From assembly GCA_029532415.1 (NCBI GenBank), contig JAQOTA010000050.1, positions 5,518,001 to 5,582,000 on the forward strand: 64,000 nt of DNA, given 5' to 3'. Source of the stretch: Marasmius tenuissimus (taxonomy: Eukaryota > Basidiomycota > Agaricomycetes > Agaricales > Marasmiaceae). Numbering within the stretch: the stretch's first letter is position 1; every line of letters starts with the position of its first letter. Position numbers and translations under genes: made by a program. The notes under the pieces were generated by a model. The model was given only the letters and a program-made list of their open reading frames with translations. It had not been told where the DNA came from and did not search any database. Below are positions 1 through 64,000 of this stretch, one piece after another.

Positions 1-851
1 AAAATATTCACTCGCGGAACCAGCGGCATGAAGGGATGTGCGGGGTGAATCCAGTTGAAATCTCGAAAGTGAGAGGTCTCTTTATGCTCGGCGTAATACA
101 GAGATTGAGGATGGGGAATCGTTATAGGTATTCGTCGTTTTCGGTCGACGGCGGTCATGAGTCGGTTGCCGGCCACGAAATGTTTATCAACGCGAGCTGA
201 AACGCGATTGAAGGAGACGTTTCGTTGCGTGGATTGCTAAATTGATCGTATTGAAGGTCAGGGCCAGCCGATACCAGGATAGAAGACATAGACTTACCTG
301 GTAGAGATCCAATGGTTCCATGGTTTGCACGCGTCAAGATAGTACAGTAGACCTGCAGTATCGTAGCGATGCGACCGTTAGACACTACAGCAGACCTGCA
401 GTATCGGAGTGATCGATGGAAGAAGGAGGATGTCGATGTTGGGCAAGGGTGAAGTGGAAGTTCAGGTGCAAGAGGAAGAACCGCGTTTGTCGTTGTTTGT
501 ACACGCTCGAGAGGCCTGGCGCCTTGCCACAAGCGCCTATTCTCAACACCTAGCGCTACTCCCACGGAGTCCAAATAACAATGACCTTCGCGATATCGCG
601 CACCAGAGAAAGACGAAAGATGAATATTCAACGGTATAAGCAAGATATTTACATGGTAGATGCCAAACCTCGAGTCTCGGTACAGGTATGGGTAAGGTGT
701 GAGATACCAAAGTGAAGATATTGGGGGACTGGGAGAACGGCGAAGGGATACACAATGTCAATCATAGAGGGCCGTTGTGGCAATGGAATATGGCCAAGTC
801 ACTAATGCGATTTGTTAGAGCATTGAAGAGGAGGGAGGATGGTAGCAAGAC
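1..851. other. Stretch without a supported gene
   Basis: Open frames exist on both strands (for example a 162-codon minus frame at 155-643), but I could not connect them into exons with convincing splice sites and recognise no domain. A minus-strand reading near 155-300 has amino-acid-like composition and might be the 3' exon of the candidate gene to its right. Confidence 0.4.
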
Positions 852-1342
852 TTACAATTTAACCCTGTGTTTCAGCAATGCTGGATCCCACTCATCATCC
901 GGTATCACCAACAAAGGGCCAAACCACGACATTGCTCGTTGCCCGCTCGACATTCCCACATGATCTTCAAGATATCGATTACGAGGGAAGCTGTTGTCGC
1001 CATTCTTTTGGTGGAAGTACCAGATCGTGTATGAGCGGCCATATGTCCATTGATCCATGGTTCGGGCGATGAGATAGTCTTTGCGGACCCGGCTGTGCAT
1101 GAACCGTTCTACGGCAGGCGTAGGATTTCCTGCAGGCACTCTGACCGAGTGTGGTTCGCCATTAGGCGGGTAGTACAGGCCAAAGCGACTGGGCTGAAAT
1201 GGAGTCGGTCAGCAATAGTAAACTTCAAACGGACATATTGAGACTTAACACACCTCGGATTGCTGCCTGCTATAACGTCGGATTGTAGAGGGCAGCCTGG
1301 GTGCCATTCGGAGTTACGAGGTCGATGAAAATGGGCGAACAA
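852..1342 (-). CDS. Candidate hypothetical protein (partial, two exons)
   Basis: A minus-strand exon runs from about 1205 down to 852 and encodes a hydrophilic, aromatic-rich segment with a run like YGRSYTIWYFHQKNGDNSFP and a following WFGPLLVIP. Just upstream, around 1206-1265, the minus strand offers a GTGTGT donor and a CATTTCAG acceptor, which would join a short first exon starting at 1342. The composition and the acceptor make a real gene plausible, and the style resembles orphan families of Agaricomycetes, but I do not recognise the family and cannot place the start or the end securely. No function is proposed. Confidence 0.35.
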
Positions 1343-2206
1343 GAATCATTTTGAGGGAAGTCGGGCTCATGGATAATTGGTAGAACGAAAAACCGGTGAT
1401 ATGACAATGTTTATCCGTGACAGTCCGGCAGCAAACGGTACACAGACTCTCTTCCGCAGACCAGAAGAGAAGATGCGCCTAAGAATAGTATATGAGGGTG
1501 TGTTCTCCCCACAATGGACCCTCCAGAAGCAGCCTTCCAGAGGGGACATGGGTGTTGAGAGGAAGAAATGAAGGTGGGAAAAATTGGATCGCAAACCAAT
1601 CACAACCGTCACCAACTCCGTGACTTGTGACATTTCACTCCTTCACATCAACCTTGATCTCCTCCGTCTCAACGGTTTGCGTTGGGGCGGATATTGCATA
1701 TCTGTCGTCTATCTGTGCCTTCCTCCTGACTGAGGGCAAAGGTACCAGACTGTTGACACTGAGCACGATAGACATTGTCGTGGGCCACACAATATTGCTT
1801 CATCCGATTGTGCAATGACCAGTATCCATTTCGCCAGTGCGTTTGCATGCAACGCCTGTCCGATTTGATTTAGAAATGACGATTTTGTCTGGCAGTGGAG
1901 ATCCGCATTATGATAAACGCAAGACTGTGGCCCTCATCCAGGCAACGGTGGCCCTTGTCATTTTTTTTTTTCACGTTGCAGCGCAAACCGACATCATGAT
2001 AGGGACAAGACTCTGGATTCCCTCATGAAGGTAACAGTCGATCATGGAAAATCGTGTTCCCACCTGCTCCAATTTTGAAAAAGGGCGAAATTTCAAGCAG
2101 ATAAGAGGAGGATAAAAGGGCGACAGGATTTGGTCGATTGGGCATACTGCTATCAGTCCTCCGCCTCTCGCTTGCGACGCATCTCGTATCGAATCTCTCT
2201 CTCATC
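1343..2206. other. Intergenic region upstream of the DUF6532-like gene
   Basis: No convincing gene. A poly-T run sits at about 1962-1972. The last 150 bases presumably hold the promoter and 5' leader of the plus-strand gene that starts at 2207. An alternative in-frame ATG lies at 2138. Confidence 0.4.
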
Positions 2207-4578
2207 ATGTCTGCTCCTCCTGCCACTGTTGAAAAACGCACCAAAAAGCCTTCTGCCAAGGTTGCCGACCCCAACAACGTTGCGAACGCGCGATCTGGTA
2301 AGAAGAAAGGTGCAGCAAAAGGTGCTAAAGCCGGGCAGAACAAGCCATTCGTTCCTATCAGCAGGGAACAATTGGAGTTCATCATGGCTCAGGTGAAAGC
2401 GGGTATGTTTGAAGTGGCTTTTCGAGTTACCATCCACTCAAGGTGGTTTATCTCCTCTGCAGGACACGCGTTAGATCCGGCTGCGGCTGGATCTCAGTCT
2501 CAGGCCAACACGGCAGCCACTCCCGGTAAAAAACGCAAGAACACTCAGCAAGGGCCTGCGGTGAAGAAGAAAGCCAAACAGGCTGTCGTTTCTTCAGACG
2601 ACGAAGATGTTCTGGATGATATTCTGGGTGCCCGGGTCGAGATTCGCGACTCCGACTCCGACTCTGACGATGACGTGAACGGCGACGAAGAAGAAGACGA
2701 GGATGATGAGAATGGAGCCAAAGGTGAGCTGGTCTGTCCTCCACTGCGATTCGGCTGGTTTTCACGATATACTTTACACTAGTTTCTTCCGGCGAAGAAG
2801 GCGAAGAGGAGGAAGATGTCGAACCTCTGAACGCCATGGACAAGGCGGCGATAGCCAATCTCTCCTTCAAGCAATTGACCAATGTAAGTCGCCTCTGCTG
2901 TCTGTAAAGTCAAATGGATTGACGCACAATACTTCGAGGCTTGGGAAGGGTTGAAGGATGATGTTCGCGCCACAAACGGCGTAAGTAGTTCTGCGTCATT
3001 CAATCATACCTAGCATTCGATTGACCCTTGCACAGATTGAGGGGGTTGAGCCAGAGAAAGGGCAGTCATCCTCCTCGGGGCCTGTCGTACCTTCCACACC
3101 CTCGCGCGCCACCTCTAAAGGCAACAAGCGTGTCAACCAGACGCCAGTTCAGAGCTCGGTGCCTGTCGCCCTCCCTTCCCGGGGACCTGGTCGTGTAGCT
3201 TACCTTTGTTTCATTAGCTGGACCGCAACGGAAAACCTTCCCACAAGATCAACCTCACGCACTTCACTCCCAGGACGCAGAGAGTTGTCAACCTGACACG
3301 CTCTGAAGTGCGCAAGGACATTTCTCTCGAGAACGCTTATCCACCCCTCGACTCGCTCGAAAAGTACACCTGGATCCGAACCTTGGCAGAGTTGGCCGTG
3401 TCGCAAAACGGAGGTGACGAGGAGAGGAACTTCATGGACGGCGAACTGAAGGAGTTGTTCACCGCATATGTAAGAGCTTGGCCAGAGGATGAATCATGCT
3501 AATACCTTACTTTTGATTTAGGCCGTGTACGGGAGGAGCGGCTTCATGAACAATCTCACCACCAAGGCTCGCAATGCCATTGGCGGACACTACGGCATCC
3601 CCGGTTCCAACGATGCGAAGACCATCGCCAAGAGAGTGGCCTGGTTGACGAATCAGGGTACTTTCAAGTTCGGGTCGTTGAACATCGAGGTATGTCAGGC
3701 ACCTTTTGATTGTCGCTGGTCTGATGTTTGCGTTGAGCAGAAGGAGACATGTGCTCGAGACGAACCGTATCAAAACGACATCTACAGAGCGTTAATCCGA
3801 CAGATATTCTTTTCCAGAGGAAAGGCGGACGCTGCAGTGTTCAAAGCACTGACACGCACCCAAAGTATTCCTGGGCCTATCTTCGCCCTACTGTCTACGG
3901 CGGTCAGTCATTTCAGCCTCTGTTCGGCAAATTCTCAATATCTCCCAGATCGAACATGCCCTTTTACAGTGGAAGAGTGGTGTGGAGACGAAGACGGAAT
4001 TTGGAGACGGATCAAAAGCACGGTATGATCTGCGACCACACACCAGGTTGTTTTCCTCACGTCTTTTTTAGATACCAAGTTCATCTCGAGGCTTGGAATG
4101 CACTGGAAGCAAAAGCCCCCACGTACGCTCGGAACCTGAGCAAGCGTGTCTTCCGTACCTCCGCGTAAGATCTGTCTGCTTTATCTGACATAGAGGCTGA
4201 CAATTTGTTCATTCTAGAGAGCAGACAAACAAGGCGTTCCTCTTGGAAGAAGCGATGGACGAAATGTCTGGAATCGACTTCGAGGGCTTGGAGGCCATGG
4301 CCAAGTGGGAGGAGGAGTTTCCTGGCCGCGCGACTCCAAATGCACAGTCTGCCTCTGCAGGGACTGCCTCCGCTTCAGGAGCTAACATTTCTCCTCAGAC
4401 GGAGGGGCCTGCGGGTCCGGGGGAGAAGGCTACGGGTACTCCTTCGATGCAAGGGACAGACCAGACAGCTCTTCCAACCCCTGCACCAGGTGCACCTGCT
4501 AACCCAGTTCCAGCTGCCGCAGACGCTGCTGCTGCTGCTGCTCCTGCTGCTCCTGCTGCTGCCGCCGCCGCCGCCTGA
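2207..4578 (+). CDS. DUF6532-like multi-exon protein
   Basis: A multi-exon gene with consistent GT-AG introns, for example 2403-2462, 2725-2782, 2884-2938, 2981-3035, about 3159-3217, 3469-3521, 3690-3740 and 3903-3948. The N-terminus is Lys/Ala-rich and nuclear-localisation-like, followed by Asp/Glu/Ser acidic runs. The core matches what I know of DUF6532, a domain of unknown function in Agaricomycete nuclear and transposon-linked proteins: an N-terminal helical block (YTWIRTLAELAVSQNGG), a GYxNN-like stretch (YGRSGFMNNL), and a C-terminal IEHALLQWKSGVETKTEF segment followed by a helix ending TYARNLSKRVFRTSA. The C-terminus is a low-complexity Ala/Pro tail. The start at 2207 was chosen for MSAPP; an in-frame ATG at 2138 would add 23 residues. 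The frame stays open through all inferred exons, so the gene looks intact. The function is unknown. The junction near 3159 is the least certain. Confidence 0.65.
4525..4577 (+). repeat. GCT/GCC trinucleotide tract coding poly-alanine
   Basis: Runs of GCT and then GCC, broken by CCT, form the last codons of the DUF6532-like gene and encode an Ala-rich tail. Such tracts are prone to length changes. Confidence 0.85.
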
Positions 4579-4850
4579 ATGGCCCAAAGAAGTATGTCCC
4601 AGTGCGTTATTATCTGCGATTCTGCTGACTCGTTTCCAGTCTCAAAATAGTTGTTTCATTCGAAAGCCACCCAAATAAGTGTTCGTCTCATCCGTTTCTT
4701 TATCTGACTCTACTGACGTGGATCCAGTCTGAATAGATTTCTTTCATTCAAAAATCAACGTATATCAATTAAAATAGTTTCCGTGCCCAATCGAACATCT
4801 TTCTTCTTTCGAAAACAATGCGTGAATGTGTGAGGAATGCGAAAGCATAG
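4579..4850. other. 3' flank of the DUF6532-like gene
   Basis: AT-richer sequence, presumably 3' UTR and terminator. No reading frame is worth calling. Confidence 0.4.
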
Positions 4851-5232
4851 GGTGGTCCCGAGTGATACGCGGGACGACCTATAACTGAAAAAATACAGCT
4901 CACGAGAGACTTGAGTTGGCCTGAGTGAACGGCAAGTCAGTCGAAGGTTGTGCCCAAGCTGCTAGAGGTGAGTCCAGGTTGTCCCAGGTTATGAATGTCG
5001 CGACTCACCAGCTTGTTCACAGCTGTTTTCATCGGAATTCTGGGATCTTGGGCGGACTTATGTCTGACTTGTGGCCTTCAAAAAGACGCGCGAGGTTGGC
5101 TCAGGTTGGTCCCGGGACAACCTGGGCTCAGGGACACCGGAACCTATATCCTGGGATAACCGGACTGACTTGGCTACTTTGCGTCTCTGGGGCAACCTAG
5201 AGTGCCGAGGTTATCCCAGCGCCAGGACCCTT
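4851..5232. repeat. Cluster of short inverted repeats (GGTTGTCCC / GGGACAACC type)
   Basis: Several imperfect palindromes share one consensus. GGTGGTCCCG at 4851-4860 pairs with CGGGACGACC at 4870-4879. GGTTGGTCCCGGGACAACC lies at about 5104-5122. Variants occur near 4974-4991, 5148-5165 and 5195-5222. Repeated hairpins of one type in non-coding DNA suggest a small non-autonomous mobile element or its ends. No flanking duplication was found. Confidence 0.45.
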
Positions 5233-5416
5233 TTTCCTGATGTAAAGGCGTAAAAGACATTAGTACTGTGTAAGTACTTCTACCATGAATGGTAGTATGC
5301 TTGGTGAGCATAGTCGTGTTTGCCTCATGTATTGGAGGCTCTACTTATGCTATTGGATAGCGACTGTCTATAGTGTCATTTATGATGAAACTATTAGGTA
5401 CGTAGTGAAATACGTA

Positions 5417-5423
5417 GACAGAG
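5417..5423 (+). repeat. Left target-site duplication of the KDZ element (GACAGAG)
   Basis: The seven bases immediately outside the left terminal inverted repeat are identical, in the same orientation, to 23844-23850 outside the right one. This is the mark of transposon insertion. Confidence 0.85.
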
Positions 5424-5678
5424 CACCTAACCGTCCCACCCCTGTACTACAAACCAGTGGGCAGAACCGGGCCGCCGGAACCATTTGGTTTGTGGTGGAC
5501 TGATGTGGTCTGCCGCATCTCTCAATAACTTCCTTAGATACCCTCGTTATCCTCAAGATCTTTCCCTCATATCCTCTCAAGTCCTCTCAGTCATGCAAGC
5601 TCCCGCCCCCGCGCCCTCCCTCCCGACGCTCCCTTCCTTTTTTGACCAACGCTTACTCATCACCTCACACCTTCACCC
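5424..5678 (+). repeat. Left terminal inverted repeat of the KDZ element
   Basis: It starts CACCTAACCGTC and matches the reverse complement of 23589-23843 base for base except at 5437 (C here, T in the other arm). The similarity stops sharply after CTTCACCC at 5678. It contains GC-rich and pyrimidine-rich tracts. Confidence 0.93.
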
Positions 5679-6252
5679 ACGACAGCTCCCTTCTCCCGTG
5701 CCTACTCTGGCCTATCCGACACTTTTTTCCCTATCCGCCCACTACATGATACTCAACATTCTGGTTTTTCTCTCGTCACTCATCCACCTGCAACTACCTC
5801 TTCTTGTTCACCTAGTCATCCTTTTCAAGACTGTTCATAAATTTTTCCCTGTCTAACACGCACTCTTCCAAGCTCTCCCCTCATAAACGAGCCAGTCAAG
5901 TTGCAGGCGTGATGAGAGAGTTGAGGTTGAAAGCTCGGACAACTATGGCCTGGCTGTAACAGAACGTAAGGGGGGGAAGGGGTCTTCTCCTCTCGATATT
6001 CATTAATGATGTCCATGTTTCTCCCCGTCTCTCTCTCCACGAACGCGACTACCTATCTCTACCTACTGCTGTTTTTGACCTGACCTCAAGTCTTATCTTG
6101 GCACCCGCCGGAATCCTACGTCGACGGTTTCCTTTCCAATAACATACAAGTGTCGATTACGGGCAACAAGGTAGTACAATTATACACGATGATACACAAT
6201 GATACACGATTTATCTGAAGATTAACGCAAATAACAAAATGGTTGGAAGGTC
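5679..6252. other. Left subterminal non-coding region of the KDZ element
   Basis: No supported gene lies between the left repeat and the end of the minus-strand HMG-like gene. The sequence is pyrimidine-rich and ends with a short tandem array (6181-6210). Confidence 0.5.
6181..6210 (+). repeat. 10-bp tandem repeat, three copies
   Basis: Three consecutive 10-mers of the form (G/T)ATACAC(G/A)AT lie just downstream of the HMG-like gene. This is a small minisatellite with no evident role. Confidence 0.8.
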
Positions 6253-8483
6253 TTACTCGTCGTTATCAGATCCCTCCCCTCGCGTACGCGTGGCAGGATG
6301 AGTGCTCGCACCCAAGTGTTTTTTCTTGGGTGCTACCCGGGCCCGCTTGGGCCGAGAGTGTGTGTTCTCTCCACCATTCTGAGGCTCCTCCGTCGGCTCC
6401 TCCATTGTCTTCCGCTTCTGTCCTGCTTTGCGTGTCGTGCTATCAGGTGCGGTCATTGGAGGGAGTGGGTCTCCACTCTCACTGGACGCACCAGTGGTTG
6501 TTTGGCCGATACCGGTCATCGGGCCGGCCGTGAGTTGGATCGCAGGAGGGTTGTGGACATCGTGGAGTAAGAGAGGGTCGATGGCTGCGTCATCCAGTGG
6601 CATGGCCGAATCTGTGTTGCCAAGGTCTGTCTTCGGGTTCGTTATTACGACAACAGGGGAGGGTGGTGGATCGTTGGAAACTGGAGTCTGACTATTGTTC
6701 TGCTGTTCTCTCTCGATTGCAGAAGGCAAGCGCTTTGGTAATGGACGGGGAGGAAGAGGAGTTGGATCAGGGATGGAAGGGGAGGGTGGAGCGGGAGCGG
6801 GAGCGGGAGCGGGAACGGGAGCGATGGCAGGACTGGCTTCAGAGCCGCTTGATTTGGACTTGGTGGGTTTCGGGCCGCCCTTCGGTTTCGTGGGTTTCTG
6901 TTGCCTGGGTTTTTTTGCTGGCGGCACCTTTGAAGCGAGGGTTAACTACCGTTGCGAAAGAAGAAAAAGTTCTCTCACCTCTGTAGACAGAGTGTTGTCT
7001 TCAACAGACCCTTCGTCAGACTCTTCATCGGACGATTCTGAATCCCCTTCATCAGAATCATCCCTTGCCTTAGTGGTTTTTGGTTTTCCCTGCGGGCCTC
7101 TCTTCACTCCGGCATCACGGCGCTTCTTTCTCGGCTTCAGCTTGACGGTCCCGTTCTGTATACCCTGTGCACGTGCCGCCTTCCAAGCCTCAAACTCGTC
7201 AGCATCCAGCTTCCGGAACTTGGCAACACCATCACGCCAGGCATCGCGCACGAGGAACAGTGTATCGTTGGACCCCCCTAAACTGCTTGTCTTCACAAAC
7301 GGCACTCCCTTTGGCCATCCCTCGCAAACCACGCCATAGCGAAGGGTGATGCGCGCCTCGAATTGCTCGTACTGCATGGTGACATTTGTCGTAGAGCACA
7401 CCTCATCTGTAGCGTAGTTCAGTCAGAGTTTGAATGTGATATGAAGCTGCTGAATACGTACCAAGTGTGTTTTGGATAAGAGAGGTGATTTCCCGCTTCA
7501 GGGCCGAAGCTTGGTCCTTTAGACTTTGAATGAGTTCTAAAAACACAGATGTTAACTTTCACGTAATGTCCAGGATCATAAACTTACTTGTGGGATCGCA
7601 GCCACAGACTGCAAGAGCCTCAATCTTTTTGCCAACGGTCGAGGTATTCCAGCCGCGTAGGAGAGTCGAGAGATACTGTTCAATGCGGTTGTCTGTGAAT
7701 ATCCATTGTGGTTTCATGATCTTCTCCAGCCTGTTCTTCACAAGAAGAACCATGGCCTCGATCCCGACACGATGTTTGAGACCGGTCAACTGAGAAGGAG
7801 TGAGAACCAGAAAGTGAAGGTAGATAAGGAAGGTCACAACTTACAATCGCAATGATCTGTGCGAGGCAAGACGACGTGTCAGCGACTTTCTCTGCAATGC
7901 TGGGTCTCTTCAGCCGCTCCCTCTTCTCCTCGTCCCGATTGTTCTTGAAGTCGTCCATCATCTTCTGTCGTTCCTGGGGCGTCTGCTTGTGATACTCGGC
8001 CTTGAACTCGGTCTGGATCTCCTGTATTGTCATAGGTGGGCGGCCAGCTGTGGTTGAGGGTAGTCAGTGATAAAAAAAATAGATAAACGAGAGCTATAGA
8101 AGCTGACCCTCGCGATTCTGACGTGCCTTCATCCACTTGAAGGCATTGAATTCGTTGGGGAGTTTTGCAGGCTTCCTAATGCGGAGTCCACCTTGATAAA
8201 ACATGTCCAGAAAGTACCGGTCCTTCATCTTGTACTCCGTCGCCAGCTTATGGCATTCCTGGAGAATATACTTTCGAAGCTGCGCAATCTTCTTCTTGAT
8301 AGCAATGTCTCGTGTCTTGTGTTGAAGTCGGCGTCGCTCGCGTTCTGCTCGAGGCATGGGTGCACGTTTTGTCGTGGCGTGATGTGTCCGTTTCTCCATC
8401 AGAGCACCAGGGGGAACAGCGTGATACCTAGCCGCGAGCATATCTGCACGCGACTGAGTGCGAACGCCAACCCTTTTAGGCAT
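6253..8483 (-). CDS. HMG-box-like DNA-binding protein (transposon cargo)
   Basis: A minus-strand multi-exon gene starting MPKRVGVRTQSRADM at 8483. The order of parts is: a basic N-terminus with an Arg/Lys-rich helix (about residues 40-70), an HMG-box-like segment (PNEFNAFKWMKARQ, then an exon with TEFKAEYHKQTPQERQKMMD), a conserved middle around CGCDPT, and a globular block with ITLRYGVVCEGWPKGVPF and FEAWKAAR. Basic and acidic low-complexity regions follow, and then a Pro/Ala/Lys-rich tail with AT-hook-like PKGGPKP motifs. Introns are short. I recognise the arrangement as an Agaricomycete family often seen beside transposons; that association is from memory. It probably binds DNA in the nucleus and could help transposition or shape chromatin, which is inference. 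It converges on the left end of the element. The Pro/Ala tail is encoded by a GAGCGG repeat near 6790-6825. No stop or frameshift is seen. Confidence 0.6.
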
Positions 8484-9108
8484 AAATAGTAGTGAGAGGA
8501 TGTGAAGAGAGAGGAAGAGAGCAGGTATATCGACGGAGAATTTGTGGCAAATGAACCTAGATTCAAAAAAAACACTCGGACGGGCTGCTAGCACCCTAAA
8601 AAGTTTTACCGCACTCACAGAAGTCACAATCGCGATCCCCATGAGCTTTTTCAGCATCCGTACATCTTGTACCATTTGCAATTTGCTTGAAGGTGGGCCA
8701 GATAGTCGCACATGGGTGACTCTGCTTCAGGTTTTGCCTAGTTGGTTGACCAATTGACATGGTTTCGGTAACAGAAGATGTAATCTCGAAGGGTTTGGGT
8801 TTGATTGCGAGTAATTGTTATCTTTGGGGTGCCAGCCATTCTTCAGGTTGTAGCTACTTGTTGATCCACAGTGCGTCTGAAGTCGAGGTTCAGTGGAGAT
8901 CAGGGCCATGACGTACACATTTCTTGCACAGCACGTTCGGCAAGTTCCGTCTGCAAGTCCGGCTGTTTGAACCGGTCCGTGTGAATCCGCGTTCGTGTCT
9001 CTATCTGGCAAGTGGCGAATTCCATTCTTCCCTCCCCCCTTCACTTCACCTGCACACATACAAAATTTTTCCACCGTCCGATATCACCCACAGTCGCAGC
9101 AAAGCCTT
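8484..9108. promoter_or_regulatory. Divergent intergenic region (HMG-like / RNase H1-N-like genes)
   Basis: About 0.6 kb separates the start of the minus-strand HMG-like gene from the start of the plus-strand RNase H1-N-like gene, so both promoters must lie here. No convincing TATA box was identified. Confidence 0.4.
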
Positions 9109-10038
9109 ATGTCGACAGGTAAGCCTCATATCAGAACTCTCACCTGCTTTTTACATACTCAAATCATTGTAGCCACACCGTCAAAAGCTCGAAGTCGTAC
9201 TCGGACTCGCACAGAGACGTCCACTGAGCTGGGCTCTGATAAAGGTGAGGTGATTTTGTCACAAAGCTTTGTTTCCATACTCATTTATCTTCTTCAAAAT
9301 TCAGTTTTAGCACGTACAACTACCAGGACGACCACGGTCACAGTCATCGAGAGTCCCTCTTGTCCAAGTCGCCTCTCCTCACAAACTCAATCAGCCCCAT
9401 CTCTCGGTGAGTTTGTTGAATTGAACGATAATGCCACCATCTTACTCGCAAACAGACAGCGAGTCGGAGGCACCGCCGGCATCCCCACCCACCACCGGGC
9501 CAACACCTTCTGGACCGTTACCTTCAAGTGAACCATCCCCATACTCCCCTTCCGTTCCAACGACATCCCCGACATCATCATTTAGCTCAAGCTCACGTTC
9601 TCGACCATCAGGATCAAGAGACATAAGTCAAGATGAAGCTCTCATCGCACATTACGAAGATCGATACCCTGGAAAGGTTCCGCATCCCCGTAATTTCATT
9701 GTTCCTCAACTGGCTAGTGTCTACTATGTAGTCACAGCAGGGATCGAGGTCGGTATCTTCACAGATTGGTGAGTCCAAAGTCAGGTTATCTTTTTCATTT
9801 CATTGATGAATCTGACAGAGATCCGACACACAGGAACCACGTTGCTCGTCTTGTACTTGGAGTCAGTAGGGCCCGCCACAGGAGTTATCCACGACACCAT
9901 CAAGCGTGGACAGTCTACTTTGAGCAGTACTTCGACGGAAGTATTGAGGTTCTCAATGTTTACCAGAATACCGCACCTCTAGCTACACAGCTCGCGGACA
10001 ATGGTCTTGAGGATGTCGTTGCTAGAATGTCTCTCTAG
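9109..10038 (+). CDS. RNase H1 N-terminal (viroplasmin)-like domain protein
   Basis: ATG at 9109 is followed almost at once by an intron (9118-9173), then short exons separated by GTGAGG...TTCAG and GTGAGT...AACAG introns, and a last exon ending at 10038. The N-terminal half is Ser/Thr/Pro/Arg-rich and disordered. The C-terminal part has YYVVTAGIEVGIFTDW, then an NHVARLVLGVSRARHRSY block, then WTVYFEQYFDGSIEVL. That spacing (YVV..G...GIFT.W....V.GV..A.+.S+...A...Y) is the signature of the RNase H1 N-terminal or caulimovirus viroplasmin fold, which binds RNA:DNA hybrids. There is no catalytic RNase H domain. A role in binding hybrid or structured nucleic acid during transposition is inference. 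Inside the KDZ element it heads three co-oriented plus-strand genes. Confidence 0.65.
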
Positions 10039-10277
10039 ATTATTCACCACCTCGTATCGTCTTTTATCACAATCAATCTGATAAGTATTTGTATTGCACG
10101 TTCTTCTTGGAAAACAAGCGCGTGTGAGTGGTGATTGGGGTCCGTTGCGTGTCCCAAATTGGCAGGAGGTGTTTGGTATTTAACCTGAGTCCCAAAGGAA
10201 GGCGCGAAAAATTATCCTTCACGCTTCCACCACCGTCTGTGTTCCTCTAGTTCTTTTCACCCCACTTTCTCGCTGCC

Positions 10278-11267
10278 ATGAACACTCCATCTTCTCCTTC
10301 CACCAATGCTCATTTTTCATCCCAGTCTTCCGACACCGATGTTGTTGTTGTCTCCTCCAACACTACCACACAACCTGATGCCGATGTCACCAACGTCCTC
10401 GATCCCATTGCTGTTGACGAAACCTCCAGTGCCGGCGAGGTCTCAGAAGATGACCAGCTTCCACCACTCATGCCATCGGACGCCCCTCTTACCTCGGTTC
10501 TCAACGGAAATCCTGGCAATTCGGACAACCCCCCGCATGCTCAACACTCGGTTGCGCAGCACACGGTGACGAACAATACCTGGGGGAACGGAAACAACGG
10601 TTGGGCAAGCGAGGACTTTGAAGTCACCGAGAACAGCTGGCGCAATGCGGGTCCACAAAGCCCCAGGATAGTGTCACTCACGCCGGGGCGTCCAAGCTGG
10701 ACTGAGCCAGCTGACTCCGCTGTCTTCCGTTGGCGTCCTCAAGCCTCCATGTCCGGAAAACCCTCCCACAGGCACATTGCCCTATACGTGCGGAAGGATC
10801 TCCACTCTGCTTTCCAGCCCCTGGGACAGCGAAAAATTTCGGCATTGACTCTGACTGCGACAGATAAGTGGGCTCGGACCCTCAGTGAGTACTGCATACT
10901 TTTTCACAGCTCTTTTTTTGTCAATGACTTTTTGCTAACACTATCTATACTAGTCATCCGAGCGCTTCCAGAAGCTCAGCATGCTCATATACCACCACCT
11001 CAGTTCACGCTCACAGAGGTTTGTCAACGCTTAGCTCAGGTTGATAATGAGCTAGCGGCTGCACGCACCTCGATCGACAATAATTCCGCTCGCCTCGAGG
11101 CCATCAAAGAGGAACAGGAACCCCTTCGTGCCCGTCTTCGCCGTCTCGACAACGAGAGAACAGCTCTCTTGCAGGCCAACGAAAACGTGGAGCAGAAGAT
11201 GAAGGAGCTGTCAGAGGTTCAGGACGACTTGCAGGATCTCGAGTCGCTGGCAATGGCGTTTTCGTAG
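10278..11267 (+). CDS. Ser/Thr-rich protein with C-terminal coiled coil
   Basis: The open frame starts MNTPSSPSTNAHF. The first 150 residues are Ser/Thr/Asp/Asn-rich and probably disordered. A middle block (AVFRWRPQASM... KISALTLTATDKWARTL) may be a small fold. The C-terminus (from about residue 245) is a long heptad-like helix rich in Leu, Glu, Arg and Gln (EVCQRLAQVDNELAAARTS... ALLQANENVEQKMKELSEV), predicted to be a coiled coil. An intron of about 69 nt with GTGAGT at about 10885 and CTATACTAG at about 10953 keeps the frame, so the unspliced ORF also reads through. I do not recognise the family. A TATTTAA element lies about 100 bp upstream, near 10177. It is cargo of the KDZ element, and an oligomerising partner of the other cargo proteins is only a guess. 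Confidence 0.6.
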   Translation: MNTPSSPSTNAHFSSQSSDTDVVVVSSNTTTQPDADVTNVLDPIAVDETSSAGEVSEDDQLPPLMPSDAPLTSVLNGNPGNSDNPPHAQHSVAQHTVTNNTWGNGNNGWASEDFEVTENSWRNAGPQSPRIVSLTPGRPSWTEPADSAVFRWRPQASMSGKPSHRHIALYVRKDLHSAFQPLGQRKISALTLTATDKWARTLSEYCILFHSSFFVNDFLLTLSILVIRALPEAQHAHIPPPQFTLTEVCQRLAQVDNELAAARTSIDNNSARLEAIKEEQEPLRARLRRLDNERTALLQANENVEQKMKELSEVQDDLQDLESLAMAFS

Positions 11268-11745
11268 GTATATAACTTCTTGTCATGTTGTCTAGTACTT
11301 CGCGCTCGGCTGTTATGTAGTCCAAGTCTTGACCCAATAATTGTATTCTCGTCTTCGTCTTCCTTGATTTTGTATGAGTAAGAGCCGAGTTCAATGGCAG
11401 AGTCCAATGTAGAAGTACAATTGAGTAAAGCAGATCAGGTACATTGAGAATATGAGCGAGAAAACGATTGCCGACTTGACAGCTTCTGTCAAGTCGCCGG
11501 AACTCTGCTGACGTGACTGACATTACTGTACAAAACAAGGGCTCGAGCCAGCAAAGAATCACTTGTCTATCCTTGTGAGGTTGACTTACACCTTAGATAA
11601 ATTGGATTCAAAGTCCAAAGGCATATAAATTTCATTTTACAAAGGGTTTGAAGTGATTGGTAGGGTGACGAAAAAGTCAGGAAATAGGAAAGCGATCTGT
11701 ATGCGCGAGCGAGATTGCTCTGGTTCCCTGGCTACTCCCATACTC
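11268..11745. other. Intergenic region between two cargo genes
   Basis: No supported gene. It should contain the terminator of the coiled-coil gene and the promoter of the next one. Confidence 0.4.
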
Positions 11746-12679
11746 ATGCCTCGACCCAAGTTGTATCACACCAAGGCCGAACGCAAGGAAGCAAATCGGG
11801 TCAAAAACAAGAGGTTCTACAACAAGTAAATGTCACAACTACCCCGAAGATCGCTATTTAATGTCGCCTCTTAGGCATCGTTCAGATATTCTCAGTAACA
11901 AGTTGCTCAAGCGCGAGGAACAAAACAAGGCCATTGAGAAGGAGGGGTGGGTCTCAATCTTTATTCTAAAGCTACAATATAACCAGTTCTACAGGATTCG
12001 ACTTCGCAAGAAAAGGCGGGAAGTGAGAGAGAAAGAGAAACAGAGGGAGCTTCTACAGCGGAGAGAGTCTACCGAGGTGAACGAAGAAGTATCGACGAAA
12101 ACTGAGAGACTCAGCGGATGTATCAAGTATGTCATTGTATCTCTCTACTGCTTTGGGTGGTACTTACTTGACTACAGGACGTTGGAGGGCCAACTGGTAC
12201 AAATGAAGAAGGACTACCGAGTTGTTGCAGGGCCAGATGACAAAAAGTGCCTGGAAGCAGCCTGCAAAACAACCATTCGCTGGAAGCAATGGGCTCGACG
12301 GTGCTCAACGAAACAAGCCACAGGCCAAAGTCCTCTACTCGACTGGAGGAAATACTTGGAGCGAAAGCTCATGGACTATCAGGCTGTTGAGGACGAATAT
12401 TTCTATGCAATCAGAGAACAAGTGGGACAAAGTTGGGACGAGAAGCGAGGAGATTTCACTGCTTACCGAGATCTCTTGGTCCAGATGATTGCATTGACCG
12501 GAGAGCTCAAGAGGTGTCGCCGATTGGAATCGCGTACATGGGTCCAGTCGCGTGGGCGGCGTGAGAATTTGATATCCGGGGCTTCTGTTGGCAGCGGCGC
12601 ACACGCCACGTCACTATCTACAGCTCTCTCTCTGTCCCCTCCTCATGTCGTCGCAATGTCCTTGTATGTTGCAGAATAA
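11746..12679 (+). CDS. Small basic, helical protein (MPRPK-type)
   Basis: It starts MPRPKLYHTKAERKEANRVK at 11746. Exons are split by short introns, at 11827-11874, about 11949-11994 and about 12127-12178. The N-terminus has the Asn/Arg/Lys-rich pattern of a family I know from Agaricomycetes (MPR.+LYHT..E+..AN+.K.KR.Y+K), which looks like the basic region of a bZIP-like DNA-binding protein. It is followed by a highly charged coiled coil (RLRKKRREVREKEKQRELL) and a C-terminal helical part. Nuclear DNA binding is inference. A gene of the same build lies on the other side of the large P-element-like gene, at 18297. No stops are seen. Confidence 0.55.
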
Positions 12680-12696
12680 ACATATATATATATATT
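12680..12696 (+). repeat. AT dinucleotide microsatellite
   Basis: A short run of (AT)n lies in the gap between the convergent 3' ends of the MPRPK-type gene and the P-element-like gene. It probably belongs to their 3' flanks. Confidence 0.8.
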
Positions 12697-12709
12697 GACC
12701 TACAGACCT

Positions 12710-15700
12710 CTACGAGTGAAGCCGATTCGTTAACATCAAACCATCATTGATACCCCCTTGGTCACTGCTTTCCTCCAATGAATCTGGACACTGTTTCTTC
12801 CCCCTTTTCCGAGTTCTGACTGTTGTCGGGGATCCAGGAAGAGACGTTGGGGGCCTTTTTAGGGCGGGCTGTTGGATGACAGAGGTGGCCGAAACGCAGA
12901 CTGAAGGCGCGAGATAGTCTTCGGGGATGAGGTCTGCAGGTATGTTCATCGCTAATTCTTCTTCCCTCGTGATTCTGATTCCTTCTCTGAATTCGTCAGT
13001 GGTCTGAACTCGCCAAGAAGGATGGCATTGCTCCAGATGGTCCAATATATTGTATTTCCAATGATTCTGGGCTGAGCTCTTGCACAGTGGGCATGCAATA
13101 GGGACGTTCGTGCAAGGTGAGCTCGGCTTGAATGTTGATGCTGCATGGTATTGAAAATTATAGGCTTGCGGGCACGATGACACTGTTTTCTTCTTCCGAA
13201 GCTCAACACGACACTTCTCAGTTGAGCTGGGACCGGCACAGAATCCGCAGGGATTGACTGAAACCTACACATTTTGCCATTAACCATTATGAAGCTCGAA
13301 CAACAGTGTATTCATACCTTGTGCTTAGCCGTCGGGTCTTCAACACCCCGTTTGGAGAAAAGTACGTGTTTCGCTGCATGTTTCTGTCTGTTCTTGGGCT
13401 CAATGAATGTCTCGCAGATGCTACACCGGGTACCGTCGTCTTTCATGTTGATATCTTTTGTAGATTGAAAGAAGTGTAGCTGGTCTGTGAGTAACTCGTA
13501 AGTTGAGTCCGATACCGTACCAAGAAAACCTTACTCACCATCCATCTGGCAGGGAAACAATCCTTTTCTTACGCCGCCAACAGTCGGGATTTTTGACCAG
13601 TGTTTGAGTCGCAGGACGTCACCCCATAGCCGATTCATTGAATCTTCTAAGAATGTATGACCTACTGACCAAGTATCATCAAGGTTCTGCTTTCGTCGAG
13701 TGGATGCTTCAGGCAAGTGGTCGCTTATTGGTTTCCCCGCGTTGCTTCCTACAGGGATGGCGAGGAAGCCCGGAGCTGATACTACGAGTGCTTTCTGGTT
13801 GAGGTTTTGATTTGCAGTGTTTTTCGCTGTGGAGTTGAAGGCGACATACTCTCCATCCCAGAGCCACATTGTTTCTGGCGCCGTATCTCCGCGTAAGTCT
13901 ATCCCTTTGACCGGAATCAAAGACAGAACTTGACCACATAGTGTGCAGTTTGCGTCTGGTAATATGAGCTCTTTCGAGTTCAGACAGGGTACCGACACCT
14001 CGCGATTGCGCATGGAGGTTGACTGCACGACTGCAAGGCAGACACCGACATCGGGGAGATGGAGGAGTGTCACAAAGAGGTCGCCGAGATTGAATCGGTC
14101 CTTTTCTGGTATCGAGGGCTCCTCCATGCTCATCTCCCACTTCTCTCCGCCAATTGAATAGCACCGAACTCGAAGGATTCGATCCTTACTCTTCATCCTG
14201 TCGAAAGCTCCTTTCATAGCGAAAACAATCCTGATGATGGACCATTTATGGCACGGCTTTCCGTCGATCACCATCCACACAGAATAGCCGTCGGTCTCGA
14301 GCTGTGATGCTTCCTCCTCTTCAAGCATATTGTGTACAACTTCAAGACTCGCGAGGTCACAGGCTCTGATCTCGTGGTATATCAGAGGAGGAGTAGATGA
14401 CCGACTAGTTGAGTTCGTGGTGGTGGGTGATTCGATGTTTTCTTTGTCAGCAGGCGACTGATACAGTGGTCCGTCTACAGCACATGTTCCCGTGGCAGAG
14501 GGTGGATTAGGTGCAATGGACTCGGAAGGATTCGGAGGTAACTCCGGTGCAGGAATGGTACTGGCACCCTCTGACTCGAACGGATTCCCGCCAAGGTTGT
14601 TACTGGAGCCCTCAGCTGCCGAGTCGGCAGTGGGTAAATCATCCATAGAGCGGTCGAACTCTTTCGACAGTCCAGGGTATCGTCCTTGAGCTCTTGGTGG
14701 TCTCATCAGGTCCACGTCCTCCCGCTGGAATAGCTCTCCAAACTTCATGGTGATCCCATAGCTCGACAGCATGTTTTCCGCACGCTTCTGAGCTTGACAA
14801 TAGCAGTCCCCGAGGTTGCAGCTTGATGCTTGCACATCGCCCTTCCAGTTTCGAGGTCGCAGATGGTCAGCGTCACGACTCCGGTTCATGGCCAGCCGCT
14901 TTGGTTGTTTCTCCCAGTCTGGATGCCGTTCATATATATTCTTGATATTCATGGCCCGGCTCATGCGGTTGGCCAGTTCTTTTCCATCGCAATTGGGGCT
15001 GTGGCCACCTAGCATCTGTACAAGTCCGAAAAGGGTTTCCAGTACGTCGTCCCCAAGTAATGTGAAAAACACCTCCTGACTTGGGTCTAGGTCTTGTTGT
15101 CGAGCGACCATGAAGACCGCCGCTTTAACCATGGCCTGGATATCACCATAGAGCTGATTGGGCATGAATGCAGTGCCGTGCTCTTCGAAAACCGCAAAGA
15201 GAATATGGGCCGAGGTCAAGAGATGTTGTACCTGTTCGGTGAGTGACAGCGCGGGGTCGATGAAAGATTGGATGAGTTCGTGAATAATATCGCCAAGCAG
15301 GGAAATGGCAATCCCAGTCGCATCCTCTGACGGGTTGTAACGGCTGACGTTGCGTAGCTCATCAACCAGTTTCATAAGATCAATAGCACGAGGGACATCC
15401 TGTGAATCTGAAGGATTCAGAAGTGCTTGGATAGTGGATCTGGCGAGGTCTGGTAGACGAGAGAGCCAAGACGATATCAACATCTTGTTGACTACAGTAG
15501 AATTGATCAACATGCCCTCCTTCGAGCACAGGAGTCTACAAATCCCTTTGGTAACCGTCAGCTGATGTCTATGTTCACGCCACTTGAGTCTCGACTCACG
15601 TTTGAACAGGTGTTTAAAATCAAAGTCCATAACTATACCGTCTTGGCTGGTGAACTTGTTCAGCCCAGTAAGTGGTCGCAGGATCTTGTGAAGGGGATCG

Positions 15701-17714
15701 CCATCGCTCAATCGGTGAGTCATGCAAATGTTGTACAATGCGCCGCGACGTTTACTGTCCCCGTCGACAGCAATGATCCAGATGGGCCCGTGTATGACTT
15801 CTCCGTGGGGCGAGTCCTTCCACGCCTGGAGAGTAACCTTGATCATGTGTACAGAATCCTCCACTCGGACAACCTTGCAAGTCGGGGAAATGAGGATTGG
15901 CTTTGCGTAGTACCTCGTACGGGATAAGGCAGAAATCGCAGCTACGGTTGCCTCTTTTGCTAGGTGTGCGGTTGGAGTCTCGCAAAATACAGCCTCTGCC
16001 GCTGCGAAAACATTGTCGAGAGTGAATCCGATGGTGAGGTTGAGGTGGTCTGTATGTTCTCGACATAGACCCCCAATTTTATCGTGTTGTTTTTGATAGA
16101 ACGGGTGTTCATCAATGGCAATCTCGTCTAAAGAGAGTGTATGGCCGCTTTGGGAGGCTTTCAGTGCGTTATTCATGCTGTCTGGGTCAAAAAGCTTTGC
16201 TATGTTGTGAAGGATGTCGTCGGCCAAGTCTTCTAGACCAACGGAGGTGATGAGGTCAAAGTCAATTCGATGCGCATTGACAGTGGTGAGGGATGGTAGG
16301 GAGCTATTGGAATGGTGAAGTGCATAGAGGAGAGAGCCACCACCTGTTAGGTATCCAAGCGTGGCAAGGTCAATCTCATCCTCAGTGTATTTGTGCGAAT
16401 GATATTCGCCACGTGTCGCCATTGACATCCTCTCGATGGCGGCCCGAACACCGACCCCCTCAGACGCACACTGAGCAAGTAGGCGCGTTACACCAGGTAC
16501 ACTATTGTTGGCAATAAACGACTTTAGGTCTTCCAAATCATTGACTCTCGCCCGTGCACGCTTTAGTGTCCGTTTAACGTTCAGGATCTAGCAACCAGTA
16601 AGTCAGGCTGAAGATTCGAGTCTACACAGAGCTCCTCACTCACCGACGTTGTTTGCTTGGTGATTTTATCGTTGCGGGTCTCGATACGGGAGACAAGCTG
16701 TGCATGACTGCATTCTGGGTTCTTGAGATTGCCGCCAGACATGTATCCTGCGCGTTCCTTGACTTTTTCGACTTTGCGGTCCAGATGGCTACATGGTGGG
16801 CACATATAACGAGTATCGAGAGCAAGCTTGGTACACTGGTCTGAGAGCACCTGGACTTCTGCTATCTCGGGCAGATAACTGACAACAGTACCCAGGCTGT
16901 ATCCCGGTTGGAACGGCGATGCTGCACTGTGGATAGAAAACGGATAGGTGGTGTAATAATCTCCAATGTCCCAAATCATGATAAACCCGGGACATAGGGT
17001 AGGTTCTGCTGTCGGAAGGGGATCAAAGGCTGGTATGTCATTCTCCAAAGGCTCTACAAGATTGTTCCGACATTTCTTATTTTGCTGGTGTACCCCCAAT
17101 GGATAGAGCCCCGGATGAGCGCCCATGCCAACCCAATTGCGACATAGAGGACAAAGGACTTCTCGAGAACTTCCTTGTCCCCGTTGCTGTTTGGGAGGAA
17201 CAATCTCGAATGGGGGTTTTTGCAGTGAACCTGAGGGGATACGCGACAAATGTGACGGCGGAACAACGTGAGTGTATGACCCATAGATCTGATCATGGTT
17301 TCGGGGGGGCTGCGGGTGAATTGTATGTGAATTAGGGCGAGGGCTGGTATGGCATTGATACTGTGTAGCCTGATGTACTGAGAAAGAGCGGTGGTAGTGA
17401 TTTAGAGTGTGGTGGGGGTAGGAAGAAGGATCTATCAATAGGTTGGAAGGTGGCTGAAAGTCGGCAGGCGGGGTCGACAAGTTCGGATATTGCGGCAATT
17501 CTGAGTAATGGGTGTAGTTTGGCAAGGATGGCGGTTCATTTGGGTAGTACTGAGCTGTACCGAGTTCAAGATATCTCTGCTCCTCAACAGGAGCCTGAAC
17601 AGGGCCTGGGGATTCAAGAAAATGGTCTGCTGCACCTCCGAGTGCTCCAAGAAAATTATTGTCCCATGATGGTTGCAGTGTGATCGAGAGAGAATCAAAG
17701 AATAGAACTGGCAC
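12710..17714 (-). CDS. Large P-element/THAP9-like transposase-related protein
   Basis: A minus-strand multi-exon gene of roughly 1,500 residues. Exon 1 (17714-16581) is Pro/Tyr-rich and holds a zinc-binding motif (CPLC...H...C) and a conserved GFIMIWDIGDYYTTYPFSIH block. The main exon (16536-13531) has a helical start, then WIIAVDGDSKRR (about residue 257 of the exon), VMDFDFKHLFK (about 304) and, after a long helical insertion, GDDVLETLFGLVQMLGG (around 15,030). This D...D...E spacing, with a helical insert and an LE..FG..+..GG block, resembles P-element and THAP9 transposases; this is my inference. A 54-nt intron at about 15552-15605 lies in frame. The 3' exons add a CxxC-x12-HxxxH finger (13355-13440), a CGFC motif and a CPLC...H...H finger (about 13020-13090). 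The overall architecture matches a widespread Agaricomycete family without a formal name known to me. No stop interrupts it. Confidence 0.6.
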
Positions 17715-18296
17715 TGTTCAAGAGTGTATGTATCGGGAAGGCTGAATCAGAGTAATTCATCCATTCTAAGGGCAAAAAACGCGTCGCAGGCGCGGTTATG
17801 GTTGTACCGAAACCTCGAGAAGGTAAAAAAAAATCACTCTGGCTCTGGGAACGCGGATGTGGCGGAAAATTCTATTGAGCCCAGCCTATACGTCATGGTG
17901 CTGCCTTTTGGTTGTTTCCCCCGTAGTACTGTAAAATACAGGACGATTTTGGTGTCGTTTTGTAGGTTTTGGAGCACGGGGATTTCACTCAGATGGCTAT
18001 CTCAGCGAAATTTTCAGTGGTTCATCGAGTTCAAGTATTCTATTCAGTCTGTGGCGGACAGCTGTCAGAGGGGACCACCCCATGCCGTACATGTACGCGA
18101 TTCCAATCGCGGACACCTCTTGGGAGAGCTACAGAAAAAGGTTGAAGAGATTGGGAATGGGGTAGAGCTCGTCGATCTGTCTCCAATTTACCGTAGTGTT
18201 TTCTCTGACCGTCCACCAGCGCCTATACTTCAATGATCAATCAATTTCTTGACCTCGTTGACTTTGAACCATCACTACCACCTCTCACTGAAAACA
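17715..18296. promoter_or_regulatory. Divergent promoter region between two cargo genes
   Basis: About 0.58 kb between the start of the minus-strand P-element-like gene and the start of the small plus-strand gene at 18297. Open frames here have no convincing coding character. Both promoters are expected in this gap. Confidence 0.4.
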
Positions 18297-19098
18297 ATGC
18301 CCGACACGGCCAGAAGCAAAAAAGTATATCGGTAATACTTTCCATTACATCCTCACCTCTGCAACTGATCGAAAAATCAGGCACTTGTCATGGGGCAAAC
18401 AGTTGATTCGACAGGCCAAAAATCGCAAGTGCGACCTTGTTCGAGCACAGTAAGTCAAGATTTCATTGCATTGTGGCCGAGATTGACTTGGTTCTTTCTT
18501 TCAGGCAAGGAAGAATTAAGCGGCGACGAGAGATCTCCACCCGCCGGGCTGAGGAGGATGATCGTGACAGGCAAGATAATGAGCGGTTCAAACTGGATTC
18601 AGAGTGCGTCGACGGGCTATCCTATAGAATGCATCAAGAGACTGACCTTCATTCAGATACTATCAACAGCATTTGCGGACCATGAAGATGACGTTGCAGA
18701 GGGAGGTCAACAATGACCCTTCCCAATACCTTGAGCACCTCTACCAAGAACTTATGCTCTGGAAGAAAGCCAATCGTCCCGCTGGCTCGCCTCTTGATCA
18801 CCCGCTTGCCATTCTTGCCTCACTCGAAATTACATCCGCGAAGATTGCACACGGGATTGAGCTCACCGTCGGGAATGTTCCTCTCGTGGAGAAGTACCGC
18901 GCGTTGAACTCGTTTGTGTTCTCCCTCAGCCTTTGTGTGCAGGAGTTCCACATGGCTATGCTCGAGGAGGACATGATGGGCACGCTGGACGAGGAGACGG
19001 TTACACAATACTCAACCTTGCAGGACCGACACGATGGACGGTTTCTCAAAATGTTTCATCCATCATTGTTGTTAAAGTACAACATTGCTGGGCTGTAA
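18297..19098 (+). CDS. Small basic/helical protein, second cargo copy of the type
   Basis: ATG at 18297 begins MPDTARSKKVYR, then an intron (GTAATA...AATCAG), an exon HLSWGKQLIRQAKNRKCDLV, an intron ending TTTCTTTCAG, a strongly charged exon (GRIKRRREISTRRAEEDDRD), an intron ending CATTCAG, and a long last exon with YLEHLYQELMLWKKANR to the stop at 19098. Overall layout (short basic start, Arg/Lys/Glu coiled coil, helical C-terminal domain) parallels the gene at 11746, and the two flank the P-element-like gene. I see no catalytic motif. A DNA-binding accessory role is only a guess. The choice of frame rests on splice phases: the other frame gives a less natural protein. Confidence 0.5.
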
Positions 19099-19142
19099 CA
19101 ATGCATCTTCTTACTTCAATATCAACAATTCCATTGACTACT

Positions 19143-19481
19143 CTAACTCTGAGGTGTGATTCCGCTGTCAGCTACAACAGTGAGCATTTGCGAGACGACA
19201 ACTTCGACTTCAGGTGAAGCATGAACCTTTCTCCGACGCCTGAGAATAATCCTCGGAGGTGCGAGCCGGCGTATCATGTTGTCCAGCTGTAAAATCTCTG
19301 CCTCCCGATTATCGAACCGACCTTTGCAAGTAGCTTTCATCTGAGCCCACTGCTCAAGATCGTGTGGTTTCACCCCCCGTTGGGGATATGGACGCACCAA
19401 ACGATGAGAATACTTCCGGATACGCCGCCTGGACAGTTCCATATGAAAATCATTAATCGGAAATATTTGTGAGGTGCTCAC
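19143..19481 (-). CDS. Small basic hypothetical protein
   Basis: A single open frame of 112 codons starting MSTSQIFPINDFHMELS, rich in Arg/Lys (RRRIRKYSHRL, ILRRRRKVHAS). It lies just downstream of the KDZ transposase on the same strand and converges with the gene ending at 19098. Composition and position make it plausible, but I recognise no domain and it may extend upstream through an unseen intron. Confidence 0.35.
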   Translation of the reverse strand: MSTSQIFPINDFHMELSRRRIRKYSHRLVRPYPQRGVKPHDLEQWAQMKATCKGRFDNREAEILQLDNMIRRLAPPRIILRRRRKVHASPEVEVVVSQMLTVVADSGITPQS

Positions 19482-19896
19482 TCCATTTCGTTCCGGTCAT
19501 TTATCTTATCTTGCATCCTATCAAGTCAAATATGAACCCTGAATATCGCGATAGAGCCCATGAGATGATACTCACAACGCACGATAGCGGTCCACTGTTT
19601 CTGCCCGAAAATCCGTTCAAGCTTGGACCAATTGAGGGATCTCCTCTTCCGAATACCCTCGGAGGCTGAGCCACTGTTTCTCTGCCTTCCCCTGAAGCCT
19701 CAAACATTCATGCCATGGATTCACTATGTTGATGTTCATGACTGAAAAGAATCAAGATTGAAGTCCACAAGAGAGTCAAAAGTGCGTACCAAGGAGAACC
19801 AAATCAATATCGGGTAATGAATACCGATGATTGAGAGTCCTTCTTATGTTCATGGTTCACGTAGCATGTGGATCCATTGGAAATATCTAAAATATA
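19482..19896. other. 3' flank of the KDZ transposase gene
   Basis: No supported gene; presumably terminator and 3' UTR. Confidence 0.4.
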
Positions 19897-22800
19897 TCAT
19901 ACAAGCAACCCGTCGTTGCCAGGTCTAGATCCCGTCGAAATCCCTTCGAAGTAATCCAATAAACTCTCATTATTGTTGGTTTCGCTGTCGTAGGGAGGAA
20001 GAATATCAGATAGGTTGCGAGTGGGTCGAGCAGATTCGTAGTGTTCATAGGTACGCGTTAGACCAAGAACAATTGGGGCCCAGTCAGGGAGCCTGGCGGA
20101 ATCAGTAATGGCGGGATCCCGATTCAACTTCCGGCCAGGCACCAGAGTTCCTACGTAACAAAACGTTTGTCAGAGCTCTCGGAGTTGTATGACCATTGAA
20201 CATACCTGTAAAGCCTTGTAGCTCGCTTGTTTGGACGAGTCGAATTGCGATGTGGCCGTCTATTTCGACCATAGCCTGCATGCGTTCGCGAACTTCGAAT
20301 GCAAGGTTATCGTTACCCTCCTCAGATAAGCGCTCTGCAGCATGAAAGAGATCAGCATATTCGTCAATCATGTAAGTGATCAAACGGCGGATCTCCACAT
20401 TCAAGCGGACAATCTCTTCACGCGCCCGTTTGAGTCCGAAGTAGAGCCGCATGCATTCACGATGATTAGGCTGGGCCCATGGCACGTTGGTGAGATCAAG
20501 ATGAGTGTCCTTGAGTAAGTCAAAGTCTGCGAGACTGGCCATGTCCAAAATATCTTTCCACTCGAGCTTCGGTCGCGGCGGATCCATAACCAGAGCAGCA
20601 GTATTGTATTCGTCGAGAGCCTTTTGGATGGCTTTGGCCCGGGCTCGCAAGGCTTGAGTTATTTTCTCCCGCTGTTTATACCCTGGAGTTGTAGTTAGCG
20701 ATGAACTAAGAACCATCTGAACAGGCACTCACCAACCCCGCTCATGTTCAGTTTCGTCAGCTCCAATAATCGTTGCACCACCAGACGCTCCAATCTCTCC
20801 AACGCTCGGCGATAGCTCCGAGCCCGCATGGAATCAAGGGTCTCCTGATACTCCTTGTCGGTCGGTTTCCAACGTTTGTAGTAGCTGTGCTCGGTTTCAA
20901 ATACCAGAACCTCTTCAAGGGTAGACTGGTATCGTTCTAGAGCAGTGCGTGAGTGCGTGAGCAAGGATTGCAGTTGCTTCGCGGTAGCCTTCCTGCTCCT
21001 TTGAGCACCCTCGTATTTACCGTGAGCATCATCGGAGGCTATCCTAGGAAACGAATAAATGACACATAGTTCCTAATCATGAGTCGATCAACACTCACTT
21101 TTGCCTAGTCAATTTTTGCAACAACTCGACATAATCCAGCCGGACCGTAACCTCGGGTGATTCTTGGTGTTCCTTGGAAAAGTGGTCGATCTCGTCCTGA
21201 AGGAATCGTTCACAGTCATCCTCCGACACACCCCACTCCTCGCATAGTTCTCGGAACAACGAGCCCTCTGTAGCTATTCTCTGCAGTGCCTGACGATAAT
21301 TCTGGTATATGAAGTTCCCTGAGACCAACCAATAATGAGGATATGTGGAGAACTAAAAACTCATTAACACACCAGACGCCATATGTTTATCCTGATCATG
21401 GAAATTAAAGTGTTCCATCAGGGCTTGATGACGATGAAAGCTGTTGGCAAGGCGAGTCGTCGGGGCGAGGTGATTGGATTCGGAGAACGTCCGTTCACAC
21501 TCCTCAAAATCCTCAAGCCCCACTCCTTCCATATACATTGGGTGCCAACTGACCTGGCACTTCCGATTATGTGCGTGTCCGTGAAGAGCTGGTACTACGC
21601 CCTTGAGGCGAAAGGCTACCACTTGACCTCGCAACTTCTCGCTCCGGAGTAACGTTCTATAGAACGCACACATGATATCATAGCCGAGACCGAGGTCGCG
21701 ACCATACCGGTCCAGAAGGGCCTTCACAACGGCCAGAGGATATTTCATACTGCGTTGGTGTTTAGCTGAGAGTTAAGTTACGAACAGAAATGCTCACAGC
21801 TCGCCACTCCGACGCATGTCACAAACAACGAGGACATGCCCGTGTCGGCAGACAGATAAGAAAATCCCGGACACAGAAAAGAAGGAGAACATCTTCTTAT
21901 GAGCGTCCGGGCCAGCAGCCTTCCATCGCTCTACGCAAGGATTGATGGTGCCAGCCAGGTCATCCAGCTCGTCATCGTTGAGCCAAGTCACTCCCTCGTC
22001 GTCCTCTAACTCTGGTCTATCACATGAGATACTGGGATCCGAAGGCTTTGCAGGACCACGCTATAATCGGTCGTCAGCACAAGGCACGCCATCAGTTGGC
22101 ACACAAGAGACTCATACCTTCGCCTTTCGTTGCGCATTCGCAACTTCATCTTGGTAACGATCAACGAACTCATCCGTGAGCCAACGAGGGTGCTCAATAT
22201 CTCGTGTATCCAGTCTCTGGCGTCCAGACCGTTTGCTCGTGTCGACGAGTTTTAATGAGTTATTACCGTCCATGGCCATCAAAATAGTAGGATTCAAAGG
22301 GATTTCATTTTCCACGTTGTACGTACATGGAGGGCAGACGTGGTGAATAAAGTGTTTCTGAGAATCGCGACCAAGGGTGTGATCAACTCGCTGTTGAACT
22401 TCACACTGAATCACGAGGTATGCATCATAAGCAATGCGAAGTTGTTGTTCAAGATGGGGCATCGGGAATCGCTAGTGAAAAGTGTCAGTATGCTGAAGAA
22501 TGGCGAGAGAAGTGACCTTACGCCGTGAGTGTTGGTGAGTGTCCGGGAAAGACCAGAAATGCTGAACCTTGGACAAACCCGGTGTATCTGCCGAAAAGTC
22601 TCGAGGAATTTGAATGGAAAGGCGATTGTTGGATCATCAGGACTACCACCGATGAGCCCATGATAGGCCAAGGTTTCGTTGGTGGTCAGGGCACCACGAA
22701 CATGCCGCATATCGTCGAGATACCAGTAGTCTAGAATGAACAAGAGTCAGTAACGACGCGAGTTTAACATGAGTTGGTGACGCACCATCAAAATCCATAC

Positions 22801-23447
22801 AGTTGATCCTCCACGTCTCGCCCTCCGACTTTTCATCATCCGCAGGGTCCAAGGCGCCATTAGCCCGGTAGTAAAGATAACCATCCACTAGCTGAGGTAT
22901 CTGTCGCTTCCAACTGTCATTTTGATCCTCCGTTCTGTAGTGTCGGTCCCGCATATCAATACGCCTAAGGCAAGATAATCAGTATCAGTCTCATGATATA
23001 GGAATAGTAGGGACACACCTCGGCGCATCCTCTAGAAACGAGTTGAAAAACGTGTGGAAATCTCCTCCGGCGTTACTGTTCATGTTTCCTTCCTCGCCGA
23101 CAGGTAATTGAAAATCTTCGTCGTTCCAGTCGTCGTCGTCAGGTGCATTTGAGTTGTACATGGGGACATCGGAGAAAGACATTCCATGGCCAGTGGAGTC
23201 AAATAGATCTCTTCGTTGGTAGCTAAGAACTAACACAGAGATGAGATGGATTGAGAGAAGAACAGAAAAAAAGATACATACGTTCCCACATATTGCGGAC
23301 TTGGGCCTTGGCCAGATTCCAGTAATCATGGCCCTCGCCAGAGGACTCCATTTCAACTATCTCATCGTCATCGTCGATAGTTATGATATTTACGGTATCG
23401 GCTAGGGAGTCAGTGAACCCTTTTCGACGGCGTTTTGCGCGATGCAT
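19897..23447 (-). CDS. KDZ transposase (CxC1-type), apparently intact
   Basis: A minus-strand multi-exon gene starting MHRAKRRRKGFTDSL at 23447, with an acidic IDDDDEIVEME segment. Then come the CxC1-associated region (WRINCMDFDDYWYLDD, ANETLAYHG-like TTNETLAYHGLIGGSPDDP, FETFRQIHRVCPRFS-like block) and CPPCTYNVE, followed by the KDZ catalytic core: MAMDGNNSLKLVD (first Asp), CRHGHVLVVCDMRRSGEL, GLGYDIMCAFYRTL, HGHAHNRKCQVSWHP and EGVGLEDFEECERTFSESN (acidic residues). The C-terminus has the long helical region (YKQREKITQALRARAKAI; RAREEIVRLNVEIRRLITYM) usual for these proteins. Introns are short and the frame stays open throughout. The enzyme is expected to cut and join the ends of the 18.4-kb element in the nucleus. 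Its promoter must lie within or next to the right terminal repeat, whose inner edge is about 140 bp upstream of the start. Confidence 0.85.
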
Positions 23448-23588
23448 AGAGGATAACAGTTAGAGCGAATGTTGGTGAAGCAAGGGTATAGGAGCCGTAT
23501 AGGACGGAAAAAAGTCGAATAGTATGTGGTGGGGCGGATAGAAAAAATGAGCGTATTGAATAATGCCGGAGTAGGTGAGAGCTGTTGC

Positions 23589-23843
23589 GGGTGAAGGTGT
23601 GAGGTGATGAGTAAGCGTTGGTCAAAAAAGGAAGGGAGCGTCGGGAGGGAGGGCGCGGGGGCGGGAGCTTGCATGACTGAGAGGACTTGAGAGGATATGA
23701 GGGAAAGATCTTGAGGATAACGAGGGTATCTAAGGAAGTTATTGAGAGATGCGGCAGACCACATCAGTCCACCACAAACCAAATGGTTCCGGCGGCCCGG
23801 TTCTGCCCACTGGTTTGTAGTACAGGGGTAGGACGGTTAGGTG
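23589..23843 (-). repeat. Right terminal inverted repeat of the KDZ element
   Basis: Reverse complement of 5424-5678 with one difference. It ends with GGTTAGGTG at 23843. It lies immediately upstream of the transposase gene and so probably contains its promoter. Confidence 0.93.
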
Positions 23844-23850
23844 GACAGAG
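23844..23850 (+). repeat. Right target-site duplication (GACAGAG)
   Basis: Identical to 5417-5423 in the same orientation. Confidence 0.85.
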
Positions 23851-24578
23851 ACGTAGTGCTTGCATGAGGACGCAAGTGTTCTAGAGGCGTAGCTCTATAA
23901 ATAGTGTGACGCGTAAACAACACGTCAACAATGTATCACATGATATTCATCATGTTCAACAGGGTATACCCGGTCGGGTTGGCGATTCGGGAAATACCCG
24001 GTGTGGTTTCATAGTTGGGGTATACCCGCGAAGACGGGACGCTTCTCCGTGGCTTCTCATTTTCTTGATTCGGTGCCACTCACGTCCGGTATCCGTCCAC
24101 AGCTCTCGTACAACTTCATCAATTTCAAACCTACGTACAGGTAAGACTATATACAGAAACCACGACCCACGCGAACCGTGAGGATCCAAGGAGCAGCCCC
24201 GGATCCGCGACAAGACGCGGGAGAGCGCACAATCACACACCTGTGGTACAGGTGTACGTGTGCTGAAGAGAAGTGAGCCGCGATGAGCCCCACCAGCAGC
24301 AGTGCCCAGCCCCCAACCCGCGAAAAATCGCGAGGGAAGAGACCCCTGCCACCCCGTCACATCACGGAGGACGAGGGAAATACCCGCTGCTGGGGCAGAT
24401 CTGACCTCTGAGCGGGGATACCCATCAGCGAGGTCTGGCAGAGGCGGGGTATACCTGCCCTACACACCACGGGTATCCCCGCCTTGGGGCACAACTGCTA
24501 GAAAAGACCCCTCATAGGCCTAATTATCTCACCGGGGAGATAGGCCTATGAGGGGGGTAAAGGGGTATGCCTGAGGTG
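23851..24578. other. GC-rich spacer with TATACCC/GGGTAT palindromes
   Basis: Repeated GGGTATACCCG-type motifs occur near 23960, 24020, 24385, 24415, 24445 and 24470, together with a strong hairpin at 24508-24555. A minus frame at 24060-24150 has a protein-like run (LWTDTGREWHRIKK), but I cannot place it in a gene. The clustering of motifs at both sides suggests a small non-autonomous element. Confidence 0.4.
24508..24555. repeat. Strong hairpin (CCCCTCATAGGCCTA arms)
   Basis: CCCCTCATAGGCCTA followed by ATTATCTC faces GGAGATAGGCCTATGAGGGG, giving a stem of about 20 pairs with a three-base bulge and a loop of a few bases. Confidence 0.85.
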
Positions 24579-25416
24579 GTACCATAGCACGAGTACCGTA
24601 CCCACATCCGAAGCGTTCCCTACTTACACTTACAACGAGAAAGCTGTCCAATTTTTACTTGGAAATCTGAGTTCAACGCTGCAGGTTTTTACGGGCATCG
24701 GGATTAGAGATGTTTGTAACGGAGATATGCTGCTTTCATCGCCACGTTCTTATCTCTCTACGACTCTGGTATGGCTTTTGCACCCTCTTCGTGCGCCGGT
24801 CGTTCTGATACACGTACTCTATCCAGTAAGTATGGCTAGGCTCGATTTTCAGCTTCGAATCCCGAGCATCCCACGTATCTGTTTCACGTTACGCGTCGCA
24901 CTGAACTCCCTCCTTTTCTTCCTTGGATCAAGGATCTCACTCTTAAGATAGCATTCGTTCTGATCCATATGCGCTTTGCCCGAGGAATCTTGTGCTTCAT
25001 CATGAAGTAGGCACGAGGAGCAAAATATTCTTGATGTTGTTATTAGCAAGCTGTGGATCTCGAGCCCTCAAATCACACTCGACACTTTGTAGGTCACCGA
25101 ATCCGTCTGGTGGGCTATTCTGGGGAGTATAGGCCATAGGGCCATACGAGCCCGGCACCGAGCTTGAGGTGGAAAATGAGCCTGGTATCACGGACGACGA
25201 ACCCATGGAACAAGGGAAAGGTAAGTGTCAAGGTTCATACGGGATGCTCCTTCGTTCGCTAACGACTGTTTGTAATAGTGTCGATGCTCGTATTTGCGAC
25301 GCCACGAAGAGAGACATCCGTGCTGTTAGTCCGAGCAACAGCCGGCTTGGCCGATCCGTCAAGACTGCCTTCTACTGCATTGGCGTACCTCATTCTACAA
25401 CTTCACCGAAGACACG
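24579..25416 (+). repeat. Direct repeat, copy 1 (838 bp)
   Basis: It begins GTACCATAGCACGAG and ends ACTTCACCGAAGACACG. It matches 34213-35108 closely over the whole length, including an intron-like segment (GTAAGTGTC...TGTAATAG). It lacks a 58-bp segment present in copy 2 after GGGATTAGAGATG, probably a deletion between two short ATG repeats. Confidence 0.9.
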
Positions 25417-25420
25417 ATGA
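25145..25420 (+). pseudogene. Fragment of an unknown repeated gene (copy 1)
   Basis: The plus strand holds an exon with TELEVENEPGITDDEPMEQG followed by a good GTAAGT donor (about 25221) and a TAATAG acceptor (about 25279), then an exon with ATPRRETSVLLVRATAGLAD and TALAYLILQLHRRH. Splicing polarity supports the plus strand. I do not recognise the family. After 25416 the sequence diverges from copy 2 and the frame ends, so this copy looks broken. Confidence 0.35.
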
Positions 25421-27289
25421 CAATATCAGCTCGCAAGCATGAGGTACTATGAAGGTGGCGACGAGAGGTCCACGTTATGAGCTTGAGCTCGTTGGAATGA
25501 TCACAAGTTTCTTGAGTGAGTCCTGCAGTTCTCATACCTTGTTCTCGTCATTCTCCCGAATACACCTCTATTCTACGCTTTTCCCGCATCTCGGTCGCTC
25601 TGACATATGTCCCTTCTCCAGCACGGCGCTCAGTATCTCGAAACACAGGTTGTCCTACAAAATGTATTCGAAAGAATTAGTATTGCATTGGATTTGCATC
25701 CTCTTATTCTGTCATGATCCGCACCCCTAAGATAACATTCTGTTTGTCTAGTTTGCGCTCTACTCGAGAACTCAAATGCAGCATTGTCAAGGAAGGACGA
25801 GGAGCAATGAACCTTGAACAGGGCTGCTTCTACTACTTCAAATGCCGTAGGAGTCGATCACTTCGAACACAATCAACATTTGCCTATCATTGGATTCGCC
25901 GGGCTACAACAGTAGACGTTGCTACTGGTGGTGCAAGCAGCGGCCATGTTCTTCCGCTCAACACTCGTCCGATTCGTCAAGACTACTTTCGACTCCACCG
26001 ATATATTGCAATTAGCTACAGTCCACGTCTCAGATAAGCGCGGGTCACTACGTCGAGAGTAGGCGAAGGCACGTCTAACGTGAGTCTTGCATCTCGTTCA
26101 CTCTAAGGTTATGATGCTTGCTGATAGCTCTCGAACAGGCTGTACTATCAATTTCCACCAATTTGCGCCTGCTGGTATCTAAGATTTCGAGGAGTGTTGC
26201 GTTGTGTTCCGCCCTTGGGGTTGAACGAGATCTGGGGCAGGAGACGAGGTGGCGATCAGAATTTTCTATGATTTTGAGTCATCCCGACAGTCGGCAGGAA
26301 CAGAATCCTGAGGGACTAGCTCTAGAGCTTAGAATCTCATCGAATTCGACTGTGAATGGGAACTTATCGTGTCGGCCCAGACTGTGAGCTCACGAAGTCT
26401 ATCGGTCGTGCTTGTACTTACCGTACTTCTGCCTCTAGCTATAGTTGATAAGAGTCGGCTCCGAGCTGTCTTAGTTTCGAAGGGACGACTTCAGATAGCT
26501 TATTCTATAACTCGTCTGTTCTCGCTGGTGGGAGGTCGGGTGGTCAGAGCAAACATGACATTCCTACTACCTTTTACTTTTCTTTTGTAACGGTTTACTC
26601 GGACCTCAGGCCTCGCTATCTAGTGCCCAAAAGATCAAAAGGTTGACGTTGTTGAGTCCCTCTTGAGTGAAGAAGTACGTAGTCTACAGAGGCCAAGGTT
26701 AGGTTTGCATCTGCATAGAGCATATCAAGCTTCCACAATAACATCCAGGTCTGAAATTTCTCGAACAATCCTATCCCGATATCTAGCACATACTGGGACC
26801 CACAAGTCTTGTCCGCGCCCGTTCGGCCTTCTCGCCCGTGCCTCTGGCTATCCCGATCTCATACTCATCAAACCGGCAACTAGTCTCGAGGTCCTTGGAT
26901 CGAGTTCCATTCGTACATTCGAGAACGATACATTGAGCCGGCAGACCCAGACATTGCTAATTTCATGCGTACATCAATCAATCACCGCCAGGTCGGCTTG
27001 TGACCCGTACTACAGGAAATCTCAGTCTACCGTCATCTCTCTCTGGGTATTGAGGGACGTACTGTACTGTATACACAACTCGCAGACCTTCCTGAGTCAA
27101 CAAGCGATATCATTAGCACAGAAACAACTCAACCAAGCGACACGGAAATGTCGCCGGCATCCCCTCGAGATCAGTATGTCAAGGGAGGCTGAATAATAAC
27201 AATAGAGACTAAAATAAAACGAGAATAAGCAACACGACAACAGGTCAATGGTAGATACACTATAAATCTATCTTTCTGAGATACGCGAG
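25421..27289. other. Degenerate repeat-derived sequence
   Basis: No intact gene. Segments such as 26055-26085 (GGCGAAGGCACG...AACGTGAGTC) resemble 35112-35142, the continuation of repeat copy 2. Bases 26760-26900 resemble 33907-34040 at lower identity. The region therefore seems to be built from old copies of the same family. Confidence 0.4.
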
Positions 27290-27404
27290 TCAAAACATAG
27301 ATACCAGGCAAACGAGAGAAACATCCGTGAAATACGGGACGACCGAGACCTCAATCCTCTCCACGTCGTCGACCCGAAACGACCTTCGAACCTTAATTAG
27401 TCCA

Positions 27405-30400
27405 TTACCACCCCAAAGCTCCGTTCCCCTCCCCAGATTCACCACTCGTCTCGTTCCGAGAAAGCAGCTGTGTCGACTGAATCGAAGAATCAAATGTATA
27501 CTGCTGAGGATAATCGGCTGGCGGGTTCCAAGATTGGCGAGAAACGAGAGGGTTAACGCCGTTGGAAATTTGCATCGAAGGATAACCCTGAGGCGTATCC
27601 GCGGAAAACGGAATGTGAGTCTGGGCGTGAGTAGTCGAATTGGGCAGGTAGCTCCGGGCGGGGAGAAGGGCGATGGATCGTGGTGAACTACAGCAGGGTT
27701 CCAATGCTCTTGAGGAGCAAATGAGCCGGGGAAGAGCGAGGGATAACTCGGGTCATGCATATGAGACGTAGGCACAACATCGTGTTGGGAATACATGATG
27801 GGAACTGCTGACACGGACGGAGAAGTGAGTGCAGGTGTGGAGTAGGAAGCTGAAGGGTGTGCTGGGCCGTCGCAGAATGTGTTTACAGTACCCAATGTTT
27901 GGACCAGGGACGTCCCCAGCCACCCGGTACTCTGATCAGCACCAATATTGTATCTAGGTGCATCGGCGATGGCATTGACACCTGGGTAAGCACTCGGATG
28001 GGTATGGTTCAAGTCCATCATGCTTGTGGTGAGGTCGCTGGCCGAGTTGGCGATCTCAGCACTGCTGTACGCGTTGAAGGGCGGCAGTGCGTCGAAATAG
28101 GTTGCCGCCGCTGTGTTTGACGACAGTTCGGGCCATCCTTGCGACTGGAGATGGGAAGATGATACATGGGACGTGGTATGGAGTGACATGTTCATATCAG
28201 GCAAAGCGGACAACACATCTCCCGACAAGGGGCCTGCGGGGTGGGAGGGATAGTGATACGGCGGCTGATTGCTATGGTAGCAGGGTGGAGCGACCTGCGA
28301 TTGGTACCCTGAGGGTGGATGAGAATGATGCTGGGGATAGAGGTTGACTGGGTCTGCAAAGGGAGAAAACCTGGAGGGAAGCGGTTGTACAGGTCGAGAA
28401 GCTTCATCCATCGCTAGGTCTCGGTCATTGGTAGTATTGTTTTTATGACGAAGTTCCTTTATATATGTTAGTGATGCACACATCAAGAAAAAGGATCAAC
28501 AGCGCACCAGTTCTGGATTATTCCTCTCGGCACCCCCAAATCCCATATGCATTTTCTGACGCTTGTTGGGAGCGCAAATCGAGCTGATAATGGACTCGCT
28601 CCCGGCTTGGTTACTGGCCATAAAAATCGGGTGCTCAGCCAGTTCTTGGTCCATTGTATGCGATAGACATTCGGAGTCGTTGCCAATGACGGATCCATCA
28701 AGGTTATCGGAGTGCTCTGCACCGAGATAAGAGTTAGAACGGACAAATGAAGAAGGTCACACCTTGATCAACCTCCATGAATCGGTCTGCGTGGTGGATG
28801 AGTTGAAAATCGTAGTCACCATATCCAAGGTGTCGAGCAAAATCGGGAGTTGTTGGGTCAAAGCCTCTGAGAGTGTGATATTGACGAATCAGCTGGTAGC
28901 TGCTGGTGGGCCAGGATATTGAGTAGGATTGCCAGCCCGAAAATCCGGGTTTGAGTTCAAGGGGAAGGCCGAAGTCGCGACACGACTCGGGTAAAAGTCG
29001 ATGTTGACCATCTTCGTGGAAAGACCAGAAGTGGAGACGCTCGGTTTTATCGTCAAGGGGGTTGCGGGGAGGTGGATGGACGAAAAGGTATATTGGCTGC
29101 TGGCGTCGTCGTTGGGTTTTGGAAGGGGTTTCGTCAAGATCGCCTGACAAGAACACCCAGGGATAGACGAGCTCTGGTCGATGTTAGCTAGTGAAAAAGG
29201 AAATACGAATGACGACGCACTGTAAGCACCGACATCATCTTCCAACAACATTCCACGAGAATGAAAGATGTTTAATGATTGGGAAAGCCAGGCCTCTCTC
29301 ACGTCCTCGTTCAGCCCCACCGAAAACCAACCTAAAGTATCTTCATCGAGTCGGAATCTACTCGTGATTTTAGACAGAGTGGCCTGTGATTTCCGAGCAG
29401 CTCACCTTGTCAATCCTTTTTCCAGCACCTTCCTCTCTACAGCACCCTTTCTGCCCGTCCAGACGTTGTTTGCAAAGGCGATGGGGGTTGCGGTCAAAGT
29501 GGAAAAGATGGTCGGCCGATGGAAAGATTCAGGCACGTTTACGTCGCAATCAACGTGGACACTTATCGCGAATACAAACGCGAGATCAGCTTCTTGGCTT
29601 GCCATGAAGCGCATGAAAACATCTTCTTGGAGAAGTTCGCTGGTCAAAGGTAGATTCTCCATCTTGAAATCCCACCGGTTCCACTTGATATCCGACTTTG
29701 GCCCCTCTGGACCTAGAACGATCTCTCCTCGGGTAGAATCCACCCACAGCTCCTTAGCGTCTGCGTAATCAAATTTCTGCTGTGTCAATTGCATGATTAA
29801 AATTGTTCCATTTCAATACTTCCGCTACTTACAATCAGATTCCAGAGATACAACGAACCAAGCTGCCCCAAACTCCTCCTAAAGTGCGAGAACGGTACAA
29901 GGCCTACAGAAAAATTGACTTGACCACAGGAATCGCCAGGCACACACACACTTACCGTGCCAAAGGAGTAGTGACGGTACCGTTCCGATGTCAACAGCAA
30001 ATGCCTGCGCATTATTGGACGAACTGAAGGTTCTTAAGCACGTAGGTGAATTTAAAACTCCACTAGACGTACCGCGCTCGCGAACAATTTCGAAAATCCT
30101 CCTCGAAGGCCTATAATCAAACTCTTTCTTTAATTGCTCCACCCCTTAAAGAGTACGAAGCTCACCCTGCGTGCATCGGGCCCACTATAAGTCATCGATG
30201 TGAACCTGCCCTCCGTCCCAATCACCTTCACAGCACAGATAGTTTTCTCGACATCCAGGTCATCATACCATAACCATGACCGCTGTCTGCGATGTCCTTT
30301 GACAACACAGACATCCTCAAGCCTATAAAAATCACCACTCTTGACATTCCGATACTGGATGAACAGTGCGTATAATAAGCCTTCGAGCTCCACGCTCCCC

Positions 30401-30667
30401 AGATATATAACTCACGTCGTCAAATTCCGTATGTTCCCTCTCTTCTCGCTGAACAATCTGGTTGATCTGGTTTCCGTGAACAACTGTTGTCGTAGTCGTC
30501 GAGGACGAGCTTGCTTCCTGGTTTGCTATACTTCTGTTAGCGGAGGAGGAAGTTATTGTTTCAGTTGTCGTACGGCCATTGTAATAGTTGTGCTGGTCGC
30601 GTTGAACACAGCTGAAGGTCCCGTTAGGTATCGAAAATTTCTGCGCATTTGCAAAGAACGTTGACAT
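27405..30667 (-). CDS. Orphan Agaricomycete-family protein (MSTFF type), copy 1
   Basis: A minus-strand multi-exon gene starting MSTFFANAQKFSIPNGTFSC at 30667. I recognise the start and the order of blocks as a large unnamed Agaricomycete family: a Gly/Thr-rich N-terminus with HTEFDDV, a block with GDFYRLEDVCVVKGHRR and KTICAVKVIGTEGRFTSMTY, then LWVDSTRGEIVLGPEGP, DVFMRFMASQEADLAFVF and a C-terminal TERLHFWSFHEDGQHRLL region. The molecular role is unknown. An intron at about 28509 joins NPEL to ELRHKNNTTN and leads into a Ser/Pro/His-rich tail. Near 27660 the natural-looking frame shifts by one at a C-rich run; the better frame ends at 27405, whereas the unshifted ORF runs to 27290. That is either a one-base frameshift or a missed intron. 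Elsewhere the exons look open, unlike the paralogue at 47.7-50.2 kb. Confidence 0.6.
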
Positions 30668-33499
30668 ATAGACAATAGAACGAGGAAGGGAGCGAAAGGA
30701 AGGTGTAGAGTGACAACAAAGGGCAGGTAGAACATGCTGATATTTGTAGCGAACATGCCGCTGACACGCCATCGAAACAAGTAAAATTAGGTTGTAGCGC
30801 CAAAGACACGCCTGATCCATGCCTCTAAAAAAACCGCCCGACTGACGGTCGATAACCCCCTCTCGCTGTTCCGTTCTACTTTCACGTCAGACACTTCGGA
30901 ATCCTGGGCCGTCGAACTACACGGTATTCATTGTTCCACAGCTGGAAAGCTAGTGCATTCAACCCAGCATTATCGCCAGCGCTATTCGGCCTTCCCATGA
31001 GCCTTATCGAAATGAAAAGGTGAGCGTTGGCATGCTGTTCTCCGGCGCGTCAGCTTCATTCTGCACACGATGATGGTTCTAAGAAAAACTCACCCCAATG
31101 ATGCACGTTGAAGGCATGTACCTGTTCTCCTTTGTCAAGTTCGTTCTCGTCGGAACAGCCTACGGTGTCCAACTAATTCGCATACGAGATTTTCCCCTAG
31201 TTTAGCCTTCAAAATCTGGCTCGACGACGTTGAGGAAGTGACATGGAGACTAAGTTAGAGAGAAAGGCTTCATTTTAAAAACGCACCTTGAACCAGGCAT
31301 TCGAGCGCCAATTACTACACGAGCTCTATATTTCAGGCGATCACCCACACGCCTTTCAAACGAAAATAGGATGAAGGCACTAAACCACACGTGCCTCATT
31401 TTTGTCAACATGTCGCCCCTTCGAACTGTCCTGCCCGTTGCCCTTTCCTCTCTTCCGTTCATGCACACTTGATCCTCAAATACATCACTTTCCATACCAT
31501 CACCGTTGACCTACAGAACACTTTCGTTCGACTGTCTTGAGAGAGGTTGCGGATTCACGAAAACGCTATGCTGTGCGTCCTATGTATGTGCATGTGGTGT
31601 ATGTCAGTATCAAAACCATATAGAAGAACGAAATGCTGTAGGCCAGCGCTTCAGTCTTTGTATTCGATACGATCATGAGAACAGTCACAATAACGCACGG
31701 GAAACACGTTCTTTCTCACTCAAGTCCGAGTTCGTCTGAATAATCCTCGGAGACCTCTTCAAGAACGCGATTGAAGGTTAACGTGTGAAGCGGCCGGCGC
31801 TTCACTCCAACCCTCAACCCTCGAGATATTTCAGTCGTTCTAACGAACCAGGACCTAGGGGCTCCAACCAGCCTAGAATCGAATAAAGTATCGGATATGG
31901 CCCGATATACGACACCTGACAAAATAGTTCTCTCAAGCTGAACGGCATCTTGGGCGTCACGGCAAGTTGACATTGAGGACTGCTAGGGAAACCCGACTAT
32001 CTGAGAGCTGATCTGTGATTGATAGGGTGAGTAGCTTCCGGGTCCGGGTGCTGGCGGCTGATGGCGATGAGCTTCGAAGCACAACCGAGAAATCCCAGTC
32101 AGTAGGTTGAACTTTCCTCGAGCGCTAATTTCTCGAGGTACTTTGTCTAACGTGATGTGGGGTCGATAGATCCTCACTTTGAGTTCGACAGACCTGGGGG
32201 TTTCATGGGGTGAGAACATCATGCGTTCTATCGGGTCCAGGGTCCAATGAGTCCCGAAGAGCGTCAGGTATCCGACTTGTAGAAGGGGGAGGGGTTTGCA
32301 ACGGACAACAACCAGCGTTTTAACTGTCAGGGGTTCGAGAATTTCAAGAGGTCGTTTGAAGAAGACGATTGTCGTTCATGGTGAGCGCGGTCAGACGACA
32401 GAGCTTTTCTTTTTTCTCTCTCGAGTACTTGAAGTGATTTCGTAGTTGCAAAAGACAATCGAAAGCCGTATCTAGGATGTACGGTCTGAATTGCCCCAGC
32501 GAACGCATATCGTTTGGCAACGAAGTTTGTCCCTCGGATTTCCCGTCTCTAATACTAATTGGTAATGTAGCCATTCCGGATTTTGGGGCCTGCAGAGCGT
32601 AGAGGTTGAGACGTTGTAGAAAGAAGTGCCGCCAGAGAGTCGTTGAGCAAAGAGCGCTTGAGCCGTGATGGACGTCGCAGACAACGAGCAATTGTGCTTT
32701 GTCAGCGTTCGCGGCGTTGGCTGGCACCACCACATCTCCCATTTTTTAACGGCTCCCACCGAGCTCCCACCTCCATTCGGCGCCAATCTCTCAGTCTCTC
32801 GACCAGTCTTTTTTTTTGATGGTCTGGATTTTCGACGCCTTCACGTCAATCCACCAACAACCCTGAAAATTCCACCACCTCGAACTCAAGTGAACGACTT
32901 CACACTCTCCGAGGGAGAATTTACATACCCTGGAGCATCAATTTGCTCGACGGAACTGCTGGAGGACGTAGGACAATGAGTCGGTGGCTCTGAAAGGACG
33001 GGTGAGCACCTCTCAACGCCCACTCCAGTCCCCGGTTGTGTCCGAAGCTCAGGCTCGTTCAATAGCACGCGAATTTGAACCCTTCAAAAATCGAAGAGTC
33101 CAATTCTGTTGTGTTGTACTTCACCGGACACCGCGTCATATGCCTTCGAATCTTCAAAAAACCAGACTCCACTTGACTTCTACCTCAGGAACTGAGGACT
33201 CCAGCTCGGCGAACGATGATGTGCTATAGAGTGCGGTTCCAGATCAATTCAGACGAGTATGGATTAGGGAAGGTATGTCTGTTCTATTCTATCTTCAGGT
33301 TCATAGTCATACTGACCACACGATTCGGTCACTGAGCGATTCGTCAGCCTGAAGCTTTCCCAACCGCCCTTCATGGCCGATAGCGTTGCTGATAAATACG
33401 GCAGAGAAAAAGGATTCCGCTGAACAAAAAGGAGAATTCATGAAGAGCGAGGCGAACGGGGGCCGGGTGGGATGCATAAGGTTGGTGGTGTTGGAATTA
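30668..33499. other. Upstream flank and degenerate sequence
   Basis: The first few hundred bases should contain the promoter of the orphan-family gene. Further right, a plus-strand stretch at 33004-33230 (with LQSPVVSEAQARSIAREFEPF) is related to 35340-35400 (QSPVVSEAQVRIIAGELKP), so relics of a repeated gene family are present. I find no intact gene. Confidence 0.4.
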
Positions 33500-34212
33500 T
33501 TACCGTGAGGTCAGAAACTCGCCGTCGACTTTGGAATCCTATGAGCCTCATTATGATTGGCGACTCATCACTCAGACGGCGGGCTCGTAAACCATCGAAA
33601 AATCAGGGTTCGTGTACCAAGATCTGAAGCTCAGGTGTTCGCTTCGTTGTCTTCTATTTGGATAGTACGGCCTGGAAGTCTATTCACAAGCTTAAAGTAC
33701 CAGCCGGAGGTGAGCCGCTGGTACGAGTACTATGAGGTGTTCTTACTGATTTGACTTCAGTTTTGTAGATATCGGCTCGATCCTCAATATCTTGTATCAA
33801 AAGACGGACATCGGTAGCATTCTCATGAGCGTAGAGGTCGCTATAGTCTACAAACCCATCGTTGGAACTTGGATGTGCGTACAAAACGTGGGGTTTTCAC
33901 GGTGTCATTCACGAAAGGTTCTATCTCGACATTCAGCGCACACAGGGACGCACAAATTTCGAAAGCCCCAATGGGAATGCTTCCGTTGCGTATCCCAAGG
34001 GTTTTCAGCACATCGACGAGCTCCTTTGGTCATAGCGCGCAGCCTGAAGTTGACTTTGGAGGCTTGGGAAGTGATGTTACCAACACGGAAGTGTATCGAG
34101 TGACGGTGAGAAAGTTGATGACATCCCTTCAAGGCAAGTATGTCGACGGGATAAGGTTGAATTGCATATGACACGAGGGTAAGCAGCACGAAAACATATG
34201 AACAATAGGTAC
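33500..34212. other. Degenerate sequence, possible minus-strand gene relic
   Basis: A minus-strand reading from about 34120 to 33690 has protein-like pieces (ELVDVLKTLGIRNGSIPIG, FVDYSDLYAHENATDVRLL) in several frames, and parts resemble 26760-26900. I interpret it as a broken copy of an unknown repeated gene. Confidence 0.3.
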
Positions 34213-35108
34213 GTACCATAGCACGAGTACCGTACCCACATCTGAAGCGTTCCCTACTTACACTTACAACGAGAAAGCTGTCCAATTTTTACCTGGAAAT
34301 TTGAGTTCAACGCTGCAGGTTTTTACGGGCATCGGGATTAGAGATGGCTGCTTCGAAAACCCATAGCATGAACTGGATAACAGAACGAAAGAATGGCTCC
34401 TCATGTTGTAACTGAGATATGCTGCTTTCATCGCCACGTTCTTATCTCTCTACGACTCTGGTATGGCTTTTGCACCCTCTTCGTGCGCCGGTCGTTCTGA
34501 TACACGTACTCTATCCAGTAAGTATGGCTAGGCTCGATTTTCAGCTTCGAATCCCGAGCATCCCACGTATCTGTTTCACGTTACGCGTCGCACTGAACTC
34601 CCTCCCTTTCTTCCTCGGATCAAGGATCTCACTCTTAAGATAGCATTCGTTCTGATCCATATGCGCTTTGCCCGAGGAATCTTGTGCTTCATCATGAAGT
34701 AGGCACGAGGAGCAAAATATTCTTGATGTTGTTATTAGCAAGCTGTGGATCTCGAGCCCTCAAATCACACTCGACACTTTGTAGGTCACCGAATCCGTCT
34801 GGTGGGCTATTCTGGGGAGTATAGGTCATAGGGCCATACGAGCCCAGCACCGAGCTTGAGGTGGAAAATGAGCCTGGTATCACGGACGACGAACCCATGG
34901 AACAAGGGAAAGGTAAGTGTCAAGGTTCATACGGGATGCTCCTTCGTTCGCTAACGACTGTTTGTAATAGTGTCGATGCTCGTATTTGCGACGCCACGAA
35001 GAGAGACATCCGTGCTGTTAGTCCGAGCAACAGCCGGCTTGGCCGATCCGTCAAGACTGCCTTCTACTGCATTGGCGTACCTCATTCTACAACTTCACCG
35101 AAGACACG
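34213..35108 (+). repeat. Direct repeat, copy 2 (896 bp)
   Basis: Same orientation as 24579-25416 and near-identical, with a 58-bp segment at about 34347-34404 that copy 1 lacks. It ends at ACTTCACCGAAGACACG. Confidence 0.9.
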
Positions 35109-35117
35109 TAGGACGTG
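34837..35117 (+). pseudogene. Fragment of an unknown repeated gene (copy 2)
   Basis: Same two exons as in copy 1: TELEVENEPG-type exon, GTAAGT donor at about 34913, TAATAG acceptor at about 34970, then ATPRRETSVLLVRATAGLAD. The frame runs into TGA at 35116-35118, where CGA would keep it open into a short extension ending in a GTGAGT. It is unrecognised and probably inactive. Confidence 0.35.
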
Positions 35118-36157
35118 GGTGAAGGCACATTCAACGTGAGTCGTCGCCTTAGCCAATGGTAGAATCACTTTTGTGACGTGAATCTTCCAGCACCCTCCAT
35201 ACAATTCGCCAAGTCCTGAACTCCGTTCGGGAGTGCAAGCTCATAAGAGTCGAAATAGATACCCTCGGGCGTTGAATTCCTTGATATAAACGGCGGAGAA
35301 TGTAGGATATTCGAGTATGAGTGTCAGCCAGTCTGTACCTCTCGATACCTACCAGTCTCCGGTTGTATCAGAGGCTCAAGTACGTATAATAGCGGGTGAA
35401 TTGAAACCTGAGGCACAACCAACCTGAGTTGTCACCTTATCCACATTGCATCGTGTACTGACAGCCTTTCAACAAGCTTCGTTATACTAGCCTCCCGCCG
35501 ATCGTAGAAATTACTGGTATTCCCGGCGCTCGGGGTATTCATTCTCTCACTCACCGCTCGTTGAAGGCGCTTCATGGTTCCAAGAAGGTTGGTTATGTAT
35601 CGCATCTCTACGGTGACGAGAGAACAGCTCCTCGGGATGGAGATTTGCAGGCGGAAAGCCCGGTGGATTTCGATTGCTGTGGTTGATCTATAATACCACT
35701 GAATATACTGTCGGTCCACGAAGCTTCTCAGTGCCGTGTGTATGTACCAAAAGAACGACTACGGTTGAACGACCAGCGGGCGTCAAGTAAAAACCTGTAC
35801 GAGTATGGGGCGTTGTCAATAACTTTTATTGCCTACTATTACACCACATAATATCTACTCACCAGTGAGGAAGCTAAATGAAGCGATGATAGCCATTGAA
35901 ATATCTAAAACAAACGAGATCGACGGATGAATTGCTCCAGGGACGTCCCAATTTTCATATTTACCGCCTACAAGCACCCATAATCTTCAACCCCCGCGCC
36001 ACAAACATTCAGCTTCCTTACCCTCTTTCTCAGCTTGGAGACATATGCTTTGTATGGGATAGAGTTGTGTCTAGAGGTGGCACTCTTGGAATCTGAGAGG
36101 ATCTATCTCTGTTGGTAACTTGTCTCAAGACAATACCTTGGACTCCAGTGTTGTCCT
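35118..36157. other. Degenerate sequence
   Basis: It includes a relic with QSPVVSEAQVR (about 35347-35400), related to 33004-33100. A plus frame at 35896-36096 is unrecognised. No supported gene. Confidence 0.35.
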
Positions 36158-36173
36158 GTCAATGACATTGGGG

Positions 36174-36248
36174 TTCCGTCAACGTCAAAAGTATTGACGT
36201 GACTGTTAACACTATTGACGGAACGCTAGAAACTTGACGTTGACGGAA
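36174..36248. repeat. 15-bp perfect inverted repeat with GTCAA/TTGAC motifs
   Basis: TTCCGTCAACGTCAA at 36174-36188 is the exact reverse complement of TTGACGTTGACGGAA at 36234-36248. The 45-bp loop contains further TTGACG copies. Confidence 0.85.
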
Positions 36249-37998
36249 TGACGCTACACTGAGCGGGCCGTCGGCAAGGTAGCTCCCAGCGGACCGCAAG
36301 CATTTGCATCAAGTTTCACGACTGTGGGTCCTCATTCCACAACAAATCCACGGTCCTGAGATTGCTTCAGCCCTCTGTCAGTATTGATGATAGCTCAGCT
36401 GTCGAATCATACCGCTCCAATAGAGTATATTACTCTGTTTCGTGTACAAAATAGCTCGTAATTCCTGTGCTTACTATTTAACAATCCCAGTAATATCTGG
36501 TAAGAACCTATGCTATGATCATCCAGGTGTAGCCACCGGTGACCCCAGTGGATGGTATCTCTACAATCCCAATCCCAGCAAGAAGAGTTCACAGCGCGAG
36601 AAAGCCTCTAAACAATGTTTGTTTTTTTCGCTCGTTACAGCTCAGTCTTGGTCCCGCGCTGGCATATCCATTCAAGAACTCTTTGATTTCAGCATTGCAT
36701 ATTGGAGCAACTTGTATGCTGCTCGCAACGAGGACTCTCTGCAGGCCAAGATGGTGTTATACAAGCCATTGGAGGGTGAGAACGAAGGAGATGAGGAAGG
36801 TTTACTAGAGCTTGACGAAAAAAATGAAGAAATCTTGCTTGCAAACTGACGTGCTCAATGAGAATTGGCTCAGATATATTTTTAATATGTTGTATTTAAT
36901 GCCTATGAACGCTATCCAATCTATTTCACCGACGCCGGCAAGCGGCAGGGCCCGATACTGCCTGTTTCTCACCAGAACTCTTGATTGCAATCTACATTCT
37001 CACTGCTCAGTGTTATGGGTTCCCTAACACCCTACTTGTAGGCCAAAACAAGGATCTCGGATTATGTTGCTCAACCGAGGTCTGACCTGCTTGTACTCAG
37101 ACTATTTACATGAGTGCGGTACGGATAGCCAGTGGTGACCACAAGAGATAATCAATTTTTACTTAGTGGCCTCCCTCCTGGTCGTCACTCGGCCTTCGGC
37201 CAGCTCCTTCCAGGAGGGGGGAGGGGGAGTCCCTTCGACCTTGTACCCATCCAACATATAGCGGAATGGATCCCTTAGCAATGTCATGGGGATCTGGTAT
37301 TGATACCATACGGAAGCTGAACCAAGCCGGGCGACTCACAATCACATCCATAAGAATGTAAGTGGTGAGCTGTGCATGTGAAGCACAGAGGCCGATTAAA
37401 GCGAGCCCTTTCCAATGAATAGTTGAGACATTTGCAAGATAAAGGTTCTTACGAGACCTTCAAAACTGGAGGAGGATGAACAAGACCCTTGACAATGACA
37501 TTGATTAGGGGTCACTGCTCAATACATGTGATTGTGGGTAAAAAGTCACGAGATCAGATTGGATGCCCGCAGAAACGATTTTTTTTGCACTTTTGGTAAA
37601 ACCCAATACTTATCAGTATCGGGAACTTGCAAGTGTCGAGCTCAAAATCCAAATCGCTGCTGCGGTGGTTGCTGCAGACGTGTTGCGTGATGGTGGGAAC
37701 CGTCAACAGCGTCAAGTCACTGCCGGTGTCATGGTGTCAACACCCAAAATGGCAAAGTCACTGCCAGTTTGACAATGTCAATGACTGTTGATCCTGCGTA
37801 TCTGTGTTTGAATTTGGCAGTGACTGCCTTATGATCGAGTTTCCCTCTTTTGGTGACATGGGAAAATTCAGAATAGCTGTATAAGGAAGGTGATTGGGCT
37901 GCGAATTTTTTACTTCCGTCATATCTCTTTCTCTCCTCGACGACGACGGTCACCCTGTAAACTCTCCAGTCAATTCTTCATCCCCTTTCATCTCTTCA
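36249..37998. other. Non-coding spacer with scattered short repeats
   Basis: A 135-codon plus frame at 36442-36849 ends in an acidic tail but has no recognisable domain. A GC-rich stem (CCTCCCTCCTGG ... CCAGGAGGGGGG) lies at about 37163-37222. Near 37,690-37,830 several (A)GTCACTGCC / GGCAGTGACT units repeat in both orientations. A TATA-like TGTATAAGG near 37878 could serve the gene starting at 37999. Confidence 0.4.
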
Positions 37999-39429
37999 AT
38001 GTCCGTGCCTCATCTCACTCAGCCTACCAATACAGTCAAGAAACGAGGAAGAGGGAAGTCAGTAAAGTGGAATGGGTGTGTTCAGTGCGAATAGTGGCAG
38101 TCAGCATGTCCATTCGCGGTCGGAATCAGCTGCAGTCGGTTTCTCTGTTAATGATATGAGTGTCGATATGAGTCAGAGCCAGGAAATTGGGTCGTCTTTG
38201 GGGTTTATCAACTACGGGAACCCAGAGGCAGATAGCAGAGAACGTGCAAATGGGTCTATCCAAGGTATGTTATAATTTTCTTGTATGATATTTATTGAAA
38301 CTCATGTCCTTAGACTGGGTATACTCGCAATACATGGACTCTAATGCGCAAGAATCAGGATCTGCCGTGGTGACAACTCAAGAGACAAGTCTTCCATTTC
38401 CATTCCAACCCATGTTCTACCCAATTTCCCTTGACGTTCCAATGTCATATAGTCCATCCTTTAATACACCTGATTTCTTGCACCATCAACGTTCATATAC
38501 CATGGATAGCACCTCAACTCTCATTGACAGTCCCCTGAATACACGTGCTCTCTCACCTTTGATTGACACAAAGGAGAACATCTCCCCGCTGCGAAACTTT
38601 CATGATGAATTTGCCGAGTCATTTGAGGGGGTTCCCGAGCATCGCAGACAGGGAAAGACAAGTCTTGATGATCAGGCTCTCGATGTTCTACATTACATGA
38701 AGAGGAAGTTTCCCCACCTTACGCTACCCCGGCTTCTTACTCGCGTCTTTTCCTCGGAAGATGATACACTCGTGCGATACTGGGGTCGCTTCTGCAATGT
38801 TGAAGATTTTGTACTTCAGTTTCTCGAGGGAGTTCATTCGCATGGCAAGGGCTCGGTTGCTATGGAGAGCTTTCTGTCCTGAAATGTGTTGCGAATTGTC
38901 AAGGAAAGAGTAGATGCAGAGCTTCAGGATGCTCAGCCCATAGTGCAAGAGGCATCAAAATCTGTCAATATCAACTTCCTGCGGACTTGGAGTCCCTCAG
39001 CTCTTGTTAAGCAGCTCAATTTACCGCTCACCAAGTCTCTCATTGCTACCATGACCACTGGATGTTCAACAAAGACTAATAAAATGAAGGATAACGAAGT
39101 GGTAGGCAATCTTGATTTAGAGTTTGCCATGTATACGTGTACTGATATACCTTGCATCAGCAACGTGCCAAGGTTCTCCTCCAGCTTATGCACTGTCGTT
39201 CCAATCTCTCGAACTATCTTCAGATCGGAATTGGGCTTGGAACCTGGTCTACGGGTGTTTCGCAGCAAACAACACAGTTGCTTAGTCACTTTGGATTATC
39301 GACTTCAGTAAGTGATATCAAAAAGTCTATCAATACACTTGGGACTTTGAGTATTGAAGAGCTACGAAAGTCAGACTTTCCCAAATTTGGAGCCTACAAC
39401 AACACAAACCTCACACTCAGCACATCATA
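37999..39429 (+). pseudogene. DUF6589-like gene, 5' part, truncated by Copia sequence
   Basis: It starts at about ATG 37999 (MSVPHLTQPTNTVKKRGRGK). A good intron lies at 38265-38312 (GTATGT...CCTTAG). The next exon holds Ser/Pro-rich sequence, then LDVLHYMKRKFPHLTLPRLL and DDTLVRYWGRFCNVEDFVL, which match the helical N-terminal part of DUF6589 proteins of Agaricomycetes as I know them. TGA at 38880-38882 interrupts the frame. Reading resumes with LRIVKERVDAELQDAQPIVQ, and after an intron with AKVLLQLMHCRSNLSNYL. At about 39430 coding sequence stops abruptly at minus-strand Copia gag sequence, so the main DUF6589 core is missing. Dead gene. Confidence 0.6.
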
Positions 39430-40974
39430 GTTGGAGTCCTCATAGAAAGAATCATAGAGGTCATAAACCTTCTCAACGCTCTTAGCACGCTTTGCAGGTG
39501 GAGCAGGGGAGAAGGGATCATCAATACGATGCTTAAGGGAGGAAGAGGAAGCAGCAGCATATCCCTGTTCCATAGGTTCAAGGACGTGGGCATACTTGGG
39601 AACACCAAGACAATCGGCAAGACTGCGAGCAGCCTGAGCATTCTCAAAAACAGTACCACCAGAGGTAGCACTGGAGAAACGCTGCATGTGGAGTGGATCC
39701 CGGGATCGGTCCGTGGGATGTACAACAGATGGAGTATCAGGAACAATGGGGGTTGAGGAGATGGACAAATGAGTGAGGGACGCGATATGAGAATGACCCT
39801 TGTGAGAGGAGTCACCCTTGTTGTCCTGAGAATCACCCTTCTTCTTCCTGCCACGTCGGTTGTTCTTCTTCTTCTGGTTGTTGTTGTTAGTAGACTGGTT
39901 GTTATTGTTAGACAACGACGAAGGAGGATTGGACTGTTGGTTAAACTTTGGGTTCTTGTCCTTCTTCTTGACAGAAGAAATGCGCGACGTGAGAGGAGCA
40001 GGTTTCCAAGCTTCGTAGTGGTTAATGACGGCATCACAAGCCACTTCGAAAGTAAGATCAGCTGGCGAGTTACCATTGGTAGCAAATTCGTGAGCATTCG
40101 ACCAGCCCTGTGGTGGAACGGAGAGGAGGAGCATGGCTTTGATAAGATCAGGAAGACCGAAATCGGCTTTGTGGAGCTGTCCAAAGAGGAGTTCGAGTCG
40201 AGCTATTTCTGGAATGGGGTTTCCACCAGACAGATGGAATTCCATAATGGACTTGAAGTCTGCCCAAACAGAGACGGAAGTCTGCTGGCCATAACGAGCC
40301 TTAATCTTCTCCCAAGCGTTCCAAGCCATATCATCATCCTTGATAACACTCTGCACAGCAATGGTGGTGGTGGCACGTAGTGCACCCATGGCCTTGAATT
40401 CATACTTCTTCCAATGTCAATGGTCCTTCTCGTGCCTGAGAAGATCCTTCTCATACCTTTCCAAATCCTTAGCATACTGCTCAAGATCAGTAGCGTACTG
40501 CTGCATCTGCACGTCAGTAGGAGAGACTGTCTCCATACGTGTAGTCACTTCAGTAGTAGTTGTAGCAGCAATAGTGACAGTGCGAGTAGTTGCTTTAGGT
40601 TTAGTAGGTTCTTTCAGTTTCTTGGGTGCATCAGGTTCAGGATCGTCGTTGGTGTAGTGGTCGTAGAACTCGTTGATCATGGCATAGGTACCAAGACCCT
40701 TGGACCACCTGCGCCAGTTGACACCACTGAAGACCTCAACGGTGGGGATCAGGGTAGACATAACAGGAGCCATAGCAATCTGGAGTAATAAAACAACAAT
40801 CAGCATATGTTCATCATCATAGGCAATGATAAAAGAGATCACTGCATGGTCAACGGCGATAGCCATCGATTGTTGTTGAGGACACAGTCCACCATTGTCA
40901 AACATCAATGAAGATGTCAACTTCACAGGTTCAGAACCGGTGTTAATGGTCTGCCCATCACGACAGGGATTAAG
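39430..40974 (-). mobile_element. Copia gag fragment (second Copia copy)
   Basis: A minus-strand gag-like reading begins about 40773 (MAPVMSTLIPTVEVFSGVNW), passes a TGA at 40417-40419 and continues as MGALRATTTIAVQSVIKDDD with WNAWEKIKARYGQQTS, the helical gag of Ty1/Copia elements (UBN2-type). A basic Asn/Lys-rich stretch follows, then an Asp/Ser tail that stops at the junction with the DUF6589-like gene at about 39430. No protease, integrase or polymerase follows. The left LTR of the neighbouring full Copia adjoins it at 40975. Confidence 0.7.
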
Positions 40975-41295
40975 TGATGAGCCAGCATGACGCCTAGCCC
41001 AGAGGACTACAACATGGCTACACTACTACTTACCAGAGAGGAGTTTAGAGAGGTAGAGGCGAGACATAGAAGCTCAAGCACACTGTAGATTCAAGTAGAG
41101 AACTACGAGCTTATATACATGTAAATACAATAGAGTTACCATATAAGGATGACAATAGAAATTGTACATATGAGCATAGTGAACAATGAAGTATAGAACA
41201 ATAGCGAATGCATTGTCCTGCATAATACAATGGCGGGAAGTATGAACCGGGACTTTGGATATACCAGGATCTAATTATAGTCCATGGATTCAACA
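40975..41295 (-). repeat. Copia 3' LTR
   Basis: 321 bp. On the plus strand it runs TGATGAGCC...ATTCAACA. The polypurine tract on its right shows it is the 3' LTR of the minus-strand element. Confidence 0.9.
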
Positions 41296-41337
41296 CACCC
41301 CCTCGCTAAGTGCAGCTGAAGAGCGCATCTGAGCGAA

Positions 41338-43512
41338 TCAAGTGGATGAATAGAATTCAAGTCCAAGGTGATCTCTGAACCGTAAGAACTTCTCATGTCG
41401 GAGATTCTTTGTAAACATGTCTGCAGGATTATAGACTCCTTCGATAAAGAACAACTCGACTTTACCATCTTCAACACACAATCGAATATAGTGATATCGA
41501 ATATCAATGTGCTTGGTTCGGCGTTCTTGAACCGGATTAGATGCAATGAAGATCGAGCCTTGATTGTCACCGCAGATTGGAATAGGACCTAAGTCAATTC
41601 CAAGTTCAGAGAGTAACGATCTTATCCAGGAAGCTTGACAACTGCAATCCGACAGTGCCATATACTCAGCTTCAGTGGAAGAAAGTGCTACAGTCTTCTG
41701 GGTGTGTGATTGCCACAAGAAGATGCTGCCTGCTAACTTGAAGAAGTAGCCAGTAATTGAACAGCGTTTGATAGGATCGGCAGTCCAATCCGAGTTTGTG
41801 AATGCAAGAAGACCTCCATCAGAGTCACCATCGTAGACAAGTGAATAATCGGATGTGCCAGCTAGATAGCGGCAGATATACAGAGCTTTATTGAGGTGTT
41901 CCTTTGTTGGATTAGAAGAGAACTGGCAAAGCCTCGTAACTGCATAGGCAATATCAGGACGTGTGCCCAGCATAATGTACAGAAGCGACCTAATCACAGA
42001 CTGGAATCTGGAGCGAATGGCAGGATTGACTGGACCATTGTTGGGAGTTGGCACATAGCCAGCAGGTAAGGGCGTAGGAGCACCTTTTGCATTCTGCATC
42101 CCGAAATGTTCAAGGACTTTCTTCAGATAATCCTTCTGGTCAATCATGATCTTATTGCCTTCGCGACGAATGCTCATGCAGAGAAACTCGCTACCATCGC
42201 CCATATCGCGGCATTCCCATCGAGCCATGAACTCGGCTTTCTTCTTATCAACAAAAGCTTTGCTAGGACCCATGAAGAGTGCATCGTCAATGTATATGAT
42301 TGCATACACAACTTCACCGCTCTTCGGATCTTTGCAGATGAAGAGTCCAGCATCAGAAGTCAGGCGTTTGAAGCCCAGTACTTCCATGGACGAGCTGAGG
42401 GTTCGCCACCACTCAAGGGCAGCTTGCTTTAGTCCATATAATGCTTGACACAGGCGTAGTACCTTGCGTTCTTGGCCCTTGACTTTGAAGCCTTCAGGTT
42501 GTTCCATGTAAATCTCCTCAACAAGATCGCCATAAAGGAAGGCGTTCTTTACATCAACAGAAGTGATGTACCAGTTTTTGAGAGCTGCGAGAGCAAGCAT
42601 CATACAAACTGTCTCATAACAAAGAACTGGTGAGAAAATCTCATCAAAGTCGACACCTTCGACCTGAGAGAAACCCTTGGCAACAAGTCTCACTTTCTTG
42701 CGACCATTCGACTTAACGTCGAAGACCCATCTATTTCTGATGGCTTTGCGACCTTTAGGCAAGTCACAGAGTTCGAAGACCTTGCGCTTACGAAGTGCCT
42801 CAAGTTCTTCGTAGCAAGCATTCTTCCATTCCTTCTGTTGCTCAACAGGCAACTTTAGAATATCACGGAGTGTCCACTCTCTGATGTTAGAGAAATCAGG
42901 AGTATCGGACATTGGAAGCGAATCATGAACTGGAACGGCATTGTTCAGCAGGTAAATCACGAATCCTACTCCCCCTTCTTGGGTCAGTCTTTTGACTACG
43001 CTTTCTTCCTCATGCAACTCAGTGCTTCCACTGGGTTCTGGAGAAGGCGGAGGCGGAAGTGGACCAGGAATCCCCTTTTTACCACCTTTGCCTTTCCTAG
43101 ATTGCAAAGAGCTAGGACAATCAACTGGATGCGAAGGTTCTTTGTCTCCAGTGACGTTTCTCCAAGTATTCTTATTCTCTAAGTCGCGAATAATGTCTGA
43201 GGGTTTATTTGAGTTCCGCTTTTCCCCAAATATATTACCAGGTTGCGTTGTACCCTTCCGCTGCCTTGAAGACTGGTGTGGACCATCCGCTGCTGGTGCA
43301 GGCAGAGAAACGGTGGGCTCGCCTGGAGGTGTCGGAGGACCAGATTGAGGGAGTGGCACATCCCCTGGCGCAGGGCCACCTGCAGGTTTGTCAACCTGAG
43401 GTTCTGATCTCTTAGAAGGTTCAGAGCGACGTCTGAGATCTGGTAATGGAGCATCAAAACTGTCATCATCAGAGTCTTCATCTTCCGAAGGAATGTTGGG
43501 ATTTTCACCCAA
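41338..43512 (-). pseudogene. Copia reverse transcriptase and RNase H region
   Basis: A 724-codon open frame. A Pro/Ser-rich linker leads to the RT: WVFDVKSNGRKKVRLVAKGF, VDFDEIFSPVLCYETV, ITSVDVKNAFLYGDLVEEIY and the catalytic YIDDALF motif. RNase H follows with TNSDWTADPIKR and ALSSTEAEYMALSD, then the C-terminal KHIDIRYHYIR and the closing VYNPADMFTKNL. The reading frame of this part is intact, but it depends on upstream gag and integrase that are broken, so it cannot be made as part of a normal polyprotein. Confidence 0.9.
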
Positions 43513-43773
43513 AGTAAATGGTTCACTACCGACAGGTGTGAAGCCACGAGTTTTGGCATCAGGACACTTATTATACAGCGTTTCATCGAACAGTGCAGTG
43601 CTACCTTTGAATACAGAATTATTGCTTCACATGAACAGGAAGCCTTTCATCCCGTCTTGGTAGCCGATAAAGGTCATCAACTCACTGCCAGGGGTGAGCT
43701 TATTTTTCCTACGATCTTCAGGAATGAAGATGTAGGCTGCACAACCCATAACTTGAAGATGTGAAACATCAGG
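43513..43773 (-). pseudogene. Copia integrase-RT linker fragment
   Basis: It continues the integrase reading beyond the solo LTR: DVSHLQVMGCAAYIFIPEDR, LTPGSELMTFIGYQDGMKGF, the usual Copia integrase C-terminal segment. A TGA at 43627-43629 (FM*SNN) interrupts it before the linker to the RT. Confidence 0.8.
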
Positions 43774-43778
43774 TGCTT
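43774..43778 (+). repeat. Target-site duplication of solo LTR (TGCTT)
   Basis: TGCTT immediately left of the solo LTR, repeated at 44167-44171. Confidence 0.88.
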
Positions 43779-44166
43779 TGTCAGCAATCACCAGATCTGA
43801 CCTGGTGACGCGTCGCACTAAGCTTTCAGACAAGAGGGAACGAGGCAAAGATGAGAGAACTCTATACTGGTGAGGAATAAACCAGCTCAACACTGGGGAA
43901 TACATGCAGAGTATCTACTTCTTATATACTACTGAGAGGACTACGGCGTGTGTCTACGGTGAGGTATGACATCAAGGTATGACATTGTGAAACAGTATCT
44001 GAAACAGGACCAACATGTGTCTACAGCGTGTGGGTCCCTTCATGTATCTACCATGTGTCTATATGATAAGATACGAGTCATGTGAGGGATAAGGTATAGA
44101 TAAGATGGAAAATGATAAGATAAGGAGAAAAGATAAGATAGGAGGGAATGAGGGAATTTCATGACA
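43779..44166 (-). mobile_element. Solo LTR (Gypsy-like) inserted in the Copia integrase region
   Basis: 388 bp, read on the minus strand as TGTCATGAAATTCC ... TTGCTGACA, with a TATATAAG promoter box (plus strand about 43917-43926). It is flanked by a perfect 5-bp duplication (AAGCA on the minus strand). It splits the Copia coding frame exactly between GEA and PDVSHLQVMGC; excising it with one duplication copy restores the frame. The TGTCATGAA start is shared with the Gypsy LTRs at 51.6 and 57.6 kb, but the rest differs, so it is from a related but distinct family. Confidence 0.88.
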
Positions 44167-45717
44167 TGCTTCGCCGTAAAGCATTTCGAACAGAGTTTGC
44201 CAGCTCAAACAGTGCACAGGAGTGTGATTGTAGAGGTGGACGGCGTGCACATGGCAGAATTCCCACCAGGACTGAGGCATGCAAGCTTCAAAGCGAAGAG
44301 CTTCAGACTTCTCATGAATAGTCCTGTTAAATCGTTCAGCATGACCATTTTGTTGTGGTGTATACGGTATGCTTTGATCCCTTTGGATCCCATACTCTTT
44401 CAGTACTGCATCGAACTTATCTCCTTTGTATTCTCCCCCTTCATCGGACATCCAGGTCTTGACTACAGCATTGAATTGCGTCTTGACCATAGTAAGGAAG
44501 TCCCTCAAAGCAGGTACTGCTTTGTCTTTTGTCTTGAGCTTGGAGGTCCTAACGTAGGACGTGCAGTCATCAAGAAAAGAGATGTAGTACTTGTACCAGT
44601 GATATGATTCAGCCGGGTACGACTTCAAATCCGAATGTATGCGTTCAAACAGTTTAGAAGCTCTAGTAGTAGAGTTGGGGAACGATTTCTCATGCATCTT
44701 GCCTTCAGCACAACCATGACACAGAGGTGTCTTCTTAGTAGGCATCTTTAGGTCAAGTGGGAAACCTTGCGTATGTTTCCGAGCTTTATTCAGGGCTTTA
44801 TCTGATGGATGCCCAAAGCGTCTGTGCTCAATATCGTAGTCAATGTTGTAAACGACCGACTTGGCCAATAAAACCTCAGCAGATGCTTTCCGTGAGTGTA
44901 CCCAATAAATGGTTTGACCAGGCATATGAGAGTAGGAAACAAGCAACTGTTGTTGCTGTGATGAGTAGAAGGCTAACTTCTTCGCGTTTCCACAAATTGA
45001 TAGACCATCTTGAAGGAACTCTCCCATGGATAGCAAGCGTATATCCAATTGCGGTATGTAATAGACAGGATAGAGACGCGAAACACGCTCAGTAAGTTTC
45101 CCATCATGTCCTTCAACGTTATGCTTAATGAAGACTGTGCCTTTACCCTTGATCTGTATAGGGTTGCCCTTATTTGCAGTATTTACGATAGGACCATCAA
45201 GCGATTCATATTCAGCAAAATCATTCAAGTCATTCGTGAAATGAGAGGAGGCACCAGAATCAAGGAGCCAACCCTGTGCGTTGTTCACACTTTTCTTTCC
45301 CTTACATTGAGTACACCCCACGAAGTGGGAACTGATTGCATGACAATATGTTACAAGTGATTCCAGATCACTACTACTACTGCGCAAACTACTGATACCA
45401 ACTAATTGAGAGCAGCGCTGTAGGTTTGCATCAGTTAGGGAAAGCAGGTCAAGATATGGAACTTGCCTGTCGTCGTGAAACAATCCAAGAGAGACGTCAT
45501 CCGGGACGTCCTCTACTCCTGCAGCTTCGGCAATGTCGTTGTCAACATCATTACCAAATAGAGAAGTCATATCGTCCATACCATCGTCAGATCCCCAGTC
45601 CATTTCTACATCTTCATCAGGATCAGTGCTGCGAGCACATTTAGAAGAAGTAGAAGAAGGATATCCGGCTCCTTCATCTTCCGAATTGTCCTCCAGAACT
45701 CGCTTGGACGAGGACAC
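44167..45717 (-). pseudogene. Copia protease and integrase region
   Basis: A minus-strand frame from 45717. It has an aspartic protease with WLLDSGASSHFTNDLNDF, a GAG-pre-integrase zinc region (HRRFGHPSDKALNKA ... CHGCAEGKMHEKSF), and the integrase core with RIHSDLKSYPAESYHW (first Asp), WMSDEGGEYKGDKF (second Asp) and TPQQNGHAERFNRTIHEKSE (Glu). It breaks at the solo LTR near MLYGEA. TGA codons at 45733-45735 and 45949-45951 separate it from gag. Confidence 0.88.
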
Positions 45718-45735
45718 ACGAGGCTGCGTGATTCA

Positions 45736-47080
45736 GTCCTGAAGCGAACAGTTGGCGGCGAACGTGACGATCTGTTTAAACGGTTTGAGATGCCACGCCG
45801 TTCTAGGGACACCAAGTCTGTCAGCAAGTGAACGTGCTTCACGTACATCATCAAATACTGACTCGGATGGCTTGAAGCCGGTGGAGGACTGCATGGCAGC
45901 CGGATTCTTCTTGACAGCGGGAGCAACGGTGCTGTTATAAGACTTGTCTCAGTGACCAGTGAAGTGCACTGGGGGCGGAGATACTTTAGCTCGGCTAGGA
46001 GGGGCACTGGTGATCTCGGCACGCAAGGAGTTGTTGACTGCGTTCAATGCAATACGTTCCCTGCAGTCAGTGATTGAGGAGTAAGGACGGACAGGAGGAG
46101 GGGAAGCGACGACGGATGCGTAAGATGCAAGATGGGAGTGACCATGAGACCGATTGTTACTGCTGTTACCGCTGGCGTTGACGGGACCCTGGTGCTGGTT
46201 GATACTACCGCAAGTACCACGCTGCTGCTGCTTCTTCTTCTTACCTTTGTTCTGGTTCGAAGAGGAGTGTTGCTGCTGCTGCTGTGGTGGGCGAGTGTTT
46301 GTCTGCTGCTGATACCCATGCTGCTGATGTTACTGCTGCGGGCGTTGCTGCTGACCGAACAATGGTTCACAATTACCAGCACGCCTCACCGCAGAGAGGC
46401 AGTTGGCAAGCTGCGGGTTCTGGCGTTCGTACTCGACCATGATTGCATCATGGACCTTTGAAACGGTAATGCAGTTTCCATCCTCGGGATCCTTGACGTA
46501 GTCATGAAGGGATTTGGATGAGGCAGCATCCCCATTCGGGAGGAATAGCGGCAATGAGCAAGAGGGATTTGATCAACTTGGGGAGAACCACTCCTACCTT
46601 GGAGAGTCGTTTGATGTAAGACTTGAACTTGGCGATGCCGGCTTGGGGATGAGAGGTGGTAAGTCTGAAAGAGACGAGTTTAACGAAGTCGCCATAGATG
46701 GCAGACAAAGTAGGCTCGCTGTAGGTGAGGTTCAGCTGTTCCCAAGCTTTTTTGGCGTTCATGTCCTTGATAGGATCGAAGACCTCCTTGGTGGTGGTGA
46801 TCTGGATGATTCCCATGAGCTGGAGATCTTCCTTGTCCCAAGCAAGACTTTCCTTGTCCCAGGCAGCGTGCTCCTCAGGTGGGACGGTGGCGCGGGTAAC
46901 AGGAATAACCCCTGCGGCACTAGTCACAGTGCCAAGGGGCATGGAGGGACGTGGTTCTTGGCCAGTGAGATGACCGTAAAGACCTTGGGTCTTGCACACA
47001 GCTTCCATCTCGCTGTAGTAGGTCTGTTTGAAGTTGGTGCCGTCAAAGCGACCAGAGAAGTATTTCTTAACGTCAAACAT
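45736..47080 (-). pseudogene. Copia gag, broken
   Basis: It starts MFDVKKYFSGRFDGTNFKQT at 47080. Helical gag blocks include AAWDKESLAWDKEDLQLMG, KAWEQLNLTYSEPTLSAIYG and KFKSYIKRLSKVGVVLPKLI. A +1 frameshift near 46530 moves the frame to the ASSKSLHDYVKDPEDGN segment. Then come a glutamine-rich tract encoded by CAG/CTG repeats (about 46205-46345), a Ser/His-rich region and a segment before the TGAs at 45949 and 45733. No CCHC knuckle was found. Confidence 0.8.
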
Positions 47081-47380
47081 GGTGGTAAGAGGTTGAGAGG
47101 TTTGGTGTTGGATCTAGAAAAGAAAGCATTAGCATGCATCTAATCAACACAGGGAGCAGCCATAAAGGGCGCTAGTCTCAACGAGGAGCATTGGATCCTT
47201 GAGATCTGATGTCGTTGAAGGACGTACATCAATGCCATAGATTGAGCACTCAATTAAGAGGTCGATGGCAACATGCAGGTCTAGCCTAGCTAGCCGATGG
47301 CAGCGGCCTAGGGGCGCTTGTCGCTAACAGCAGCCTAGGGGCGCTCATTATTGTAGTCGGGCTAACCGGGGCCCAAAACC

Positions 47381-47701
47381 TGATGAGCCGGCATGACGCC
47401 TAGCCCAGAGGACTACAACATGGCTACACTACTACTTACCAGAGAGGAGTTGAGAGAGATAGAGGCGAGACGTAGAAGCTCAAGCACACGGTAGATTCAG
47501 GTAGAGAACTCCGAGCTTATATATATGAAGGTACAATAGAGTTACCATATAAGGACAACAATAGAAATTGTACATATGAGCATAATGAACAATGAAGAAT
47601 AGAACAATAGCAAATGCATTGTCCCGCATAATACAATGGCGGGAAGTATGAACCGGGACTTCGGATATACCGGGATCTAATTATAGTCCACAGATTCAAC
47701 A
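47381..47701 (-). repeat. Copia 5' LTR
   Basis: 321 bp, with TATATATAAG on the minus strand near 47515-47525. It abuts coding sequence of the orphan-family pseudogene at 47702. Confidence 0.9.
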
Positions 47702-50223
47702 GCCGCCGCTGTACTTTGCGACAGTTCAGGCCACCCTCGCAACTGGAGATGAAAAGATGATGGATTGGACGGGGTAGGAAATGTCATGTTCACACCATGC
47801 AAAGGAAACGAGACATCTCTCAATGAGGGGTTTGTGGAGCGGGAGGGAGAGTGAAACGACGGTTGATTGGTATGGTAACAGAGTGGAGCAAGCGATTGGT
47901 ACCCTGGGCGTGGATAAGAGTGATTGGGATACAGGTCAACTGTGTCTGCAAAGGGCAAAAACCTCGAGGGAAGCAGTTGCATGGCTCAAGAAGTTTGTAC
48001 GTCCGTCGTTAGATCTCAATCATTGGCAGCATCATTCATGTGACAAAGTTCCTCCATGGACACCAAGACAAAAGAATCAGCAGTGCACCAGTTCTGGATT
48101 GTTTCTCTTGGTATCCCCAAATCCCATATTCATCCTCTGACGCTTGTTGGTAACGCAACTTGAGGCAATGGTGGGCTCACTACTTGCTTGGCTAGTGGCT
48201 GCAAAAACCGGATTGTCAACCGGTCCTTGGTCTATCGTATACAATAGACACTCGGAATTGTTACCAATGATGGTTCCATCAAGGTTATCAGAGTGATCTG
48301 CACCGAGGTAAGAGCTAGAACAAACAAATGATGAATAATCACACCTTGATAGTCCTCCATGCACCGGTCTGAGTGGTGGATGGGTCGAAAGTTACAACCA
48401 TATCCAAGGTGTCGAGCAAAATCAGAAGTTGTTGGGTCAAAGCTTCTGAGTCGTTGATATTGACAAACCAACTGGTAGCTGCTGTTGGACCAGGACTTTG
48501 AGCAGATGGTTTGGCTGCCAAGATAGAGTTTAAGGGGAAGGCCGAAGTCACAACATGACTCAGGTGAGAGTGGATGTTGACCATCTTCGTGGAAAGACCA
48601 GAAGTGGAGATGCGAGGTTTTGTTGTCGAGGGGGTTGTGGAGAGGTGGACAGACAAAACAGTATATTGGCTGCTGGCGTCGTTCTTGGGATTTGGAAGGG
48701 GTTTTATCAAGAGGGCCATACAACAACACATAGTGGTAGACAAGCTCTGGTTGATGTTAGCCAGTGGAAAAGGGAACATAAATGACAACACATTGTATAC
48801 ACTTAGATCATCCTCCAATGAGATTCCATGAGATTGAAAGATGTTTGATGATTGGGAAAGCCAGGCTTCTGGTGCATCCTCGTTCAACACCAACCTAAGA
48901 CATCTTTCAGCATCTTCATCGAGTCGGAATCTAGTGTGATTTTAGACAGAGTGGTGTGTGATTTCCAAGTAGCTCACCTAGTCAATCCATTTTCAAGCAC
49001 CTTCCTCTCTACAAAACCCCAGTTGCCTGTCCAGGCGTTCTTTGCAAAGGCGATGGGGGTTTTGGTCACAGTGGAGAAGATGGTCAGCTGATCGAACGAT
49101 TCAGGTACCACTATGTCATTGCCCAGATAACCCCACTGAATCTCCCGCACAAACACACCATCAGCTTGCTTCGACTTTTGACTCGCCAGGAAACACATGA
49201 AAACATCTTCTTGGAACAGCTCAGTTGTCAAAGGTAGGTTCTCTGTCACCTCCCAAATGATATTCAGGATATCTGACTCTGGCCCCCATGGACCATGACA
49301 GATCACTCCTCATGCAGCATCCACCCACAGCTCCTCTGCTGAGCAATCCAATTTCTCCTACAATTGCATGATCAAACTGCTCCATATCACTGCTTGCGTT
49401 ACTTACACACAGACTGTAAGTGTACACCCCATCAAATCTCCCCCAACTCCTTCCGAGCTGCGAGATCAGTACAAGGCCCACAGAGAAACATCAACTTAAC
49501 CATGGGGTCACCACGCACATACATGAACTTACCATGCCAGAGAAGTAGCAATGGAACCGTCCCAATATCAATAGCAAATATCTGGGCAGTCTTGGATGAA
49601 CTAAAGAGTCTTCAGCACCCAAGTAAATCTGGAGCCCGGCTTGACTTACCGCGCTTGCAAAAACATATGGAAATCCTCCTTGAATGCCTACAACCAAATC
49701 TCAGCCTTCATTCTTGAGCCCAAGAAAGGATACAGAACTTACCCTGCACGCATCTGGCCCACTATAGGTCACCGACGTAAACTTGCCCCCTGTCCCAATC
49801 ACTTCCACAGCGCATATAGTTTTATGGGCATTGTACTGCCATGGATAATGAGTAACACAGATATTCTCTAGTCAACAGAAATCGCCACTCTTGATGTTTC
49901 AATACTGGACATCAATAAAGGGTATGTAAGCACTTGAAAAGTTTCTATATTCTGGTCAGATAACTCACGTCGTCAAATTCGGTATGTTCCTTCTCTTCTC
50001 GCTGGATAATTTGGTTGACCTGGTTTCCATTGACGTGAACAACCATCATCATAGTTGTTGAACTGGCTCCCTGGGCTGCTGCTATGCGTCTGTCAGTGGA
50101 GGGAGAACTAATCATTTCAGCTGTAGCGTTGCCAGTATAGTGGTTGTGTTGATTGCCTTGAACATAGCTGAAGACCCCACCAAAAATTGAGGTGTTCTGT
50201 GCATTCGGGAAGAACGTTGACAT
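47702..50223 (-). pseudogene. Orphan Agaricomycete-family protein (MSTFF type), copy 2, truncated
   Basis: A paralogue of the gene at 27405-30667 in the same orientation, starting MSTFFPNAQNTSIFGGVFSY at 50223. The same blocks follow: KEHTEFDDV, DVFMCFLASQKSKQADGVFV, TSHLHFWSFHEDGQHPLS, and KRQRMNMGFGDTKRNNPEL. In the tail, TGA at 48017-48019 replaces the Arg codon of copy 1 (NDRDL). The coding sequence then ends at 47702, where the Copia LTR begins inside LSQSTAAA (copy 1: LSSNTAAA followed by about 130 more codons). The N-terminal blocks look open, so transcription is possible, but the product would be short. Confidence 0.65.
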
Positions 50224-51642
50224 GTGTGCCAAGGAACAAGGAAAGACAAAACAGTAGGGAGCTTTGGGGTTTGCTGGAATATGTGGGGAATGACTGGCAA
50301 TGTGACAAGAGAAACCAACCTATATATTCCGAGCCAACACACTGCTTACACGCATTTGCACCAAATTAGCTAAAGTGTCAGAACTACGCCCATCTGAGCC
50401 TCGCATCAGATAGGTAGTGATGTCCCTCAACAGCACCCAACCCTGGCCATACCATACTTCCCGTTTGTTCCCCCCTCTCACTCTCCCTCTCCCCATGAAC
50501 CTTCATTCTGAAGCATAACAGACTTGCAAACCATTGAGTCGATTGATATTTTCTACTCGCCGGCGTTGGACTTTTCGATACCAGAAGCGCTATTCGATGC
50601 CTTCATGAATCATGACACTCTTGATATGAAACCTAGATTGATATGCTATAGAGTACTGGTGCTGAGTGTCAATCTCAAACAATCATAGGGTATATGAACA
50701 CTCACCACAACGATACATGCCGAGAATGGATTCACGCCGATCAGAGGAGCCCATATCCTACCAGCTTCAATCAAGCTCGCACGCAAGCTCCTTCCATGCT
50801 TCGGTCCCCAAAGATCTGGCTTGTAATTCGTTAAGACCGAGAGAGCTACATCCGGACTGGGCTTAGGAAAGGAATAAATTCAGTACCATGGCTTGAGCGG
50901 GGCGCTCGAGTGTCACTTACACGAATTGGGGATATGTGCGTTTATAGATAGTATCATGCAAGCATTTGGGGTGAGCAGGAGGGTATCAGCATGGGTATAG
51001 ATGAGATGGTGCAGACCTTGAGTTGGTACCACTAACACAAGATGAAATGTCAGCGTAAACAGTTAGATTATAGTCCCGAAATCATCCTTGAGGCTCGTCT
51101 GGCAACTTTTCCGGGGTCAATTGCTAGGCAGGACCGGGAGGAACCTGTTGACCCCAACGAAGACCACCACTGAGCAAAGTCAAAGAGTGAGCATCATGTA
51201 TAGCTCGAGTTCAAGCCACCACAGCCTAAATTCTCTGCAAGCAGCAGGTGTGATAAAATCCTCTTTCATTGATCCCGGGGCAAGAGATTCGGGAAACACA
51301 ACCCAATATGTATATTTCGTTGCTTGAGCTCTCAAATGTGTTGCCCAAAGTCCAAATAGTCGAAGTTGAAGCACGAGAAATGTCCTCACAGCACTCGAAA
51401 ATGGTGGTGCGAGGATCTTGCCATGGACAGGCGGATGCCAACTTCAATGAGAACTTGGGATTGTGGGCGTAAGTTCAATTCCTACACACCGGCAAGAGGG
51501 ATATGAATTTATCTCGTCGATATGTTTCGAGAGTAAAGTCGGGCCTAGACCTTGACAGTCTTTGGAAGTATTTGAGTGCGATGTTGAGAAGAAGGGCTGC
51601 CAGAAAATTGTTGATGAACGTTAGGGACAACCGGAACCTGGG
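50224..51642. other. Intergenic region left of the Gypsy element
   Basis: It should contain the promoter of the orphan-family copy 2. Open frames of 60-80 codons are present, with no recognisable protein. Confidence 0.4.
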
Positions 51643-52063
51643 TGTCATGAAGACGCCACTTTTCCCTCCACCATTTGCTCACATGATTATCACATGTCCT
51701 TTTCTCACGGTCACTTACTATACATCTTTCTTTCTCACGATTTACTTCCTTAACCCACCATCGCGCAGCTCTAATCCACATCGCGCAGCCATTCCATTAT
51801 CTCATATCGACTCATTCCTTATTCATCCTTGACTCATACTTACTCATACACGACTCATAGGTAGCCACTCCAACTCCAACTCTGACCATAGGATAGGTAT
51901 ATAAGCTAGCTAGTCTTCACCTGGTCCCTCATCTTGACCTCTTGTCGTTGGGACCAGTTTCTGCCTTATCTCTGTCTGAGTCGAGCCCGCTGCTCCTCTC
52001 CAAGCCCGCTACTACCGCTCTCTGCCTCTGCCATCTCTGCTAGATGCTCAGCACTTCGTGACA
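51643..52063 (+). repeat. Gypsy 5' LTR
   Basis: 421 bp, TGTCATGAAGACGCCAC...CGTGACA, with a GGTATATAAGC promoter box near 51895-51905. CTGGG precedes it. Confidence 0.93.
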
Positions 52064-52659
52064 TTAGGTCAAGATCCTTTATTGCACTGACAGCCTCGCC
52101 GAAAGGAAGGTTGTCCTTGCAAGTTTACAACGGCTCCTGCACGAGACTGTTATCAACAACCACACGGAGTAGACCCCAGCACTTCCTTATTTTGGAACCA
52201 GAGAAATCCCAAACAAACCAGCTGGTACAAGTGTAAAGACCCCAACCTTGCCTGAACGCTACCCCAGAGAATTCAATCCCCGAGACCTTTTCCTTCGAAA
52301 ACGACAAAGTACTCAATCCTATCCCTGCTCCTCATGTACCAACCCCTGAACAAGAACCAACACCTCCGTCGCCACCGCTCTCCACTTCAGAACTTGCAAC
52401 TTCACTTGCACGCCTCACAGTAGCAGGCCCATCAGAAGAACCCGACAGTCCACCTACCGTTGACAATCCCGTCACTTCTAGTCCTCTTGATACACCGATC
52501 GCCCGTACCGAGATCCCAGTATTTGTTGCCTCAGAAGCCACCTTTGCTGTAGTCCAGACCCCAACCAACACCAGACCATCTTCCGCTGCTGCACACAGAG
52601 CTCCTTCATCCACCACATCCACCACATCTACCCATACTTCAGAATCTGATACCACCAAC

Positions 52660-53841
52660 ATGTCTACATCCACTACTGCGAGCCAAGCCACGCTGGACAA
52701 AGTCCTGAAGGCAATGGTAAAATCCCAGAAAGAAACCCAAGCACAGCTAGACGCCATCAAGGAAGCCTTCCAATCCAACAAAGAAGCAGGAAGGATCATT
52801 GCCAAACCCAGTAACTTCAAAGGGGAAACCTGGGATGTGGCTCGATTCCTACCCATGTTCAAGAACTGGGCTATACAAGAGAAGGTTCTCCAGCACCCAA
52901 CAGAGAAAGATCAATTGGACGAGTGGAAGACAATTCAGTCTGCTCTGTCCTTCTGCAAAGGGAAGGCAGGAGCTTGGGCAGCCTACTACCTGATACAAGC
53001 CAACAAGGTAGCCCTGGGAGAGCTCCCTGCCGATCAGTTCCCTTTCGGAGGAAGATGGGCTCAGTTCGAGGAATCCTTCAAAGTCCGGTTCGGGGCAGCC
53101 AATGAAAAGGCAGATGCCATCGAAATCCTTACCAACCTCAAACAGGGGAACAAGACTGCAACCCTCTACAGTCAGGAATTCAAGGAGGCCGCGATGAAAA
53201 CAGGACTATCAGACGCAGATCTTCGAATCCGATACCGCAAGGGTCTGAACGCGGACCTTAAACGATTATTGGTGATGATGGAACTGTCCCAAGGAGAACC
53301 CGCCAACCTAACTGAACTAGAAACACGAGCTTGCAAAGCAGAGAGGTCCTTGCAGGAGGAAGGATTAGTGGCCAAGAGACAGGTAGAAACGACTGTCCCT
53401 ACTATTAGCGCAAACCATTCCAACATCCCCACAGGAAATGGACGCACTAGGGAGGACTTTGTGAAAGCAATGCGGGGGAAGTGTTACGGATGCGGGGTGA
53501 GTGATCATACCAAGGCTAATGGGAACCATGGACAGGATAAATGCAACTACTGCGCACGTCCTGGACACAGGTCCAATGTATGCCAGGATAAGTACCTGGG
53601 GAGAGCACCCGGAGGAGGAATTCGACGCCAACAGATTTCAGCCACCCCTTTCACTCTCTTCCCGGATGAACCGACACCTACACCTTCGTACTCACCGCTG
53701 CCAATGACCCCTACTGCCCAAATCTCTGCCACTTCCTCTTCCACCCCCAACATGGATGCCGTTGCCCAAATCGCTGCCCTCCAGCAAGCTCTAGCCCAGC
53801 AGAACACTATTCTCCAACAACTCATGCAAAAGGATTTTTAA
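52660..53841 (+). CDS. Gypsy gag polyprotein
   Basis: A 393-codon open frame, starting MSTSTTASQATLDKVLKAM. Capsid-like helical blocks include KPSNFKGETWDVARFLPMFK, AWAAYYLIQANKVALGELPA and FKVRFGAANEKADAIEILTN. Two Cys/His clusters follow: CYGCGVSDHTKANGNHGQDK and a CCHC knuckle CNYCARPGHRSNVC. The C-terminus is Pro/Ser-rich and then Gln-rich. This is the only part of the element without a stop. It ends with TAA at 53841, just before the protease region. Confidence 0.9.
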   Translation: MSTSTTASQATLDKVLKAMVKSQKETQAQLDAIKEAFQSNKEAGRIIAKPSNFKGETWDVARFLPMFKNWAIQEKVLQHPTEKDQLDEWKTIQSALSFCKGKAGAWAAYYLIQANKVALGELPADQFPFGGRWAQFEESFKVRFGAANEKADAIEILTNLKQGNKTATLYSQEFKEAAMKTGLSDADLRIRYRKGLNADLKRLLVMMELSQGEPANLTELETRACKAERSLQEEGLVAKRQVETTVPTISANHSNIPTGNGRTREDFVKAMRGKCYGCGVSDHTKANGNHGQDKCNYCARPGHRSNVCQDKYLGRAPGGGIRRQQISATPFTLFPDEPTPTPSYSPLPMTPTAQISATSSSTPNMDAVAQIAALQQALAQQNTILQQLMQKDF

Positions 53842-53846
53842 GGAGG

Positions 53847-56800
53847 GTGTCCGCCTTCGCCGTGACGAAGACACCCTCACCAGCTTCAGTCTATGCTTCC
53901 TCCTTGTATGACTCGATTCACTCATGTACAATATCCTCTGTTCGCGAAATAGACACACTCTCACCTCACTTCTGCATACGAGTCACACTGAAAGGAAAGC
54001 ATCGCCAGACTGAAACAATGGCCATGATCAATAGCGGGGCCACCGCATTATTTCTTGGAAAATCCTTTGTCACAACCAATCACATCACCACCTTCCCTCT
54101 CCAACACCCAATTTGAGTTCACAACATCGATGGAACGCTAAATCAGGCTGGAAGCATCACACACTATGCTCGTCTAGGTCTGGTAGTGGAGGACACCAAG
54201 ACGTGGACGGACTTCTTGGTCACAGAGCTAGGAGGAGAACATGTTATATTAGGACTACCCTGGCTTTGGAAGACCAATCCGCAGATCAACTGGAAAGGGG
54301 GACAGCTTTCAGTCCCAAAACAAGGAGTGGAGATAGAAGAAGTGGAGGACGAAGAGAAATGGGCAGGAACAGGTAATTCACCACTCAGCGACGCTATTCT
54401 TGAATCTATCGACGATCCCTTCGAAACCATCCATGCATCCATTATCGAAACGCCCCCGGTGGAGCCTGAAGATACAACACCACTTTATCATATCATGGCC
54501 AACCGCACTGCACGCAGATCTTTAGTCAAAAAAGGAATCTTGGAGGACTGTCACGACGAGGTATGGGTTGCAGCAGGGTACACGTATTCTCAACAGATTG
54601 CCGCAGAAACCAACAAGGAAAAGCCAAAACAGTCATTTGAGGAGATGGTACCAGAATCATATCGGGAATACGCTAAAGTCTTTTCTGAGCAGGAATCCGA
54701 ACGACTTCCAGCTCACAAGCCATGGGATCATGCTATCGAACTCACACCAGGATCACCACAGACCATGAAAACGAAGGTCTACCCTATGTCACTCAACGAA
54801 CAACAAGAACTGGACAAGTTCCTGGAGGAGAACCAATGGAAAGGCTACATCCAACCCTCGAAATCGCCTCTTGCGTCACCTGTTTTCTTTGTGAAGAAGA
54901 AGGATGGAAAACTCAGATTCGTGCAGGACTATCAAAAACTTAACGACTACACTATCAAAAACTGTTACCCACTTCCCCTGGTCACAGATATTGTCAATCG
55001 ACTCCAAGGTGCAAAGTACTTCACAAAATTCAATGTACAATGGGGATACAACAACGTACGGATTAAGGAAGGAGATGAATGGAAGGCCGCCTTCGCAACC
55101 AATAGGGGACTTTTCGAACCAAGAGTGATGTTCTTCGGACTCACTAACTCACCTGCTACGTTCCAATCCCTCATGAATTCGATATTTGCCAATCTCATCG
55201 CCCTAGGAAAGGTTGCTGTGTACCTGGACGATATTCTCATCTTCACCAGCACGCGAGAGGAGCATCAGATCCTAGTCAAGGAGGTCTTGTCACGACTCCA
55301 GAAACACGACCTCTACCTACGACCAGAGAAATGCCAATTTGAACAACAGGAAATCAAGTACCTGGGACTCCTGATCAGTGAAGGCCAAGTACGCATGGAC
55401 CCAGCTAAAGTCAAAGCTGTACGAGAATGGGCAACTCTTCGAAACCTGCACGATGTCCGGGGCTTTTTGGAATTTGCCAACTTCTACTGACGTTTCACCA
55501 AGGATTTTGCGAAAACAGCACGACCACTGAACGACCTCACATGGAAGCATGTCTCCTTCGACTGGGGAACCCAGCAACAAGCAGCCTTTGACGAACTTCG
55601 AACAGCCTTCACCACCGCTCCAATCCTAACTCTTTGGGACCCAGACCGGCCAACACGCATTGAAGTTGATGCCTCTGGATTTGCTACAGGAGGAGTGCTA
55701 TCCCAGAAATTAGAAGATGGCTTATGGCACCCAGTTGCATTCCGATCAGCATCCATGCAGCCAGCGGAGAGAAATTATGAGATATGGGACCAGGAAATGC
55801 TGGCCATCATTGACGCCCTGAAAGACTGGCGATACTTCCTGGAAGGACAGCCTCAGCCATTTGAGATCCTGACTGACCACTCAAATTTGGAGTTCTGGAA
55901 GAATGCTCAAAACCTAAGTCGCCGACAGGCTCGCTGGGCACTCTATCTGTCCCGTTTCCACTTCCAACTCGGGCATCGCCCTGGCAAAACCAACACACTA
56001 GCCGACCCCCTCTCTTGTATGACAGCACATCAGGTCTCAGATAACGAGGACAATCGCCAACAAGTGGTTCTCAGACCAGAACTCTTTGTACAAATTGCAG
56101 CCACAGCATTGGTCAACCCACTCGAAAATTGGATCAGGAAAGCCTCTGTTAGAGAAGCGGAAGTATTGGAAGGACTCCAGCAGTTGAAGAAGAATGGGCC
56201 ATCGTGATTGGTAAACGGACTAGCTGAGTGGGAGGAGGACAATGGACTGGTATACCACAGAGGGCGAGTATATGTACCCCCAGACGAGGAGCTGCGAAGG
56301 GAGGTAGTGCGACAGTGTCATGACGACCCGACCGCAGGACATCCTGGGCTCCATGGCACGCTGGATCTGGTGGACACCCACTTTTGGTGGCCAACCATGC
56401 ATTCGTTTGTGGAGAAATACGTGGAAGGATGTGATTCCTGTGCACGCAAAAAGCTGCACCAACACCCCCGTGCTGTTACGCAACCCCTCGAAGTACCGAA
56501 TGGCCCATGGGGGGAAGTAGGAGTCGACCTGATCACTCAACTGCCAGATTCTCATGGCTACAACGCAATCCTAGTCTGCACCGATCTCTTCACGAAACAG
56601 GTCCACATCATTCCCTGCACCACTAACATCACAGCCGAAGGGATAGCGGACCTCTACTACTGAGAAATATTCCGACTTCACAGCTTACCCCTGCATTTTG
56701 TATCAGATCGAGGCCCCCAGTTCAATGCCAAGCTCACCAGAGCACTGCTAAAACGACTAGGGATCAAGGGTAGCTTCACCTCAGGATATCACCCCCAGGC

Positions 56801-57590
56801 CAATGGACAGACAGAAAGAGCGAACCAAGAGGTGGAGAAGTACCTGAGGTTGTATACGAACCACCAGCAAGACGATTGGTCTGAACATCTTCCACTCGCA
56901 GAATTTGTACTCAACTCCCGCACGCACTCAGCCCACCATTTAGCCCCCTTTGAACTCCTATATGGGTACTTACCCCTTTTCAACATCCCAGTGGGACGAC
57001 GATCGGGAATTCCAGAAGTCGAAAACCGTATCAACATTCTGCGGGAAGTACGCCGGGACGTGGGAGCAGCTCTACACTTGACGAAGTGACACCAGAAGGA
57101 GGGATACAAGTGAGGAAAGAAGAAGGCACACCAGTTCAAGGTTGGGGACTTTGTTTGGCTGGATGGATCGGACTTCAACCTGAAACTGTCAAGCGAGAAA
57201 TTGGGCGATCAGAGCCTGGGCCCCTTTGAGATAGTACAGGAAGTGGGAGGTTTAGACTACCGGTTGGATTTGCCAGAAGAGCTGAGACGACACCACGCCA
57301 TCTTCCACGTCGACAAACTCTATCCCTACAAGGGCAATCTGATTAACAGTCTACTACCGGAACCCCCAGGGCCAATCGAGATCGAGTGTGAGGACGAACC
57401 AGAGTATGAGGTGGACGAAATTCTTGACAGCCAGTACAGGTGGCACCGGTTGGAGTATAGAGTCAAGTGGAAAGGAGACCACTGAAGCACATGGGAATCA
57501 GCACCGAATCTAAAGAACGCACCACGAAAGGTAAAAGAGTTCCACAGAAAACACCTGGCGGCAGCAGGACCAGCACCCCGAGACAACTAA
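53847..57590 (+). pseudogene. Gypsy pol: protease, RT, RNase H, integrase, chromodomain (stops)
   Basis: A single reading frame interrupted by TGA at 54114, 55488, 56205, 56661, 57087, 57111 and 57483. Protease: MINSGATALFLGKSFV, with Asn where the family has the catalytic Asp (DSGAT). RT: RFVQDYQKLNDYTIKNCYPL; FTKFNVQWGYNNVRIKEGDE, where the family has a catalytic Asp (KLDVRWGY); and an intact VAVYLDDILIFT. RNase H: IEVDASGFATGGVLS, NYEIWDQEMLAIIDAL, LTDHSNLEFWKN. Integrase: HPGLHGTLDLVDTHFWWPTM with a following CDSCARKK, VGVDLITQLPDSHGYN, FVSDRGPQFNAKL and NGQTERANQEVEKYL. Chromodomain: EYEVDEILDSQYRWHRLEYR then VKWKGDH. Frame ends at TAA 57588-57590. Confidence 0.92.
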
Positions 57591-57631
57591 AGTGTAGTCA
57601 TTGAGGATGATGAAGCGTAGAAGGGGGGTAA

Positions 57632-58052
57632 TGTCATGAAGACGCCACTTTTCCCTCCACCATTTGCTCACATGATTATCACATGTCCTTTTCTCACGGT
57701 CACTTACTATACATCTTTCTTTCTCATGATTTACTTCCTTAACCCACCATCGCGCAGCTTTAATCCACATTGCGCAGCCATTCCATTATCTCATATCGAC
57801 TCATTCCTTATTCATCCTTGACTCATACTTACTCATACACGACTCATAGGTAGCCACTCCGACTCCAACTCTGACCATAGGATAGGTATAAAAGCTAGCT
57901 AGTCTTCACCTGGTCCCTCATCTTGACCTCTTGTCGTTGGGACCAGTTTCGGCCTTATCTCTGTCTGAGTCGAGCCCGCTGCTCCTCTCCAAGCCCGCTA
58001 CTACCGCTCTCTGCCTCTGCCGTCTCTGCTAGACGCTCAGCACTTTGTGACA
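57632..58052 (+). repeat. Gypsy 3' LTR
   Basis: 421 bp, nine differences from the 5' copy by eye. It is followed by CTAGG, one base different from the CTGGG before the 5' LTR. A polypurine tract at 57619-57631 precedes it. Confidence 0.93.
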
Positions 58053-60703
58053 CTAGGTGCGCACCAACTATTCATAAGCACACGTGGGGTATAGATCACG
58101 TTCTCCCGGTGTACTTCCGGGCTCTTCTCCGGAAACTGTTTGCCATGTTACTTTGATGTGACTGCTAGCCTCTGCATACTATCCCACTGCCAAGTACGGT
58201 GCTAAATTTACCATTCTCTTTTGTTAGTCCCTCAGCTAACCTGATTAACTACAATACCCAATTGGCTAATCAGAGTCATGGTATTTTGAGGCTTTTCACA
58301 TAGCTCGTCCTATTCGTCCTCTTTTTGGAGTCTTCGACGTAATTTTTCTGAAGCTACATGTATAATTGTCCTCGCAAGGGAGCGAGTATTGAGCCTCAGG
58401 TTTTCAGGATTGACACGGAGTCGTAGGACCTTTAGTAGTCCTTGAGTTGGCAGCCGTCATTCACCAGAGTGCCCCAAGTAGTCTACCCAAATATCGTACC
58501 CCGGTCAAGTCTTAATTCGTATTTCACAAGGTAGGTTCACTCCTTAATTTGCTATCCCATTATGCCAGTACCAATTTGTTACGACTCAACTCCACACTTT
58601 CTTGACTGCCCATAACCAATGCATCACAACGTGAATCCAATACGGCAAGTTCATATAACTGCACATTATTTATGTTCTGCTTTGTTGGCTCACACATGTG
58701 CCGTAGCCTGTATGCACAACTCCCTGCCACAGCCCGCGTCCTTTGAAGTGGTTCAATCGTTCAGGATCAGATACCCGAGTTTAATATCGGACAGAGGTGA
58801 GCTTTAGTATTGATTTCTTTCAGTCATGACACATGGTACCTCCCTCAAATGCAAAGGATTCTGCGCCCCCCGAGTCCCACGTGTGCCTCTGGAGTTAGCC
58901 CTTGTCTTTAATGCATATCTATCTGCATTGTTGTTGTAATCATCATTGCTTCCATTGAGGCCGGAGCCATCCCCGAGTCTTGTACTGCCAACAGCAGCCA
59001 TCACACAAACCTTCAACAAGGACTGCATGCACAGCTGACGAAGTATATGGTAGGTGGACTTACAGCCCAATGGGCCCAACTACTATCTTTTGTTTCCCAG
59101 ATGCCTCGGCGACGGAGATGTAGGATAGTTGGTAATACCCGAGGCTTCTAATCCTTCACATGCCGTTTAGAGGCTTTTTTGTTGATATATAGTTACATGC
59201 TCTAGCCCCTCACTATCAATAGTCCCGCCAGATATATTGATGCCTGCACCATTGTGAGAAAAGGATGAAATTTTTCATTGACGATGTATGCATGGATGGT
59301 ATGACTTCACTGTAATGCAACTTGGTGCTGTCTGGCAGGATCTATCACTATCACCAATGAGTGGGCTCAGTCCCCAAGTTCTTGTTTTATGATAAGCAGC
59401 CCATGTCCGATGGTCGCTCTCAACCTTAGCAGGGAACTCTCAAATTTGTCATGGCCCATACACTGCATTGTTAGACCCAAGTTAGACCACAGCAGCGAGT
59501 GTTTTATTCACGTTACCCTCTTCGGTCTAAAACTCACCTTTGTACCTTTAGCCTCTCGACTTACATATTAACAGGCTCACTGTGTCGGCCTCTGAAGCTC
59601 TGAAGACCTGACTCTCAGAATTCTGTGCAATCATTTCCGTTGCCATACTCACATGCCACGCAGATCATTCACCCACCCATCTACAGCACTTTTGTTTTCA
59701 CCTTTTGAACTCAAAACTAATCGTTTTTGTGTTTAGTCCTCACTATCACGCCACTTACTGGCTGGAGCTTGAGCTCCGAGAAAGACTTGTGTCAGAGCTC
59801 GTATTCAACCCAATTCTGGCAAGCTTACGAGGGTTGAGGACCAACTTAGTTGCACCGGAAGTCAATGGAATCGTGTAAAGCATTGATTACAATGTTCACA
59901 TGTCTGCCTCGTTGTACAGGTTCCATAAAAGGCCAAGTAATCCAGTAAATGGAAGGCTAAAGTCAATTAAAGCCAAAACACGGGCTCTACATAGGTGTAC
60001 CGATACAAACTGTTGTATAACAGACAGCCCACTTCATAGGGTAGTGGCTCTCAGTGAATGACAGCCACAATAAATGAAGCATAATCAAATTTACTCGCAC
60101 CGTCCCCTCTAGGAGAGATGTAAGTTCACTCACCGGCGACCTGTAATAGGGAAACTCTGGAACTGGATTCAAACACACAGAAAACAGAAACTCAAGTGAT
60201 TTAGAAGGTGAACCGACTTCAGACTCGATGTTGCACTAGGAGAAAGTCAGCCCTTCGGATAATGATAACATGTACACACACTCATAGCCAGGATACTATT
60301 CACACAAAGCTTGAATCAGGCCGTCACCAGGCCCTACATTGGGTCTTCCTGTATGAAGAGGTCACGGTTACTCGTTGCCATAATGGTCCATCGGAAGCCT
60401 GGAGTCAAGATATGTAGGTGTCAGGTTATGTATGTATACAAGGACTGTAATGACTGACCTCAGAATCACTCCCACTGCAACGTGCTCTGGTCCATTTCTC
60501 CACCCTCCATTGTTGAACAGCCAGGATCCCACAATGATGCTGACAAAGACACAGAAAACACAAAAAACATGTATCAGAACGCGCTGGATATTCCCTGGAC
60601 ATATAGTAGGAGGCTTATGCATTGTAGGCCGCTAACGCCACCTCCCAAAACATGAAAACTTCACAAATTTTGCCTGCTAATATCACCTAACAAGTTCATA
60701 AAT
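58053..60703. other. Non-coding, degenerate region
   Basis: Only short frames in all directions, with no coherent exon structure and no recognised domain. Probably old repeat debris. Confidence 0.4.
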
Positions 60704-60940
60704 CTGTCAGGATTCCACGTACTCATGACTTCACAGATATTCATTCCTCCCCTTTATCCAAGTATCCGCCTTCTTCCGCATTCCTCTCTCTTCTCTATCC
60801 TTGTTTATGACTCGTTTATGACTCGTATTCTAGTCACCTGCTATGTATCATTTCATATCCTACTGAGTATATAAGTCTACTAGATTCTCTCTGTATACTC
60901 AGTCAAATCAACTCTTTTCATTCGTCTCCTAGTTTCCACA
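60704..60940 (+). other. Possible LTR-like relic
   Basis: It begins TGTCAGGATTCC, contains a GAGTATATAAGTC promoter-like box near 60867 and ends near TTTCCACA. Its layout resembles the other LTRs here, but no target duplication is visible and its right end is uncertain. Confidence 0.25.
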
Positions 60941-63025
60941 GTCTTGGGCTCGGAGCTCTTTGACTACCATCATGCGGCTCAAAGTCCTCACAGAATCGTC
61001 AAGATTGATCACACCTACCAAAGCACCGTGAAGGAGAAAAGCATACTCTGTGACTCCAACGCAAAATCGTGCAACCTAAGCAAACAAATGGCCATGATTG
61101 GTGATGATAGTGGGGAAGAGGGAAGAAAGGCGGTCATGGTCGATGTGACAACGCGACAACCAAGCCAAATAATTTCGGAGGAAAAGGCTTTCCAACGGCT
61201 CCCCGCCATGATGAGCTGATTTCTTGCTTATAAATACTTGGTGCAGACCTAATTTTTGGGACAACAGGCAAACAAGCTTTGTCAGTGGCTGCAACGTTGA
61301 CCATCGCCACCACCATGACTCTGCTCTCACTGTCAGTGACTCCGAATGTCTCTCAACCGTATCATTGTGCCACAAATTCGATCTCTGGCTATTTGTATGC
61401 AGAGGTCGGTGTTCTCTCGCAAGTATTCTTGATACATCAATGGCTCACATAAATTTCGTTCACACCCAAATTCATAACAAACCACACTCACTCGGTCGAG
61501 AGCTCGGACAATGGTTTCAACTGTTCCAATAGAGAGCTTGTTTAGACCTCGGGCGCCATCCATAGCAAAATGGACCTGTTGATGTGGGGAATAAGGAATG
61601 ATAGACAACGGCAACACAGGTGAGTGTTTCTTGGTATCTGGTTGTGTCAACCGCTAACCCTCACTGCTCTATCAGGTGTATCAGAACCTCTTCAAAGTAT
61701 CAAGGGTGTATCAAGAGTCGAATTTTAACGAGCAGGGCCAGACTTCACATTTTCCAGCTTTCTTCACCATCGCGAGAGCGCTGTTTGGCATAATCTCTTC
61801 TCGTTCAAAGAGGTCGGCGTTCACGAGTGCGTGCCGGTGGTCATATTACTGTCTGTTTGACTGACTAGATTCTTGACTCAAGCCTATTTTTCTGCTGTCG
61901 TTGGTACAACAGCTCATTGGAACCTTCAGTCGTCGTTTGAACATTCAACGTTCGAGTTTCCTGAACGCTGAGTGTCGAGTCAGTACCTTGCTGACTATCA
62001 AAAATGATGCACAGCGAGACTCTTGACACAAACAACCTGTTGGACGAAAAGGCAATGTCAACATCACATTAGGACAGGTGCTCGAATGATAATCACCATG
62101 GTTTCTTCATAGAACATCTCCGAGCCAGAAATAACGATGAATCTCTGTCTTACTATTCGAGGAAAGAACAAGCTCTGATAAGCCGCGATTCATGGACCCA
62201 CATGAGTTCATAATTCTGTTTCGTGGACCTATAATATTACCTCACGATTTGGTTGTCCTCCTGAGCAGTAATTTTGGATGAGTGATGGGCTTGGTAGTTA
62301 TGTACAATTGATATGGGACACCTCGGATGAAGTTGGAGCATCAAGTGCCTCCCCAGCGTGCTTCGTTGATAGCAGGTCCTGCAATTCTCCAGAGGCTGGT
62401 AGCACACTGAACGGAAAGTCGTTTTTATGCATAATATCTTTCAACTCTGAGGGAGTACATTGGAAAAAATATTGAACATGTATTGCCTACTAAGAGAATG
62501 GAATCCTCAAAGATAGATCTGTCAGCCAAAAGCATTGAGTGGACAGCAGATATGATCGTGGTCCTTGAGATACGCCTTTCCAGGCTATCTGTGCCTCACC
62601 TCAAATTGATTACTGCCAGTCTTGACCAGTGCGTCAACTTGAGAGGATCCGCGGAAATGTTAAAAGGCGAGAATGTTATGGAAGGAGTCGTTGAGGATGT
62701 TACACAGACAACAAAAGCTGGGAGACTGCTATTTTGAGGATTATTGTCAGTGACGAGAGGCTTGTGTTGGTATAAACAGGGACAAAACGGCATCTGAGCT
62801 GGTCGTTTCATGGTCAGTATGAGATGGATGCCGGTGGATCAAGAAAGTGATCTGTGACATACCGAGTCATTGGCTTGCGCAGACTGAGCATGTCTGCTGT
62901 TGTCGTGATCGTGTTTATAGGCAATGAGGGTCTCACAAGATTCGAAAAGATCAGCAAATCACCCTTCCTTCCCTAGCAGTGGTAATCCCCAAATCTCACT
63001 CCCTCACCTTCTCAAAGGTACCTAA
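60941..63025. other. Stretch without a supported gene
   Basis: A 91-codon frame at 60944-61219 directly follows the LTR-like promoter but has no recognised domain. Other frames are short. Nothing else can be supported. Confidence 0.35.
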
Positions 63026-64000
63026 ATAACCCTCACCTTCCGATACAAAAAAGACTGCGAAGCCAACCCACTCGCCATCCAATGTACCGTCAGCCCCACC
63101 ATAACTCTCCGAGAACTATTCGACGGTTTCGAAAAGCATCTCCGGTCTCTTGACCCACCAGTCTACGACGGGTCGGATTCCTTGATCTACCATTACAACG
63201 GACACACTATTTCAAAGCTCTCAGATACGCCTCAGGACCTCAAAATGCTCGGCGGGGCGTTGATCGAGTGTAGTATCCGAGTTAAACCAACCGGCGGGCC
63301 TTTTTCCACAGCTGCTCCCTCGGTGTTTGCTACTGCAGGTCCAGGTAGGAGCCCCTTCGGCACATCGACGACGACGTCTGCGTTTGGGGTTCCGGCGCCC
63401 TCCCCACCTTCGACGACCTCTGCCTTCAATCCTGTAGGTCTCGCGCGGCCAGGACCCGGACCTGGTGCTGGGACTTTTGGGAAACCTGTCATCTACCTAT
63501 TCGCACGCGAAGAAATGGACGTATCCGTGTCAGTTTCCCTAATCCCACAATGGAGCTTTTCCGTGTTATATCCTCGAGTTCCGATCGAGAACACCAAATC
63601 CTCGATTGGAAGGTCTCGGCTACATGAAAGAGTCCAGTGGGACGTAGAGACGAAGAACGACGGAATGTTGCGTGAGAAGAATTCAGGATTGGACGTTGCT
63701 TATCTGTTCTGGGAAGCCAAGTGAGTAGAGTATTTCGGTGTCTTCTTAGTACCCCGTTCGCTAATTAACCGTTCTATAACAGCGTCAATCGAGATAAGAC
63801 TTGGGATGTCCCCCCATCTCCGACCTCGGAACCCGACCACGATGAACCTGAGCGCCCGCACTGCACGTCCGACGACACGGACTGCTTCGACCCTCTCTCA
63901 TGTACCGTCGACCCGGGAAACTCAGTAATCCTGAGCGTAGAAACGATAACCCCATATAGTGTTGCCGCGAGGCAGAGGCGCCTTGACGCCTTGCCTTGCC
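63026..64000 (+). CDS. Agaricomycete orphan-family protein, partial at both ends
   Basis: The reading begins after an in-frame TAA (63023-63025) with LTFRYKKDCEANPLAIQCTV, TLRELFDGFEKHLRSLDPPV and SLIYHYNGHTISKLSDTPQD, then a Pro/Gly-rich linker and VSVSLIPQWSFSVLYPRVPI, VQWDVETKNDGMLREKNSG and DVAYLFWEAN. An intron (GTGAGT at about 63721, ATAACAG at about 63781) leads into VNRDKTWDVPPSPTSEPDHD. I recognise the LIP.WSFS.+YP and LxVxYLFWEA blocks as a family common in Agaricomycetes, of unknown function, with a ubiquitin-like start in some members. No start codon is visible at the 5' side and no acceptor fits, so the gene has a missed exon or has lost its start. The 3' end is outside the window. 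Confidence 0.55.

Follow-up and report, generated by a model that had tools for sequence, protein, structure and literature searches.

The window analyzed here, i.e., a stretch of 64,000 nucleotides of Marasmius tenuissimus DNA, holds a pair of long inverted repeats which enclose a transposase gene together with a number of other genes. In the first-pass annotation this locus was described as a complete, recently moved KDZ transposon of unusual size, with far more cargo than transposition alone should need. The locus raises the question of which parts belong to the element, which arrived later, and what the additional genes are for. Its structure is very probably that of a KDZ-superfamily cut-and-paste transposon with a common unit of 12.8 kb and four genes, i.e., the transposase and three genes here referred to as A, B and C, in which, in the window copy, a P-like transposon was later inserted into gene C (Table 1).

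Table 1. Positions of the features of the KDZ element, its insertion site and the nested element within the window
Feature	Position	Strand	Details
Target LTR (292 bp), left 181 bp	5243..5423	+	joined flanks equal C7:5500399-5500690 exactly
Left TSD, 7 bp	5417..5423	.	GACAGAG; single copy in uninterrupted LTR
Left TIR, 265 bp	5424..5688	+	one mismatch within the outer 255 bp; terminus CACCTAACC
Gene A, HMG-box-like, 642 aa from first MPKR	6253..8556	-	own gene model; exons 8556-8108 (contains start codon), 8047-7845, 7789-7588, 7536-7462, 7406-6979, 6897-6253
Gene B, 306 aa	10278..11267	+	own gene model; exons 10278-10884, 10954-11267
Gene C, first part	11701..12507	+	own model; exons 11701-11825, 11896-12126, 12178-12507 (last cut by nested element)
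Nested element TSD, left, 8 bp	12500..12507	.	GGAGAGCT
Nested P-like transposon, 5,615 bp	12508..18122	.	missing from other three copies
Nested element left inverted repeat, 33 bp	12508..12540	+	
P-like transposase, 1368 aa	12713..16979	-	annotated PM082_006316
P-like transposase signature residues	D 16128-16126, D 15765-15763, D 15621-15619, H 15612-15610, E 15039-15037	-	
Nested element right inverted repeat, 33 bp	18090..18122	-	94% complementary
Nested element TSD, right, 8 bp	18123..18130	.	GGAGAGCT
Gene C, remainder beyond nested element	18131..19094	+	~18131-18206 (rest of cut exon), 18314-18449, 18505-18603, 18657-19094
KDZ transposase, 11 exons, 1006 aa	19897..23447	-	own gene model; exons 23447-23282, 23229-23019, 22964-22786, 22730-22522, 22471-22118, 22060-21798, 21749-21373, 21318-21099, 21043-20733, 20682-20206, 20150-19897
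Right TIR, 265 bp	23579..23843	-	
Right TSD, 7 bp	23844..23850	.	GACAGAG; single copy in uninterrupted LTR
Target LTR (292 bp), right 111 bp	23851..23961	+	

Ends, copies and transposase of the KDZ element

The ends were re-read exactly as first annotated: over their 255 bp, the arms at 5424-5678 and 23589-23843 agree at every base except one (position 14, C/T), and the same 7-bp target-site duplication (TSD) is found on both sides. The match between these terminal inverted repeats (TIRs) continues further inward for a total of 265 bp, in which 3 positions differ. When the flanks are joined they form a 292-bp LTR, and an intact copy of this LTR found elsewhere on the contig is identical to it at every base. 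Because this uninterrupted copy matches the joined flanks, the ends of the element are confirmed. The uninterrupted target is a paralog of the LTR at the insertion site rather than its allele; C48 was considered as an empty-site allele and rejected, its match covering only 617 bp adjoining repeat-like sequence.

Further copies sharing both ends, for which the earlier annotation had suggested a search, are present in the genome: 8 TIR matches define four complete copies, the window copy included, each with a perfect 7-bp TSD and all with different duplications. A chance arrangement is excluded because four copies share these ends with four different perfect TSDs and an uninterrupted target is found. 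Two of the other copies are 12,793 and 12,798 bp long, while the fourth spans 22,326 bp, a length accounted for by two retrotransposon insertions. The figure of 18.4 kb therefore holds as the distance between the ends in the window, which includes the nested transposon, but not as the common length of the family, which is 12.8 kb. Near-identical inverted repeats alone provide no clock for a DNA transposon; the proposed recent movement is upheld because of the exact match to the target LTR and the low divergence of the copies (8 differences over 12,793 bases between the two sister copies) rather than because of TIR identity.

The transposase model is open, with a terminal stop only, as had been anticipated, and shares 73.8% identity with PM082_006941, an annotated M. 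tenuissimus protein. A further protein set of the species, with tags AAF712, indicates a second assembly. Its assignment to the KDZ group is borne out by PF18758 (KDZ), which matched one transposase exon frame with 150.3 bits vs a cut-off of 26.6. For the zinc-chelating CxC cluster beside the transposase domain, scores remained below cut-off both for CxC1, matched by the close homolog P0044 at E 0.078, and for CxC5, matched by the window ORF at E 0.006. An extra intron and a late acceptor suggested by the gene finder were dropped from the model, the acceptor being ruled out by comparison with homologs.

The KDZ transposase would cut at the 265-bp inverted repeats and insert the element with a 7-bp stagger, and the copies would then erode via CpG-directed C-to-T change, as methylated cytosines would predict. 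The window copy displays decay of this type, and in copies that are otherwise almost identical such CpG-specific decay records a possible way in which the host marks these elements.

Relation to known KDZ elements

Large and nested KDZ elements are already known. In Cryptococcus neoformans, KDZ1, KDZ2 and KDZ3 have inverted repeats of 241, 139 and 169 bp and sizes of ~11, 9.2 and 10 kb, respectively; these elements have 4-8 bp TSDs and few full copies, and their mobility has been demonstrated (PMC12810828, available part). The Marasmius element resembles them in its KDZ transposase, long TIRs, large size and small number of full copies. It differs in that the TSDs are 7 bp in 4/4 copies and in that the window copy holds a nested P-like element; CxC1 stayed below cut-off, and the available part of the Cryptococcus description says nothing of genes A, B and C. 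Ectocarpus harbors giant KDZ elements of up to 30.3 kb with nested insertions and additional genes, and an active KDZ element of 31.7 kb is described from Chlamydomonas (PMC12477816, available part). The window copy is similar to the Ectocarpus elements in its large size, nested insertion and extra genes, although these two hosts are algal. The size that had been called unusual is thus not so: 5.6 kb belong to a later transposon, and the remaining 12.8-kb unit fits the sizes given for KDZ elements in the available parts of these sources, namely 9.2-11 kb for Cryptococcus and up to 30.3 kb for Ectocarpus.

Kyakuja elements from Laccaria and other Agaricomycotina have a KDZ transposase, 7-bp TSDs and 5'-CA..TG-3' ends (PMC12730594, available part). 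The Marasmius element, which also resides in an Agaricomycetes host, combines the same transposase type with the 5'-CA..TG-3' ends and 7-bp TSD used to define the Kyakuja lineage. However, Kyakuja-1_LB and -2_LB lack TIRs and carry TET/JBP, whereas the Marasmius element has 265-bp TIRs and no Tet_JBP over cut-off. Because of these TIRs it is not filed as Kyakuja, being set apart by the available description of Kyakuja-1_LB and -2_LB. A TET/JBP gene inside the element was ruled out by the absence of a Pfam match: neither the 17 open frames of the element nor its 4 gene models gave a Tet_JBP match at E ≤ 1, a search which a very divergent type could escape. Genome-wide, nothing was found over the Pfam cut-off for Tet_JBP, with one weak match elsewhere below it.

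Linkage of genes A, B and C to KDZ transposases

Gene A encodes an HMG-box-like domain with weak structural support (12 homologs, of which 11 were aligned and 10 scanned). The product of gene B is coiled-coil-like, with weak Pfam matches, and in genes B and C no domain of known transposition function was found. These genes do not constitute the excess cargo that had been proposed, but are repeatedly found next to KDZ transposases throughout the genome: at most 20 kb from the listed KDZ transposase matches lie 23 of the 25 gene A loci, 15 of 16 for gene B and all 22 for gene C, where ~5% would be expected. Loci were merged by hand from exon-level matches (70 into 25 for A, 26 into 16 for B, 65 into 22 for C), and the protein searches provided scores for the best 8000 candidates. 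The KDZ loci, merged from the matches listed (165 matches in total), number at least 93, and KDZ elements represent a sizeable group of DNA transposons in mushroom genomes. Because of this genome-wide recurrence, genes A-C seem to belong to the element and not to be surplus.

Linkage alone cannot separate use from common descent, and A, B and C might be passengers that were retained through the common ancestry of the element families, with no role in transposition. This explanation, which is consistent with the lack of a known transposition domain in genes B and C, is unlikely in view of two observations. First, among the matches listed there are nine four-gene loci besides that of the window, and in eight of these the order and orientation are kept at exon-level protein identities to the window element that range from ~25% to 74%. 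Second, pN is well below pS for all four genes. These values are plain pN and pS, not a dN/dS estimate, with synonymous sites saturated (pS 0.74-0.78), and those for the transposase are based on an interim exon list with each exon in its best open frame.

We infer that A-C may have a role in transposition or in countering silencing. A tentative, quite possible interpretation is that the Marasmius KDZ elements are four-protein systems, where A (HMG-box), B and C have remained in fixed order with the transposase since before the families diverged, and are required either for transposition spanning 12 kb or to evade CpG methylation, taking the place of the TET/JBP enzyme of other KDZ elements. 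The gene A protein would bind or bend DNA, perhaps drawing the distant ends together or countering silencing, and genes B and C would assist transposition or its control. A literature search for KDZ transposons and HMG together found algal work only. The occurrence of the fixed four-gene set in several families within one genome, with near-identical mapped copies, makes the role of the extra genes testable.

The P-like transposon within gene C

The nested element splits gene C in the window copy, while the other three KDZ copies, the most diverged included, lack it and each keep one GGAGAGCT. That the 18.4 kb instead represent one composite element that moved whole, the nested piece being captured, co-travelling cargo, is very improbable. 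The piece does lie between intact KDZ ends beside an open transposase, such that the window copy could move whole, and this copy may have landed before or after the nested insertion; furthermore, nested insertions common to several copies are reported for Ectocarpus KDZ elements (PMC12477816, available part). Against this stand the absence of the piece from the other copies, its own inverted repeats and transposase, by which ordinary cargo was ruled out, and an 8-bp TSD as in its relatives elsewhere (11 copies examined, 10 perfect and 1 at 7/8). We therefore retain the later insertion of a separate transposon into the 12.8-kb KDZ unit.

The RNase H fold of the nested transposase is structurally closest to that of the P element transposase; sequence identity to the P element chains of solved structure is 14-15%, and PDB sequence searches yielded chance-level matches only. 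The P signature D, D, [C/D](2)H, E is present, and an insertion separates beta5 from alpha4. In alignments of 43 rows (one of the 43 homologs, P0038, left out), the residues are conserved in 41/41 (D154), 42/42 (D275), 39/41 (D323), 37/42 (H326) and 38/39 (E517) non-gap rows. Membership of a non-P group of RNase H transposases, e.g., hAT, where TSDs are usually 8 bp as well (PMC12730594, available part), or a Transib/RAG-like group, Transib and RAG1 being the next structural matches, has little chance of being correct; the P element transposase is the closest match.

No homolog matched PF21787 over its cut-off of 24.6 bits (E ≤ 0.5 in 2/42, best 14.7 bits, E 0.039), and no THAP domain was among the 22 Pfam families that the 42 homologs hit at E ≤ 0.5. 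Because the curated Pfam P-element/THAP9 models remain below cut-off, the element is named P-like and not a member of the P superfamily. A literature search found nothing joining P element, THAP and basidiomycete, and fungal P elements may be described elsewhere. The nested element points to unannotated transposases of mushroom fungi with the P fold and signature and with THAP undetected, which bear on the age and history of the P element, a model transposon.

The P-like transposase would have mobilized both its own element and the deletion derivatives, with a stagger of 8 bp. According to the available parts of PMC7776569 and PMC8230255, the nested element shares with the Drosophila P element and THAP9 the catalytic fold, the signature residues, an insertion domain of ~185-190 residues, 8-bp TSDs, inverted repeats of ~31-33 bp and small internally deleted derivatives. 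Unlike these, it has no detected THAP domain and a basidiomycete host, and its consensus displays Cys/His clusters near the C terminus; the element is 5.6 kb long vs 2.9 kb for the P element.

Ends, copies and age of the KDZ element

The first-pass annotation had placed the ends of the KDZ element at arms 5424-5678 and 23589-23843, differing at one base and flanked on both sides by GACAGAG. These ends are correct, and the match between the terminal inverted repeats (TIRs) of this copy extends to 265 bp with 3 mismatches. A search of the assembly (71.06 Mb, where the window is G000:C7:5518001-5582000) with an arm returned 8 matches, i.e., four complete elements (see table) that share a core of ~12.8 kb. 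In the C10a copy, the transposase gene harbors two LTR-retrotransposon insertions, one of 711 bp in an exon and the other, of 8,801 bp, in the intron that follows.

When the window flanks are joined with a single GACAGAG, they form a 292-bp LTR with 100% base identity to another LTR on the same contig; for the other full-length copies that were fetched, identity is 96.6-98.3%. Judged from these alignments, the identical LTR acts as a paralogous empty site, which fixes the ends of the element.

Near-identical TIRs do not provide a clock for a DNA transposon. That the element moved recently is instead deduced from the unchanged target and the divergence of the copies: 8 differences over 12,793 bases separate C10b from C3, 42 over 12,792 bases separate C10b from the window copy, and C10a diverges by 0.97-1.24% from the other copies. 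Private changes of each copy were scored against the remaining three copies, and C-to-T at CpG was counted on both strands. Such changes constitute 30 of the 38 private changes in the window copy and 90 of the 120 in C10a; C3 and C10b have few private changes (6 and 2, respectively). Because ~23% of the C/G positions in the core are found in CpG, 30 CpG sites among 31 C-to-T changes is far more than chance would give. On sequence grounds, this pattern looks like deamination of methylated cytosine.

Locations of the features discussed (positions without a contig refer to the window)
Feature	Location	Size	Remark
KDZ element, window copy	5424-23843	18,420 bp	perfect 7-bp duplication GACAGAG
KDZ element, C10b copy		12,793 bp	perfect 7-bp duplication GTAAATG
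KDZ element, C3 copy		12,798 bp	perfect 7-bp duplication GAGAGGA
KDZ element, C10a copy		22,326 bp	perfect 7-bp duplication ATATTTT
Four-gene loci	C2, C9, C10:5.87 Mb, C34, C25, C63, C7:4.83 Mb, C23:1.10 Mb		order and orientation kept
Four-gene locus	C36		rearranged
Short gene model between A and B	C10b core 3682-4611 (~9109-10038)	217 aa	plus strand
Nested P-like element	12508-18122	5,615 bp	inserted in gene C
Paralogous LTR	C7:5500399-5500690	292 bp	
5-bp sites around target LTR	5238-5242; 23962-23966	5 bp	
Match to contig C48	23962-24578; G000:C48:215528-216144	617 bp	
Duplicated stretch	24579-25416; 34213-35108		near right KDZ end
LTR retrotransposon	51643-58058		
Copia-type frames	39394-45732		minus strand
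Tet_JBP match and KDZ match	G000:C3:4475557-4475760; C3:4459519-4460196		
P-like relative and KDZ transposase match	G000:C17:31976-33880; C17:35487-36284		

Association of genes A to C with KDZ transposases

In the C10b gene models, the transposase and gene A (HMG-box-like) share a strand, opposite to that of genes B and C. Aligned to C10b, the window copy shows no gaps in the exons of the transposase, A and B, whose only stops are terminal; gene C is cut. The short model between A and B scores just above the cut-off for the RNase H1 N-terminal domain PF01693 (21.5 bits, cut-off 21); it is possibly a fifth gene of the element.

In genome searches, and among the KDZ matches listed, gene A is found within 20 kb of a KDZ match at 23 of 25 loci, gene B at 15 of 16 and gene C at 22 of 22; within 10 kb, the numbers are 19, 14 and 21, respectively. 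The expected share within 20 kb of the matches listed is ~5.0% of the genome, where the true share is somewhat higher. With the window family excluded, the 20-kb counts among the matches listed are 19/21 (A), 11/12 (B) and 18/18 (C). Nine further loci carry all four genes, and order and orientation are common to eight of these. The scores at C2, C9 and C10:5.87 Mb are very alike, and these loci are therefore probably one family, which reduces the number of independent cases. Among public proteins, and considering the best 120 of 627 KDZ homologs, a KDZ homolog is found 3-6 locus tags from at least 5 of the 11 strong homologs of gene A, on a contig of equal length.

Comparison of the window element with the related C2 element gave pN/pS values of 0.139/0.783 for the transposase, 0.265/0.746 for gene A (with one stop in the C2 segment), 0.363/0.739 for gene B and 0.351/0.749 for gene C. 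The two elements share terminal sequence at the transposase end; the other end of the C2 element was not found within the 17.5 kb fetched.

From its family and the duplications, the KDZ transposase would bind and cut at the long inverted repeats and insert with a 7-bp stagger. An HMG-box protein such as that of gene A may be suited to pairing ends >12 kb apart, or to opening silenced chromatin. In one report, TET/JBP on some Agaricomycotina KDZ elements is proposed to counter methylation (PMC12730594). In the M. tenuissimus genome no Tet_JBP match above cut-off was found, and this result, together with the CpG decay, makes genes A-C candidates for another answer to silencing, which we put forward as a hypothesis. 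The genome search reported a single Tet_JBP match, which at 25.8 bits falls short of the cut-off (34.9) and is located ~15 kb from a KDZ match.

The nested P-like element and known KDZ elements

The nested element has 33-bp inverted repeats, is flanked on both sides by the octamer GGAGAGCT and interrupts gene C within a coding exon of our model; it is missing in all three other KDZ copies, each of which has a single GGAGAGCT. Its transposase is annotated as PM082_006316 (Marasmius tenuissimus). Genome searches identified ten shortened relatives (543-879 bp) with the same ends, and the 8-bp duplications are perfect in 10 of the 11 family copies and match at 7/8 positions in one. The nested element is the sole full-length, uninterrupted member of its family found in the genome search, and more distant relatives are located on contigs C41, C23, C17, C37 and C7. 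The C17 relative (33% identity, 880-aa open frame) resides ~1.6 kb from a KDZ transposase match, with a gene A relative 10 kb away; this locus is perhaps a second instance of a P-like element inside or beside a KDZ element.

Earlier descriptions include Cryptococcus KDZ1-3 of ~9.2-11 kb with TIRs of 139-241 bp and duplications of 4-8 bp (PMC12810828), Ectocarpus elements of up to 30.3 kb, where giant families commonly have nested insertions, and a 31.7-kb Chlamydomonas element observed moving (PMC12477816). Size, long TIRs and nesting are thus already known from these sources. As far as our searches show, which reached only a minority of subscription journals, the fixed set of genes, one of them HMG-like, and the group of P-like transposases in fungi are new; either may be in print.

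Surroundings of the insertion

The target LTR has no matching 5-bp duplication and is therefore not a simple solo LTR. The 617-bp match to C48 (99.7% identity) stops exactly at the LTR boundary, and its C48 side carries GGGTATACCCG-like repeats. The stretch duplicated near the right KDZ end is 98-99% identical. Farther to the right, an LTR retrotransposon has 427-bp direct repeats (97.7% identical) around gag (PF03732) and reverse transcriptase (PF00078) frames. The window also holds Copia-type gag, reverse transcriptase and integrase frames, and is therefore transposon-rich.
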